The notes beneath the pieces are model-generated. The model was not told where the DNA came from and ran no database searches. It saw only the letters and a list, made by a program, of their open reading frames with translations. The position numbers were made by a program, and so were the translations under genes. From assembly GCA_033060915.1 (NCBI GenBank), contig CM065378.1, forward strand, positions 53,832,001 through 53,896,000: a stretch of DNA of 64,000 nucleotides, written 5' to 3'. Source of the stretch: Euryodendron excelsum. Its lineage: Eukaryota > Streptophyta > Magnoliopsida > Ericales > Pentaphylacaceae. Below, piece by piece: positions 1 to 64,000 of the stretch (its first letter is position 1; the number at the start of each line of letters is the position of its first letter).

Positions 1-123
1 GAAAGGTGAAAACCATTTGAAGGGGATTCTTTTGAACTTGAAATTTGGAACCCCCCCCACCACCCCCCCCTTTTTAAGTTGAGGGGTAAAAAACTTGTTT
101 TGACTCGAAACTTGAGAATTCTT

Positions 124-590
124 GAAGGCAAAATTTTACAAAATTCATTTTAACTTAAAATTGTTGAATGTTTTAAAGCAAAACATTTTGGAAATTTGTT
201 TTGACTTGAAACTTGAACTTTTGAATAAAAAATATTTAGAAAATTTATTTTGGCTCAAAATTTGAACTCTTGAAGACAAAATGTATAAAAATTCATTTTT
301 ATTCGAAACTTGAACTTTTGAGGACAAAATGTGTATAGAATTCATTTTGACTCAAAATTTGAACTCTTGAAGACAAAATGTATAGAAAAATCATTTTGAC
401 CCAAAACTTGAACTTGTGAAGATAAAATGTATAGAAAATTCATTTTGACTCGAAACTTGAATTTTTTAAGACAAAATGTATGAAAAATTCATTTTGACTT
501 GAGACCTTTGATTTTTTTTTTTTTAAAGCAAAACGTTTAGAAAATTCGTTTTGACTCAAAACTTAAAACTTTTTGAAGGAAAATTTTAAA
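124..590. repeat. Tandem array, about 49-bp unit, roughly 9 degenerate copies
   Basis: Units beginning AAAATGTATAGAAAATTC and containing a TTTGACTCGAAACTTGAAC block recur at about 229, 277, 326, 375, 424 and 473, a 48-49 bp period; weaker copies extend on both sides. The array sits in the 3' internal part of element A. An array of similar composition and period (CCTTCAAAAAGTTTTATT type) lies at the equivalent place in the other element at 33,190-33,490. The small reading frames across it follow the repeat and are not genes. Confidence 0.8.
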
Positions 591-1355
591 AAAACTTATT
601 TGACTTTTGAAAATTAATTTTGAATTTGAAAGAAAGCAAGAGCTTTAATCTTTTGAATTTGAAACTATTTGTTGAAAAAGTTTTGAAAGCTTTCAAAATT
701 GAGTTTGAAATTTGAAAGTTTTTGTAGCCGAAGCCTTGGAAGTTTTTAGACTTTTGAAAACTGATTTTTTTATTTGAAAGAAAGCTTGAGCTTTCGCTTT
801 GAAGTTGATTTTGAAATGATTCCGTAAGAATTATACATTAGCTTTATCTTGAAATTCTGGTGAGGAGTTGAGGCTTGTGAGTCATGAGAGATTGTTCTGT
901 GCTTAGTGTTTTTTATCTTGAAGTCGAAAGGATAGGGCCTTTGTTCCATCTTGGGCCGAGGTCTCCAAAGAGCAGAATATTTGGTGTTTGCTTGATTGTC
1001 GAGTTCTGCTTTTGGTAGGCATAACATGATTCTAGTTGACATGTTTTCTGAGGAATTTTACTTCTCTGAAGTCGAACATCTTGAGTTTGTTCATGGAAGG
1101 GGTGAGGTTTCTTTCTCTTTTGAAAAGGTTTAGGTATCTGGAAGGTCGAACATCCTTGGTCGGTTTATCTTGGATCGATCAGCTGGTTTTAAATTAATTG
1201 GGAGGTGTAAAGTGGGACTTGCCCCAGTTTTAATGATTTGAGAAGGTTGAATTAGGCAATCCACAGTTGATTGGGGAGGTCGAGGGTGGGTCGTTGCCCC
1301 AATCTTCACTGTTTGAAAAAGGTTGGATTAAGCTGTTCAAAGTTTTCACAGGAAA
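591..1355. other. Non-coding 3' internal region of element A
   Basis: This is AT-rich DNA between two tandem arrays. A 90-codon minus-strand frame (1,042-770) is open, but I recognise no domain in it. The antisense PMD-like gene of the other element would fall here on the plus strand, and no such similarity is visible, so this copy has lost it or never had it. Confidence 0.4.
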
Positions 1356-1359
1356 TTAG

Positions 1360-1880
1360 AATGATGTATGTTATACCCACTAATAGACACACAAATTAGG
1401 AAGAAATATGGATAAATGTATGTAGGGGTTTATTGAAATGGATATATGTCATACTCGAATGCAGGTATAGATACAAGTTATACTTGGATATTAAAGGAAT
1501 GCGCAAGCTATATAGGAATTAGAATGAATGCCTGTCATACTTTCTGATGAATGCACAGGGTTTTGCAGGAATGGAATTGAATAAATGTTATATTTTTTGA
1601 TGTATGCATATGATTATACAAGAATGGAATTGAAAGTATGTTATACTTTTTTTAATTTATAAATGTACAGGATTGTATAGGATTGAAAACGAATGCATGT
1701 CATACTTTTTGATGAATATTCAGAATTTTACAAATTTATATGTCATACTTTTTTATGAATGCACAGGTTTATGCAGGAATGGAATTGAATGAGTGTCATA
1801 CTTTTAAATGCATGCATGAATAGATACAAATTACACAGAAATTGAATGGATGTACAGATTATACATGTCATGAATGCACA
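1360..1880. repeat. Degenerate tandem array, about 55-60 bp unit, 7-8 copies
   Basis: The motif TGTCATACTTTTTGATGAAT followed by GCACAGG and GCAGGAATGGAATTGAAT recurs from 1,370 to 1,870. Individual copies vary in length, so the array is old. It lies inside element A. No matching array is evident in the element at 20,494-38,544. Confidence 0.65.
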
Positions 1881-3959
1881 AATACTACATGTATATAGGT
1901 TATCTACGAAGAATGCCTTAGGATGCCCTAGGACCCATGCTCTCAGAATTCTATTTCCCTTCCAGAATCTTACCCCTTTAGTTTTATCCCATTCTTATCG
2001 AGGTGTGATAGCATTTGCATCATTCCCAAGATATCTTGACCTTTTGGTTTGCCAATTGCTATCTTATTCTTATTTTTTACGAGATTACTATTTGAAAATT
2101 TTCTATCCTTACTTGGTTCTCTCTCTTAAATCTTCAAATTTTACCATGGCTTGAGCAACAGCTCGCCGGCCCTTTGTAGAGCGATAAACAACTTGGCTCT
2201 CATTCTGAGAAGACTTCTTTTGGGACTATAATGTAGGTCGGGTTTTGAGGTTATAAGAAATAAAGGAATATTTAGGCTCAAAGATTTTTTTTAATAGGTT
2301 GTTTAAACCAAAACCAACTGAGCACATCTTGGGGCATGAGATTGCCTCTGCATTCCTTCCTGTCTCTCTCCTTTTTTTTAGAACTACTTGTTTTGGTATT
2401 GTTCAGGCTTATTTAGACTAAACAATTTTCTTTGATCAGAGAAGACCTTTTATTTGAACAATAGCGCATGCTAGGTTAAAGGGTTTATGAACGAAAGGAT
2501 ATAAAGGCTTAAACATTATAATTTGTGGGGTTCCCTAAGGACCATGATCACCTTTGGTAATTTAATTTCTATTTCCTTTTTTCTTCTTCCCTTATTACTC
2601 TTTTTATTCTTCTAGACCATTGTCTCCCTTCTAATTAGAATTCTTCATCAAGAAATTTATTCTTATGTCGACTTTTAGAGATGCTGACTTTTTATTTCTA
2701 TTTTTGAAAGACATTATCTTTTCTTGAAGACCACCATTAACACAATGGTTTTTTTTTCCACTCTTATTGCTCTTCTAGACTCTTTTTTACATCGAAAAGC
2801 TTGCTTCTATGCTTCCTCTTGGAGATGTCACCGATACTGTATCCTCTTGGACATCTCCATCCTCATCATGCGCTCATTACTTCTTATTAAGGGTTTTTGC
2901 CTTAACCCAATGTGGGCGGTAATCATCAGGTCAGTTTTCTTTGAAAAAATGTAACCAGCTCTAGTGGGCTTTGCAAAGGGATTTTTTTTTTTTTTTACTG
3001 TATGGTAGTAGAATTGAGGGCCTCTCATCCTTTCAAATTGAATTACTTAGTCTATAAAGCCTTTTCACAAAGTTTAGAGAATATTCCTAAATAAATCCTT
3101 GTACTTTCTATCAAATCAACCACCATATGCTCACCTCAATGTGGGGGATGGTTCTTGGTTTGGGAATAACTGAATGGAAATCACTTACAACTCTAATGGG
3201 CTAAGCAAAGGTAGTGTTTACTTCTTTTGGATAGATATAACAATGACTTCTCATCTTCTTGAGGAGACGACTACCCATCGCTTAGCCAGGATATCACTCA
3301 AGTGTCATCTCTTTAATAAGCTCCACACTTCTTTGTTGAGTTTATCTTCCTTCTTCCTTTCACTCTCTATTTTTCTCTCAAAGGTTTTAACCTCTATTGA
3401 ATGAGTTGCCCATGCTATCCCATCCTTCAAGTCAAGTCATTATAAATTGGAGAAGAATCTCTAAAGCAATCATTATCCACAAGAGTATGAGTTAAGGGGA
3501 TTAAACTAGAGTCTTTCATTTTCATTTTTTTTATATGGCATGGCCTTAATTGAAAGCATAAGCACAAGACAGAAAAAGTAAAAAATAGAAAGAAAAGTGG
3601 ATGAATACAGAAAACATTCATTATCCTCGTTGGTTTCAAACGCCTCTAGATAGGCTTTGTTATTATCCCGACATTTTCTATGCTCCATGTGCCAGGTGTG
3701 TCATTAAGCTATGCGGGGTGGATTGAGTTGTTGTCTGCAGCACTCACGGTGCCACTGGTGATGGTGTAGTGGTGGATCTCTCTTTTTTTTTTTTTTTTTC
3801 CTTTTTCAGCTTCATACGGGGTGCCTAGGCTACCACCCAAGACTTGTAGTTTCTTAATGTTGTTCTTTTCTTTACTGGGTTCTTCTTCAGAAGCAAAGAT
3901 GGCGGCTTTAGCAGATATGCTAGCTAGCTAGCCTTCCTCCCATTTGATTTCTACCATGG
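1881..3959. other. Unrecognised internal DNA of element A
   Basis: Short frames (for example 1,846-2,154 plus, 3,427-3,639 minus) show no known domain and are not supported by the related element. A homopolymer T run is present near 3,785. The minus strand just below 3,960 could be the divergent gag C-terminus, since the reading frame continues past a stop, but the other copy has no clear match. No RT motif is seen here. Confidence 0.4.
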
Positions 3960-4831
3960 CCTGATCTTAGAAAAACTTGTTTGCATCGATTTTGTCTAGA
4001 TCAGCCCCATCTTCCATGATAAAATTGATGGTGTAGTCTGGTGATGGGTGGGGAGCAACATGAGTTGGGTCGGCTTCTTGTATGCCAATAACTTTTGAGT
4101 CAATTAGGTCATGAATTTTATACTTTAGAGAGAAGCAATCCTCAGTGTCATGAACTTGGCTACCCAAATGGTATTTGCAGGTTATTATCAAGTTGAAGTT
4201 GAGTGGTAAGGGATTAGGGAGCGGCTGAGAGGGTATAGGCTTCAGATGTCCTGTTGCTAGGAGGCCATAATAAGGTGCGGTTTGTGTGCAAGCAAGTTTA
4301 GTAGAAACTCAGTTTCTCCAGCTCACTCTCTTAGGACGGAAGGGTGTCCCAGATGTTTTTAAAGGCTGGGGATCAGGTTCTAGAGTAATAATATTTGGGT
4401 CAATGGCCTTGAATTTTACGCTTCAAAGTGGGACAATTTTTTGTGTCATGGTCAGGTGAGTTGGAATTGTATTCACATGATAGATTAGGATTGTATGATT
4501 TGGGGGTCCGGTTGAAGACAAGCTTGGGAGGTACCAGAACGAGATGTTTGGCTTAGCAAAGTCGTCGGTAAGCAATGGTCAGAGAGCAAGCCAATGGGTC
4601 GTAATCCCAGTCTTCTCTGTTGGTCCTCTTTTGGAAGACAATATACTCCTCATGGGTTTGGACCTGAAGAGCCTTTGCCCGCTCATCAGGCATTATGCCT
4701 ACATGTGATAGGAGCAGAGAGATCTTTTTTTCCACTTTGGTTATCTTCCTCCCAAGTCCTCTTACTTCTTCCAGTAGCTGAGCTTGGCCTTGCTTGAGAA
4801 CTGAGCTTGGTCACGTATTGGATGGCTCCAT
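3960..4831 (-). pseudogene. gag: gag relic of element A (Ogre/Tat-like), core deleted
   Basis: Read on the minus strand, the frame starts near 4,831 (MEPSNT followed by a stop). It continues through a helical segment (VEKKISLLLSHVGIM and onward, 4,735-4,553) and then two knuckle-like motifs: CEYNSNSPDHDTKNC with LKRKIQ at about 4,500-4,407, and CKYHLGSQVHDTEDC with LKYKIHDLID at about 4,185-4,100. The C-Y-x-HDTE-C-LK-KIQDLI pattern is typical of gag in Ogre/Tat-type plant gypsy elements and matches the motif near 28,595-28,680. The capsid core that the other copy keeps (27,700-28,150) is missing here, and stops and frame changes separate the pieces. It cannot make a functional Gag. The family call rests on motif recognition only. 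Confidence 0.6.
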
Positions 4832-4839
4832 GGATGCTT

Positions 4840-6484
4840 TTCAATCTGAAATGAAGTAACTACTCCTTCGTTTCTTAGCCTTAAATGGTGACCTTCTGAA
4901 AAAAATCTCTACGGACGTTGGCTTGGCTTTCGATCTTGTAGCAATTTGGGGAGGGGGGGGGGGGGGGGGGGAGAGTAAAGAGAAAGTATAAAATAAGAAA
5001 AAGGAAAAAGTTAGTGCGTTGACTTGAAAGTTTTTATGCAATGCATGTCTTAGGGGTGCTCCTAATTTTGAGGGGGACTAAACATGATGTTTTGGCTCAT
5101 TTTTTGAGAAAGGCGATTCCCCCTTTCTGTAATACCGTACCTGTGTGATCTTGTCTATTCATCCATTCATACATTCGTTCGATGAAAGTAAGAAAGACAT
5201 TTTCATTGCATTTGATTTTTGTACATAGAATTGAAAGTACATTTGAAGGGGAAGGGGGAACACTTTCCACTGGACTTTTTGCCTATCTACTAGAATCCTA
5301 AACTACTCTTGAGTACTTGGACCCATCTTCCTTGATGGAGTTTGGTGAGAGACCTCGCTTAGTGGCTGTCCCTTATCTTTTAAGTAATCCTATCTCTATG
5401 AGTAGAGAGGGATTAGAGCCCCTCTCATGGGATGAGATTTGATACATGTTATGAGTCTTTAGGGTTGCTTGGAACCCTTACAAATTTTGGTAGGCTTTGA
5501 TTTGAATGAGAGTGGTTTAGATCACTCTTTTTAAGTTGATCATATGCATGGAATGTAGTACTTGAGTTATTTTGAAACTCTTGTCTTGAAATGGAGAATG
5601 GATGCATGAGCAATATGATATTTGTATAGCAGTAGAAAATGCATGAGCAGTATAACAACAGGAATTAAGTAGTTTAAATTAACAGGAAGTAAGGAAAAGT
5701 AATGCGGTCGCCCTTTCCTCCTTGGTTTTAAAAATGACGCATGTGTCTTAAATCCAGCAGAGGTTTAACTATGCATGCGGTGCTACATGAGCATGAGGTT
5801 GAGGGTTACTAATACTTCCTAAAAAGCTCAATTCTTGAATCTTTAAACCTCTGGCAAGCACCCCTGAGAGGGTGAACCCCATTTTTGGTTGATGGTTCAG
5901 GCGAGGGAACTATCAAGAGGCCGTCGGCTAAGAAACAAACACTGCATCCACCGACAAACAATATATTGTTCCCCCTTCTAACTAAAAGGATAGTAACCAG
6001 GTAGAATGCAAATATAAATGTATATGATTGTGAGCGCAAGTATGTGTGGAATTTTTTAAAATAGAGGAAAGGTCTCAATAACTCCCATTCATCCTGTACC
6101 ATTCATGCATTTATGACAGTTAAAACATTCACACAACATAAAGTAAATGTGAACAAGGGTTCACCTACAAAAGAAATACAAATAGTTAACACTTTTTGGA
6201 AAACTTAACCCAGCAGGAAAATAAATGATCAATGCAAGAACATAAATACAAAAATTAATACAAGGGCATGAATAATAGAACGAATGCAAGTGACGACACT
6301 TGTTTGAAAACTTTAAACATTTTTGAAAATATTGTTTGATTTTTACAAACTTATGATTTTTAAAATATGTTAAATTTTGAAAAATTTTACAAAGTGGATA
6401 AAACTGAACCAAGTAATTGGATATTCTAGATGAGTGAAGGGTGAAGAGACATGACAATGGCCTAATCTTTTAAGCATATCCAAC
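4840..6484 (-). other. 5' leader of element A (LTR to gag)
   Basis: The leader is homologous in reverse to 23,572-23,708 plus 26,060-27,300 of the other element, with shared blocks such as GCCTCTTGATAGTTCCC and CCTTTCCTC. A 97-codon frame (6,102-5,809) is open in this copy, but the matching stretch at 26,100-26,390 is full of stops in that frame, so I treat it as untranslated leader. The primer-binding-site sequence next to the LTR is not preserved: the bases after the LTR end read GTTGGATATGC. A G homopolymer occupies 4,948-4,971. Confidence 0.55.
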
Positions 6485-8317
6485 TGTCGTGCTCCGATTT
6501 TTACTCAAGCCCTCTTGACTTGGGAAAAGCATGATACTCTCTCTATTAGAACTTACCCTCCTAAAAGAACAACAGCGTCGAGGGTTTGAACTTAAAAATT
6601 TGATTTGATTCAAGGCTTTTTGATAAATGTTTGGAGTCGCCACCTAACATAGTTAAAGATGTGTTAAGTCACCTAAAACTAAGTGTAATCCGAAGACTAA
6701 ATTTAGGTTTTTTGAAAAAGTTTTGAAAATGTCTTTCTTAAGAAGGTTTTTAGAAAAGAGGTTTTTAGCAACCTTTTGAAAGCCCTTTTGAATACGTGAC
6801 TCTAATTTTGCTCTTCGAAATAAAAATCTATGGTCCGGGGGTTGGTTACGTGAAGAGAAAATATCCTAAGATCATCACCCTGCCCCGCTCTTTCGATACT
6901 AACATGTTTATTCACTCTTAGTTCACTCACTTAAATTACCAGTTAATAGAAGTCCACTTGTATCCAGTTAGAGAAGTTTTCGAAAATAGGGTTTGGTCAT
7001 TATTTTTTAGATGAATGATGCATGATGCATTTTTTGAAAAGATATTTGAAATAGGAAGTTTTTGAACTGGTTTGAGATGGAAATTTTAACTTGATAAAGA
7101 TTTTTGAAAAGGGAACTTGAGTTGAAATAAAGTTATGACTGCATCATTTTAAGTTGCCTACATATCTCATTTGACGAGAATCAGGTAATTCGTAATTCGG
7201 GCAAAGACCCGATTGAAGATAGACTCATAGGAGTTTTGGAAGGTTTTGAAACTTTGGATTCAAGAGTTTTGACTTGAAATAGAACTTGAAGGTTTGAAAA
7301 TATCTTTGGACATAGGACTTGAGAGATCTTTGGAATTTTTTGAATATGCCTTTGAAATAAGACTTGGATTGTTTCAAAGATGCCTTTGAAATAGGACTTG
7401 GATTATTTTTGAAAATTTTTTGAAGTTGAACTTGAATGTTTTTGAAATGTCTTTGAAAGTGTCAAAATATTTTTGGAAACAACTCAAGGGAGTTTTGAAT
7501 GGTTTTTGAAACAACTCAAGAGAGTTTTGGAAGGTTTTTGAAATAACTCAAGAGTGTTTTTAAAATATTTTTGGAACAACTCAAGACAGTTTTGGAATAT
7601 TTGAAAGTTTGATTAGAGATTTTTAGAAATGGAGTTTGAATTGGACTAGGAATCTTTTAAACTTGTCTTTGAAAAGGTTTTTAAAGTAGTTTTTTAATAC
7701 CTTATAAAAGGTATGTTGAATATCTCAATACCTTTAAGAGATTAGCTATGAAAAGACTAACTCCTTTAAGGCTATGAATTTTTGAAAACATGTTTAGAAA
7801 AGGGGCTAGAGACTTCCCTTAGGTTTTAAAAACTTTAGGGTTACATAACCCTACTTGATATCTCACCTTCCATGAACAACCTCAACCACATAACGCCTAA
7901 GACTACTTCAAGGGTGAGACTCTTGAAAATCCTTGAAAAGAGGTTTGGAAAACCCTTAGGGTTTGAGAATTCTAATATGAACAAACTTGAAGGTTATGCT
8001 TAATATATCACTTCCCTTTGGAGATGCTAACCATGAGAGAGTTAAGACCACCTTAGAAATGTGAGTTTTGAAAACATTTTAAAAATAATCTTTGGAAATA
8101 TTAAGTGTCTAGACATTTTTTATTAAGACAAGTTTAGGAGAGTTTTAAAAAGTATTTTGAGATAGAGTATGGATTCATTTGAAAAACTTTTGAATTAGGA
8201 TTTTTGAAAACTCAAGGGATTATGAGGTTTTTTGAAAACGTGTTATTAAAATGGTCTTGAATTGAATGATGACTTTTAGTGGTCTTGAAATTGGAGCGTT
8301 GAAGTTTACTAACCTTG

Positions 8318-8520
8318 ATTGGGTTGATCTAGGGTTAAGTTAGACTAGGGTTAGATTGACCTAAGATTGACTAACTAGGGTTAGATTAACCTAAGGTTAA
8401 GGTAACCTAGGGTTGACTAACTAAGGTCAAGTTAGCCTAAGGTTTGATTAACTTAGAGTTAACTAACTTGGGTTAGGTTAACTTAAGGTTGGACAACTAG
8501 GGTCAGGTTAATCTAGGGTT
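8318..8520. repeat. CTAGGGTTAA-type degenerate repeats within LTR
   Basis: Repeated blocks of the form ACTAGGGTTAGATTAACC and AACCTAGGGTTGACTAACT run through this stretch. The plus-oriented LTR at 58,242-63,109 has the reverse-complement array at 61,311-61,690 with a clean 30-bp period, so the array is an LTR feature rather than telomere-derived. Confidence 0.65.
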
Positions 8521-9976
8521 TTGGAAGGTGGTATTGAAAAGCGGTTTTGAACTAGGGTTTTGAATTTGGTGGTTTTCAAAAGGTATTTTTGATATAGGGT
8601 TTTGAACCTAGTGGTTTTGAAAAGATGGTTTTATGCATGGAACTTGAAAGGATGTTTTGAAAACCATTTCATGAAAACTACACAAGTGAGTATTGGGTTC
8701 ATATGGTTGGTATTTGGAAATTACTCAAGAGAGGGTTACCTTGGAACTATTATAACCACTAATTCAAGAAAGTGAAACTTTTGAAAACCAATATATAAAA
8801 TATAGTTTTGAAAACTTTTTTGATTGAAAACTAAAAAGAATGAACTTTTGAAAATCACTTTTTGAAAAGGGGGTTTTGAAAAATCACTCTTAAGATGTTG
8901 AAAATCACTCTAAAGAATAAGAGTTCATATGGTCGATTTAAGGGAAATCACTCCAAAGAGGACTCCATGAGACCATTCTAACCACAATATTTAATATAGC
9001 AAAACTTCTAAAAATCAAAATGGAAATGGTAGTTTTGAAAAATCATTTTTATACAGAGAGAATGAACTCTTGAGAACCTTTCTTAAAGTGGATTATTTTG
9101 AAAACCTGTTTTAGGGCGTTAAAAAAACTACTTTAGTGAGTTAGAGCTCCTATGGTCAATATAGTGGGCAGACTACTTAAGAAAGTCTCCATGGGGACCA
9201 TTCCAACCACAAAACTCAAGAGAGCAAAATTTTGAAAATCAAAGTGAAATGGAAGGTTTGAAAACTATTTTAATGCAACTTGAAAGTAGAAAATGCGAGG
9301 ACCCAAAATGGAGATTAGGGGGCTTAAGGGTGGCTTCCTAAGGCATGGAAACCTAGGATTTGACCTTGAGCTTCAAGAAATCATCTTTTAGAAAACGGAG
9401 CTAAGCATGAAATACATGAATATAATAACCACATGCAAGGGGGTTATGAAATCATACAAGGCTAAAAGGCCACACCACATTGCAAAGGGCTTATGATCCG
9501 TACATTGATAAGGTAGGCTAAAGGGGGAACCCCCAACTGGTGGCTTCCCTAAATCCTCCCCTAGGTACGGACGTAAGATCCTCTTATTCAAGCAACCAAG
9601 AAATGGGAGTAGAAGATGGGGAATAAAAGAGAAAATAGTCTAAGTAGGCTAGGAGGGAGAAGAGAAGAGTGGGGGGGGGGTAGTAAAATGTAAATAGAAA
9701 TACTACCTTGTCTTCAATACCTCTTCAATATTCAATAAAGGGCTTTGCTTAAGCTTTGAAGGGTCTTCAATGGCCTTGAAGTAGGCTGGAAATGCCTTCT
9801 AAGGTTGCTTGAAGGCTTGCAAGTTGAAGTGCATAGGCTAGAAAGGAGTTGAATCTAGCTTAGATGTTTGGAGAGTGAAATGTATAGGGTTTTTCAGAGT
9901 TCTGGGAAGATTTTAGCAAAGCTTCACTGCTAGGGTCTGGCGCATGTATTATATGAGCTTAGGCTTATTTTTCCCT

Positions 9977-9997
9977 GGCGCATGTAGCACATGCGCC
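9977..9997. promoter_or_regulatory. Perfect inverted repeat GGCGCATGT-AGC-ACATGCGCC near LTR promoter
   Basis: Nine-base arms are separated by 3 bases. A related site, GGTGCATGAAGCACATGCGCC without perfect symmetry, lies near 60,013-60,033, just before the TATA box of the LTR at 58,242. Conserved position upstream of the likely start suggests a promoter element; the binding factor is unknown. Confidence 0.45.
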
Positions 9998-11769
9998 AAT
10001 ACTGTGCCACTAACTGAGTGCCACATGGCACTCCTTATACTACCCCAACTTGGGCTGCAAAGCAAGTTTTGTCCCATCTAATTATTTTTTGGACACCTGT
10101 AGCACGCACTCCATCGTCGGGAACTCTTATGTTGACTTCACCTTGATGTTTGTGCAATCCCAGAAAGGTTCGAGAAAATCGATCACGTTTATGATGTTTT
10201 GCTGCTGTTTTTCACAAACCAGGAGCCCTCAGAGAGCTTCAAAGGATTTTGGATGACAGAGATATGTCATCGGAAAGTGTGCATAAAAATAAGCTTTTCG
10301 AAGAATCAGTGAGATGCTTTGAGGGTTTTTAAAAATGACAGTTTTTGTGCCACATGATTGTGGCCTCTAGGAAACGACCTCTTCAATTGAACTATACCAA
10401 TGGTAGGTCCTCCGGACAAGTTTCAAAAAAATTTCTAATCTATGCATTTCTCAAGTCATTTGACAGTGCGCTTGAACTAAAGAATTGAAGAAAAAGTCAA
10501 CTCTAGCAGAGCATCTGTGAGACACGCCAAGGGTTTCATAAAGTGGCAACTTTCGAGCCATGCGTTTGGAGACTTATCTTTGCAATTGAATCATATTAAT
10601 GGAAAGATCTCTAGAACGACTTTTGGGAATTCCCTAATTTATACATTTCTCAAGTCATTTGATAGTACATTTTAATTAAGGAATTAAAGAAAAAGACTAC
10701 CCTAACAGAGCATCTATGAGACACTTTAAGAAGCTTTTGTTAACTTAGAAGTGTTTCGAGTCAAGGGGCACACGTGGAAATGGAGAGGGAGGTTCAACGA
10801 GGTATCCCAAACGAATGTCGATTCGGTACCCAGAGTTGGTGTGATTTAGAAAATGCCCGAGCCATTAGGAGTAAAATGGTCATTTTGACTGGAACTTGCT
10901 GGAAAGGGGCCAAAATGGACTTGTGTGGCATATTGAACATGCCAGACTGTCAAGGGATAGTCAGAAAAGGTGGATTTACCATCTCGAGGACTCAGTACTT
11001 TTTTAAGGACATGCCAAAGTGCCTAGGGACAAAATGATCATTTTGATCAGGGTTGACCGGAATTGAACCAAAGTTGGTTTGATTGGCATCTTGAACGTGC
11101 CAGACTGTCAGGGGACAGTCAGAGAAAGTGGACTTACAGTCTCGAGGACATAGTACTTTCTCGAGGATATGTCGGGTTGGATGGACTTATTGTCTCAACG
11201 AGTTTGTACTTTCTCCTAAGACGTGGCATCATGCCTAAAGGGCAAGTTGGTCATTTTTTACTGAGATGGGTTAGTAGGAGTTGGTGTTGACCTGGGTTTA
11301 CGAGTGTTTCCGTCACTTCGACGGTTGTGACAAGTTGGTTTCCAGAGGACCTTCTTTTCTCCAGTAAACGTGCTAGGGCCAAGAAGCGCATTCGGTCCCG
11401 TGACACTGGGTGGTTTAGTGGAAAAACCCATGTTGACCTAGTGAGTGTTCACGTTACTTGAACAGCTTAGTGGTTTGTGAGTTTTTCCGTCACTCTAACG
11501 GTTTGGTGTTGGTTCTAGAGACTGCTTGATCTCGGAAAGCCACCTAATGCCAAGAGGCATAATGAGCATTCTACATTGGCGGGCTAGCAGGCGCCAGAAG
11601 TGAACCGTTTCAGGTTTATGAGTGTTTCAGTCACTCCGACGATGGTTATTGGTTTCGGAGGCCTCCTAGTCTCTAAAAACTGTCTTGGAAAATTTGTGAA
11701 TGTTTTCGTTACCCCGATGGTATGATAGTTTGTGAGTATTTTCGTCACTCCAACGGTGTTTGGCATTAG

Positions 11770-14700
11770 TGTCGCGCCCTGATTTTTTGCACATGAAAAA
11801 GACAAGTGAGAAAAACACAGTGCTCTATCGTTAGAACTCATCCTCCTAGAAGGGCGAGTGCGACTAGGTTTGAATTGAAAATTGATTTTGAATAAGGGCT
11901 TTTTGGAAAAAGGTTTGAAGTTGCCAACTAACTTGATTAAAGTGAGTTATGTCACCTAAAATTAAGCGCAATCTGAAGATTACACTTAGGGTTTTTGAAA
12001 AATATTTTTTAAAAATACTTCCTCAAGAGAGGGTTTTTAAGAAAATAGGTTATCTGGCAACCTTTGAAAAGTTTAAGCCCTTTTTTGAAAATAACTCCAT
12101 TTGGTCTTTTGAAAACAGTGATCCTAAGTCCAGAGGTTGGTTATGTGTATGGAAGATGCACTAAGCCATCACCCTACCTTGCCTTTGCAGTACCTATATG
12201 TCTATTCACCCTGAGTTCATTCATTAGAGTCTCTAATTAATAAATATACAAGGCTATCCACTTTAGAAAAGAATTTTAAAAATATGTTTGACATGATACA
12301 TGATATGCAAGTGTAAGAAAATACTTCAATTTTGAAAGTAGATTTAAAAAGAACTTGATTTGATGTTGAAAAGAGATTCGAAAAGAAGACTTGATTTTTG
12401 AAAGAAAAGTTTTAGAAATTGAAAATAGAAATTTGAAAATAGATTGTTGAATTAGAAATTTAAAATCGATCATGGAATTGGAAGTTTGAAAATAGTTATG
12501 GAATTGGAAACTTAAGAAAAGTTATGAAATTTGAAGTTTGAAAAAGGTTATGACCGCACCCATAAGGATTGCCTACATATCCCTTTTTGGGAATCAGGTC
12601 AATCGTAGTTCGGACAAGAATTTGATTAAAAATTTGATTTGAAAGGAGTTTGATTTGAAAAAGAGATTTGATTTGAAAAAGGGATTTGATTTTAACTTTG
12701 AATAGAAGATTCGCAATTGAACTTGGAATTGACTTTGATTTGAAATTGAACTTGAGGATTTGAAATTGATTTTGATTTGGAAAGATAGAACTTGGAAGAA
12801 GAACTTGGACTTGATTTGGAAAGATTGAGATTTGAAAAGATTTTGACTTGAATTGAAGTTTGAAAAATCATCTCAGTTTATAAAAGAATTTTTGAAGAAA
12901 AGTTGGAAGCTTCCTAACTCTAGGGTAAGGGTCGAACTAGGGTCTAGACATCCTAGGACTTAGGGTAATCTAGGGTTGAAGCATGTAATTGAATTGACTT
13001 GATTTGAACTTGAAAAGCTTGATTTTGGGAAAGTTTGCTTTTAGAAAACCTAGACTTAAAAAAGGTAGGATTTAGGAAAGACTTGAGGTATAAGAAAAAT
13101 TTGATTTGACTTGGAAGGGATTTAGAAAAGATTTGACTCAAATATTGGACTTGGAGCTTAAGAAAGATTGGATTTAGGAAATTTTTAAAATAGGAAAGTT
13201 CCATTTTAGAAAAGTTTCATTTTAGGAAAGTTTTGAATTATGAAAGTTTAAAATAGGAAAAGTTTTGAATTTAGAAAGTTTCAACTTAAGAAAGTTTCGA
13301 ATTTGGAAAGTTTCCTTGTTAGGAAAGATTTGATTAGGTTTGAGAAGGATTTGGAATTTGAAAAGTTTTAGAATTAGGAAAAGTTTGGGTTTCGAAAGAT
13401 TGAGAAGCTTAAAGTTTAAGAAAAGATTTAAAAGTTTAAGTTTTGAAAACTTAAAATTTAGGAAGGTATGAGATTGGGAAGGATTAGAATTAAGAAAGAT
13501 TTGAATTAGGAAGGATTTGATTTCTACTTCCTAAAATAAAAGATTGGATTTTATTTCCAAAAGAGATGATTTGATTTTGTTTCCAAAGACGAAGGATTTA
13601 ATTTAGTTTTCAAAAACGGAAGAAAGATTTGACATAGAATTGGAAAGGAAGAATTTTGAAAAATTTAGGTTTGGAAAGCTAAGTTTTGGTATAGGAAAAG
13701 TGATTTTGGAAATCTAAGATTTGACATAGAAAATAGAGGTTTTGGAAATCTATGTATTGAGGCAAGACTGGAAATCATATTTTAGGAGAGAAATTAGGGT
13801 TTTCTAACCATGACTCTAGGGTTTAACTTGAACTACAAGTAAAAGGAATTTTGAAAAATAGATCTTTTTGGAATTAGAGATTTTTAGGAAAGAGATTTTT
13901 GGAAAGAGTTTTTAGGAAAGTAAAAAGTGATTTTTAAGAGGATTTAAAAAGAGGTTTTGAAAAGTAAGTTTGAAAAAAAATTTGGAAAGGGATTTGAATG
14001 TGGACTTTTGCAAGCCTTTAAAAATATCTCACTTTCCTAAAACGATTCTAGCCATAAGAAGATTAGAACCATTCTAGGATTGTGATTTTGAAAATAACAA
14101 GGATTTGAAAATATGGACCATGAAAGCCACTTTAAATGTAACACTTTTCTAAAGCAACTTCAACCATGGAAAGGCTAGAATCACCTTAGAATTGTGATTT
14201 TGTAAATAAGTTTGGAAAAAGAAGATTTAATGCAAGTTTTGAAAACAAGTTTTGGAGAGATGCATGATCATGATATGTACAATGCAAGTTGGGGTTGTGA
14301 ACATACAAGGTTAAAAGCTTCACCACATAATCAAGGGGGCAGAACCCACGTGGTCTCCAGTTAGACTAAGAGAAAGCCCCCACACGGTGACTTTCAATAG
14401 CCTAATCTGCACATAAACCAGGGAATCTCTTGTTTCAAGCATGCAAGAAAGGGGGGTAGAAGATCGGAATTAAAATAAAAGAAAACCCAAGTGGGTTAGA
14501 AGAGAGAAGAGAGATGGGGGATTGCGTAAACATAAATCAAAAGCCTACCTTGTATCTTCTTTATTTTGCTTGCTTTATTCGCTTTGTTTTGCTTGCTTGC
14601 TTTGCCTCGGTCTTTGCTTTTATCTTCAAGAACTTCCAAGTTATAGCACTTCAAGTCTTCAATAGAGGTTTCGGAGGCTAGTATATAAGTGTATAAGAGT

Positions 14701-16408
14701 GTATATGAGCTAGGGTTAAGTGTATAAGGGCTAGGGTTTTGTATATGGAGGCTAGAGTTTGGAGAACCTAAAGAAAACTAGGGTTACGAAGGGCTTCGAG
14801 CTCTGTATATCAAACAACAGAGTTTTTAGACTATGTTTACGGACCCTTTTCATGCTGGAGGAAGCTTTGTATTTATAGACAGAAGAGTAAACTAGCGCTG
14901 GTTGCAGTGGCGTTAGGCCAAATATCCCACTGGCCATTTTGTGGCTTAACGCCACTAGCCATTTAGGAAATGTTTAAGGTCGGAAAGCAATGTATCTTCA
15001 GAAGATTTGGGCACCTGTATTAGTGATTACCATGCAATTTTTAGCCTAGCTTTACTTGGAGTGACTCCGGAAAGCCCGAGAAAGATTTAAAGGGTCGGGA
15101 ATGGCTCGGAGGGCCGGAAAGGGACAGGAACCCTTAGAATAGTGTCTTGGGGGTAGTAGACTTGAAAATAATGTCGGTTTAATACTTAGAGCTGGTATGG
15201 TTTCCTGAGCGCTAACCTATCTAAGGGCAAAATGGTCATTTTGGCCGAAGGGTCTCGGAATTGGCCCGAAACCTAGTGGAAAGCACCTAATCATGCTGGA
15301 TTGTCTTTAGGACAATCTTGGAATGGTGGACTTACCGCTTTGAGCACTTAGGTACTTTTTTAAAAAAGCGTGCCGAAAAGCCCTGGGGACAATTTGATCA
15401 TTTTTCACCGGAGTGGGCTAGCAGGCACTGATGTTGACTTAGGTTTTAAGTGTTTCTATCACTCTAACGGTTTGTGACAAGTTGGTTTCTAAAGGTGTCA
15501 AGTCCTTTGGTAAACATGTCATGGCCAAAAGACGAGTTCGGTCTTGTGACATAACGGATTTATTGGCAATTTTCTATGTCGACCTGTTTGCAAGTGTTTC
15601 CGCCACTCTGATGGTTGCGAAGTTTGTGATTATTTTCATTACTCTAACGGGTCGCGATCATTTCAGAGACTGCCTAATCTCGGAAAGCTACTAAGTGGAC
15701 TTATCGCCTGAAAATTTAACTTTCTCGAAAGGCATGCTGAAACGAACATTCTTTATTGGTGGGCTAGCAGACGCCAAAGGTGAACCGTTCTACTATCTCA
15801 GGGACTTGGGGTCTCGTCCCGGTCGAGGGTTTGAAAAGACTTATCATTCCAAAGAATTTTCTCAAAAAACGTACCGAACTTAAGGGTCTTACCTTTTGAG
15901 GGATTAACTTTCTCGAAAGACGTGTTAAAACTTGATTTGAACTGGAACCAGACTGGAATTGGATTTTGATTTTGGAATTGAGATTGAAACGGGGACTTAC
16001 TGTCTTCATGAAGACATGCCCATTGGAATTGGACCGGACAATACTTCAAGGGCATTTTGGTCATCTCGCCTCTACTTGGATCCAATAGACCCGCGAAACG
16101 ATTAATTGACTGGATTATGTTTGGAAAACTAGTTTGAGCTGGAATATATTTATATTGACTTGAACTCAAGTCTAAACGGACTAGAGGCTGCCTAGCGGGC
16201 AAAAATGAGATACTTACAATTAGTTCCGGAGATTGATCAATCCTGGAAAGTTGCTTGGAGTGCCTAGGGGCATTTTGGTCATTTGACTTTAATTGGGCTC
16301 GGGATACAACCGAATGACTTGATTGGAGTTTTGTAGTATTGTGATATTTTAATAGAGAATTGATTTGGATTGGAGATTGCCGAGCGGGCAAAAAATGGGG
16401 TGCTTACA
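11770..16408 (-). mobile_element. Complete gypsy-family LTR (4.6 kb), minus orientation
   Basis: It is bounded by TGTCGCGCCCTGATTTTTTG at 11,770 and GCAAAAAATGGGGTGCTTACA ending at 16,408, the reverse of the LTR termini seen at 20,494, 34,644, 40,185 and 58,242. The sequence TGTCTATAAATACAAAG on the minus strand (about 14,880-14,866) is the likely TATA box. U3 contains the recurring AAAATGGTCATTTTG modules and the AGTGACGGAAACACTCAC-type blocks. The five bases on each side (ATTAG and AGAGC) do not match, so it was not left by one clean insertion. Internal frames, including a 197-codon one at 15,798-16,391, are not conserved in the other LTRs. Confidence 0.75.
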
Positions 16409-17871
16409 AGAGCTGACATCTTCTAAAGGAGATTAATAGAGAAAAAGGTCGGTAGTAAGTACTGACACCTTCTACAATGTGGCATGAAAAGATCGAGAGA
16501 TAGGCTGAAAAGGAGATCAACAGCAAGTGTAGACACATTGGTGGAATGAGTTGACACATTAATGGATGACCTTTCAATAAGATTATGTTTATAATTTTAT
16601 CTTGAAGATAATGAAAATGTTCAAAGATGTTAAAGATCTATTGATGTTTACACAAGACTTAGATTCTCTACTTGAAGATTTGAAGAAGTCTTGGATCAAT
16701 AGAAGAAGCTATGTTGATTGAAGAACTCTATAAATGATTAAATTAGATTGATTTCAGCTTGAAGAGATTAAAGGTGTTCTTAAAAATCAACAAACTTTAG
16801 ATAAGTCATTTCAAGCTTTGAAAGCCTTATGTGGATAATCCTTGAAGAGTTTGAACACTTAGAAAAAGTTTAATGAGGACTTGCAAAAGTTGAGGTCTCT
16901 AAGAAAATAGGGTCAACTTTTCATTCTTCAGGAGTTGACACATCTGGACAGAGCCTTGTTAAAGTTTGGTGAGATCCCAAAAGAGTCGACTCCATGTTTT
17001 CCAGGAGTTGACACATCAGAACAGAGCCTTGGTGAAGTCTACTGAAATGCAAAAAAAGTCTACTCCTATTTCTTAGGGGTTGATATAATTGGACAGAAGG
17101 TTGAGGAAGTTGGCACCAAACTAAAAGAGTCAACCCCTTTGGTGAAAGAGTCGACTCCTTATTTGTAACGGCTATAAATTTGAACATTCTATCAACTTGA
17201 TCTCGCATTAAAGGCACTCCTAATCACCACCAATAGGTAGAATCAATGCAAGGCTATATATGTAAGAGTCTCACAGCATTTATACAAAAGAATCCAATGA
17301 TTTAAGTGCTGAATCTAAGATTGAAAGCTGAAATTCCTGAGCATCACTGTCATATTCTCTTTGCTGGGTTATTGGGGTTATTCGTTAAGCTACACTTGCT
17401 TATCTACTCTTGTTAAGAGTTACTTATTATATAAATCTCATTTATTTCACTTGGGTGGGTTTGTAAACCTATAAGTTTGAGTGTTCTTAGCAAAAACACT
17501 TGTAAGTTTGAGTGAAGCTTGGACAAAATCACTTGGGTCTTTGAAAGCTTGGGAAGAGCTCTTGTAAAAAGTGAGTTGGGCATTTGGGCAACTAACACCT
17601 ACTGTGTAAATGAGTTTTTGCATGGTGGAAGGTTTTCAAGGAAATCTTGGGAGTGAGGACATTGATCACATGTTGTGACTAAACCTCGGTAAATCCTGGT
17701 GTTAATTTGTGCTATATTTTTTTTCTTTGCACTTTATCACCTGTTTGCTTTGCTCATACTTTGTTTAGCTACTATTTTATCGATTATTTGTTTTTTAATT
17801 GCTTTATTGTGTGATAAATTTTGAGAAATCCAATTCACTCCCCCTCTTGGGTTACATATTCAGGCCAATAG
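16409..17871 (+). mobile_element. Truncated Copia/Sirevirus-like LTR, plus orientation
   Basis: The 3' end carries CCAATTCACTCCCCCTCTTGG then GTTACATATT near 17,831-17,860. This is the reverse complement of the left end of the solo LTR at 23,714 (CCCAAGAGGGGGGTGAATTG). Shared internal blocks include ACCTCGGTAAATC (17,680 here, ACCGAGGTTCAACC at 23,888) and an array with GAGTCGACTCC motifs. The 5' portion is missing against the 2.2-kb copy, and the terminal bases have decayed (CCAATA rather than CCAACA). Assignment to the Sirevirus group rests on the familiar CAATTCACCCCCCCTCTTGG terminal signature and is from memory. Confidence 0.6.
16920..17165. repeat. Tandem array with GAGTCGACTCC / GAGTTGACACATC motif
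   Basis: Three to four units of about 70-80 bp recur, each containing AAAGAGTCGACTCC, CAGGAGTTGACACATC and GACAGAGCCTTG. It is the counterpart of the larger array at 24,470-24,935 in the opposite-strand LTR copy. Confidence 0.65.
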
Positions 17872-18442
17872 AATTGTCATATTAAATTTCCATTTATGCT
17901 ATCGGGTTTTCAGATATATAAAAAGAAAGAAAAAGAGAAAGAAAAAAGGGAAGCGAAATCATAAGAGTGATTCACAATTGTATCACTTATACACATATAT
18001 TTATGTGTACATAGATGATCGTGCTTGATCATGAGTAAGTTAATTCGAAGCAAGTGCGAATATTGTTGATGTCATTTCAAGAAGTTTCAAACACACTGTT
18101 TTGAAGCTATAACTAACTTTTTTAGAATATGAAGAGAATAAATATATGACATACCCAATTAATATTGCCAGAGAAATTCATCATCAAATTCACCATCAAA
18201 TGAACTAATTGTTATGAGCTTCAACAATTACCAAACAAATAAATAAATAATTATCCCCTCTAGGTACTCAATAATTTTCAAATTTCTCCATATTTTAATC
18301 CTACGACTATGGTCTATTTATGAGTGGGTTTTCATTTGTTTACAAATTTTAGCTTTACTTTGCAGGCTACTATTGTGCAGAACTTAAAAACCATAAAATT
18401 TAAGAAATTGAAAATCTTATTCACTGCCTATCCCACATGAAC

Positions 18443-18450
<8 letters not shown>

Positions 18451-18494
<44 letters not shown>
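18451..18494. repeat. (AG)n microsatellite, about 22 repeats
   Basis: An uninterrupted AG dinucleotide run, directly readable. Confidence 0.98.
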
Positions 18495-18495
<1 letters not shown>

Positions 18496-20012
18496 ACCTT
18501 CTATTTGGCTATATACTGTTGATACAATCTGAAGTCCTTAACATCTATCAAGCCTTGCGATTAAACTGGAGAAAGTACCAATAATGAAGAAACCCTAGCT
18601 ATTGACAAACATCAGACAAAACACAATGTGAAAAAGGAATTCGAAGCAACAAAAAGGGAATAAAAAATAAAGTATAAAACAATTGAAGATATTGACAAGC
18701 ATCAGCAAGTCCTTTGACATAGAACTAATGATATTAAATTTAATTCAACCAAATAGCTTCTATTACATAGAGAAATACCTAGAACAATGAAGAAACTCTA
18801 GATTTGGCAAATTTACGATGTTCATATGAAATTATTTTCGTAGAAATTAAAAGTACACTTTTATATGTATAGTGCACCTTAAATTGACAATGGGGTTGGA
18901 AGCAGACAAGAAGCTTCACCAAATGGCAGATCAGAAAGAAGTGGAGAGAAAGTTTCATTTTTCTATCTATATTTTGCAAAGATTAGATCTGAGATTACTT
19001 GCCATGTGTAGAGATGGAGGGCATGGAAGCAGGAGGTGGAGACGGCAGGTGTAGAAAGAAGGAGGAGCTGGAGTGCATCTTAGAAATAGGAAGTAGAAAA
19101 TCAAAACATCACTCTGTGAGTAGATGAGTAATATTTTGCAGCGACACATGAAAATCTAAAAACAAGCCACCGATGCATTTGTAATTACACTGATCTTTGA
19201 GGTCAAAATTGAAAAAATTAAGCAGAAAGGAGTCGACAAAAACCAAGAGCAAAGTGCCTAATTTTATATAGTTAGATAGGAATTGACTGTCATTTGCTTT
19301 TCCTCTGTAATTTGCATACACCTCAAAATATATGGGTTCATTGTGCCCAGCCAAATAACAAAAGTTTGGTTCTTATGTGTGCTGCATGGTTTTAAGAGGA
19401 GCATTTTTCTCTGTATTTCTTTTCTCTCTTCATAAAGAAAGATTAGGGTTTTGAAGTTTAGTTTATGAGCTTTGGGTTTTGAAACTAATTGTTTCTTTAA
19501 ATATTTATTAGATTTTTCAAGGTTAAAGATTTTATAGATTTATCTTATTTGTTATAAAGTAATCGATTAATTCGAGACTTATTTGCATCATTTTGTTGAA
19601 AGAGCTACAGAGTAGAAAGAAACATTACCATATTAGCCAATGGGCAAAATGTTAGAGAACTTGAAAAAAAGAAATAATTTGAAATAGAAAGAACCAATTA
19701 TGTCCCAAACATGTATATTCGTTCTCGAAAGAAATATAATAAGATTGAATTTTTCTCACATAACTTGTACACTTGAAAGAAGAGTAATGCTATATAAATA
19801 GAATTTATGTGTAAAACTAACATAAAAAATGATGTGTTTATTGGTGCTCCTTTCATTTCAATCCAAAATTTACCTATCATTTAAGCTCATAATTTCAAAG
19901 ATACCGCTAATATTTTGATCAGGTTTTCTGTACAAATTTTTTTTAAGAAAATAATTTTTTTAAAAAAGAAATAATTACTAAAATTACTTTAAGATAGCCT
20001 TATATATATACA

Positions 20013-20343
20013 GTGGTGGACGTAGGAATTTTGTAGAGAGGAGGGAAATATAGGAATTTTTTTGTGCTATGGACCACTCAAAAGGGTTAAATTTAAAGCG
20101 TAAAGAGTTGGATGATCAATAATAAATATTGAATTGAGTAAAAAAAGGGAGAAACTTTTGGAAATGGGACAAAGTAAAATTATTTACATTTTAGTAAGGT
20201 TAAAATGCTATTTTTTTTAACATAAATACTGAAAAATATGTAGAATTTAACCAAAATCATTTGAATTTCTTATCTTAAATGCTCAAAACTCATAATATTA
20301 TTAGTGTATAAAATTTTAGGGCACAGCCTTGCCCGCCACCATG
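20013..20343. mobile_element. Possible small inverted-repeat (MITE-like) element
   Basis: The left end CAGTGGTGGACGTAGG and the right end GCCCGCCACCATG form an imperfect inverted repeat around about 330 bp of AT-rich non-coding DNA. No target duplication is clear. This is weak; it could be chance. Confidence 0.25.
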
Positions 20344-20493
20344 TCGGTATGCATATATGTGAATATATGTATGTATAAAATAGCACAAGTTCAATCTGTA
20401 CATATTCAATATTACCCATAAGGTGTACTCGCATGCTTTATCTCTCTCAACAATCGCTCCTCGGCTTAAAAACTGCCTATATTGTAATAATCT

Positions 20494-23400
20494 TGTAAAC
20501 ACCCCATTTTTTCTCGCTCTACAATCTCTGGCACAATCGAACTAACATTCAAACCGGCACAGACACATTCAAGTCTAAACCTACTTTTCAGACCCAATTC
20601 AATTAATCAAATGCTTCGCGGGCTACAATAGAAGCAAAATGACCAAAATGCCCTTGGGGCATTATTCGATCCAATTCCAGTTGGCATGTCTTCCTAGAGA
20701 CGGTAAGTCCGTGTTTCAAAATTAATTCCAGTTCCAAATTCAGTCCAGACTAGTCAAATTCAATCAGGCACGTCTTTAAGAAAGTTAATCCCTCAAATGG
20801 TAAGTCCATCTAGCATGACATATTTATCAAGAAAAGACAAAACCCCTTAGAATGATAAGTCCCTTCACACTCGTAGGCCGGGACAAAACCTAAGTCCTTG
20901 AGATGGTAGAGCGGTTCACTTCTAGAGCCTGCTAGCCCGCCAACGTAGAATATTCGCTATTCGGCACATTATTTGGGAAAGTACCTAAGGCACCCAGACG
21001 ATAAGACTATCTAGCAGCTTTCCAAGATCAAGCAATCTTCCGAATGAATGCATATTGCCAGAGTGATAGAAACACTCACAAACATTGCAACCATCAGAGT
21101 GACAGAAATACTCGCAAATAGGTCGATATCGAGAATGCTAGCAAACCCCCTATGTCACGAGACCGAACACCCCTCTTGGTTGTGACACGTTTACCAGAAG
21201 ATAGGATACCTTTGGAAACCAACTCGCTACACACCGTTAGAGTAATAGAAACACTCAAAACCCAGGTCAACACCAATGCTTGCGCGCCCATTCTGGTGAA
21301 AAATGACCAAACTATCTTGTAGGCCCCACAAGCACAATTCTCTGTAAAGTACCTAAGGCCTCAGAATGGTAAGTTCACCCTTCCAAGATTATCCTAAAGA
21401 TAATCTAGCACGTTCTAGTGCCTTTCGCTCACTTTCGGATTAATTCCGAGAGTATCCAGCTAAAATGACCATTTTACCCCTAAGCCTTCAATCACCTCTG
21501 GGAAGCACACCGACCCTGGATATTAAACCAGTTACCTTCTAAGGATGTTTCTAACAATATTCCCAATCTTCTAGTACCTTTTCAGACCATTCCAAGTTCA
21601 TTCTGGTAAACCCGATGCGAAATGATCGTTTTGCCCCTAGTGAGCCGGTTGTCTTTTCCAACCACACCGACTTTGAGAATCAAACCGGCAATCCCTCGGA
21701 ACACTCTTAATAATGTTTCCAACCTTCAAGCCTTCTCATAGATCACTCTGGGTCGTTCCTGGTGTTTCCCGATTCAAATGGCCATTTTGCCCCTAGAGGT
21801 CGCGCTTTTCAACTACTCCGGCTCTGATCATCAAGCCAATTACCTTCGAGACACTCTTTTAGGGGTTTCCGGCCGAGTTTGGCTACTCAAAACCTTCTGA
21901 ATCATTCTTGGACTTTTCAGAGTTACTCTTAATGAAGTTAGGCCAAAAACTGCATGGTAGTTACTAGGATAGGCGCCCAAATCTTCTGCCTTACATCACA
22001 AGAGTCAAAGATCTATTTCTCGCCGTCTTAAAAACTTTCCTAAATGGTTGGCACCACTCCTAGTGGCGCCAAGCCAACCTCTGCAACAAGCATCAGGGCC
22101 AAATTTTGGCTATCTATAAATACAAGGTAGGGTTCTATTTAGAAATATAGACGAATCTTCTGATTTAGGAAACCCTAGCTCTCTCACATAAAATCATGAT
22201 TTTCTATTTGCATCCAATCATAGATTTTCAAAATCATTTTCTACATGAAACCATAGATTTCCAAATTCAAAAGTCACATAAAATTATAGATTTCCAAGAC
22301 TAAAGTTTTCTAATTTCAAGTCAAATCAAATATTTTTTTAATTCCAATCTTTCCTAATTCAAAACTTTTCAAAAACAAAATTTTCCTTTCTCAATTGAAA
22401 TCCAATTTTTCCAATTCAATTACATTGAATAAACTCTAGGTCCTAGGATTGCTTAAATCTCGAGTTGCTTTAAACCTAGGTCAAACTTTTTCAAATTCAA
22501 CTTTCCAAATTCAATGTTTCTTAAATAAATCTTTCCTAAAATGGAAACTTTTTTAATTAGCAACTTTCCTAAAATCAAACTTTCTAAAATCAAACTTTTC
22601 AAGTGCATGTTTAAACCATAAGTTATCCAAAGTCCTAGAATGCCAAAATCCTAGTTCAACCCCTAACCCTAAGTTAGAATACTTCAACTCTTTTCTAAAT
22701 CAAGATGGTTTCAAACCCCAATTCAAGTCAAGATAGTTTCAAAGTTCGATTTAAATTTTACAAAATAAGTCCAAGTTCCATTGCAAAGTTGAATTTCAAA
22801 TTTTCAAATTAAAGTTCAAATCAAACCCTTTTCAATTCAAACTTTTCAAAGATCCTAAAGTGTCTATTTTCAATCGAACTCGTGTCTGAACTACGACTGA
22901 CCTGATTCCCAATAAAGGGATACTTAGGCGACCTTCATGGGTGCGGTCATAACTTTTTTCAAAATTTCAATTCCTTTTTTCAAAATCTCTTTCCAAATTC
23001 TTTTCATGCACTTGTATATCATGCATCACATCATCCCTAAAGTGATAACATAAACATTTTTTTCAAAATTCTTAAAGGAGATATAATTAAACATTGGATA
23101 ACTGGAGATTCTAAATGAGTGAACCTGGGGTGAAAAAACATGTAGGTATAGCAAGGTCGGGATAAGATGATAACCTAGTGCATCTTCCTTATACGTAACC
23201 AACCTCCGAACTTATAATTACTATTTTCGAAAGACCAAAATGGAGTTCTTTTCAAAAAAGGCTTAAATATTTCCAAAGGTTGCCAACCAACCTTTTTTTT
23301 TCTTTTCAAAAAAACCCTCTCTTAAGGAAGTTTTCCAAAATCTTTTCAAAAACCCTAAGTTTAGTTTTCGGATTTCACTTAGTTTTAGGTGACGTAACTC

Positions 23401-23571
23401 GCCTTAACAAAGTTAGGTGGTGACTCTAAATCTTTTGTCAAAAGCCCTTATTCAAATCAATTTTCAATTTAAACCTAGTCGCACTCGTCCTTTTAGGAGG
23501 ATGAGTTCTAACGAGAAAGTACCTTGTGTTTTCCACATATTATCTTGACTGCAAAAAATCAGGGCGAGACA
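20494..23571 (+). mobile_element. 5' LTR of element B (3.1 kb)
   Basis: The LTR starts TGTAAACACCCCATTTTTTC and ends AATCAGGGCGAGACA. TCTATAAATACAAGG at about 22,115 is the likely TATA box. Compared with the 3' LTR, about 1.2 kb is missing just after this promoter: GGTAGGGTTCTATTTAG at 22,125 jumps to sequence that matches 37,490 onward. The 5' LTR is therefore crippled for transcription of a normal leader. Conversely, the 3' LTR lacks about 370 bp near 37,770 that is kept here. Confidence 0.8.
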
Positions 23572-23573
23572 GC

Positions 23574-23592
23574 TAACGACTCTGCTGGGGAC
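23574..23592 (+). other. Primer-binding-site-like sequence (tRNA-Arg type)
   Basis: TAACGACTCTGCTGGGGAC lies two bases after the LTR end. It resembles the complement of a plant tRNA-Arg 3' end (ACGACTC...GCTGGGGA), the primer reported for Ogre elements. The tRNA assignment is from memory; position and composition are read directly. Confidence 0.6.
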
Positions 23593-23713
23593 ACTTAGAG
23601 GGTTAGGCCATTGTCATGTCTCTACACTCTTCACTTATCTAGAATCTTCGATTAATTTATCCAATTCTATCCACTTCAAATTTATCAAAATCAAACTTTT
23701 CAAAGGTTGTCAT

Positions 23714-25937
23714 TGTTGGTCCAATAGGCAACCCAAGAGGGGGGTGAATTGGGTTTTTCGAATATTAATACAAGTTAAGATTAATTAAGATTAATCTAAA
23801 CAATATAGCAATGGTTAATCTATGTGCAAAGCAATGTTATCATGAGAAGCAAAGAAAACAGAGCAATAGAAGAGAGACACAGATTTACCGAGGTTCAACC
23901 ACAAATCGTGGTCTACGTCCTCACCCCAAGATCTCCTTGAAGCCTTCTTCCACTATGTAATAAACTATTACAAGATGGGTTGCTGATTGACAAAGTGCTC
24001 AGCTCACTCTACAAGAACTCTTCACCGAGCTCTTCACTTCCCAAGTGGTTTTGTCCAAGCTCCACTCAAACTTTACAAAAGTTTTGCTTCACACAAGAGA
24101 ACTCTCAAACTCTCAAATACAAGTGTATAGAAATATACAACTCACAAACAAACTCTCTAACAAGAGTAGATTTACAATCAAAGCTCACAGATGAAGGTAG
24201 GAAGAATATTCAGTGTATATCAGTGATTCTTGTCTCTTGTTGTTTCTTCCTCTTGATTCTTGTATATAAATGCAGTTGGAGGCTAGTATATATACCCTTG
24301 CATTCATTCCATCCGTTGGAGGTGGTTGGGTATCATTAATGTGCGTCCAATCCATTATGACGTTAAGAAAAATAGCCATTATAACAGAGGGAGTCGGCTC
24401 CATTTTTTGTGGTATTGACACTTCCTGCTTCTGCATTTACCAGACGATGTTCACTAAGTTCATGAGTCCCCTCTTCATGCTGATGAGGCGACTCCTTGTT
24501 CATCTGTCTTCTTCATATTAGGCTTCTGCTGTCATGAAGCGACACTTCTGCTTCAAGTGTCCACTCATTGATCATTTAAACTTCCAGCCTTTTGCTTCTG
24601 CTACCAGGAGGCGACACTTCATCTTCATGTGTCCGCTCATTGATCATTTAAACTTCCAGTCTTGGCGTCTGTCTTCATGAGGCGACATTTCATAATAATG
24701 TGTCCGCTCATTGATCATCTTATCTTCAAGCCTTGGCGTCTGTCTTCATGAGGAGACACTTCATTATAATGTGTCCACTCATTGTCTATTTGGTCTACAG
24801 ACATTTTGCTACTGAGGTCAAAAGGCGACACATTATTTCCATGAGTCCCCTCATTGTTCAATATGTCTTCAGGCCTTTTACATCTGTGATCAGGAGGTGA
24901 CTCCTCATTTTCATGAGTCCCCTCATTGCCCACAATTCAGCCTTCAGATTTCTATTTATCAAGCTTATCAAAGCACTGGTATAAGAACTTCAAGGAGTAT
25001 GTCTTTGGGGTATGATGATCAATCAAATCTTCTTAACTCATTAGAGTTAACTTCTATTTTATTTGGATTGAATCAATCATTGGATGTTGATCTTCTTCTT
25101 GAATCTCAAGTAGTCAAAGCTTCATTTGATTAAAGCTGAACTTTACTTCTTCATTTGCAAAGCTTTTTCAATCATTGTAGAACATCTTATTCAATGCCAA
25201 TCTTCCTCAATTGTATGAAGCTTCACAATGCTTCAATTCTGATTTCCTCTCTTTGATAGCAATTCTTCATTCTTCATTAAACTCACTTTACTGAGACCAT
25301 TGCAGATTAGATGAAATCTATTCACATATCTAATTTTCATTGATCCTTTATATTGTAGAAGAATACTTCACTTGGATTTCATGTGGAGGTCAGATATTCA
25401 TTGTGAGTCATCTTCTCAGCAACTTCAATCACATGTCTTGAATTGGTCTTTAGCATATCAGATGAGATCATCTCTTGAGCATTGTCCAAATTCTTCAACA
25501 AACAATACATCTTCAACTGAGCATTACACTTCTTCAACTAATCTTTGTATATTCTGATGAAATCTTCTTTAGGCATTAACATCATCTCCATTCTTCATCT
25601 TTAACAGATCATTGCATCTCCTCAACTGATGAAGTCTTCAGTCTATCTTGCAAATTAATCTTCATTGAATGTAAGTCATTTTCTTGAAGTAGAGATAGGC
25701 ATCATTTCTCAGCTTGATTCATTGCATAGCTCTTTGAGTTCATTGCTTGATCTTAAACTTGTTGTGCATTCTTCTTGATATATATTAGACTTAAGATCTA
25801 ACTTTAAGTCTAAGTTATAAACTTTGTTAATCTGCACACTAAGTAAATTCATTAATAACATAACACAAGGTTTAGTTATCATCAAAATCAACATGGGAAT
25901 TAACCTTGAGTCAACAAGGATCAACCTTGACTCAACA
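23714..25937 (-). mobile_element. Copia/Sirevirus-like solo LTR, 2.2 kb, perfect GTCAT target duplication
   Basis: On the plus strand the element runs TGTTGGTCCAATAGGCAACC to GACTCAACA, giving TGTTG...CAACA ends. GTCAT flanks both sides (23,709-23,713 and 25,938-25,942). The sequence after the right copy (CACTTGCATTCAATTC) continues the leader as in element A (CACTTGCATTCGTTC, read on minus near 6,280), which confirms the insertion. A minus-strand polymerase II TATA is plausible near the TATATAAATGCAG area (24,261-24,300). There is no internal coding region, so it is a solo LTR made by recombination, inserted after element B. Confidence 0.85.
24470..24935. repeat. Tandem array, about 72-75 bp unit, 6 copies, within Copia-like LTR
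   Basis: Units with GAGGCGACACTTCAT, ATGTGTCCGCTCATTGATC and TTCAGTCTTGGCGTCTG repeat at about 24,530, 24,607, 24,680, 24,750, 24,825 and 24,893. Several copies have CTCCT and AGTCCCCTC variants, matching the GAGTCGACTCC theme of the array at 16,920-17,165. Confidence 0.75.
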
Positions 25938-25942
25938 GTCAT

Positions 25943-27308
25943 CACTTGCATTCAATTCACTTCAATCATTTTATCTTGCATTAAGTTTGTCATCAAGGTA
26001 TTGACCTTTTACATTTTATTTTGTAGGTTGACCATACTCACATTTATTTTTATTATCCATATAAACTACCATGAATGACAAAATGAAATGGATTAGAATG
26101 ATAGGAGTTGTTGGGCCCTTTCCTCCGTTTTTTAAAATTTCACACACATACTACATGTGCACTCGTATTTGCATATTTGCATTCTCTACCTGATTGTGTC
26201 CCTTCTAGTTAGAAATGGGAATGGTATATTAGTTGTGGGCAGATGCTGTATCAGTATCTTAGCCTACGGCCTCTTGATGGTTCCCCCACTCGGATCACCT
26301 ACCGATAATGGCACCAACTGGGGGAGTAAGCCTAAGCTTGAAGATTCGGGAACCGAGCCTCAACCTCATGCTCATGTAGAAACCTATGTATAGTCAAAGC
26401 TCTGCTAGATTTAAAACACGCATATCAATTTCAAAACTATGGAGGAAAGGGCGGCCGTTTTACTTTCATTTATTTTTGTCTATTCCTACTGTTATAATGC
26501 TTGTATAATATTTATATATGCGTATTTACTTTACTATTGCACTCTCTATCCTTATACTCTTGCATACAATTTGAGACAAGAGTTCGAAAGTAACTTAAGT
26601 CATTACATTCTCATGTATATGATCAACCCATAGAGAGACACCAAGCTCACTCTCCCTTTCATAAAACCTACCAAAATCCGATGGGTTCCCACCCAATCCT
26701 AAGGACTCATGGCATGCATCTCAAGTCATCCCATAAAAAGGGGTCTCAATCCCTCTCTGCTTATGGAGATAGGCATGCCAAGAAGATAAGGGGCAAATCC
26801 GGAAGCAAGGTCTCTTACTGACCTCCATCAAAGAAGGCAAATTCGAAGACCCAAGAGTAGTTTAGAATTTCAAATGTAAAAGTGTATAGGCAGAAGTCCC
26901 AAGGCAAATGTTCGCCTCCCCCTATTGAACTGCACTTCGATTCTCTTATATTTAAGCTCAAAGCTCAATATAGCCTTTTTACTTCTTGCGAATGACTGTA
27001 CAGATGAATGTATGTTCCCAATCAACAATAAAGTATCTGTATACAAGGGCAAACTCTCTATCTCCCAAAAAGTGAGCCAAATGCATTATATTTAGTCTCC
27101 CTCTCAAGTAGGGACACCCCGAAAGCATGCATCGCATAAAACTTTCTAAAAATTAAACACTAATTTGTGACTTGTGTCCTTGTTTTCTTTCTCTTTCTTT
27201 TTCCTTCATAGGGGCATAAAGACCACATCGCAAAAAGACATCATTGCTCACAATAAATATTCACAGCCACCTAGAGACTCGATCGTCACTCGACAAAGAG
27301 TTTTACTA
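25943..27308 (+). other. 5' leader of element B, remainder
   Basis: Non-coding leader that resumes directly after the Copia-like insertion and matches element A's leader in reverse (26,060-26,350 against 6,130-5,800). Short frames (26,157-26,393, 26,439-26,633) are not conserved with the other copy. Confidence 0.55.
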
Positions 27309-28760
27309 ATGGCAGCCAATCCTGACGAATCCTCCCCAGACTCTCGAGAGGAGGTCAATGAGATGAGAACCAAGATTGATGATATGTTCAAGCTCATCCA
27401 TGCTATGGCTTTAAAAGATGTTGTTTTAGCCCCATCATCATTCACAAATTTTCCCAAATATTCTTAACTTGCCAACCTGAGAATTGTGCTCTAATATAAC
27501 AGTACGGGGAAAAATAAAGAGGACTCCAAGGGAGTCAACACTGAAGAAGAGGAGACCATATTGCTCTCGCTTGCTACAAAAAGAATTTTCCCATAGCCTC
27601 TTAGCCTGAACATCTAAGGGTTGAAAGACTCATTACGGAGCCTCCATAGCCATGACCCTTTTGGGCTCACTTCTTACTATGAGCTCTGCTTTTTCTCAAA
27701 TCATCCAAGGCCGGCTAAGTTCAAAATGTCTAACTTCAAAAGTATAATGGCACTGGTAACCTCTTAGCCCACCTTTGCCTTTACGCTAGGGCATTGAATG
27801 GCCATGAGAATGACCCAAAGCTTCTCATGTAACTCTTCCAACACAACTTAACTAGGTCCGCTCTGTAGTGGTTTGCTCGGCTTGATCTAAGGAAGGTCAT
27901 AACCTGGAATGAACTGGTTAATACATTTAAACCCCAATACCACCACAACATAGATCTCACTTTTAACTATTAGTCCTTAATGACAATGAGCAAAGAAGAA
28001 AAAGAAAGATTCAAAAGCTATACCCTCAGGTGGAGAGAAGCAGCAGCACAAGTCAATCCCCCTTTAGAAGAGAAGGACTATATGCAACTGTTTGTGTATA
28101 CCTTCTAATACACATACTATGAAAAACTCTGCACAAGTGTGGGGAAAAGCTTTTTTGAGCTGATTTTGCAAGGAGAGATGATAGAAAACGGTCTAAAAAT
28201 GGAAAGAATTACAGAACCCTATGCAAAGGCTGGAGAAAACTCTGCCAACATAGCCAGAAAGGTGGCCACTACAAGGGGATAATCAATAAGGAAAGTGAAG
28301 TGTCAGCCATCTTACCTATTCAACCACCGCAATACCATCCACCACCCCAGTCATATCCTATACTGCCTACACCCACCTTATCCATGCCTACTTAAATGCC
28401 CAACTTTGCCCTTGCTAGGGCACGGCCCAATTTCAACCCCAGTAGGTCAGCCCGACGCATTCACACATTTGATACCCCTAGCATGCACTCAGACAGAAGG
28501 CTACCATAACCTCTTAAAGAATAACATACTAAAGCCCATAATAGCCCATCCGTTGCCAAGCCCTCTACCTCCAACCTTCAATGGCGCCTTCACTTGCGAG
28601 TATCATTCGAGAAGACAAGGGCATGACACTGAAAGCTACTTCTCCCTCAAGCATAAAATTCAAGATCTAATAAACAATAAGACCATCGACTTACAATCAG
28701 TAAAACCTACTCCAACACCTTATGTGACCATAAACCCCTTGCCATATCACATGTCCACCT
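27309..28760 (+). pseudogene. gag: gag relic of element B (Ogre/Tat-like)
   Basis: The start at 27,309 (MAANPDESSPDSREEV) opens a helical N-terminus, then a stop at 27,465. In shifting frames follow the capsid-type core: PAKFKMSNFK near 27,712, then the helices with ITWNELVNTFKPQY near 27,900 and RFKSYTLRWREAAAQV near 28,008, then PPLEEKDYMQLFVYTF near 28,060, a stop at about 28,106, and the knuckle motif CEYHSRRQGHDTES with LKHKIQDLI near 28,593-28,670. The last cysteine of the knuckle is a tyrosine. Order and motifs match gag of Ogre/Tat gypsy elements, which packages element RNA in cytoplasmic particles. At least two stops and two frame changes inactivate it. No protease or RT follows. Confidence 0.75.
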
Positions 28761-28852
28761 GATACTAAAGGAAATAGAAGAGGGGATAAACTAGAGGAGA
28801 CCATAGTCGAGGATTATTCCTATAATAATTGGAAAATTGATGAAGAAAGCGA

Positions 28853-29296
28853 TTGGGAGGAGGTAATCCCGACATGCCTATCTATCTCTATAATCCAAAT
28901 GAAGTGCACGACCCCTCTAACTGGCCAATTAAAGAGTCCTTACCCATAAAGGAGATTCCCACAAAAAACATGACCACTGACGGTTGGGGAGATAAATTCT
29001 TGCATCCTAAGTATGCCCCGACCGAACTTAACCTATCAGAGAACCTTTGGCCCATGATTGAATTCAACTATGAGGACATGGGTCAGGGCCTTAAGGAGCC
29101 AAAAGTACCGGCAAAGCTATTCAAGCTAGAAGGAGGTGAGCTGGCCAACCTGTTTACTAGAGAAATTGAGGAAGCAATGGAGGAAAATAAGAAAATCAAT
29201 GAGGTTGATAATTGCACCATTATTATCAACGCACCAAAAGCCCTGAAAGAGACACCTGCCTGCCTTATCTGGTCTGGTGATCTAAAGGACGGATGA
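28853..29296 (+). pseudogene. Open frame after gag, possible gag/pol-junction remnant
   Basis: A 147-codon open frame starts IYLYNPNEVHDPSNW (about residue 6) and ends LIWSGDLKDG, 90 bases downstream of gag. Composition is protein-like and acidic, with a GELANLFTREIEEAMEEN stretch that could be helical. I recognise no family. Position suggests the C-terminal tail of Gag or the remains of a Gag-Pol junction protein. No aspartic protease D-S/T-G motif is seen in it. The ATG near 28,853 is only the first available start. Confidence 0.4.
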
Positions 29297-31146
29297 AGCA
29301 TCGAAGACATGGGCATCATTCCAAAACCCTGCTAGAAGGGTTCTCCTAAAAGTGTACAAGAGAGGGGTGTTCTCACTCGCTTTCTTTCTATCATTTTTAT
29401 TTTATATCTTTAAATTCATGTCTACATTTTCATTTCAATAAAAATCTTATGCAGTATAAGGAAAATTTTTCAAATTTAAAGTAATAAAGAGATAGTTTTT
29501 CATTCAAAGACTATTATCTCATATTCTTGTAAATGGTGAATGCTTTTAAAAGAGGTGCACTCTATCTTGTGGAGAACCTAAATTGAAGAATGTGATAGCA
29601 AGAGTTAACCACTCACCGAATGGTTAGATTTTTGAAGAGAGGGAAGATGAGAGTGAGTGAGGAAACCACCCAAAAAATAGCACTTACAAAACACCAAAGT
29701 GAAGTGATGGATAGCTAGACTATCAAAAGGAAGATGAGCCATTTTCCAAATCTCCTTGGAAACAAAAAATATATATATATATATATATATTCCCTTTGCT
29801 CAGCCCACTAGTGCCATGCAAAAAGCAAAAGATTTCTTGCTAATGCTGATCCGAAACCATCCCCCTACACTAGGGCGAACAAATAGTAGAAAACTCGGCA
29901 GTAAAGAATGTGTTTCTCCTTCACTTGAAACATCAAGCCAAAGCAACATAAAGGTTTTAGGGATCAAGCAATCCGATTCAAAATGAATAAAAGCCCTCAT
30001 TTCATTTCTCATACAGTTAAAAAGAAACCTTTGTCAAGCCTGTTGAGCCAGCTACGTTCCTTCCCAAGAAAGCCCCAACCTAGTGATCACATTCACAATG
30101 GGTCAAAATAAAGCACTGAGAGAAAATATATCCAAGTAAAAGGGATTGTAAAAGTATCCGTCTCAAAAAAAAAAAAGAGAAAAAAAAGAGAAGAGCTTGC
30201 AATGGTAAAACACAAAAATAGAAATGCCAAGGTAAAAAGGAAAGGCAAGTGTTAATTGATTGAAACTATTAAAGGTGATCTTAGGTAATAAGAAAACTCT
30301 GTATAAGTAATAGGTTCGAGCCTTTACCTTTTCTTGTAAAAATCCAAAACCATGGTCCATATTACAATCCTGTTAAAGTCTCTTCAATCAAAAAAGGGAT
30401 TGTTTGGTTTATATGAGCCGGCCGCATTACTAGGGCCAAGAAGGGATACTAGGAGACGGAACCTCGAAACTTGCTCAAAATAGTGAGGATCTAAACCCTA
30501 CTGGAAACAACATCAAATTTGAGCCCTCATATCCCACTTGATTTCAAAGCCCTATAATTTATGCTGCATTATAGTCCTAAAACAAAGTCTCCTTAGATTA
30601 AAAGATTGGCTGCCCATCATGTTGCCCATGATTCTGCCCCGAGGACTGAGAGTTCGAGCCAAATAATTCCAGACACCGACTTGAGAAGGAAGTCGAAGTT
30701 GACCAGAAGGATGAGAAAGATACAAAATGCTATCATCATCTAATCAAGGTAAGGTCGAGCTAGAGGAGAGGTAAAACCCCTAAAAAAGAAAGAGTTGTCA
30801 TTCTAAAGACCACCTCGAGCATGTTTGTTTGTAACTGTTCATTTTGTTATATGCTTGTATTATGATGAAAATTTTGGCATGAGCTTCGCATACATAGGGT
30901 ATAGCTCCCTGTGAAAATAAAAGTCACCAATTTAATATCATATCCAAACCTGTAATAGATATTTATCATTAACATCATGATAATCCTAACATCTACCCCT
31001 GCTCATACATCTATACATACACCTAGCTATCTGAATCATAAATTTCCATCATATTCAAAGATTATAAATAAGCTACCTGACAAACTCTAATGTATATCCA
31101 AGACATAGGGCGAAAGAAAAGCTGGGCCCATGACAAAGGGCACCCA
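29297..31146. other. Non-coding internal region of element B (where pol would be expected)
   Basis: No RT, RNase H or integrase motif in any frame. It contains a (TA)n run at 29,769-29,790 and CAATAAAAATC near 29,437 that could act as a poly(A) signal after gag. Short frames on both strands are unsupported. Confidence 0.5.
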
Positions 31147-33012
31147 TCAAAGGTCAAAATCAATGTCTAGATCGTAGTCTCCAAAGCTCGGCTTAGGAGG
31201 AGGTGGCTGACTACTGAAAGCATTGGCATCCTACAAAGGGGAAGAACTTAAATTAGCAAAATAGATAGATGGCTAAATAAAGCAAAGATCAAAAAGAAGA
31301 AGAAAATATACCCTGTCACCTCCTATTTGAGCCAACTGTGTAGTCAAAATGGCTACCTCTGCCTGATACTGGTCCCTTTCCATCTAGAATTGATTTCTCT
31401 TTGTCTGGTACCAGTCTCTCTAATCCCTTATAGTAGCAAACTCGGTCTAGGGCACAAATCCCTAAGCTCGACACCACAAATCCACCACCTCCTGGCCCAC
31501 AGCATAGCCTTCAACACCACCTGAAACTGAGTGAAAGCACTTATAGATCGAGCCCCAAAATAGTTGGTGTAGTCGATCTTTGGAGGAAGCAGAAAACTAG
31601 CACCGGGCTGACCCTCTCCGTACGGAATAGGAACCCCCTCAACCAAAGCCCCAAACATATACTTAGGAGGATCCCTAGCCGATCAGAACTCCTTATGAAA
31701 TTGTCGTTAATGCTGTTCTCCCAGATAGAACTCCTAGGACTCATCACTGAGAAAGAAAATCCTCAACAAAGACATCAAGACCAAATACCTAACCATCTCA
31801 TCATTAACCGATCTAACAAAGGGCCGCCAAGTCACATTTGTCACTTCTATCAACTCTAGATTCGCCTGTATTATCACAAAGTCGGTAATCTCAAACCGGT
31901 GGGCTACCTGATCACAAGCCCATCTTAAAACCCGAGGATAAAGGTAAGCCTCCACTGCCTCCAGACGACAAACCGATAGATACCCGTGGCACCACCAAAC
32001 CAGAAAGGGCCAAAAATCGATCATACTACCCTAGCGAGAGGAAGTCCAAACCTACATAGATCGAAGGAAGCAACCAAAAGAGGAAGATCCTCAGTCCAAC
32101 TCTAATAAAACTCCCAAATCGGTTACCAAGCTCACCATCCTGAAAGGAATGATCGACTGGTTATTGTTGCAGAAACAGCTAAACATAATGTATAATAGCA
32201 GTCGCTATCTCATAATATCTCACTAATCAGGTGGCAGCTCCGCAAAAAGGGTACGTTTGTCCTGACTAGGCCAATAGATAGGAAAAGTAGAGCACTCAAG
32301 AGGCGATAAGTCCAACAAAACATAGGCATCGACCCTACTAAGTGGTTGCAAAGTGATCTAACGGCTGACAAAAAAAAGCCCCGTAATGATAGCCTAGTCT
32401 AATGGAGTTAGACCCAGCTTAAAACCCACGAAGTGAAAGGTTTCTGTCTCGCCGAACTATCTCTCTATCAAGGCCAAAACCAACTGGCAGTTCAGGCTAT
32501 TTGTCTGTAATCCCATGAAGGCCTCTAACTCGATCTCTGCGAGAAAAGCACGGTAGGACGAAGCAACTCGTTGTATGGTGCTGAACACTTGGTGAATGGC
32601 CCCTCTAAATGACATATGAACCCTAGGAGGGGGCAAATGCTGTCGTGAATAAACATTAAGGTGATTAGCTAGATCTCCCAATGGGAGAATATTGGGCACC
32701 TCCAAGTCCCCAAGTCTATATCTATTTGCCTTCTCCTAGAAGAAGCCCTCCAGTAGCCTATCGCAAGGTCTCCAAGGCTCGGCGCCTCATCCTCTGCACC
32801 CATCTTCTCCTAAAAAAGGGGCTCTACTAAAGGAAAGGATCTACTAGAGGCATGCCCTCACTCCCTCTCCTGCCAGAAAAGGTCCTACTAACGGACCTAC
32901 GGCTACCCTTGGAGCGATTAGAACTGCCGCCTGAATCAGTGTGAGCTCCCTTCCCTGACCGGTATCTCCTCTCAGAACCATCATCACCCGCATCGATTAT
33001 CCTAAAAATCAA
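31147..33012 (-). pseudogene. Antisense PMD-like (plant mobile domain / aminotransferase-like) gene relic inside element B
   Basis: Read on the minus strand, opposite to gag. The N-terminal part (33,012-32,827) is Ser/Arg/Gly-rich and basic. The segment 32,705-31,430 carries the domain: LVLALIER, stop, FGETETFHFVGFKLGLTPLD (about 32,480-32,398) followed by AIITGL, the pattern of a helix, a W..ET.TFH strand and the T..D...L.GL motif of the PMD family. Further on come FWPFLVWWCHGYLSVCRLEA and YLYPRVLRW (32,015-31,920). The C-terminus has a likely coiled coil (MERDQYQAEVAILTTQLAQI, about 31,380-31,321) and, after an 81-bp intron, a short exon ending DYDLDIDFDL and TGA at 31,147. Several in-frame stops and at least two frame changes (near 32,750 and 31,430) make it a pseudogene. 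PMD proteins (MAIL1/MAIN family) are known both as plant genes and inside transposable elements. Family call by eye only. Confidence 0.6.
31231..31311 (-). other. Probable 81-bp intron of the antisense gene
   Basis: Minus-strand donor GACAGG|GTATATTTTC at 31,311 and acceptor CCCTTTGTAG at 31,231. The interior is T-rich, as in plant introns. Joining is in phase: GGT GAC AGG then GAT GCC AAT, leading into an open 28-codon terminal exon. This preserved phase supports a real spliced gene. Confidence 0.6.
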
Positions 33013-34187
33013 ATCAAGATAAAGGTATCAATATAAGGTATGAATAGTTCAAAATAAAAAAAGGTACAAAAAAAGAAAAGGAAGGAAAGAAAATAACGAT
33101 GCAAATCCCGTTCCCCTACCCCTAGAAGAATCTACTCTATCATATTCCTCTGCTTTCAGGCTTTCTAAATTTTTTCCTCCAAAATTCTATGTCAAAATCA
33201 ATTCCTAAAGATTTTTAAACTTTTCCCTCCAAAAGTTTAGTTCAAAATAAAAATCCAAAGGTAATTTCGAAATAAAATTTTAAAGTTTTATTCAAAATTC
33301 ATTTAAATGGTTTTCTAAACTTTACCTTCAAAAGTTTTATTCAAAATTCCTTTCAAAGGTTTTTTGAGCTTTTCCTTCAAAAAGTTTAATTTTCAAATCG
33401 AGTTTCAAAGTTTTTTAAGCTTTTCCTTCAAAAAGTTTTATTCTAGATCGAACTTCAAAGTTTTCTTTAAAAAGTTTTATTCCAAGTTCCACCAAGTTTT
33501 TCGAGATCTTCTCTGCTAAAAAGGCCCCATCTTCAAAGGTTTGATTTTTTTTTTTCCTTCAAAAAGATTCTATTTAAAAAATTCCTAAACTTTTTTCTCG
33601 TTTTGAAAAATTTTGGAAGTCTCGTTTATAAATGGTCTCTACAATGCCCAAAACTCTGCAACAAAACACAAATCGTGCACCCCATGGTATCACAAGCCCA
33701 CAACATGGATGAACATAAAACAATCTGTGCACATTCTCAAGGTTTTCAAATTTTTTAACAAAAGTTTCTATTTTTCAAAAATCTAAGGGTTTTCAAAATA
33801 CTTGCAAGATCATTTAAAGATACTTTTCTAAAATATTTTCATATTTTTCTAAATATATAACTCGACCAATTCAATCAAATTTTCAATTTTCCCTAGTTTT
33901 CAAGTATTTTTCTTATCTTTCAAAAAAGAAAAATTCAAAAAGTTTTTAGAAAATTATGAAACTTTCCACGGTTGTTTAAAATATTTTTCTTAAGGTACAC
34001 GGTGCAAAAATTTAGCTAGAAAATGCAAAACCTGAGCTTGTAGGCCGGGAAACCCTTGCTTGTAAACATGTAAAACTACATGCAATATCACCTGAGTGTT
34101 CAAAACACATTAAAACATAGATTTTGACTATTCACATGACTCAAATGGAGTTCTACGTATCAAGATCAACACAAAAGAAAAGCTCAC
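33002..34187 (-). other. Possible 5' intron of the antisense gene
   Basis: Minus-strand donor CCAATAG|GTGAGCTTTTC at 34,187 and acceptor TTGATTTGATTTTTAG at 33,002. The intervening 1.2 kb is strongly T-rich on the minus strand's complement and holds the 50-bp array. The first exon (about 34,330-34,188) has no clear start codon in the joining frame, so it may be untranslated. Confidence 0.4.
33190..33490. repeat. About 50-bp tandem array in element B, counterpart of 124-590
   Basis: CCTTCAAAAAGTTTTATT-type blocks recur at about 33,327, 33,376 and 33,427, with weaker copies on each side. It lies inside the proposed 5' intron of the antisense gene. Confidence 0.65.
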
Positions 34188-34620
34188 CTATTGGAGTTCT
34201 CTGGCGAAATCTTCTTCTCTGACGATAAATTCGGTGATGGTGATTACTCCCGGCGACTCTCCAGCATCCCTTAAGTTCACCCCTTCAATGTCCAAGAGTT
34301 CCTCCTTGAAAAAACTCTAAGAAAAGCTCTTAAAATCTAAAAATTCGAACCAAACAGGTAAGCCCCAAGTGAGGGGCTGTTTAACTTTTAAAACTCTAGG
34401 CCTGGCAATGGCGCCAAGGCAATGTTAAGCTTGGCGCCACTTGCAGGGCAATTCTAGGCAATTTTGCATTTTTGCTCGCCAAAATCTGATTTTAAATGCC
34501 TTCTTGGGCCAATCTGCAATTTTCAAGCACCCGTCTTCAAAACCTTCCAATTCCAATCCCTCCGATCGCCTAGCGGTCAATATAGTACCCTTAATTTATC
34601 ATTTTTTGTCTTCGACAAGC
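33491..34620. other. 3' internal region of element B, non-coding on the sense strand
   Basis: AT-rich DNA up to 34,180, then the putative first exon of the antisense gene (34,330-34,188, minus). Two GGCGCC sites at 34,410-34,415 and 34,433-34,438 sit upstream of that exon. They resemble the GGCGCCA motifs upstream of the LTR TATA box. Overlapping plus-strand frames at 34,441-34,760 run into the LTR and are not genes. Confidence 0.4.
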
Positions 34621-34642
34621 AAAGACAGAATAAGAAAGGTAG
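34621..34642 (+). other. Polypurine tract of element B
   Basis: The purine-rich run AAAGACAGAATAAGAAAGG continues to 34,642, immediately before the 3' LTR start at 34,644. This is the expected site for priming of plus-strand DNA synthesis. Confidence 0.65.
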
Positions 34643-34643
34643 C

Positions 34644-37600
34644 CGTAAGCACTCCATTTTTGCCCTCTCGGCAATCTCCGGCCCAACCGGACTCATATTC
34701 AAACAAGTACAGACACATTCAAGCTCAAACTGGCTTTCCAGACTCAATCTAGTTAGTTAACCGCTTCGTAGGCCCGCCAAGCCCAACAGAGACAAAATAA
34801 CCAAAATGCCCTTGGGACATTGCTAGCTCCAATTACAGTTGGCACTTCCTCCTAAAGATGGTAAGTCTGTATTTCGACCTCAATTTCAGTTCCAATTCTA
34901 GTCTAGACCAGTCAAACTCAATCCGGCACATCTTTGAGAAAGTTGATCCCCTAGACGGTAAGTCCATCCAGCATGACACATTTACTGAGAAAACACAAAA
35001 TTCCTCAAAATTATAAATCTTTTCACGCCCGTCAACCAAGACAGAACCCAAGTCTCCAAGATGGTAGAGTGGTTCACTTTTAGTGCTTGCAAGCTCTCTA
35101 AAGTATAATGTTCGCTATTCGGCATGCCAATCGGAAAAGTACCTAAGGCCCCAAGATGATAAGATTATCCAATAGCTTCCCAAGATCAGGTAGTCTCCAG
35201 AATGAACGCACACTGTCAAAGTGGCAGAAACATTCATAAACATCGCAATTGTCAGAGTGATGGAAACACTCATAAACAGGTCAACATCGGAAATGCTAGC
35301 AAACCCCCTATGTCATAGGACCAAACACAGCTCTTAGCCGTGGCATGTTTATTGGAGAAGAAGATACTTTTGGAAACCAACTCATCACACACCATTAGTG
35401 TGATAGAAACACTTAAAACCTAAGTCAACACCAATATCTGCTAGCTCATTTCTGTGAAAAATTACCAAATTGCCCCTTAGACCCTACTAGCACGCTTCTC
35501 GATAAAGTACTTCAGACCTCAGAGTGGTAAGTCCACCATTCCAAGATTATCCGAAAGATAATGTAGCATGTTCTAGTGCCTTCCGATCGCTTTTAGATTG
35601 ATTCTGAGAGTACCCGTTTAAAATAACCATTTTGCTCTTAAACATTCAATTGCCTCTAATAACCACACCGGCTCTGGGTATCAAACCGATTACCTTCTGA
35701 GGGTGATTTTAACAGTATTGTCAATCTTCCAATACCTTTTTGGACCATTTCGAGTCCATTCTGGTAAACTCAATGCGAAATGACTATTTTGTCCTTGTTA
35801 GGCTGGTCGCCTTTTCCAACCACACCGACTTTGGGAATCAAATCGAAAATCATCAGAACACTCTTAATAGCTCTTAATAGTGTTTCCAACCTTCTCATGG
35901 ATCACTCTAAGTTGATCTTGGTGCTCCCTGGCTCAAATAATCATTTTGCCCCTGATGGGTCGGTCGCCCTTTTCAACTACTCTGGCTCTGATCATCAAAC
36001 CAGTTATCTCCGGGACACTCTTTCAAAGGTTCTCGTCCATTCCTACCAGAGCCTGGCTACTCAAAATCTTCCAGATCATTCCTGGACTTTTCGGAGTCAC
36101 GCTTAATGAAGTCAGGCCAAAAACTGCATGGTAGTCACTAGGACAGGTCCCCAAATCTTTTGCCTTACATCACAAGAGTCAAAAATCTATTTCTCACCGT
36201 TTTAAAAACTTTCCTAGATGGCTGGCACCACTCCTAGTGGCACAAACCCAAAATTTGGCCTAACACCACTACAATAGGGGCTAAGGCCAAATTTTGGCTG
36301 CCTATAAACATAGGCCACTCTATGCATATTCCAGATCTGAAAAATCACTCAAGAAACTCCATCTTTCTGAAAATAGGCTTTGAGCTACCCCAAAAAACTT
36401 AATTTTCTCAAGGCTCTCTCAAGTCCTAGCTTCCTACACTTAAACCCTAATTTATACACTTTAAACCCTAGCCTTCAAGCTCCATTGAAGGCCAAGTCCA
36501 GCCTTTTCAAAGCTCTTGAAGGCCTTTTAAGTTCAAGCAAGTCCTCCATTGAAGCCTTCAAACAAATAAGAAGACAAGATAGGGTTCTGTTTACTTTTAT
36601 ATAATCCCCCTCTCTCTCTTTTCCCTCCTAGTTCACTTAGGCTATTCTCTATTTTAATCCCCCTCTTCTACCCCCTCTTCTTGCATACTTGATACAAGGG
36701 ACTTTCCGGTTCATGCCTAGAAAGGCCTTAGAGGAAATCACCATGTTAGGGATTTTCTTTGAGTTCAACCTAAGACGGTATGGGTCGGCCCCCTTGTTTA
36801 TGTGGTAAAGGCTAACCTTGTACGTTCATGCCCTTATTTCATTGTTGCTATCATAATTATGCATTCAAAGATGTTTTCAAACTTGCATTAAATGTTGCTT
36901 TCTAAACTTGCCTTCAAAACCTTTTCTTTCAAAGTTGTTTTCAAAATCACAACCCTAAGATGATTCTAACCATTCTATGAGAAAAATGTTATATTCAATG
37001 CGACCATCAAAATTCATATTAGGGTTTCAAATCCAAGTTGTTTTTAAAATCACAAGCCTAGAATGGTTCTAGTCTTTTCATGATTAGAATTGTTTTAGGA
37101 AAGTAAGATATTTAAGAGATTTTTCAATGTCCAAATTATGGTTTCATGCCCTAAATATGCTTTTCGAAACTTTGTTTTTCAAATTTCTCTAAAATTAGTG
37201 TTGTCTTAAAATCTAAGTCAAAACCCTAGGAATCAAACCTTTTAGGAACCCTAGATTTGACCTAGCCAACATCCTTGCATTCATGACATTCTTTACATTA
37301 AAGTATTTTCAAAATTCATATCATATTTCCAAAATTGTATAACTCACTTGAGTTAGTTTCAAACAAAGTTATAGTTTTCCTAAAATAATGCATTACATGA
37401 AATCATGAGTTTTCTATAACTATGCTATTTTCTTTTTCAAATCAAATTTAATCTTCCATTTGGAAATGAAATAAAATCATCTATCTTTAGAAATAAAATC
37501 GAATCTTCTAATTTAGGAAACCTTAGATTTCTCCCAAAAAATTATGATTTTCTATTTGCATCAAATCATAGATTTCCAAAATCATTTTCTACATGAAATC

Positions 37601-38544
37601 ATAGATTTCCTAATTCAAAATTCACATAAAATTATAGATTTCCAAAACTAAAGCTTTTTAATTTCAAATCAAATCAAATCTTTCCTAATTTCAAAACTTT
37701 ACAAAAATAAAATTTTCCTTTTTCAATTAAAATCCAATATTTTCAATTCAAATGAATTGCATAAACTCTAGGTACTAAAGTTCAAATCAAATCCTTTTCA
37801 ATTCAAATTTTCTAAAGACCCTAAAGTGTCTATTTTCAATCGAACTCTGTGTCCAAACTATGACTGACCTGATTCTCAGCAAAGAGATACGTAAGCAACC
37901 CTCATGGTTGTGATCACAATCTTTTTCAAAATTTTAATTCCCTTTTTCAAAATCTCTTTCCAAATTCTTTTTATGCACTTACATATTATACATCACATTA
38001 TCCCTAAAGTGATGATATAAACCTCTTTTTCAAAATTCTCAAAGTGGATATAATTGAATATTGGATAATTAGAGATTCTAAATGAGTAAACTTAGGATGA
38101 AAAAATATATAGGTACCGCAAGGTCGGGATAGGGTAATAGCTTAGTGCATCTTTCCTATATGTAATCGAGCTCCGAACCTAGAATCACTATTTTCGAAAG
38201 ACCAAAACAGAGTTATTTTAAAAAAAGGCTTAATTCTTTTCATAGGTTGCCAACTAACCTACCTTTTTTTTTTTTTTTTCAAAAAAACCCTCTCTTGAGG
38301 AAGTTTTTCAAAACTTTTTCAAAAACCTTAAGTTTAATCTTTGAATTGCACTTAATTTTAGGTAACCTAACACACCTTAACAAAGTTAGGTGGCAATTCT
38401 AAACTTTTTTCCAAAATCGCTTATTCAAATTAATTTCCAATCCAAACCTAGTCACACTCGTTTTTCTAGGAGGATGAATTCTAACGAGAGAGTAACTAGT
38501 GTTTCCCACATATTATCTCAAGTGTGAAAAATTGAGATGCGACA
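34644..38544 (+). mobile_element. 3' LTR of element B (3.9 kb)
   Basis: It starts CGTAAGCACTCCATTTTTGC (the expected TG is CG) and ends TTGAGATGCGACA. It aligns with the 5' LTR through U3 (AAATGACC/TTTTGCCCC modules, GGTTACCTCC-type blocks), a TATA at GCCTATAAACATAGG (about 36,301) and U5. It retains about 1.2 kb after the promoter that the 5' LTR has lost, and lacks about 370 bp near 37,770. A poly-T stretch lies near 38,265. Confidence 0.8.
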
Positions 38545-39231
38545 AACCTTTAAAATGTCCTCATCCTCCTCTAATTTTACTTTAGACCTAAAGATATTAA
38601 GTATTGGTTTGTAATCACCGTCAAATGTCAATCATGTTTATACTTCAAGATAAAAATTATCCCTTTCTTTCACCATCAATGGGTCCGAATGGAACTTCAT
38701 AGTACCTTGTAGTGCTACATGAGATAAGAAATTCATTCCAAATGGAATATGTATAGATATATATATAACAAAACAGATTAGATTTTGAAAAAATGTCCTA
38801 TATGTCAAGCAAATCCAATGGATGGTATTCATTTTACCATCAATCAAGGATTAATATCAATTTTCATAATTTTTTCATTTTCAAAATCCCACTTTAAAGT
38901 GTCAACATCAATGGGTCCCACTCCCTTCAACGATGACTTCTCTTCCTTTACAGGTGAGTTATTGAAAATGTCAGTGTCATACACATTAATTCAACAGTTG
39001 GGATGCATTCATTTTTTAATATACGACTAAGATGAAATTTTTATCACATCATACATTTCAAACTTCTGCCCAAATTTCTCAAATGTTTACTTTTCACAGC
39101 TCCCAAGACAGTGAGCCTTCTATCTCTCCTGAGACAAGACAAATCCATGGTCCATGCTCCTTTCCTCTCTAAAACTCTTTTTTTCTATGTCTTAAAGCTC
39201 ACTATCACCAACCATGGCAGCCACCCATGCT

Positions 39232-39267
<36 letters not shown>

Positions 39268-40184
39268 GTTCTCATAAGAACATTAGCACCTCACCCTACT
39301 CTCTTTCACCTTACTGTTCAATCTCCTTCATAGTTGAGTACCACAGACCTTCACCCCTTTGTACATTACCACCAGACATGGTGGTGGAAGTGCGCCCACA
39401 CTGTCAAACCAAGCCAACTTCTCTTAGTTAAATTTCAGGGGAGCTTTCCATGTGTTGAAGAGGAATAAAAAGGGGAGCATGAAACGAAGAAGAGAGCAAG
39501 AAGTAAGGGAAGATCGGTTGATCAGTTGGTGGCTGCTATGGCTGGGTTAGTGGAAGAATGGAAAGTTTTGAAGGTAAGAGAATGACTTTTAGAGAGAGGG
39601 AGATAGAGATTGCACTCCCCCATCACCTCATTCACCATCTCACAGCCACCACAGCCGGCCTAAGGCCTCCTCCTTCACTCCCTCACCTAGCCATCCACAG
39701 TCACTGGTGAACAACCATATCCACCACCATCTCCGGTGGCAACACAAACCAGTAACACCAACACCAACACCAACACCACAGTGTGTAAGTAGTAGTGGCT
39801 AGAGTAGCAAAGAGTTCAGAGTTAGAGAGTACAAGTTCGGTCATTGGCTTTCTAGGTCACTATAGTGGGTGTAAGAGGAGGAAGAAGATGGTGCTTGGGT
39901 TATAAAGTTGAGGTTTTAGAAGAAGATTGTTGAAGGTTGAAATCTTTTAAAGAAATCGAAGAAGAAAACTACTATACTATTATTTTCCCCGCCCTCTATG
40001 CTTTTCATTTTTTCTCTTTCCCTCCTTAGCTTTCTCTTTCTCATAGTAGAATGACTCTTCCCATTTCAAACTAATTTGACTTCATAAAAAATATGTAATT
40101 TATTTACCAAACAAAACTTGAGTTATAGATTTAGGTTTACCAAATTGTAATATAAAGAAGAGTTATGCGTTGGAGTGTGCAGAG
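38545..40184. other. Non-coding flank between element B and the next solo LTR
   Basis: Non-repetitive-looking sequence with a TC microsatellite (39,235-39,264) and a CAACAC-type run near 39,755-39,780. A 106-codon plus frame (39,111-39,431) spans the TC run and encodes serine-leucine repeats, so I do not call it. It could be the upstream or edge region of a host gene, but no coding exon is recognised. Confidence 0.4.
39235..39264. repeat. (TC)n microsatellite
   Basis: A 15-repeat TC run, directly readable. Confidence 0.95.
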
Positions 40185-43100
40185 TGTAAGCACGCCATTT
40201 TTACCCACTCAACAATCTCTGGTTTAACTGGATTCACATTCAAACCGACACAGGCATATTCAAGTCTAAACCAGCTTTCTAGACTCAATCCAATCAATCA
40301 ATCGTTTTGGTTACCCATCGGGCCCAATAGAGGTAAAATTACCAAAATGTCCTTGGGGCATTTCTTAGTCCAATTCCAATTGACACGTCTTCCTAAAAGT
40401 AGTAAGTCCCTATTTCAACATCAATTCCAGTTTCAATTCCAGTCTAGACCAATCAAACTCAATCCGACATGTCTTTTGAGAAAGTAAATCTCTTAAATGA
40501 TAAGTCTATCATGCGTTTACCGAGAAAACTCCTTGGAACGATAAGTCCCTTGAAACCTGGCAACCGGGATGGAACCTAAGTCTCCGAGATGGTAGAACAA
40601 TTCACTTTTGGCGTCTACTAGCCCACCAATGTAGAATGTCCGTTATCCAGTATGTCTTTTGAGAAAATTGATCCTTTAGACGATAAGTCTATCTAGCAGT
40701 TTCCCAAGATCAGGCAGTCTTTGAAACGAACGCACATTCCAAAGTGACGAAAACACTCACAAACATCACAACCATCGAAATGACGAAAACACTCGCAAAC
40801 AAGTCGATATTGAGAATTGCCAACGAACCCCTATGCCACGGGACCAAACACGCCTCTTGGCTATAACACATTTACTGAAGGACGAAATACCTTTGAAAAC
40901 CAACTCGTCACACACCATTAGAGTGATAGAAACACTTAAAACCCAAGTAAACACTAGTGCCTACTAGCCCACTCCAGTAAAAAAATAACCAAATTGCACC
41001 CTAGGCCTTTTTCGACACGTTTTTCGAGAAAGTACCTAAGTCCTCAGAGTGGTAAGTACATCCTTCCAAGATTGTCTTTGGGACAATCCAGCATGTTCAA
41101 GTGCTTTCTAGTTGATTTTGGATCATTTTTGAGACTATCCGATCAAAATGACCATTTTGCCCCTAGGCATCTGATCGCCTCTGGGAACCACACCGGCTCT
41201 TAGTATCAAACCGATAACCTCCCGAGGATGCTTTTAATAGTATTCTTAACCTTCTAACACCTTTCAAGATCATTCTGAGTCTATTATGGCAACCTTGGTG
41301 TAAAATAATCGTTTTGCCCCTAGTGGATTGATTGCATTTTCCAACCACACCGGCTCTAGATATCAAATCGGCAACCCTTTGGAACACTCTTAGTAGTGTT
41401 TCCAACCTTCAAGCTTTCTCACAGGTCACTTCCGGTCCATTCCGGTATTTTTTTGGTTCAATTAACCATTTTTCCCCTAGCGGGCTAGTCGCCCTTCTCA
41501 AACTATTCTAGCATGGCTTCTCGAGCCAGTTACCTCCAAGACACTCTCTTGAGGGTTCCCGTCCATTCCCGGCCGAGTCTAATTACTCAAAACCTTTCGG
41601 ATCATTCCCGAACTTTCTAGAGTCACTCTTAGTAGAGCCAAGCCAAAAATTGCATGGTAGTCACTAGGATAGGCACTCAAATCTTTTGCTTTGCGTCCCA
41701 AGAGTCGAAAGATACATTTCTTTCCACTCTAAAAACTTTCCTAAGTGGTTGGCACCACTAGCAGTGGCATTAATCCAATGAATTTTTTGCCCTAACGCCA
41801 CTACAACAAGCGCCAGGGCTATTTCAATTGTCTATAAATATAGACTCTCCCCTTGCGTAAAAAGGGTCCACAAACTTAGTCCAAAAATGTTGTCTTTCTG
41901 AAAATAGAGCTTGAAGTCTCTCTAAACCCTAATTCTCTCAAGCTTCTTCAAACTCTAGCCTCCATACACTCAAACCCTAACCTTTATACACCATATATAC
42001 TCAAACACAAGCCTCAAGTTATCCATTGAAGACTCGAGTGTTGCAACTTCAAAACTCTCAAAATTCAAGAATAGTAAAGCAAACCAAGCAATCAAAGTAA
42101 GAAGAATACGAGATTGGTTTTTTATTTACTTTTATGTAATCTCTTATCTCTCTTCTTCCTCCGAACCCACTTGGGTTTTCTTCTATTTTAATTCCTATCT
42201 TTTACCGCCCCTTCTTGCATGCTTAAAACAAGGGACTTACAGATTCATGCCTAGGAAGAACTGTTAAATATTACCGTGCTGGGGGCTTTCTTCTAATTCA
42301 ACCTTTGATGGTGTGGGTCTGGTCCCCTTAATTATGTGATGACGCCTGGCCTTGTATGTTTACGATCATATTGCATTGTGCATGTCATATTCATACATCC
42401 ATTCAAAATTACTTTCAAAATTGTTTTCAAACTTGCATCAAAACTCTCTTTCAAAACTTATATTCAAAATATCTTTCTTTTAACTTATTTTCAAAATCAC
42501 ACTCCTAAGATGATTTTAGTCATTCCATGGTTAGGGTTGTTTTAACAAATTATTATATTCGATGTGACTATCAAGATCCAAATTTTTTGGTGTAAACCTT
42601 AATTTATTTTTATCAAAACCACAATCTTAAGATAATTCTAACCATTCCATGGTTAGGGTTGTTTTAAGAAAGTGTTATATTTAATGTGATCATCATGCTC
42701 TATATTTCAAATTCATGTTATTTTCAAAATCACAATCTTAGAATGGTTATAATCTTTTCATAGTTAAAATCGTTTTAGAAAAGTGAGATATTTAAAAGAT
42801 TTTTAAAAGTCCATATTCAAACCCCTGTTCAAATTGTTTTGTAAATCTATTTCTTAAAAACTCTTTTCAAAAATCTATTTCCTAAAAACTCTTTTCAAAA
42901 ATCTATTTCCTAAAAACCCTTTTCAAAGATCTACTTTCCAAAAATTCTTTATCTTAGAGTCCAAGTCAAGCCCTAGAATCCATGATTAAGAAACCCTAGT
43001 TCATCTCTTAAAATCATGACTTCTTCTTTTGCCTCAAATCATAAGTTTTCAAAACTATTTTCTACATCAAATCATAGGTTTTCAAAACCTATTTTCCTAT

Positions 43101-44949
43101 CAAATCATAAATCTCCAAATTCAAAATTTTCAAAATTCAACGTTTCCAATTTCATGTCAAATCAAGTCTTCCAATTTAAAAAATCAAATTAAATCCTCTA
43201 ATTTTGAAAACAAACTCAAATCATCAATTTTTGAAAACAAAATCCAATCTTCTATGTTATGAAATAGGAATCAAACCTTTCCTAATTCTAATTTTTCCTA
43301 AACTCTAATTTTTCCTAATTCTAATATTCCCTAAACTCTAATATTTTCTAATTCTAATTTTTCTTAATTTCAAACCTTTTCAAATCTCAACTTTCTAAAA
43401 TTCAACTTTCAAATCTTTTCAAATTCTAAAACTTTCCTAATTTCAAACTTTCAAACCTTTCTTATTTTCAAACTTCTAAATCTTTCAATGTTCGAATCTT
43501 TCTAAATTCAAAATTTTCTAAATGCAAATGTTTCCAAAATTAATATTCTCCTAAAATGAAATTTTCTTAATTTGAAAACTTTCTTAAAATGAAACTTTTC
43601 TATTTCGAAACTTTCCTAATTCTAAGTTTTTCTTAGTTCAAGTTTTTCCAAATTCTAACTTTCCAAATTCTTCCATATCGAGTCAAATCTTTACGAGTCT
43701 TTTCTAAATCAAGTGTTTTTAAATCAAGTCAAATCTTTTCCAAATTTTTCTTAAATTCAACTTTTCTAATCTGAAACTTTTTTAATTCGAAACTTTCTTA
43801 AAATCTAACTTTCTAAAATCAAACCTCTCAAGTTCAAATCAAGTGCTTAATCCAATTGTATGTTTCAATCCTTAGGTTATCTAAATCCTAAGATATCCAA
43901 ACCCTAATTCAACACTAACCCTAAAATTAGGAAGTTTCAACTCTTTTTTAAACTAAGATGGTTTTAAAACTTCAATTCAAGTTAAGAAGTTTTCAACACT
44001 CAATTCAATCTTTCTAAATCAAGTCCAAGTTCTCCTTCAAAGTTCAATATTTTCTAGTCAAAATAAATTTCAAAATTCTCAAATTCAATTTTAAATCAAA
44101 GTCAATTCCAAGTTCAATTTTAAATCTTTTATTCAAAGTTCAAGTCAAACCCTTTTCAAATCAATCATTTAAAGTTAAATTTTTCAAAAACTTCAAAGTG
44201 TCTGTTTTTAATTAGACCTCGAGTCTGAACTATAACTGACCTAATTCCCAACAAAAGGATACGTAGGCAACCCTCATGGGTGCGGTCACAAGATTTTTCA
44301 AATTTTTAATTCCACCATCTATTTCAAATTTTCAATTCCATAAACTATTTCAAGTTTTAAATCTTCTCTTCAAATGTATTTTCAAAATCAAATCTTTTTC
44401 TTGCACTTGTATGTCATGCACCATATTAACTTGTTGTCTAAAATTCTTTTTAAAGTGGATAGTATTGGACATTGAATAATCAAAGATTCTAAATGAATGA
44501 ATCTAGGGTGAATAGACATGTAGGTACTGTAAGGGCAAGATAGGGTGATGATCTTAGGATATTTTCTCTACACGTAACTAACATCCGAACCTAGAATCAC
44601 TATTTTCAAAAACTAAAATGGAGTTATTTTCAAAAAGAGAGCTTAAATCTTTTTAAAGATTGCCAAACAACCTGCTTTTTTAAAAATCTTTTCTTGAGAA
44701 AGTTTTTTAAAACTTTTTTAAAACCCCTAAGTTTAGTCTTCGAATTGCACTTTGTTTTAGATGACCTAACTCACTTTAATCTAGTTAGGTGGGGACTCTA
44801 AATATTTTTTAAAAGTCTTTATTCAAAATCAATTTTCAATTTAAATTTAGTCGCACTTGTCCTTTTAAGAGGATGAGTTCTAATAAAAGAATACCGTATT
44901 TTTCTCACTTGTGTGTTTTATTTCAAGTACGAAAAATCAGAATGTGACA
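40185..44949 (+). mobile_element. Solo gypsy-family LTR, 4.8 kb
   Basis: It begins TGTAAGCACGCCATTTTTAC and ends AAAAATCAGAATGTGACA. U3 modules (AAAATGACCATTTTGCCCCT at 41,145-41,164), a TATA at TGTCTATAAATATAGACTC (about 41,828) and U5 all match the LTRs of element B. No internal region or partner LTR adjoins it. Flanking pentamers CAGAG and CATGA do not match, so the duplication has decayed or recombination joined different elements. Confidence 0.8.
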
Positions 44950-45849
44950 CATGACATTAAATGCTCCCCTGGTGCAAGAAATCCATTGGACAAGAAATTC
45001 ATTGGACATAGCTTTTAATGCTCTCCTGATTGCATCCTATATTTTAGTGGTGATGTTCCTACATATATAATATACCACAATCTAAACAGCCCACTGGTGA
45101 TACAAATAGGTGATGGTAGGCTATCAGGGCCTACAATTATTTTGTATGTTTTCTCTTTGAATTTTTTCTTTGAAATGCTAGGGAAGAAATTTATAAATCG
45201 TGGGACTGTTCTAGATTATGTGAATCACATGAATAATTTGTTTATTAAAAGACACCATCTCATAGGATAATGTTAGAAAATTTACACAAAATTTATTACT
45301 AGGATTGCCAAAATCGCCTTTGGTAATTGATTCTCAAAACTGCTTTTACAAATCATTTTGAAAACATCATATTTTTAAGAAGTAAAAATGTTTTTTTTTT
45401 TAATTTTGAAACCCATTTTTCTACGAAAATGAAAAAAATATTAATTTTGAAGTTTATATTTTTCTTTTTTGGGAAGAAAAAAATAAAAATAAAAACAAAA
45501 ACGATATTGTTTTTGAAGACCTCATCTTTCTGGGTAATTTTTCTCAGAGTGCATAGTCTTTTATGTTTCGAAACTATGTTGTTAAGGTCTTATTATTATG
45601 TGTAAAAGCTAATTGACTAACGAAAATTGAATTTAGCTTTATATTTTTTGAATTTACTAAATTTGATAACGTATGTTGGTTTTGTAAAATTTAGTGATTT
45701 CAACTTACTATTTTTTTTTTTTTTTCTTTAACTTGAGTTAAGAATTAATTTTTAATGGTGTTCATGCCAATTAGAATCCTGAACTCAAATAAGATACCTT
45801 ATGGAATGCAAGTTTTAGCGAAAACAATGAATGCAGATATTCCTAGTAA

Positions 45850-45925
<76 letters not shown>

Positions 45926-46512
45926 AATAGAGTCAAAATGACAACCTTTTTTTGTGTCCTCAGCCAATATTCTCACGTACACCCAAAACAAACAATTTGC
46001 ACAGCTGAATAATGACTGATCCCACGTGATGTAAAGCCTCTCATTATCGATCCTATATATATATATATATACATATAAAATATTCAATACACCGATAATA
46101 TCACTTCAACATTATTTTATTGATGCAATAGTCCACAATATTATCAATTAATAAAATCACATCAAATAAGTGAAAATTTATTCTAAGAATTGAAATTGTG
46201 CAGTTAATTAAAACATTTTTTAAAAATATCTATCTTGATATAATCATTGTATAGATATTTCTAAATCATTATTTGTTTACTAAAATATTACTAATTTGTT
46301 TGTACTTTTTTTTAAAAAAATTGTAAAATTACGGATACAAATTTGAGAATTTTTTAAAAACTTTTTAGTGAATAAAATACTCAAAATAGACAATTCTATT
46401 CGATCAAACCCAAATCAAGGAGATTCAAATTGAACCATAGAATTGACCTAAACTAGAACATAATAATTGGTTTAGTTTGGCTTTATAAAATATGCGATTC
46501 AATTCTAAATTT
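44950..46512. other. Non-coding AT-rich flank
   Basis: It contains TA/GA microsatellites (45,851-45,919), a poly-T run near 45,710 and a (TA)n run near 46,055-46,070. A 92-codon plus frame at 45,327-45,605 is Lys/Phe-rich low-complexity and not convincing. Confidence 0.4.
45851..45919. repeat. Compound (TA)n(GA)n microsatellite
   Basis: An eight-repeat TA run passes directly into about 27 GA repeats. Confidence 0.97.
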
Positions 46513-46679
46513 GACACAAATCTAAACCAACTTAATCTATGTACACCCGTAATTTCAACGTGTTTTAAATATGATTCATAGTTTTATTTTATATACCAAC
46601 TATTTATATGATTTCTTGACTAATGCAAGTACGAGGGGGTTTGAATGTGACTTTTTTAACAGTTTATTATTTAAGTTTG
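46513..46679 (+). repeat. Left copy of a 167-bp direct repeat bounding the virus block
   Basis: From GACACAAATCTAAACCAAC to TTATTTAAGTTTG this matches 63,794-63,959 in the same orientation, with roughly a dozen differences by eye. Virus sequence starts within a few bases of its right end. Confidence 0.85.
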
Positions 46680-46771
46680 AGCACTAGATGGTCGCCGGAA
46701 AACACTAATGATAGTTCATATTTTCTGTATAACAATATTTTATACAAGGAATTACATACTCTCTTCTAATC

Positions 46772-47492
46772 ATGATAAATCATTTTCTTCGAGCATCTTC
46801 TTCTAAGAAGATGATTAAAGCGGCTGAGGTCAATGAATACCCAGACCAATTGGAAGCTTTTAATATATGGGTTATACCCTCTATGCAACCTTCTTCTATC
46901 TATAAGATAGGTACCTTTGATCGAAAAGGGGTCAAAACTATTAAAACAGTTGAACAAATTATAAGTTTAAATTTTGAAGAACAAACTATCCAACTTTTGG
47001 TTACTATGGATCTCATAAGATATCAAAATAAATATAATTTTGTACATATAGGACTTATACAAGTCGCCTTTAAACCTCTTACCTTAAGTGGTTTACCAGC
47101 TAGTTTTTTAGGAGTTCTTAGAAATGCTAGATGTCTTAATTGAAAATCTTCCCTTGTGGGAATCATGCAATCTATTGGTGTCCGTGGACCGGTATACTTT
47201 AATGTATATCCTAATCTCCAACTATCTCTTACAAACACCAATCTATTGGATGCTGTGAGTTTGAATACCAAACTCCATGGTTATAACCTCAAACTAGTGT
47301 ATGAGCCATTATGTAGCTACTAATCGTCAAATCACTTGGGATGAGGTCCAATTCTCAGAAACATGGCAGCTTCAACAAGCTGTTCCACCTGCTCCACTGA
47401 TTCAAGAGGAAGTGGATAAAATTATACAAACTCCTGACGGTGATATAGAGGTAAGATTTACTTCTAGATCTTCTCAAGGATCGAGATCCTGA
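46772..47492 (+). pseudogene. Movement protein region, virus copy 1
   Basis: The first open stretch starts at the ATG at 46,772 and runs 123 codons to a TGA at 47,141. The frame then continues through LSLTNTNLLDAVSLNTKL (about 47,222-47,275). A second stretch (47,301-47,492) holds the C-terminal part with a Gln/Pro-rich tail. The pattern (GTFDRKG, LSGLPASFLGVLRNARC, beta-rich core) resembles 30K-type movement proteins of pararetroviruses, which enlarge plasmodesmata for cell-to-cell spread. In the related minus copy this region is split by an LTR. It is broken here by the stop and at least one frame change. Confidence 0.6.
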
Positions 47493-49447
47493 TCTCTGTC
47501 TATATCTTCTTATACTAAATCTTTAATTCCTCCTTATAAGATTTCTCTTCCAGAAACTTCTAGGGCTTCTACCTCTAGACTTTCTGAAAATATTGAATCT
47601 GTTAGGATTTCTAATCAACAAATTCCACATGAAATTCCTAAATCTTTAGTAGAAATACTTACTGCCTCTAAAATGAATTTTCGACCTTAACTGATTTAAG
47701 TCCTGAAAGTACACTACGAGCAAGCCTTAATAAGGAATTATTCCAGCCATATTATAAATCATTCTATGCCTGGTATTTTTCTAGTTTCATTTCTACTGAA
47801 TTAGAAAATTATAAAAATTAATATTTTGAACATTTGAGTCATACTCAACAACTAGAACATTTTGTTCCATGGTTTCTCCAATATTATGTGGAAAATCAAT
47901 ATATTAACACGATTGAAGAGAAAACTTGGATTACAGATTCTGGATCTGTTATTCATTTTGTTTTTCCTTCGACTGAACTCTTAAAAATCACTAGCTCTTC
48001 AACTTCTCAAGTGTTAGAAGCTAATGCCTATGTTAAATCCTCTGTAGTTGACATAGTTTCTATCACTATGAAAGATCTAAATCAAGCTTTTAAACAAAAA
48101 AATTATACTAATTTATATTTACAAACAATTGGATAACAATTGTTACATCTAGATCATAAGCTAGACCAATTACATACAAAGAGTACTCAAATGAAACTTC
48201 AAGAGATTAAACCCTCTAAGGAAGCTAAAGCTACCTTACAACCTCCTCTAGATATTAAAGAATTTAAATCGGAATCTACAGATGAATTTGTTTTTGTGCC
48301 AGAAAAAAAAATAAATTATTTCCAAATTTCTACTCTTTTTGAAAAATCAGATCCTGTATCTGATCCAGATGATCTAACTATTTCTAATCATGATGAAATT
48401 AATAAAATTGTGGCTGAACCTAGGCGTTTAGAATATTATTATTATAAATGACCTACTCCACAAGATGTATTATCTGAAGAAAATGATAATTTTATTCAAA
48501 ATAATTATCATGGTAATTCTATTTATGAATGGAATCTTGATGGTCTTGCTAATAAACAAATATTTGACATGTGTCATCGTATCTATATGTATAGTACTAT
48601 TTATAAACAGCGTGGCAATAGTGATGAGGCCATAACCCAAATGATAATTAGTGGGTTTACTGATACCATCAAAGGATGGTAGGATAATTATTTAACCCCT
48701 ATAGCCAAAGCCGAAATATTGGATGCAGTCAAACAGGAACCTTCTCCTACCCCAAATGATCCTAATCATATTACTATCACCGAACAATCAGTTTACACAC
48801 TGATTTTAGCCATTTATGAGCATTTTACTGGACGATATTCTAGTAATAATGAAAATATTAGGACGCTTATTCAAAATTTTAGATATCCTACTCTTACCCA
48901 TTTTCGATAGTATAAGGATGTATTTCTCAGTCGAGTTATGCAACCTCCAGATGCTAATAGTGATTATTGGAAGTCTAAATTTATTGATGGTCTTCCCTTT
49001 CTCTTTGCTAAAAGAGTTAGAAAAGCTCTTAGGGATAGGAATGATGGTATTTCCATTCCCTATTCTAATTATTCTTTTGGTAGTCTTATTGATACCTGTA
49101 TACAAAAAAGATTAGCTCTATGTAATAACATTAAGCCAAAAAGTCAGCTTAAAAAGCAATAACTTATTGAGAAGTCTCAACTTGGAGATTTTTGTGATAA
49201 TTTTACCATAGATATGACCAAACCTCCTATAGATCGTCATACACAATCTAAAGGCAAGAAGAAGTCTAAATCTAAATCTTCTTATAGGAAAAAGAAGCAT
49301 ACTCATGACGCTTCTACAAGTCAACTTTCTAAGAAGTTTGTCAGAAAATCTTCTTCTAAGAAGAAATCATCTACTTCTAAAAAAAAAATTAAATGTTGGA
49401 AGTGTGGCAAATTTGGCCACTATACCAATAAATGTCTTACTAAATGA
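47493..49447 (+). pseudogene. Coat protein region with CCHC zinc knuckle, virus copy 1
   Basis: A chain of open stretches (47,834-48,136; 48,140-48,451; 48,719-48,910; 48,938-49,162; 49,214-49,447) covers the structural part of the polyprotein. The acidic stretch before 48,451 is followed by a helical capsid-like region (TPIAKAEILDAVKQEPSP near 48,695-48,750), then a Lys/Ser-rich basic tract and the knuckle CWKCGKFGHYTNKC at 49,394-49,435. All three Cys and the His are intact. This C-terminal basic-plus-knuckle layout is typical of caulimovirid coat proteins. Stops lie at 48,449, near 48,678, at 48,908 and at 49,160; two in-frame starts after stops are coincidental. Confidence 0.7.
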
Positions 49448-50099
49448 AATTCAAATAGATGAACAGCTAAAAGATACTTTAGCTAAATTATTTCTAAATA
49501 GTGAAAGTGAGCCCAAAGATTATGAACCAGAAGGCTCTAAGTCACATGAATTAGATCAGGTTTAAGAAGATGATATTTCATCTTTTAGTGATACTGAACC
49601 AGACAAGATAGATTCTTGTCTAGGAAATTGTAATTATTATAAAGCCATTGTTGATATGCATGTTTTGAGTATCAATATGCTTACTCAAGATCAAAAAATG
49701 ATCATAAAAATCTTGGATCAAATTCCTGATACAACTATGAAAGCTCAGATGACTGAAGATTATCTAAAACAGGTTAAAAGAAAAGATGATATTCCTAACA
49801 TCACTAATGCTTATAGTTTGTCTAAGGTTATGAACAGACTTCAGAATAAACAAGAGAAACGTGTTACTTTACAAGATTTAAAACTTGAAATTAATCAGTT
49901 AAAAGCAAAGATTAAATCTCTGAAAAATGATAACTTAAGTCTGAATACTAGGGTTAATAACCTAGAATTAGGAAGATAGGTTACTAGTTCAACAGAATCA
50001 TCTCAATCTTGTCTTCCCTAATATTTGGCTATTGTGAATGAAATCACTTCGCAAAAGTGATTCATCAAAATTACTTTATTCATTCATAACGAATTATTA
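49448..50099 (+). pseudogene. Polyprotein linker with coiled coil, virus copy 1
   Basis: Between coat protein and protease. An acidic segment (near 49,500-49,620) is followed by open stretch 49,656-49,979, which ends in a heptad-like coiled coil (LKLEINQLKAKIKSLKNDN, about 49,880-49,936). Function is unknown; in related viruses coiled coils mediate assembly with virion-associated proteins, which is only an analogy. Confidence 0.5.
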
Positions 50100-50420
50100 A
50101 TTGAAAATCTCACTGCTTTGGTTGATAGTGGTGCCAATCTGAATTGTGTTCAAGGAGAGTTAATTTCAACCCAATATTTAAAAAAAACAAAACATTCTTT
50201 GACTTCTGCTAGTAGTAATAAACTACAAATACATTATAAAAGTATTGATACTCATATATGCAATAAAGATGTATGTATTCCATCTACTTTCCTAGTTGTA
50301 AAAAATCTACAACACCATGTTATACTTGGTACACCTTTCCTTCATAGAATTATGCCTATTAAACAAATTGATTCAACAGGTATTTATACGAATTTAAATA
50401 ATCAATGTATTGTTTTCTAG
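50100..50420 (+). pseudogene. Aspartic protease region, virus copy 1
   Basis: The catalytic motif LVDSGANLNCVQGE has D-S-G at about 50,121-50,129. A downstream V-I-L-G-T-P-F strand (about 50,310-50,330) matches the ILG flap/core of retropepsins. The domain would cleave the polyprotein. A TAG at 50,418 ends the open stretch before RT. Confidence 0.75.
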
Positions 50421-50639
50421 TTTATAACTGACCCTCAAACTAGATATTTAAATGAAATAAAAAATATCTTGTTCGCAAAAGAAAATCAAATTAATTTTCT
50501 TAAACAGGAAATCTCTGTTTGGACTATTACGAAATCTTTAGTTAAACCTAAGATTCAAGATAAAATTAAATTGATTGAAAAATAGTTTCTTAGTGAAATT
50601 TGTAATGATCATCCCAATACTTTTTGGGATAGAAAGAGA

Positions 50640-51575
50640 CATATTGTCTCGCTTCCTTATGAAAATAATTTTTCAGATCAACAAATACCAACAAGGGCTT
50701 GTCCTTGTCAAATGAGTCAAGAATATCTTGAACTCTATAAAAAGAAAATTGCTTCCTTACTTGAGAAAAAACTCATTAGAAAATCTTATTCTCCTTGGAG
50801 TTGTACAGAATTTTATATGTATAAAAATGCTGAAATTGAAAGGGGTGTTCCTCGATTAGTTATTAATTATAAGCCCCTCAATATACTTTTGAAATGGATT
50901 AGGTATCCTATACCTAATAAGAAAGATTTACTTGATCGCCTTCATAAGGCTCTTATTTTCTCTAAATTTGATTTAAAATCTGGATATTGGCAAATTTAGG
51001 TTACTGAATCTGACAGATATAAAACAGCGTTTACTGTTCCAATAAGGCATTATGAATGGAATGTTATGCCTTTTGGTTTGAAAAATGCTCCTTCTGAATT
51101 TCAGAATATTATGAATGATATTTTCATTCCTTACACTGATTTTATTCTTGTGTATATTGATGATATTCTTGTTTTTTTCCAAACATTAGATCAACATTTT
51201 CAACATCTAGATATTTTTAGAAAAATTATCTTACAAAATGGATTAGTTATATCTGCTCCAAAAATGAAACTATTTTAAACAACTATTCGTTTTTTAGGAC
51301 ATAATATCCATCAGGGACAAATTGTTCCTATTACACGAAGTATAGAGTTTGCCTCCAAATTTTCTGATAAAATTTTGGATAAAATTCAATTACAAAGATT
51401 TTTGAGGAGTTTAAATTATATTAATCCCTATTATAAAAATCTTGCAAAAGATTCTGCAAACTTATATGATCAATTAAAGAAAAATTCTTCCCCATGGACT
51501 CTAGATCATACTTTGGCTATTCAAAAGATTAAAACTAAAGTTAAAAATCTTCCTTGTTTAACTCTTGCTAATATA
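50640..51575 (+). pseudogene. Reverse transcriptase region, virus copy 1, 3' truncated
   Basis: The order of RT motifs is clear: PRLVINYKPLN (about 50,853), KFDLKSGYWQI (50,964-50,996), [13 protein letters not shown] (51,066) and the catalytic YIDD at 51,153-51,164. Stops at 50,997 and 51,276 interrupt the frame. After FLGHNIHHG and the connection segment (51,375-51,575), the match to the other copy ends abruptly at about 51,575, before RNase H. Confidence 0.85.
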
Positions 51576-51720
51576 AACAATATAAAATACAAACAATATA
51601 AACAATAATAAACAACTGTCAAGAAAAGACAAATACAAACTTACCAGAGAAAGTAGAGAGAGAGAGTAGAGTGGAAGAAAATATGAAGAAGAAATATTTT
51701 ACAGGAGGGGAAGAATGCAT
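51576..51720 (-). other. Virus copy 2 leader, downstream of the pregenomic promoter; junction with copy 1
   Basis: On the minus strand this follows the TATA box by about 30-180 bases and would be the RNA leader. It contains CTGGTAAGT (51,647-51,639), a good donor consensus, followed by CTTTTCTTGACAG (51,629-51,617). Copy 1 meets it tail-to-tail at about 51,575. Confidence 0.5.
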
Positions 51721-51748
51721 GGTGCCTTCAACAAAGGTGAAGGGTCTC

Positions 51749-51755
51749 TTTTATA
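51749..51755 (-). promoter_or_regulatory. TATA box of pararetroviral pregenomic RNA promoter, copy 2
   Basis: Minus-strand GTCTATAAAAGAGACCCTTC has TATAAAA at 51,755-51,749 and the GAGACC that commonly follows in plant pararetrovirus promoters. It lies downstream of the second ORF and upstream of the leader, as expected in this family. Transcription would proceed toward lower coordinates, starting near 51,725. Confidence 0.65.
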
Positions 51756-51861
51756 GACAAAAAAAGGAAAAAAAACCCTATTTTGGATTTCAAAATTACA
51801 ATTTTCAAGTCCGGGAAAAAAATTTTTTTATATAAAGTCAAAAGATGCTTTATAAAAGCAA

Positions 51862-51918
51862 TGACGCACAATGGAGGTGGGTCTCAGATGAGTTGGAGTC
51901 GATTGACCATTTGCGTCA
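51862..51918. promoter_or_regulatory. as-1-like TGACG sites upstream of the virus promoter
   Basis: TGACGCACAAT (51,862-51,872, plus strand) is identical to one half of the as-1 element described for the 35S promoter. TGACGCAAATGG lies at 51,918-51,907 on the minus strand. Two half-sites in opposite orientation about 50 bp apart, 110-160 bp upstream of the TATA box, fit a TGA/bZIP-responsive enhancer. Activity is not shown. Confidence 0.5.
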
Positions 51919-52087
51919 AAGGCCAGAAATGCCTTTTGTCATGTAGTGCGACAGCTTTGAAAGTGAAGAGATACTTTCATATAGGATGGCTACTTTTTGT
52001 CGTCCTTATCTTTATATGATGGGGCATGAGAGCGAGGTGTTCTTGATTTTTTTTGGCCATTATTTCGAGCATAGCATCAAAAAGATC

Positions 52088-53415
52088 CTATGTGGTCGGA
52101 GTAGGATCCGAATCAAGTTCATCCTCGTAGGGATCTTGGGATTCTCCTGCTAGACAGGTGTGATGAGAGGATTGGGATTGTATCTCTTCATCAGAATCTG
52201 AGTTAGATTTGAATGTAGCAAAAAATTCACCTTTTAATTGGCGTAGACATTCATACATTAATTCTTTGTCCTTCATAAGAGGATTTTGCATTTTAATGCA
52301 TTTTTTATTATATCCAATTTAGAGTGAGAAGGAAAAGCCTGAGATCACTGAAGCTCAAATTCTTGTTGATAATCCTTCACAGTAACGGCTATTTCTGCTA
52401 CAGTTTTATCTAATTCCTTGTCCAGTTTATTCCACCAACCAACATGGAATTGACGATAAAGACAAAGAAGGTTATCTTGGTCTTTTTTGACAATAGGTGT
52501 CCATTTCCAAATCCAGGGTAACCCGAATTCTGTGAAAAAATGTAAAAGGTTAGATCCATCCATATAATGGGTTGGGTCCATTTTGTTAATTTAGGGCAAA
52601 CAGGTAGCCCAAAAGCCCAATTGTTCTTGGACAACATCAGGTAAAATAGTATGAAAAGGTCCAAATTTTTTTCACTAAACATAAAACCATTGAGGCCATC
52701 ATTTTTTATAAATTTGTGGATTTAATTTAATCCTCCAAGTATGCTTTCGTTTTGGGTTTTCATAATAAAACGCCCATGTAAAAGCTTGGACATAGTCCCA
52801 ATAATTGCAAGTATGAGCAATATCATGCAGAATAAAACGTTTCTCATTATGAGGAAGTAATCCCCATTCATGAGGGAAAATAATTTTCTTAATATAACAT
52901 TTAGAAAAGTTAATTGGTCCAATTTTACTAGGCATGTTAGAATAAAAATTTGTGAAGTCATAAGACTCTGTGATTTTCAAAATTTTTTGTATAGCCATTC
53001 AGAATCTTTGACTTCCAAAAGGATAAGAGAATATTTGAAAAAATTTATCCATGAGATACCATGAATTATTTTCCCATTGTCTATCAATAGGTTCCAGATA
53101 CAGAATATAATCTGTAAATGGTAATTGAATAGGAGCCAAAGAATGAGATGGGACTTCCACCATTTGAGCATATGATGCTTCCAGATCAATATTACCTTGT
53201 TGAGAACCACTATTTTGGCTTTCTTGCACAAGAAGTTGTTGCACTTTGGCATAGAAGGGATCAGTCACAAATATAATTGTAACTTTGTCTTTATCTGGTT
53301 TAATTTCAGATGATGAGGCCTGATTAGAACCACGACCTTTTGAGGAGTTATTTTTCCTTCCTCGACCTCGGTTGGGGTTATTTCTCCTTCCTTTTTCTCG
53401 ATCATATGGATTCAT
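52088..53415 (-). pseudogene. Second virus ORF, copy 2, unknown function
   Basis: The ATG at 53,415-53,413 overlaps the RNase H stop (ATGA). The N-terminus is Gly/Arg/Asn-rich and basic (MNPYDREKGRRNNPNRG and RKNNSSKGRGSN), suggestive of nucleic-acid binding. A middle region has FFTEFGLPWIWKW and LYRQFHVGWWNKLDKEL-type aromatic segments. The C-terminus is acidic and Ser-rich (SNSDSDEEIQSQSS). The main frame is kept to 52,345 with in-frame stops at 52,999 and 52,699 and in the segment just below it; the tail at 52,291-52,088 is in another frame. About 440 codons. Florendoviruses are reported to have a second ORF of unknown function downstream of RNase H; that comparison is from memory. The plus-strand copy does not contain it. 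Confidence 0.6.
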
Positions 53416-53835
53416 TCCTGTAAAAATTCACGAGTGAGGAAATCATGAAGAGAATTATCTTTCCCTTTGATATAATCTATATCAAAGTCAAACATAGATA
53501 ATTGTGCTTGCCATCTAGCAATTATATGCTTAGATGCATCATGTTTAACATCCTTGCTAAAAATATATTTTGCAGCTTGACAGTCTGTGTTTAACAGAAT
53601 TTTTTGATTTAATAAATCATCTTGGAATTTAGAAATACATTTAATAATAGAAAGAAGTTATTTCTTAACAGCAGCATATTTGCACTGAGTAGGGTTCTAT
53701 TTCCCTAAAGCATATCTTATTAAGATTTGTTTTTTGGTGTCAGGTATAACCTGAATAAGAATTCCACCATAACCAATATCACTAGCATCTATTTGCACAA
53801 TTTTAAACCATGCAGGATTAATAAGAGTTAAATAA
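53412..53835 (-). pseudogene. RNase H region, copy 2
   Basis: Minus-strand motifs: QIDASDIGYGGIL (first catalytic Asp at about 53,791), then LNTDCQAAKYIF (about 53,590), and the C-terminal GKDNSLHDFLTREFLQ (about 53,470-53,418) with the last conserved Asp. This is a caulimovirid RNase H, which removes RNA from the RNA-DNA hybrid. TAG near 53,700 and TAA near 53,660 break it. The frame ends in TGA at 53,414-53,412, overlapping the next ATG. Confidence 0.75.
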
Positions 53836-54760
53836 GGAAGATTTTTAACCTTAGTTTTAATCTTTTGAACAGCCAGAGTCTGATTTGGAGTCCATGGGGA
53901 AGAATTTTTCTTTCATCGATCAAGATTTTTACAATAGGGATTAATATAATTTAAACTCTCTAAAAATCTTTGTAATTGAGTTTATCCAAAATTTTATCAG
54001 AAAATTTGGAGGCAAACTCTATACTTCGTGTAATAGGAACAATTTGTCCGTGATGGATATTATGTCCTAAAAAACGAACAGTTGTTTGAAATAGTTTCAT
54101 TTTTGGAGCAGATATAACTAATTCATTTTGTAAGATAATTTTTCTAAAAGTATCTAGATGTCGAAAATGTTTATCTAATGTTTGGAAAAAAACAAGAATA
54201 TCATCAATATACACAAGAATAAAATCTGTGTAAGGAATGAAAATATCATTCATGATATTTTGAAATTCAGAAAGAGCATTTTTCAAACTAAAAGGCATAA
54301 CATTCCATTCATAATGCCTTATTGGAACAGTGAACGCTATTTTATATTCGTCAGATTCAACAACCTGAATTTGTCAATATCCAGATTTTAACAAATTTAG
54401 AGAAAATAAGAGCCTTATGAAGGCTATCAAGTAAATCTTTCTTATTAGGTATAGGATACCTAATCCATTTCAAAACTTTATTGAGGGGCTTATAATTAAC
54501 AACTAATTGAGGAACACCCCTTTCAATTTCAGCATTTTTATACACATAAAATTCTGTACAACTCTAAGGAGAATAGGATTTTTTAATGAGTTTTTTTTTC
54601 AAGTAAGGAAGCAATTTCCTTTTTACAGAGTTCAAGATATTCTTAATTCATTTGACAAGGACGAGCCCTTGTTGGTATTTGTCGATCTGAAAAATCATTT
54701 TCATAAGGGAGACAATATGTCTCTTTCTATCCCAAAAAGCATTGGGATGATCGTTACAAA
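53836..54760 (-). pseudogene. Reverse transcriptase region, copy 2
   Basis: RVPQ-type LVVNYKPLN (about 54,500), KKDLLDSLHKALIFSKF, MPFSLKNALSEFQ (54,298) and catalytic YIDD at 54,211-54,200 are all present. The palm motif is intact. One base change gives FSLKNALSE where copy 1 has [10 protein letters not shown] frame change near 54,380 (before KSGYWQ) and one near 53,970 separate the open stretches. Confidence 0.8.
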
Positions 54761-55260
54761 TTTCACTAAAAAGTTGTTTTTCAATCAATTTGATTTTATC
54801 TTGAATATTAGGTTTAACTAAAGATTCCGTAATAGTCCAAATAGAGATTTCCAGTTTAAGAAAATTAATTTGATTTTCTTTTTCCAACAAGATATTTTTT
54901 ATTTCATTTAAATATCTAGTTTGAGGGTCAGTTATAAACTGGAAAACAAGACATTGATTATTTAAATTCGTATAAATACCTGTTGAATCAATTTTTTCAA
55001 TAGGCATAATCCTATGAACGAAAGGTGTACCAAGTATAACATGGTATTGTAGATTTTTTTACAAGTAGGAAAGTAGATGGAATACATACATCTTTATTGC
55101 ATATATGAGTATCAGTAATTTTATACTGTATTTGTAGTTTATTACCACTAGCAGAAGTCAAAGAATGTTTTGTCTTTTCAAAATATTAGGTTGGAATTAA
55201 CCCTTGTTGAACACAGTTCAGATCGGCACCACTATCAACCAAAGTAGTGAGATTTTTAAT
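54761..55260 (-). pseudogene. Aspartic protease region, copy 2
   Basis: The D-S-G catalytic triplet is at 55,236-55,228 in the context LVDSGADLNC. The downstream part is open at 55,007-54,648 (ending near the RT N-terminus), and begins with the PIEKIDSTGIYTNLNNQC segment that matches copy 1. A frameshift lies in the flap region near 55,060. Confidence 0.7.
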
Positions 55261-55894
55261 TAATAATTCGTTATGAACGAATAAAGTAATTTTGATGAAT
55301 CACTTTTGCCAAGTGACTTCATTCAAAATAGTCAAATAGTCAACTAGTAACCCGTCTTCCTAATTCTAGGTTATTAACCCTAGTATTGAGACTTAAGTTA
55401 TCATTTTTCAGAGATTTAATCTCTGCTTTTAACTGATTAATTTCAAGTTTTAAATCCTCTAAAGTAGTAGGTTTCTCTCGTTTATTCTGAGTTTGTTCAT
55501 AACCTCAGATATACTATAAGCATTAGTGATGTTAGGAATATCATCTTTTCTCTTAACCTGTTTTAGATAATTTTGAATCATTTGAGCTTTCATAGTTGTA
55601 TCAGGAATTTGATACAAGATTTTGATGATCATTTCTTGGTCTTGAGTAAGCATATTGATTCTCAAACCATGTATATCAACAATGACTTTATAATAATTAC
55701 AATTTCTTGGACAAGAATCTATCTTGTCTGGTTCAGTATCACTAGAAGATGAAATATCATCTTCTTGAACCTGATCTAATTCATGTGACTCAGAGCTCTC
55801 TAGTTCATAATCTTCAGGCTCACTTTCACTATTCAAAAATAATTTAGCTAAAGTATCTTTTAGCTGTTCATCTATTTGAAGTTCATTTAGTAAG
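55261..55894 (-). pseudogene. Polyprotein linker, copy 2
   Basis: This holds the acidic segment (LNSESEPEDYELESSESH, about 55,838-55,785) and the coiled-coil region, matching copy 1 at 49,448-50,099. The frame 56,025-55,459 covers the end of the coat protein through the acidic part in one alternate frame. About 30 bp near 55,330 differ from copy 1. Confidence 0.5.
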
Positions 55895-57620
55895 ACATTT
55901 ATTGACATAGTGGCCAAATTTGCCACACTTCCAACATTTAATTTTTTTTTTAGAAATAGATGATTTCTTCTTAGAAGAAGATTTTCTGACAAACTTTTTA
56001 GAAGGTTGACTTGTAGAAACGTCATGAGTATGCTTCTTTTTCTTATAAGAAGATTTAGATTTAGACTTCTTCTAGCCTTTAGATTGTGTATGACGATCTG
56101 TAGGAGGTTTGGGCTTATCTATGGCAAAATTATTACAGAAATCTCCAAGTTGAAACTTCTCAGTAAGTCATTGCTTTTTAAGCTGACTTTTTAGCTTATT
56201 GTCACTACATAGAGCTAATCTTTCTTGTATACAAGTATCAACAAGACTACCAAAAGAATGATTAGAATAGGGAATAGAAATACCATCATTTCTATCCCTA
56301 AGAGCTTTTCTAACTCTTTCAGCAAAGATAAAAGGAAGACCATTAATAAATTTAGACTTCCAATGATCACTATTAGCATCTGGAAGTTACATAACTCGAC
56401 TGAGAAATACATCCTTATACCATCGAAAATGGGTAAGAGTAGGATATCTAAGATTTTGAAGAAGTATCCTAATATTTTCATTATTACTAGAATATCATCC
56501 AGTAAATGCTCACAAATGGCTAAAATCAGTTTATAAACTGATTGTTCGGTGATAGTAATATGATTAGGATCATTGGGGTAGGAGAAGGTTCCTGTTTGAC
56601 TGCATCCAGTATTTTAGCTTTGGCTATAGGGGTTAAATAATTATCCCACCATCCTTTGATGGTACCAGTAAACCCACTAATTATCATTTGGGCTATGGCC
56701 TTATCACTATTGCCACGTTGCTTACAAATAGTACTATACATACAGATACGATGACATATGTCAAATATCTGTTTATTAGCAAGACCATCAAGATTCCATT
56801 CATAAATAGAATAACCTTGATAATTATTTTGAATAAAATTATCATTTTCTTCAAATAATACATCTTGTGGAGTAGGTCGTTTATAATAACAATATTCTAA
56901 ACGCCCAGGTTTAGCAACAATTTTATTAATTTCATCATGATCAGAAATAGTTAGATCATCTGTATTAGATACAGGATCTAATTTTTCAGAAAGAGTAGAA
57001 ATTTGGAAAGAATTTAATTTTTTTCTAGCATAGAGACAAACTCATCTGTAGATTCTAATTTAAATTCTTTAATATCTAGAGGAGGTTGTAAGATAGCTTT
57101 AGCTTCCTTAGAGGGTTTAATCTCTTGAAGTTTCATTTGAGAAATCTTTGTATCTAATTGATCTAGCTTATGATCTAGATGTAACAATTGTTTGTAAATA
57201 TAAATTAGTATAATTGTTTTGTTTAAAAGCTTGATTTAGAGCTTTCTTAGTGATAGACACTATGTCAACTACAGAGAGTTTAACATAGGCATTAGCTTCT
57301 AACACTTGAGAAGTTGAAGAGCTAGTGATTTTTAAGGGTTCAGTCGGAGGAAAAACAAAATGAATAACAGATCTATAATCTGTCATCCAAGTTTTCTCTT
57401 CAATCGTGTTAATATATTGATTTTTCACATAATATTGGAAAAACCATGGAACAAAATGTTCTAGCTGTTGAGTATGACTCAAATGTTCAAAATATTAATT
57501 TTTATAATTTTTTAATTCAGTAGAACTGAAACTAGAAAAATACCATTAACAAAATGATTTTTAATATGGCTGGAACAATTCCTTATTAAGGCTTGCTCGT
57601 AGTGTACTTCCGAGACTTAA
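55895..57620 (-). pseudogene. Coat protein region with CCHC knuckle, copy 2
   Basis: The CCHC knuckle C-x2-C-x4-H-x4-C lies at 55,936-55,895 (CWKCGKFGHYVNKC), intact. A Lys/Ser-rich basic tract precedes it. The N-terminal part is open at 57,482-57,168 (SHTQQLEHFVPWFFQYYV), followed by an acidic segment and the helical region at 56,741-56,215. Several stops and frame changes, at different positions from copy 1, show that the two copies decayed independently. Confidence 0.7.
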
Positions 57621-57625
57621 ATCCA

Positions 57626-58241
57626 TTAAAGTCGAAAATTCATTTCAGAGGCAGTAGGTATTTCTACTGAAGATTTAGGAATTCCATGTGGAATTTGTTG
57701 ATAAAAAATCCTAACATATTCAATAATTTTAGAAAGTCTAGAGGTAGAAGCCCTAGAAGTTTCTGGAAGAGAAATCTTATAAGAAGGAATTAAAGATTTA
57801 GTAGAAGAAGATCTAGACAGAGATTGGGATCTCGATCCTTGAGAAGATTCAGAAGTAAATCTTACCTCTATATCACCTTCAGGGGTTTGAATAATTTGAT
57901 CCACTTCCTCTTAAATCAGTGGAGCAAGTGGAATAACTTGTTAAAGCTGCCATGTTTCTGGAAATTGGACCTCATACCCGGTGATTTGACGATTAATAAC
58001 TATATTAGAGCTAAGAAGATTAGATTCAATCACAACAGTATTTCCAGAGGGATTAAACAACTTACAATTAGGTGTAAGTGTGTGAAGGATCTTAAAATAA
58101 ATCCTATAACTGAGACACAATGTCTCAGACCCTGGTTTGAAGTTGTAACCATGGAGTTTGGTATTCAAACTCACAGCATCCAATATATTGGTGTTTGTAA
58201 GAGATAGTTAGAGATTAGGGTATACATTAAAGTATACCGGT
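57626..58241 (-). pseudogene. Movement protein C-terminal part, copy 2
   Basis: Open stretches 58,183-57,941 (AVSLNTKLHGYNFKPGSETL, ending EVQFPETWQL) and 57,904-57,626 (Ser/Arg-rich tail) match copy 1 at 47,245-47,690. The N-terminal part is at 63,110-63,530, separated by the inserted LTR. Confidence 0.6.
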
Positions 58242-61200
58242 TATAAGCACCCCATTTTTGTCCGCTCGACAATCTCTGACTCGATCAGGCTCAGTTTCAG
58301 GCATCTCAACACTTGTAGGCTCAAGATGAGCCTTTCAATCTCCAATCCAACCAATTGGTCGCTTCTCGGGCCCATAAGAACCCGTGGGAGCCATAAGCAC
58401 TATTATTCCAGGCAGTTTTTCGGACCGGGCGGTCTCGGAAACCAACGCCATCCAGGTAGCTTCCCGAAATCGGGCGATCTCGGGGACCAACACCTTATCA
58501 AAATTCCAGATGGTTCACTTCTAGCGCCTGCTAGCCCACCAATGTAGAATGTCCGTCATTCGGTAGTTCTCCGGGACCAGGTGCTCTCGGAGACCAACAC
58601 CACCCTCATAGGTAACTTTTTGAGACCGGGCGTTCTCAGAAACCAACACTACCCCACAGGTAGCTCTCTAAGACTAGACATTCTTAGAGACCAACACCAC
58701 GCAGGTAGTTTTCCAAGACTGGGTGGTCTCGGGAACCAACACCTAAGTCAACATCAGCGCCTGCTAGCCCGACTAGGTGAAAAATGACCAAACCAACCCT
58801 TGGGCATCCAAGCACGTTTTAAGAAGTTCAAAATTCCTCAAAACGATAAGTCCATCCTTCCAAGATGTTGTTAAACCATTAGGCGTCCCCCACACGACAT
58901 TTGGTCCAAATCCGATCATATTCCTGCTCGCTCTGGCTAAAATGACCGTTTTACCCCTAAACACCTCAGCATGGCACAAACCCCGCCGAACGGTAAAAGA
59001 TTCTCCCAAAACTATTCCTGAAAAACCCTACACGCTTAACACAACACATTAAACCATTCCTAACTATTTCCAGCCAATCCTGGCCAAAATGACCATTTTG
59101 CCCCTAACATATCCAAACATGCCCCGAAACAGCACTTGTCCTGGGATTTCGAGCAAAGGGTTTCACCATACACCCTTGTTTAACTCGAGGAGGACCCTAC
59201 GACATTAAAAGTTCATGACTCGATAAAAGTCCCTGGATCGTCTCGCAAACGCTCCGCTTAAATTGTCTTTTCTCTCGATTCCCTAGTTATAACGCACCGT
59301 CAACTAACTTGAGAAATGTGTAAATCAAAGAATTCTCGAAAGCTCATTCATAAATCTTTCCATCGATACGGCTCGATCGGATAGATCGCTTCGTAAAGCC
59401 CTCCATCATACGATGCAAAAACTACAACTTTCAGCAACTGGCGAAACGTCTTACAGACGCTCCACCAAGGCTGATTTTTTCTCCAATTCTCTGATTAAAC
59501 GCACCGTCAAACGACTTGAGAAATGTGTAAATTTGGAAATTCTCGAAAGTATTTCCAAAGCACATTCCATCGGTACGGTTCGATCGAAGAGGTCGCTTCT
59601 CGAAGGCCTCGATCACACGACACGAAAATAGCTACTTTCGAACCCCTCGGAGCGTATCACAGACGCTCCACAAAAGTGTCCTTTTATACACGCTTCCCGA
59701 GATGATATCCCATGCTTCTGAACACAATTCAAACCTTCTAAAAACATGAAAGTTCACGAGAAACCTCAAAAGAACACCATGAGTATAACCAATTCCCCCG
59801 ATACCTTTCCGGTTGACCCAATTATCAAGACAAAGTTTGGACGAACCTTCCCTGTGATGGAGCGTATGCTACATGCGCTAAAATTTTGATCAGATTCACC
59901 AATTTTCGATCAACAGTCGAGATTTAACCAGTACACAGGGTGCCATGTGTCATTCTGGCAATGAAATAGTACCTGCACATGTCCTACATGCGCCAGGTCA
60001 AATTTTGGCCAGGTGCATGAAGCACATGCGCCACGCCTATTCCAGATTGCCTATAAATACCAGACCACCCCTTTGCATATTCTATATCCGAAATTGATGC
60101 GAAGCTCTGCTGAAACTACTCCAGAATCTCGAATCCTTACATATATTCCACCCCTCCAACACTTAGGCTAGATTCCACCTCTCTTAAGCCTATACACTTC
60201 ACCTATAAGGCCTTATATCCCATTACACACTCCATTCCAGCCCCTTAAGCCTTCTTGAAGTCATTCAAGCTCTAATCAAGACATCCAATGAAGACTACAA
60301 GTGTGTTAAAGGCAAAAGGTGGTATCCTTTTTACATTTGTGTCTTTCCCCATTCTTCTCTTCTCTCTCCTAGCCTACTTAGGCTATTCTCTATTTTAATC
60401 CCCATCTACAACCCTCTATTCTTGTATGCTTGAGCTAAAAGGGCTTTTAGATCATACCTAGAGGAAAGCAAGTGAGAGCCACCATTTAGGGGAACCTCTC
60501 ACTAGCCTACTTTGAGATGGTATTGCCTAGGAGCCCCTTGTTGATGTGGTGTAGCCTAAAAGCCTTGTATGTGATCATGACCTATTGCATATTACTATTT
60601 TGATAATGTTTTGTATGTTTGGCTTCATTTTATGCTTATTGTCATATTTTACAATGCTTACATTGCTCTTATTTTCATGTCATTTCCAAGCTCTATATTT
60701 CTTTCAAAAATTATTCTAAGAGTTAGCCCCTTAAAGTTTATGATGAGATTTTAGAAATTATGCCTTAAAAGACCTCGTACTAACCCTATAACTCTCATTT
60801 TGGCATCATGACATTTTAATTTGCATAAGGGTTGCTTTCTAATTCTTTAATTTTCAATATTTCCATTCTTTTAAGTGTAATGGTTGGAATGGTCCCATGG
60901 AGCCCTCTCTTGAGTAGTCTCCCTTTTGTTTGGCCATATAAACCCTCTCTTGATGGAATGGTTCCCTTGAAAAATGGTTTTCAAAAACCTTCTCCAAAGA
61001 TGATTTTTAAAAATGCATTCTCTCTATCTTCGCATTAAAAATGGTGCTTTAGAAGGTTGTCATCAACATGTCGATTTTTGGACCCTTTATACTCTTGTCA
61101 AAATTATGGTTATAATGGCCATGAAGAAACCTTCCTTAGAATGGTCTCCAAACACCAACCATATAAACCATACTCTTGACTAGAGTCAAAATTTTCATGG

Positions 61201-63109
61201 AAATGATCTTCAAAAAGGTTGTCCACGAAAGTCCAATGCAAAACGTGTTTTGTTTTTCAAAACTCTTTCTAAAAGTGCATCAAACAACATTTCAAAATCA
61301 TCTTTCAATTCAACCCTAGGTTAACTTGACCCTAGTTGTCCAACCCTAGGTTAACTTGACCCTAGTTGACCAACCCTAGGTTAACTTGACCATAGTTGAC
61401 CAACCCTAGGTTAACTTGACCTTAGTTTTCCAACCCTAGATTAACTTGACCCTAGTTGCCCAACTCTAGGTTAACTTGACTCTAGTTCACTCACCTTAGG
61501 TTAACCTAACTTTAAGTCGTCCTAACCTTAGAGTAACCCAACCTTAGTTAGTTAATCATAGGTCACCTTAACCCTAGGTTAACCTAACCCAAGTTAGTTA
61601 ACCATAGGTCATTTTAACCCTAGGTTAACCTAACCTAAGTCAGTTAACTCTAGGTCACCCCTAACCCTAGGCCAACCCAATCTAGGTTAATATGCTTCAA
61701 GGTTCCAACTCATGAACCCTTTTCTAAATGATTACTTAATTTTAAACTATTTTCGTAACTCATTTTTCCAAAATCTCCTACTCTCTTGATTTCAAAAAAC
61801 CAACTCCATAAACTCTTCAAATGTTCCTATACTCCATCTTCAAGGCATTTTCAAAAATATTTTTAAAAGGTCACAAACCTAAGGTGTCCCTAGCCCTCTC
61901 ATGGTTAGGGATTCCAAGGACAAGTGATAAATCAAGAGCAATCTCTAAGGTTGTCCATATTATGATTCCAAACCTTTAGCCATTTCCAAAAACCACTTTA
62001 AAAAATTAATTCATCAAAACATTTCTAAAATCATGCCTCCAAGGTTTTCAAAACAAGACTTCAAAAACACTTCCAAGTTCTCTTGAGTCATGACAAAGCA
62101 TTTTCTCAAAACTCTCTTAAGTTGATCCAAAAACATTTTCAAAACACTCCACCATCCAATTTCAAGTCAAAACTTCCAAGACCACAAAGAGTTTTCAACT
62201 TCCAAGACCACAAAGAGTCTTAAACTTCCAAAAACCTCAAAATGTCTTAAAATTTTTTCAAAGACCTCCAAGTGTCTTAAAATTTTTCAAAGACCTCAAA
62301 GTGTCTTAAACTTTTCCGAAGACCTCAAAGTATCTTCAAGCCTTCCGAAGGCCCTAATGCGCCTATTTTTTATCGGGTTCTTGCCCGAACTACGAATGAC
62401 CTAATTTTCGCCAAATGAAATACGTAGGCAACTTAAAACGGTGCGGTCATAACTTTTATTTCAACCCCAATCCCTTTTTTAAAAATTTCAATCAATTCAA
62501 AATTTCTATTCCAAACTCTTTCAAAACCCCCATTATTTTCAAACTTCCTCCAAAAACTTGCATCATACATCATCCATCCGAAAGGTGATAACTAAACTCC
62601 ATTTTCAAAATTATAAAGTGGATATTAAGTGGACAATGGTAATCAGTTATTCTAGTGAGTGAACAAAGGGTGATTAGATATATAGGTACCGAAAGGGCGG
62701 GGTAGGGTGATGATTTTAGGATATTTTCTCTACACGTAACCAACCCCTGAACCGTAGATTTCTATTTTCAAATGACCAAAATGGAGTTATTTTCCAAAAG
62801 GGCTTAAATCTTTTCAAAGGTTGCCAAACAACCCATTTTCTTAAAAACCCTCTCTTGAGGGAGTTTTCAAAATCCTTTTTCGAAAAACCTTAAGTTTAAT
62901 CTTCAGATTAACACTTAGTTTTAGGTGCCCTAACTCACCTTAATCAAGTTAGGTGGCGACTCCTATTTTTCTGAAAAGCCCTTAATCAAACCAATTTTTA
63001 AACCTAGTCGCACTTGTCCTTCTAGGAGGATGAGTTCTAGTGACAGAGTTCCGTATTTTTTGTCTTCAAGCCGAAAGGACCTTGGACACCCAAAAATCAG
63101 GGCGCGACA
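58242..63109 (+). mobile_element. Solo gypsy-family LTR, 4.9 kb, inserted in virus copy 2
   Basis: It starts TATAAGCACCCCATTTTTG (TG changed to TA) and ends AAAATCAGGGCGCGACA. Flanks are CCGGT (58,237-58,241) and TCGAT (63,110-63,114), where the uninterrupted copy 1 reads CCGGTCC in reverse, so this is the target site. It resembles the LTR at 6,485-11,769 (30-bp array, CATGCGCC motifs, CCTATAAATACC TATA at about 60,052). Small frames inside are not conserved. Solo state implies recombination between two LTRs after insertion. Confidence 0.85.
61311..61690. repeat. Tandem array, exact 30-bp period, at least 7 units
   Basis: CAACCCTAGGTTAACTTGAC starts units at 61,311, 61,341, 61,371, 61,401, 61,431, 61,461 and 61,491. 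Further degenerate units (CTAGGTTAACCTAACC-type) run to 61,690. The array is part of the LTR and mirrors 8,318-8,520. Confidence 0.9.
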
Positions 63110-63530
63110 TCGATCCATGGGCAACACTAGATTGCATGATTTCATAAGGGAAGATTTCCAGTCAAGACATCTAGCCTCTCTAAGGACTGCTAAAAAACTA
63201 GCTAGTAAACCACTTAAGGTAAGAGATTTAAAGGCCACTTGTATAAGTCCTATATGTAAAAAAATTATATTTATTTTGATATCTTATGAGATCCATAGTA
63301 TCAAGAAATTGGATAGTTTATTCTTTAGAATTTAAACTTATAGTTTGTTCAACTGTTTGAATAATTTTGACCCTTTTTAGATCAAAGGTACCTTATAAAT
63401 AGAAGAAGGTTGCACAGAGGGTATAACCCATTTATGAAGAGCTTCCAATTGGTCTGGGTATTCATTGACCTTAGCCACTTTAATCATCTTCTTAGAACAA
63501 GATGCTCGATGAAAATGATTCATCATAATT
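63110..63530 (-). pseudogene. Movement protein N-terminal part, copy 2
   Basis: Minus-strand sequence matches 46,772-47,180 of copy 1. The stretch 63,238-62,963 reads SLTLSGLLASFLAVLREARC before running into LTR sequence. Stops upstream of it, plus a deletion near 63,395, break the frame. The true 5' half of the ORF starts near 63,520 on the minus strand. Confidence 0.6.
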
Positions 63531-63793
63531 AGAAGAGAGTATGTAGTTCTTTGTATAAAATATCGTTATACAGAAAATATGAACTATTATTGGTGTTTTC
63601 AGGCAACCATCTATTGATCAACAAAGCACAGTTGTCAATGACTTATGGGCACATTCTAATACCAACTTTTTGCGCGGGTACAAGACATGGGATAACAAAA
63701 TCAGGCATAATTTTGTTACTGTACCACTTATTTGAGCAATGAAGAAAAAGAAAAATAGTAAAATAATTTATATAAACCATATATACAATATAT
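63531..63793 (-). other. Virus copy 2 leader upstream of the movement protein
   Basis: Matches copy 1 only down to about 63,611 (AGATGGTTGCCTG). Beyond this, leader sequence present only in copy 2 continues to the right direct repeat. It includes the PBS-like site at 63,653-63,666. Confidence 0.55.
63653..63666 (-). other. Candidate tRNA-Met primer-binding site, virus copy 2
   Basis: Minus-strand TTGGTATTAGAATG differs by transitions from TGGTATCAGAGC, the complement of the plant initiator tRNA-Met 3' end used by Caulimoviridae. It lies upstream of the movement protein, as expected for the minus-strand DNA priming site. Confidence 0.5.
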
Positions 63794-63959
63794 TGATACA
63801 AATCTAAACCAACTTAATCTATGTACACCCGTAATTTCAATGTATTTTAAATCTGATTCATAATTTTATTATATATACCAACTATTTATATGATTTCTTG
63901 ACTAATGCAAGTACTAGGGGTTTGAATGTGACTTTTTCAACAGTTTATTATTTAAGTTT
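63794..63959 (+). repeat. Right copy of the 167-bp direct repeat bounding the virus block
   Basis: From GATACAAATCTAAACCAAC to TTATTTAAGTTT, same orientation as 46,513-46,679. Followed by AGACTTTTTTTTAAAAATAT, which differs from the sequence after the left copy. Confidence 0.85.
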
Positions 63960-64000
63960 CAGACTTTTTTTTAAAAATATGTTTAACTTTTCTCTTGTAA

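Follow-up and report, generated by a model that had tools for sequence, protein, structure and literature searches.

The window, by which we mean the whole 64,000-nucleotide stretch of the Euryodendron excelsum genome analyzed here, contains an old LTR element with gag on the plus strand and a decayed PMD-domain gene antisense to it. The features are listed below, where L051 denotes a relative whose PMD frame is open.

20494-38544, gag on plus, PMD gene antisense: old LTR element, about 18 kb
20494..23571, plus: 5' LTR, from self-comparison, with about 1.2 kb deleted relative to the 3' LTR
23574..23592, plus: putative primer binding site, judged by eye
27309..29296, plus: gag gene, split into several frames, ends set by eye
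about 27833-28093, plus: Retrotrans_gag domain (PF03732, E=1.8e-6, 28.5 bits, above the cut-off of 24.1)
29297..31146, unstranded: spacer from gag to the antisense gene, without a long open frame
34330-31147, minus: decayed PMD-domain gene, antisense to gag
34188..34330, minus: exon 1, untranslated leader, donor side alike in the window, L051 and relatives, 5' limit provisional
33002..34187, minus: intron 1, the leader intron, 1186 nt, splice sites kept in relatives
31312..33001, minus: exon 2, with basic Ser/Arg-rich N-terminus, PMD domain and coiled coil (by eye)
31698..32510, minus: PMD domain match (PF10536, profile positions 8-285)
31231..31311, minus: intron 2, 81 nt, GT-AG, alignable in 29 of 31 rows
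31147..31230, minus: exon 3, acidic tail (ending DYDLDIDFDL) and stop codon
34644..38544, plus: 3' LTR, from self-comparison

The interval 20494-38544 has the attributes of an LTR retrotransposon, namely two direct LTRs, a TG start and a CA end (but the 3' LTR starts with CG, not TG), and flanking 5-mers, AATCT and AACCT, which are identical at four of five positions and plausible as a target-site duplication. The two LTRs have diverged by a K2P distance of 0.241 across 2828 aligned sites. By eye, the putative primer binding site resembles the complement of a tRNA-Arg 3' end. Of the two traits that would point to the Tat or Ogre lineage, the extra PMD frame is present and the tRNA-Arg primer site is a candidate. 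According to an excerpt of PMC9289625, tRNA-Arg is the primer of Ogre elements. Scanning the window for Rfam families and tRNA genes gave no match, nor did a search against plasmids.

The element had been described as gag-only in the first-pass annotation, which agrees with the copies examined: gag is present and no pol was found in them, as in non-autonomous elements of the TR-GAG kind. Among 150 scored relatives, an open gag frame of 692 aa occurs in 17, the maximum is 731 aa, and none has a frame of at least 1000 aa. All 14 gag/PMD pairs lying at most 3.5 kb apart are convergent, with a spacing of 3152-3442 bp. Eight further pairs besides the window comprise four with 1.87-1.92 kb between the query regions (1.85 kb in the window), three with 6.6-6.9 kb and one with 10.6 kb. 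The larger gaps were considered as an autonomous, pol-bearing form and rejected, the 651 bases inspected in one of the four (C15) being related LTR sequence. Of 29 fetched copies, 16 are colinear over the 1.5-kb flank on the spacer side, eight are interrupted or shorter there and five have no match.

The PMD gene in the window is a dead copy. It was first reported as a gene-like unit with a PMD-type signature opposite gag, and the signature strings are indeed located on the minus strand, as are the 81-bp intron and the terminal exon ending DYDLDIDFDL at the positions given above; a PMD gene is thus present, but as a relic that lacks a start codon and has several frame shifts and 12 in-frame stops across 435 residues. 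One stop codon separates TPLD from AIITGL, and two in-frame stops fall within intron 2.

Protein-level selection among the copies

The PF10536 domain suspected at this locus is detectable in the window frame alone, with stops read as X (E=2.3e-7), but its 30.8 bits lie below the curated cut-off of 34.9, and it is P0001, the protein from the open frame of L051, that exceeds this cut-off (E=3.3e-23, 82.9 bits). A search for intact copies of the family had been suggested, and relatives with open frames were found: 97 were scored among 9,953 first-look candidates, and 34 of the 97 are without stops (table read by eye). Twelve stretches with strong PMD matches (L039-L050) were also tried as close relatives; they look by eye like MULE transposase-PMD combinations and were set aside. 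The acidic tail of the window copy recurs in L051, L053, L054 and L055, and the spliced mRNA would encode a protein of about 585 aa, whose N-terminus is basic and Ser/Arg-rich and which contains the PMD domain, a coiled coil and the acidic tail.

When 30 copies, window included, are compared with L051, mismatches in exon 2 amount to 0.217, 0.159 and 0.501 at codon positions 1, 2 and 3, and the third position is highest in every copy; for exon 3 the values are 0.171, 0.237 and 0.372. Controls confined to transversions gave 0.068, 0.047 and 0.190, and those confined to A/T sites 0.144, 0.075 and 0.506. Alignment blocks of fewer than 12 columns were dropped from the codon counts. Within the old family alone the codon bias of exon 3 is weak (0.218, 0.203 and 0.227), and intron 2 differs from L051 by 0.331, below the third-position divergence, as counted in alignment blocks of at least 12 columns only. 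Omega against L051 has a median of 0.0985 (range 0.058-0.133, 30 of 30 copies), a rough value because synonymous differences are close to saturation (about 0.69). Variants common to at least four copies are biased by codon position (0.363, 0.291 and 0.532 per site), whereas singletons are flat (0.567, 0.550 and 0.575), which reflects selection during spread followed by neutral decay after insertion. At the level of sequence, these patterns show that selection maintained the protein during the spread of the family. Like the antisense accessory ORFs of plant LTR elements, the gene lies opposite gag, close to the 3' LTR, and has a conserved coding frame.

A window copy full of stops might suggest chance open frames opposite an old repeat. 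Relatives with open frames and a profile match exist, however, and chance is practically excluded because the codon-position bias is found in 30 of 30 copies and an open-frame relative scores above the PMD cut-off. It is also conceivable that the protein is secondary to the antisense RNA itself, which could act through dsRNA, siRNA or interference with gag transcription. The convergence of all 14 close pairs fits this reading, and an excerpt of the review PMC7264820 raises it for plant antisense ORFs. As it leaves the strong protein-level selection unexplained, and codon-level selection speaks against it as the sole role, we regard it as improbable.

Probable introns on the antisense strand

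The joining of exons 2 and 3 had been said to preserve phase. This is correct for the window copy, but as 81 nt is a multiple of three the phase is kept there whether the intron is spliced or not. Intron 2 measures 91 nt in L051 and is three alignment columns shorter in L053-L055. Of the four copies of the open-frame subfamily, L051, L053 and L055 encode the tail in a different frame from exon 2, and reading on to FDL-stop in exon 3 requires removal of the segment; an in-frame stop interrupts the segment in L053 and L055. The most widely shared indels in exon 2 (+9 in 13 copies) and exon 3 (-3 in 26 copies) keep the frame, whereas those in intron 2 (-1 in 21 copies, -1 in 13 and -7 in 11) do not. 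Counted over all copies, exon 3 has 29 indels that keep the frame and six that break it, against six and 119 in intron 2. Exon 2 also has a -1 indel common to 12 copies, partly offset by a nearby +1 in seven, and its 237 frame-breaking against 77 in-frame indels over all copies are expected of decayed copies and give no support.

These observations bear on the alternative that there is no intron here: the protein would normally end in the 81-91-nt segment or read through it, and the last exon would be separate or optional. In its favor, the tail of L054, one of the four subfamily copies, is reached unspliced through a change before the donor that opens the frame across intron 2, and the frame of L051 is open across the segment too, but not in the frame of the tail. 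The splice dinucleotides of the old copies are likewise not exceptionally conserved: of 28 copies (L051 left out), 23 have the GT and 18 the AG, and both are present in 15 of 29 rows (L030 and L033, having no homologous sequence there, were dropped), but interior dinucleotides match the GT level at 33 of 76 positions and the AG level at 55 of 76. Given the stops, the out-of-frame tail and the contrast between shared indels in exon 3 and in the segment, we consider this alternative unlikely.

A second donor and acceptor pair (34187/33002) had been read as evidence of an upstream exon. The pair is kept in relatives, with the acceptor AG in 20 of 28 rows (three of 31 dropped at <60% coverage) and the donor GT in 14 of 20 (11 of 31 dropped on the same ground, L051 included); but an ATG lies directly behind the acceptor in 23 of 28 rows, so that the upstream exon would be a noncoding leader.

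The proposal that an antisense position shielded the introns from loss agrees with genomic junction counts, which for the L051 subfamily gave 972 unspliced sites and no spliced ones, a reversed-pattern control giving 0 for both. Most copies seen keep the frame across the intron, and intron-free copies were not found, which supports, as far as genomic sequence can, an antisense gene whose introns were kept through replication of the sense RNA.

Very probably, then, the window holds the decayed remnant of a genuine accessory gene, convergent to gag, of a high-copy, gag-only, non-autonomous LTR family. An antisense promoter would give rise to an antisense transcript, from which splicing would remove the roughly 1.2-kb leader intron and the small intron of 81-91 nt. 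The element would replicate via its sense RNA, where the introns are present as the complementary strand; being unspliceable in that orientation, they would be retained in new copies. Reverse transcriptase and integrase would presumably be supplied in trans by another element.

Origin, possible role and relation to known systems

The first-pass annotation further proposed that the family captured a host-type PMD gene. A recent capture together with its introns could be entertained, as PMD genes are present in the same genome and introns are a feature of host genes. The proteins closest to P0001, however, are P0002 (58%) and P0003 (30%, annotated in Heracleum, from either host or element), whereas six single-frame PMD ORFs of the same genome reach 22-35% over 36-284 residues. 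Many genomic PMD matches are moreover split inside the domain, near profile position 181, whereas the introns of the antisense gene fall outside its PMD match. Published trees (Ikeda 2017, in excerpt) assign PMD-A to the Gypsy elements of angiosperms at large, and PMD occurs as an extra frame in 57% of Ogre elements (Neumann 2019, excerpt of PMC6317226). Recent host-gene capture is not supported by these comparisons, and there is little chance that it accounts for the gene. A homolog search with the three-protein alignment returned only P0002 and P0003 again, solved structures gave no match, and structure prediction for P0002 with P0003 as alignment was unusable (pLDDT 33).

As to function, the likeliest role, tentatively put forward by analogy, is that of a nuclear regulator, which may shield the element from PMD-type (MAIN/MAIL1) silencing or tune its own expression in the manner of HBZ. 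It could be speculated, with slightly less confidence, that the family, equipped with gag and PMD, parasitizes other retrotransposons, and that its spliced antisense product is a decoy or rival of MAIN/MAIL1 and a plant counterpart of HBZ. In that speculative case, the antisense introns might allow nuclear, spliced expression without the risk of intron loss. PMD proteins occur both in host silencing and in elements, and a selected PMD gene in an element without pol bears on the role of element-borne PMDs.

PMD-bearing Ogre and other Tat elements were reportedly described by Steinbauerova in 2011. These are Ty3/gypsy elements that share the extra PMD frame with the window family; the latter has yielded no pol, and its PMD gene runs antisense and carries two introns, whereas the excerpt of PMC6317226 does not state the orientation or introns of PMD in Ogre/Tat. 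The accessory ORFs between pol and the 3' LTR, namely Grande gene23, RIRE2 and Retand ORF4, are likewise antisense to gag and adjoin the 3' LTR, and gene23 has its own promoter and a nuclear product, but the passages on them in PMC7264820 mention no PMD or introns. That 2020 review, in excerpt, calls the function of antisense accessory genes of plant LTR elements unknown and urges study of antisense and spliced transcripts. TR-GAG elements share two LTRs and gag without pol; the excerpt of PMC7765848 mentions no antisense gene in them, and the window element is about 18 kb long. MAIN/MAIL1 and other PMD proteins (excerpts of PMC5418596, PMC7156037 and PMC8616336) are host silencing genes, and the likeness rests on the shared domain, the single-frame PMD ORFs of this genome resembling P0001 over parts only.

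We found no report, in the open-licence literature, of a plant LTR element with an antisense ORF that contains introns. With about 1000 detectable unspliced junctions and many open-frame copies in one genome, the family makes splicing and function directly testable. What is already known includes Gypsy elements with PMD, plant antisense ORFs and the spliced antisense HBZ of HTLV-1. HBZ, as excerpted from PMC1459196, is an antisense gene whose first exon lies at the 3' LTR, with introns of 1400 and 1540 nt in two variants, but it is an unrelated protein of an animal retrovirus, translated mostly from exon 1. Its introns may be kept because it is the sense RNA that replicates. The family described here suggests a clean route for a retroelement to carry introns, namely in a gene on the strand not replicated as RNA.

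The element and its gag-only structure

The antisense gene sits within an LTR element delimited by self-comparison of its LTRs, and the following features were assigned in the window.

20494-38544, LTR element containing a plus-strand gag and a minus-strand PMD gene
20494-23571 and 34644-38544, LTRs, with flanking 5-mers AATCT and AACCT
~27309-29296, plus strand, broken gag (PF03732, E=1.8e-6, 28.5 bits, cut-off 24.1)
34330-31147, minus strand, antisense gene for a plant mobile domain (PMD, PF10536), between gag and the 3' LTR

The insertion is old, as indicated by an inter-LTR Kimura distance of 0.241 (2828 sites). Five tandem units of ~71 bp lie downstream of the 5' LTR (24522-24877), in surroundings that may represent a nested insertion. 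The element belongs to a nest of related LTRs, with LTR-like stretches of ~66-80% identity to those of the element in both orientations (40185-44937, 59239-63060 and, reversed, 16207-11766 and 6521-10700). A 4.2-kb inverted repeat (47311-51572 / 58005-53817, 91.6% identity) has diverged less than the surrounding LTRs and is accompanied by short direct repeats (94%) at 46511-46681 and 63793-63962.

The description of the element as gag-only fits the copies covered. A gag-piece search of the genome (150 scored of 8,051 candidates) gave open frames of 692 aa in 17 copies and 731 aa at most, with none of 1000 aa or more, and pol was found neither among these nor in 29 fetched gag-PMD spacers; the lineage is therefore not placeable by its polymerase. 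The 14 scored gag/PMD pairs within 3.5 kb, window included, are all convergent and 3152-3442 bp apart, and three others within 30 kb (8.8, 11.2, and 29.0 kb) lack this orientation. Eight further pairs, found by DNA match and compared by hand, comprise four with the window's spacing and four wider, one of which held LTR sequence where opened. With 1.5 kb of flank covered, 16 of the 29 fetched copies have a spacer colinear with that of the window, 8 have an interrupted or shorter one (7 resembling LTR stretches of the window, L019 none), and 5 gave no match. The spacers of L019, L028, and L029 lose their similarity near one common point (window 30849-30859), and in the latter two LTR-like sequence follows.

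The PMD gene and its putative introns

The PMD signature proposed in the first-pass annotation is clear in the open-frame relative L051 and weaker in the window, where the copy, read as a single frame with stops as X, matches PF10536 with E=2.3e-7 but scores 30.8 bits, below the curated cut-off of 34.9. This copy is dead, with 12 in-frame stops in 435 residues, several frame shifts, and no start codon. A protein search of the 1.06-Gb genome (97 scored of 9,953 first-look candidates) returned 96 relatives at 63-68% identity; 34 of the 97, read by eye from the table, have stop-free frames. In one of these, L051, exon 2 is a 556-residue piece ending one codon ahead of the donor (E=3.3e-23, 82.9 bits), which joined to exon 3 gives a product of 585 residues. 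Four PMD open frames of 650-958 aa (L001, L002, L003, and L005) are clustered within 30 kb (G000 C10:3349513-3378289). In the coiled-coil part of exon 2, near L051 2718-2730, the older copies L010-L038 and the window carry in-frame insertions of 6, 9, 12, and 21 nt, along with others of 1 and 20 nt; those of the window total 21 nt, one heptad.

L051 and its subfamily members L053, L054, and L055 all carry a GT-AG segment between exon 2 and a tail exon ending FDL-stop, as in the window; it measures 91 nt in L051 and falls short of that by three alignment columns in the other three. In L051, L053, and L055, this segment must be removed to bring the tail into frame; the L051 frame itself stays open through the putative intron, and L053 and L055 carry a stop inside. 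A change ahead of the donor in L054 makes the unspliced frame continuous into the tail, and intron 2 retention may be tolerated in some lineages. The L054 frame (C22:4961839-4962098; 674 aa) is the longest among the 97 scored copies.

Across 31 aligned rows (window, L051, and 29 old copies), the intron 2 segment is present in 29, two lacking homologous sequence, with GT in 24, AG in 19, and both in 15. These dinucleotides are no better kept than others in the old copies (of 76 intron dinucleotides, 33 are kept as well as GT and 55 as well as AG), which fits neutral decay after insertion and is by itself no support. Allowing up to 3 mismatches, the unspliced exon 2-intron 2 junction pattern has 972 genomic matches (471 + 501; reversed control 0), and an equal-length pattern for the spliced exon 2-exon 3 junction has none in the genome. 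The counts concern the L051 subfamily alone, since a local check allowing 3 mismatches recovered the donor pattern from three of the four open-frame-subfamily copies and from none of the 30 old loci.

The second donor/acceptor pair suspected upstream is conserved (GTGAG donor, GT in 14/20 rows; acceptor AG in 20/28). As an ATG directly follows the acceptor in 23/28 rows, putative intron 1 is read as a leader intron and exon 1 as untranslated.

Selection on the antisense protein

Thirty copies (29 relatives and the window) were aligned singly to L051. In exon 2, mismatch frequencies by codon position (1/2/3) came to 0.217/0.159/0.501, with position 3 highest in 30/30 copies; exon 3 gave 0.171/0.237/0.372, intron 2 0.331, and the flanks 0.31-0.33. 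Within the old family alone the exon 3 bias is weak (0.218/0.203/0.227). CpG decay as the source of the codon bias is ruled out, since the bias persists when counting is limited to transversions (0.068/0.047/0.190; 0.140 in the intron) or to A/T sites (0.144/0.075/0.506). Omega, a rough estimate because synonymous sites are near saturation, was 0.058-0.133 (median 0.0985).

Variants common to four or more copies are biased per site by codon position (0.363/0.291/0.532) and singletons are flat (0.567/0.550/0.575); the protein was under selection during family spread, with free decay after insertion. Among shared indels, in 6-nt bins, the widest-shared are +9 in 13 copies (exon 2) and -3 in 26 (exon 3), and in intron 2 -1 in 21, -1 in 13, and -7 in 11; in exon 2, a -1 common to 12 copies adjoins a +1 common to 7. 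In-frame/out-of-frame indels over all copies number 77/237 in exon 2, 29/6 in exon 3, 6/119 in the intron, and 146/658 in the flanks.

Proposed working and known systems

From the anatomy, transcription from a promoter close to the 3' LTR would yield an antisense mRNA which, after two splicing events, would encode a protein with a basic part, PMD, coiled coil, and acidic tail. The replicated RNA would be the sense strand, where the introns stand as their reverse complement and may for this reason persist, with pol supplied in trans. The accompanying idea that the family captured its PMD from a host gene is not supported.

PMD is described as restricted to angiosperms (PMC8616336), PMD frames are reported in 57% of Ogre elements (PMC6317226), and another survey lists PMD as most frequent among unusual Gypsy-element domains (PMC9289625). 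Grande, RIRE2, and Retand carry antisense ORFs near the 3' LTR (PMC7264820, PMC11963269), and a review calls for looking at antisense and spliced transcripts (PMC7264820). Searches of the open-licence literature turned up no plant LTR element whose antisense gene has introns.

As to function, it can only be guessed from two models. MAIN and MAIL1 are silencing factors (PMC8616336, PMC5418596), and it has been suggested that elements may produce PMD proteins as counter-silencing (PMC8616336). The other is HBZ, an antisense gene that starts in a 3' LTR and is spliced over 1400 or 1540 nt (PMC1459196).
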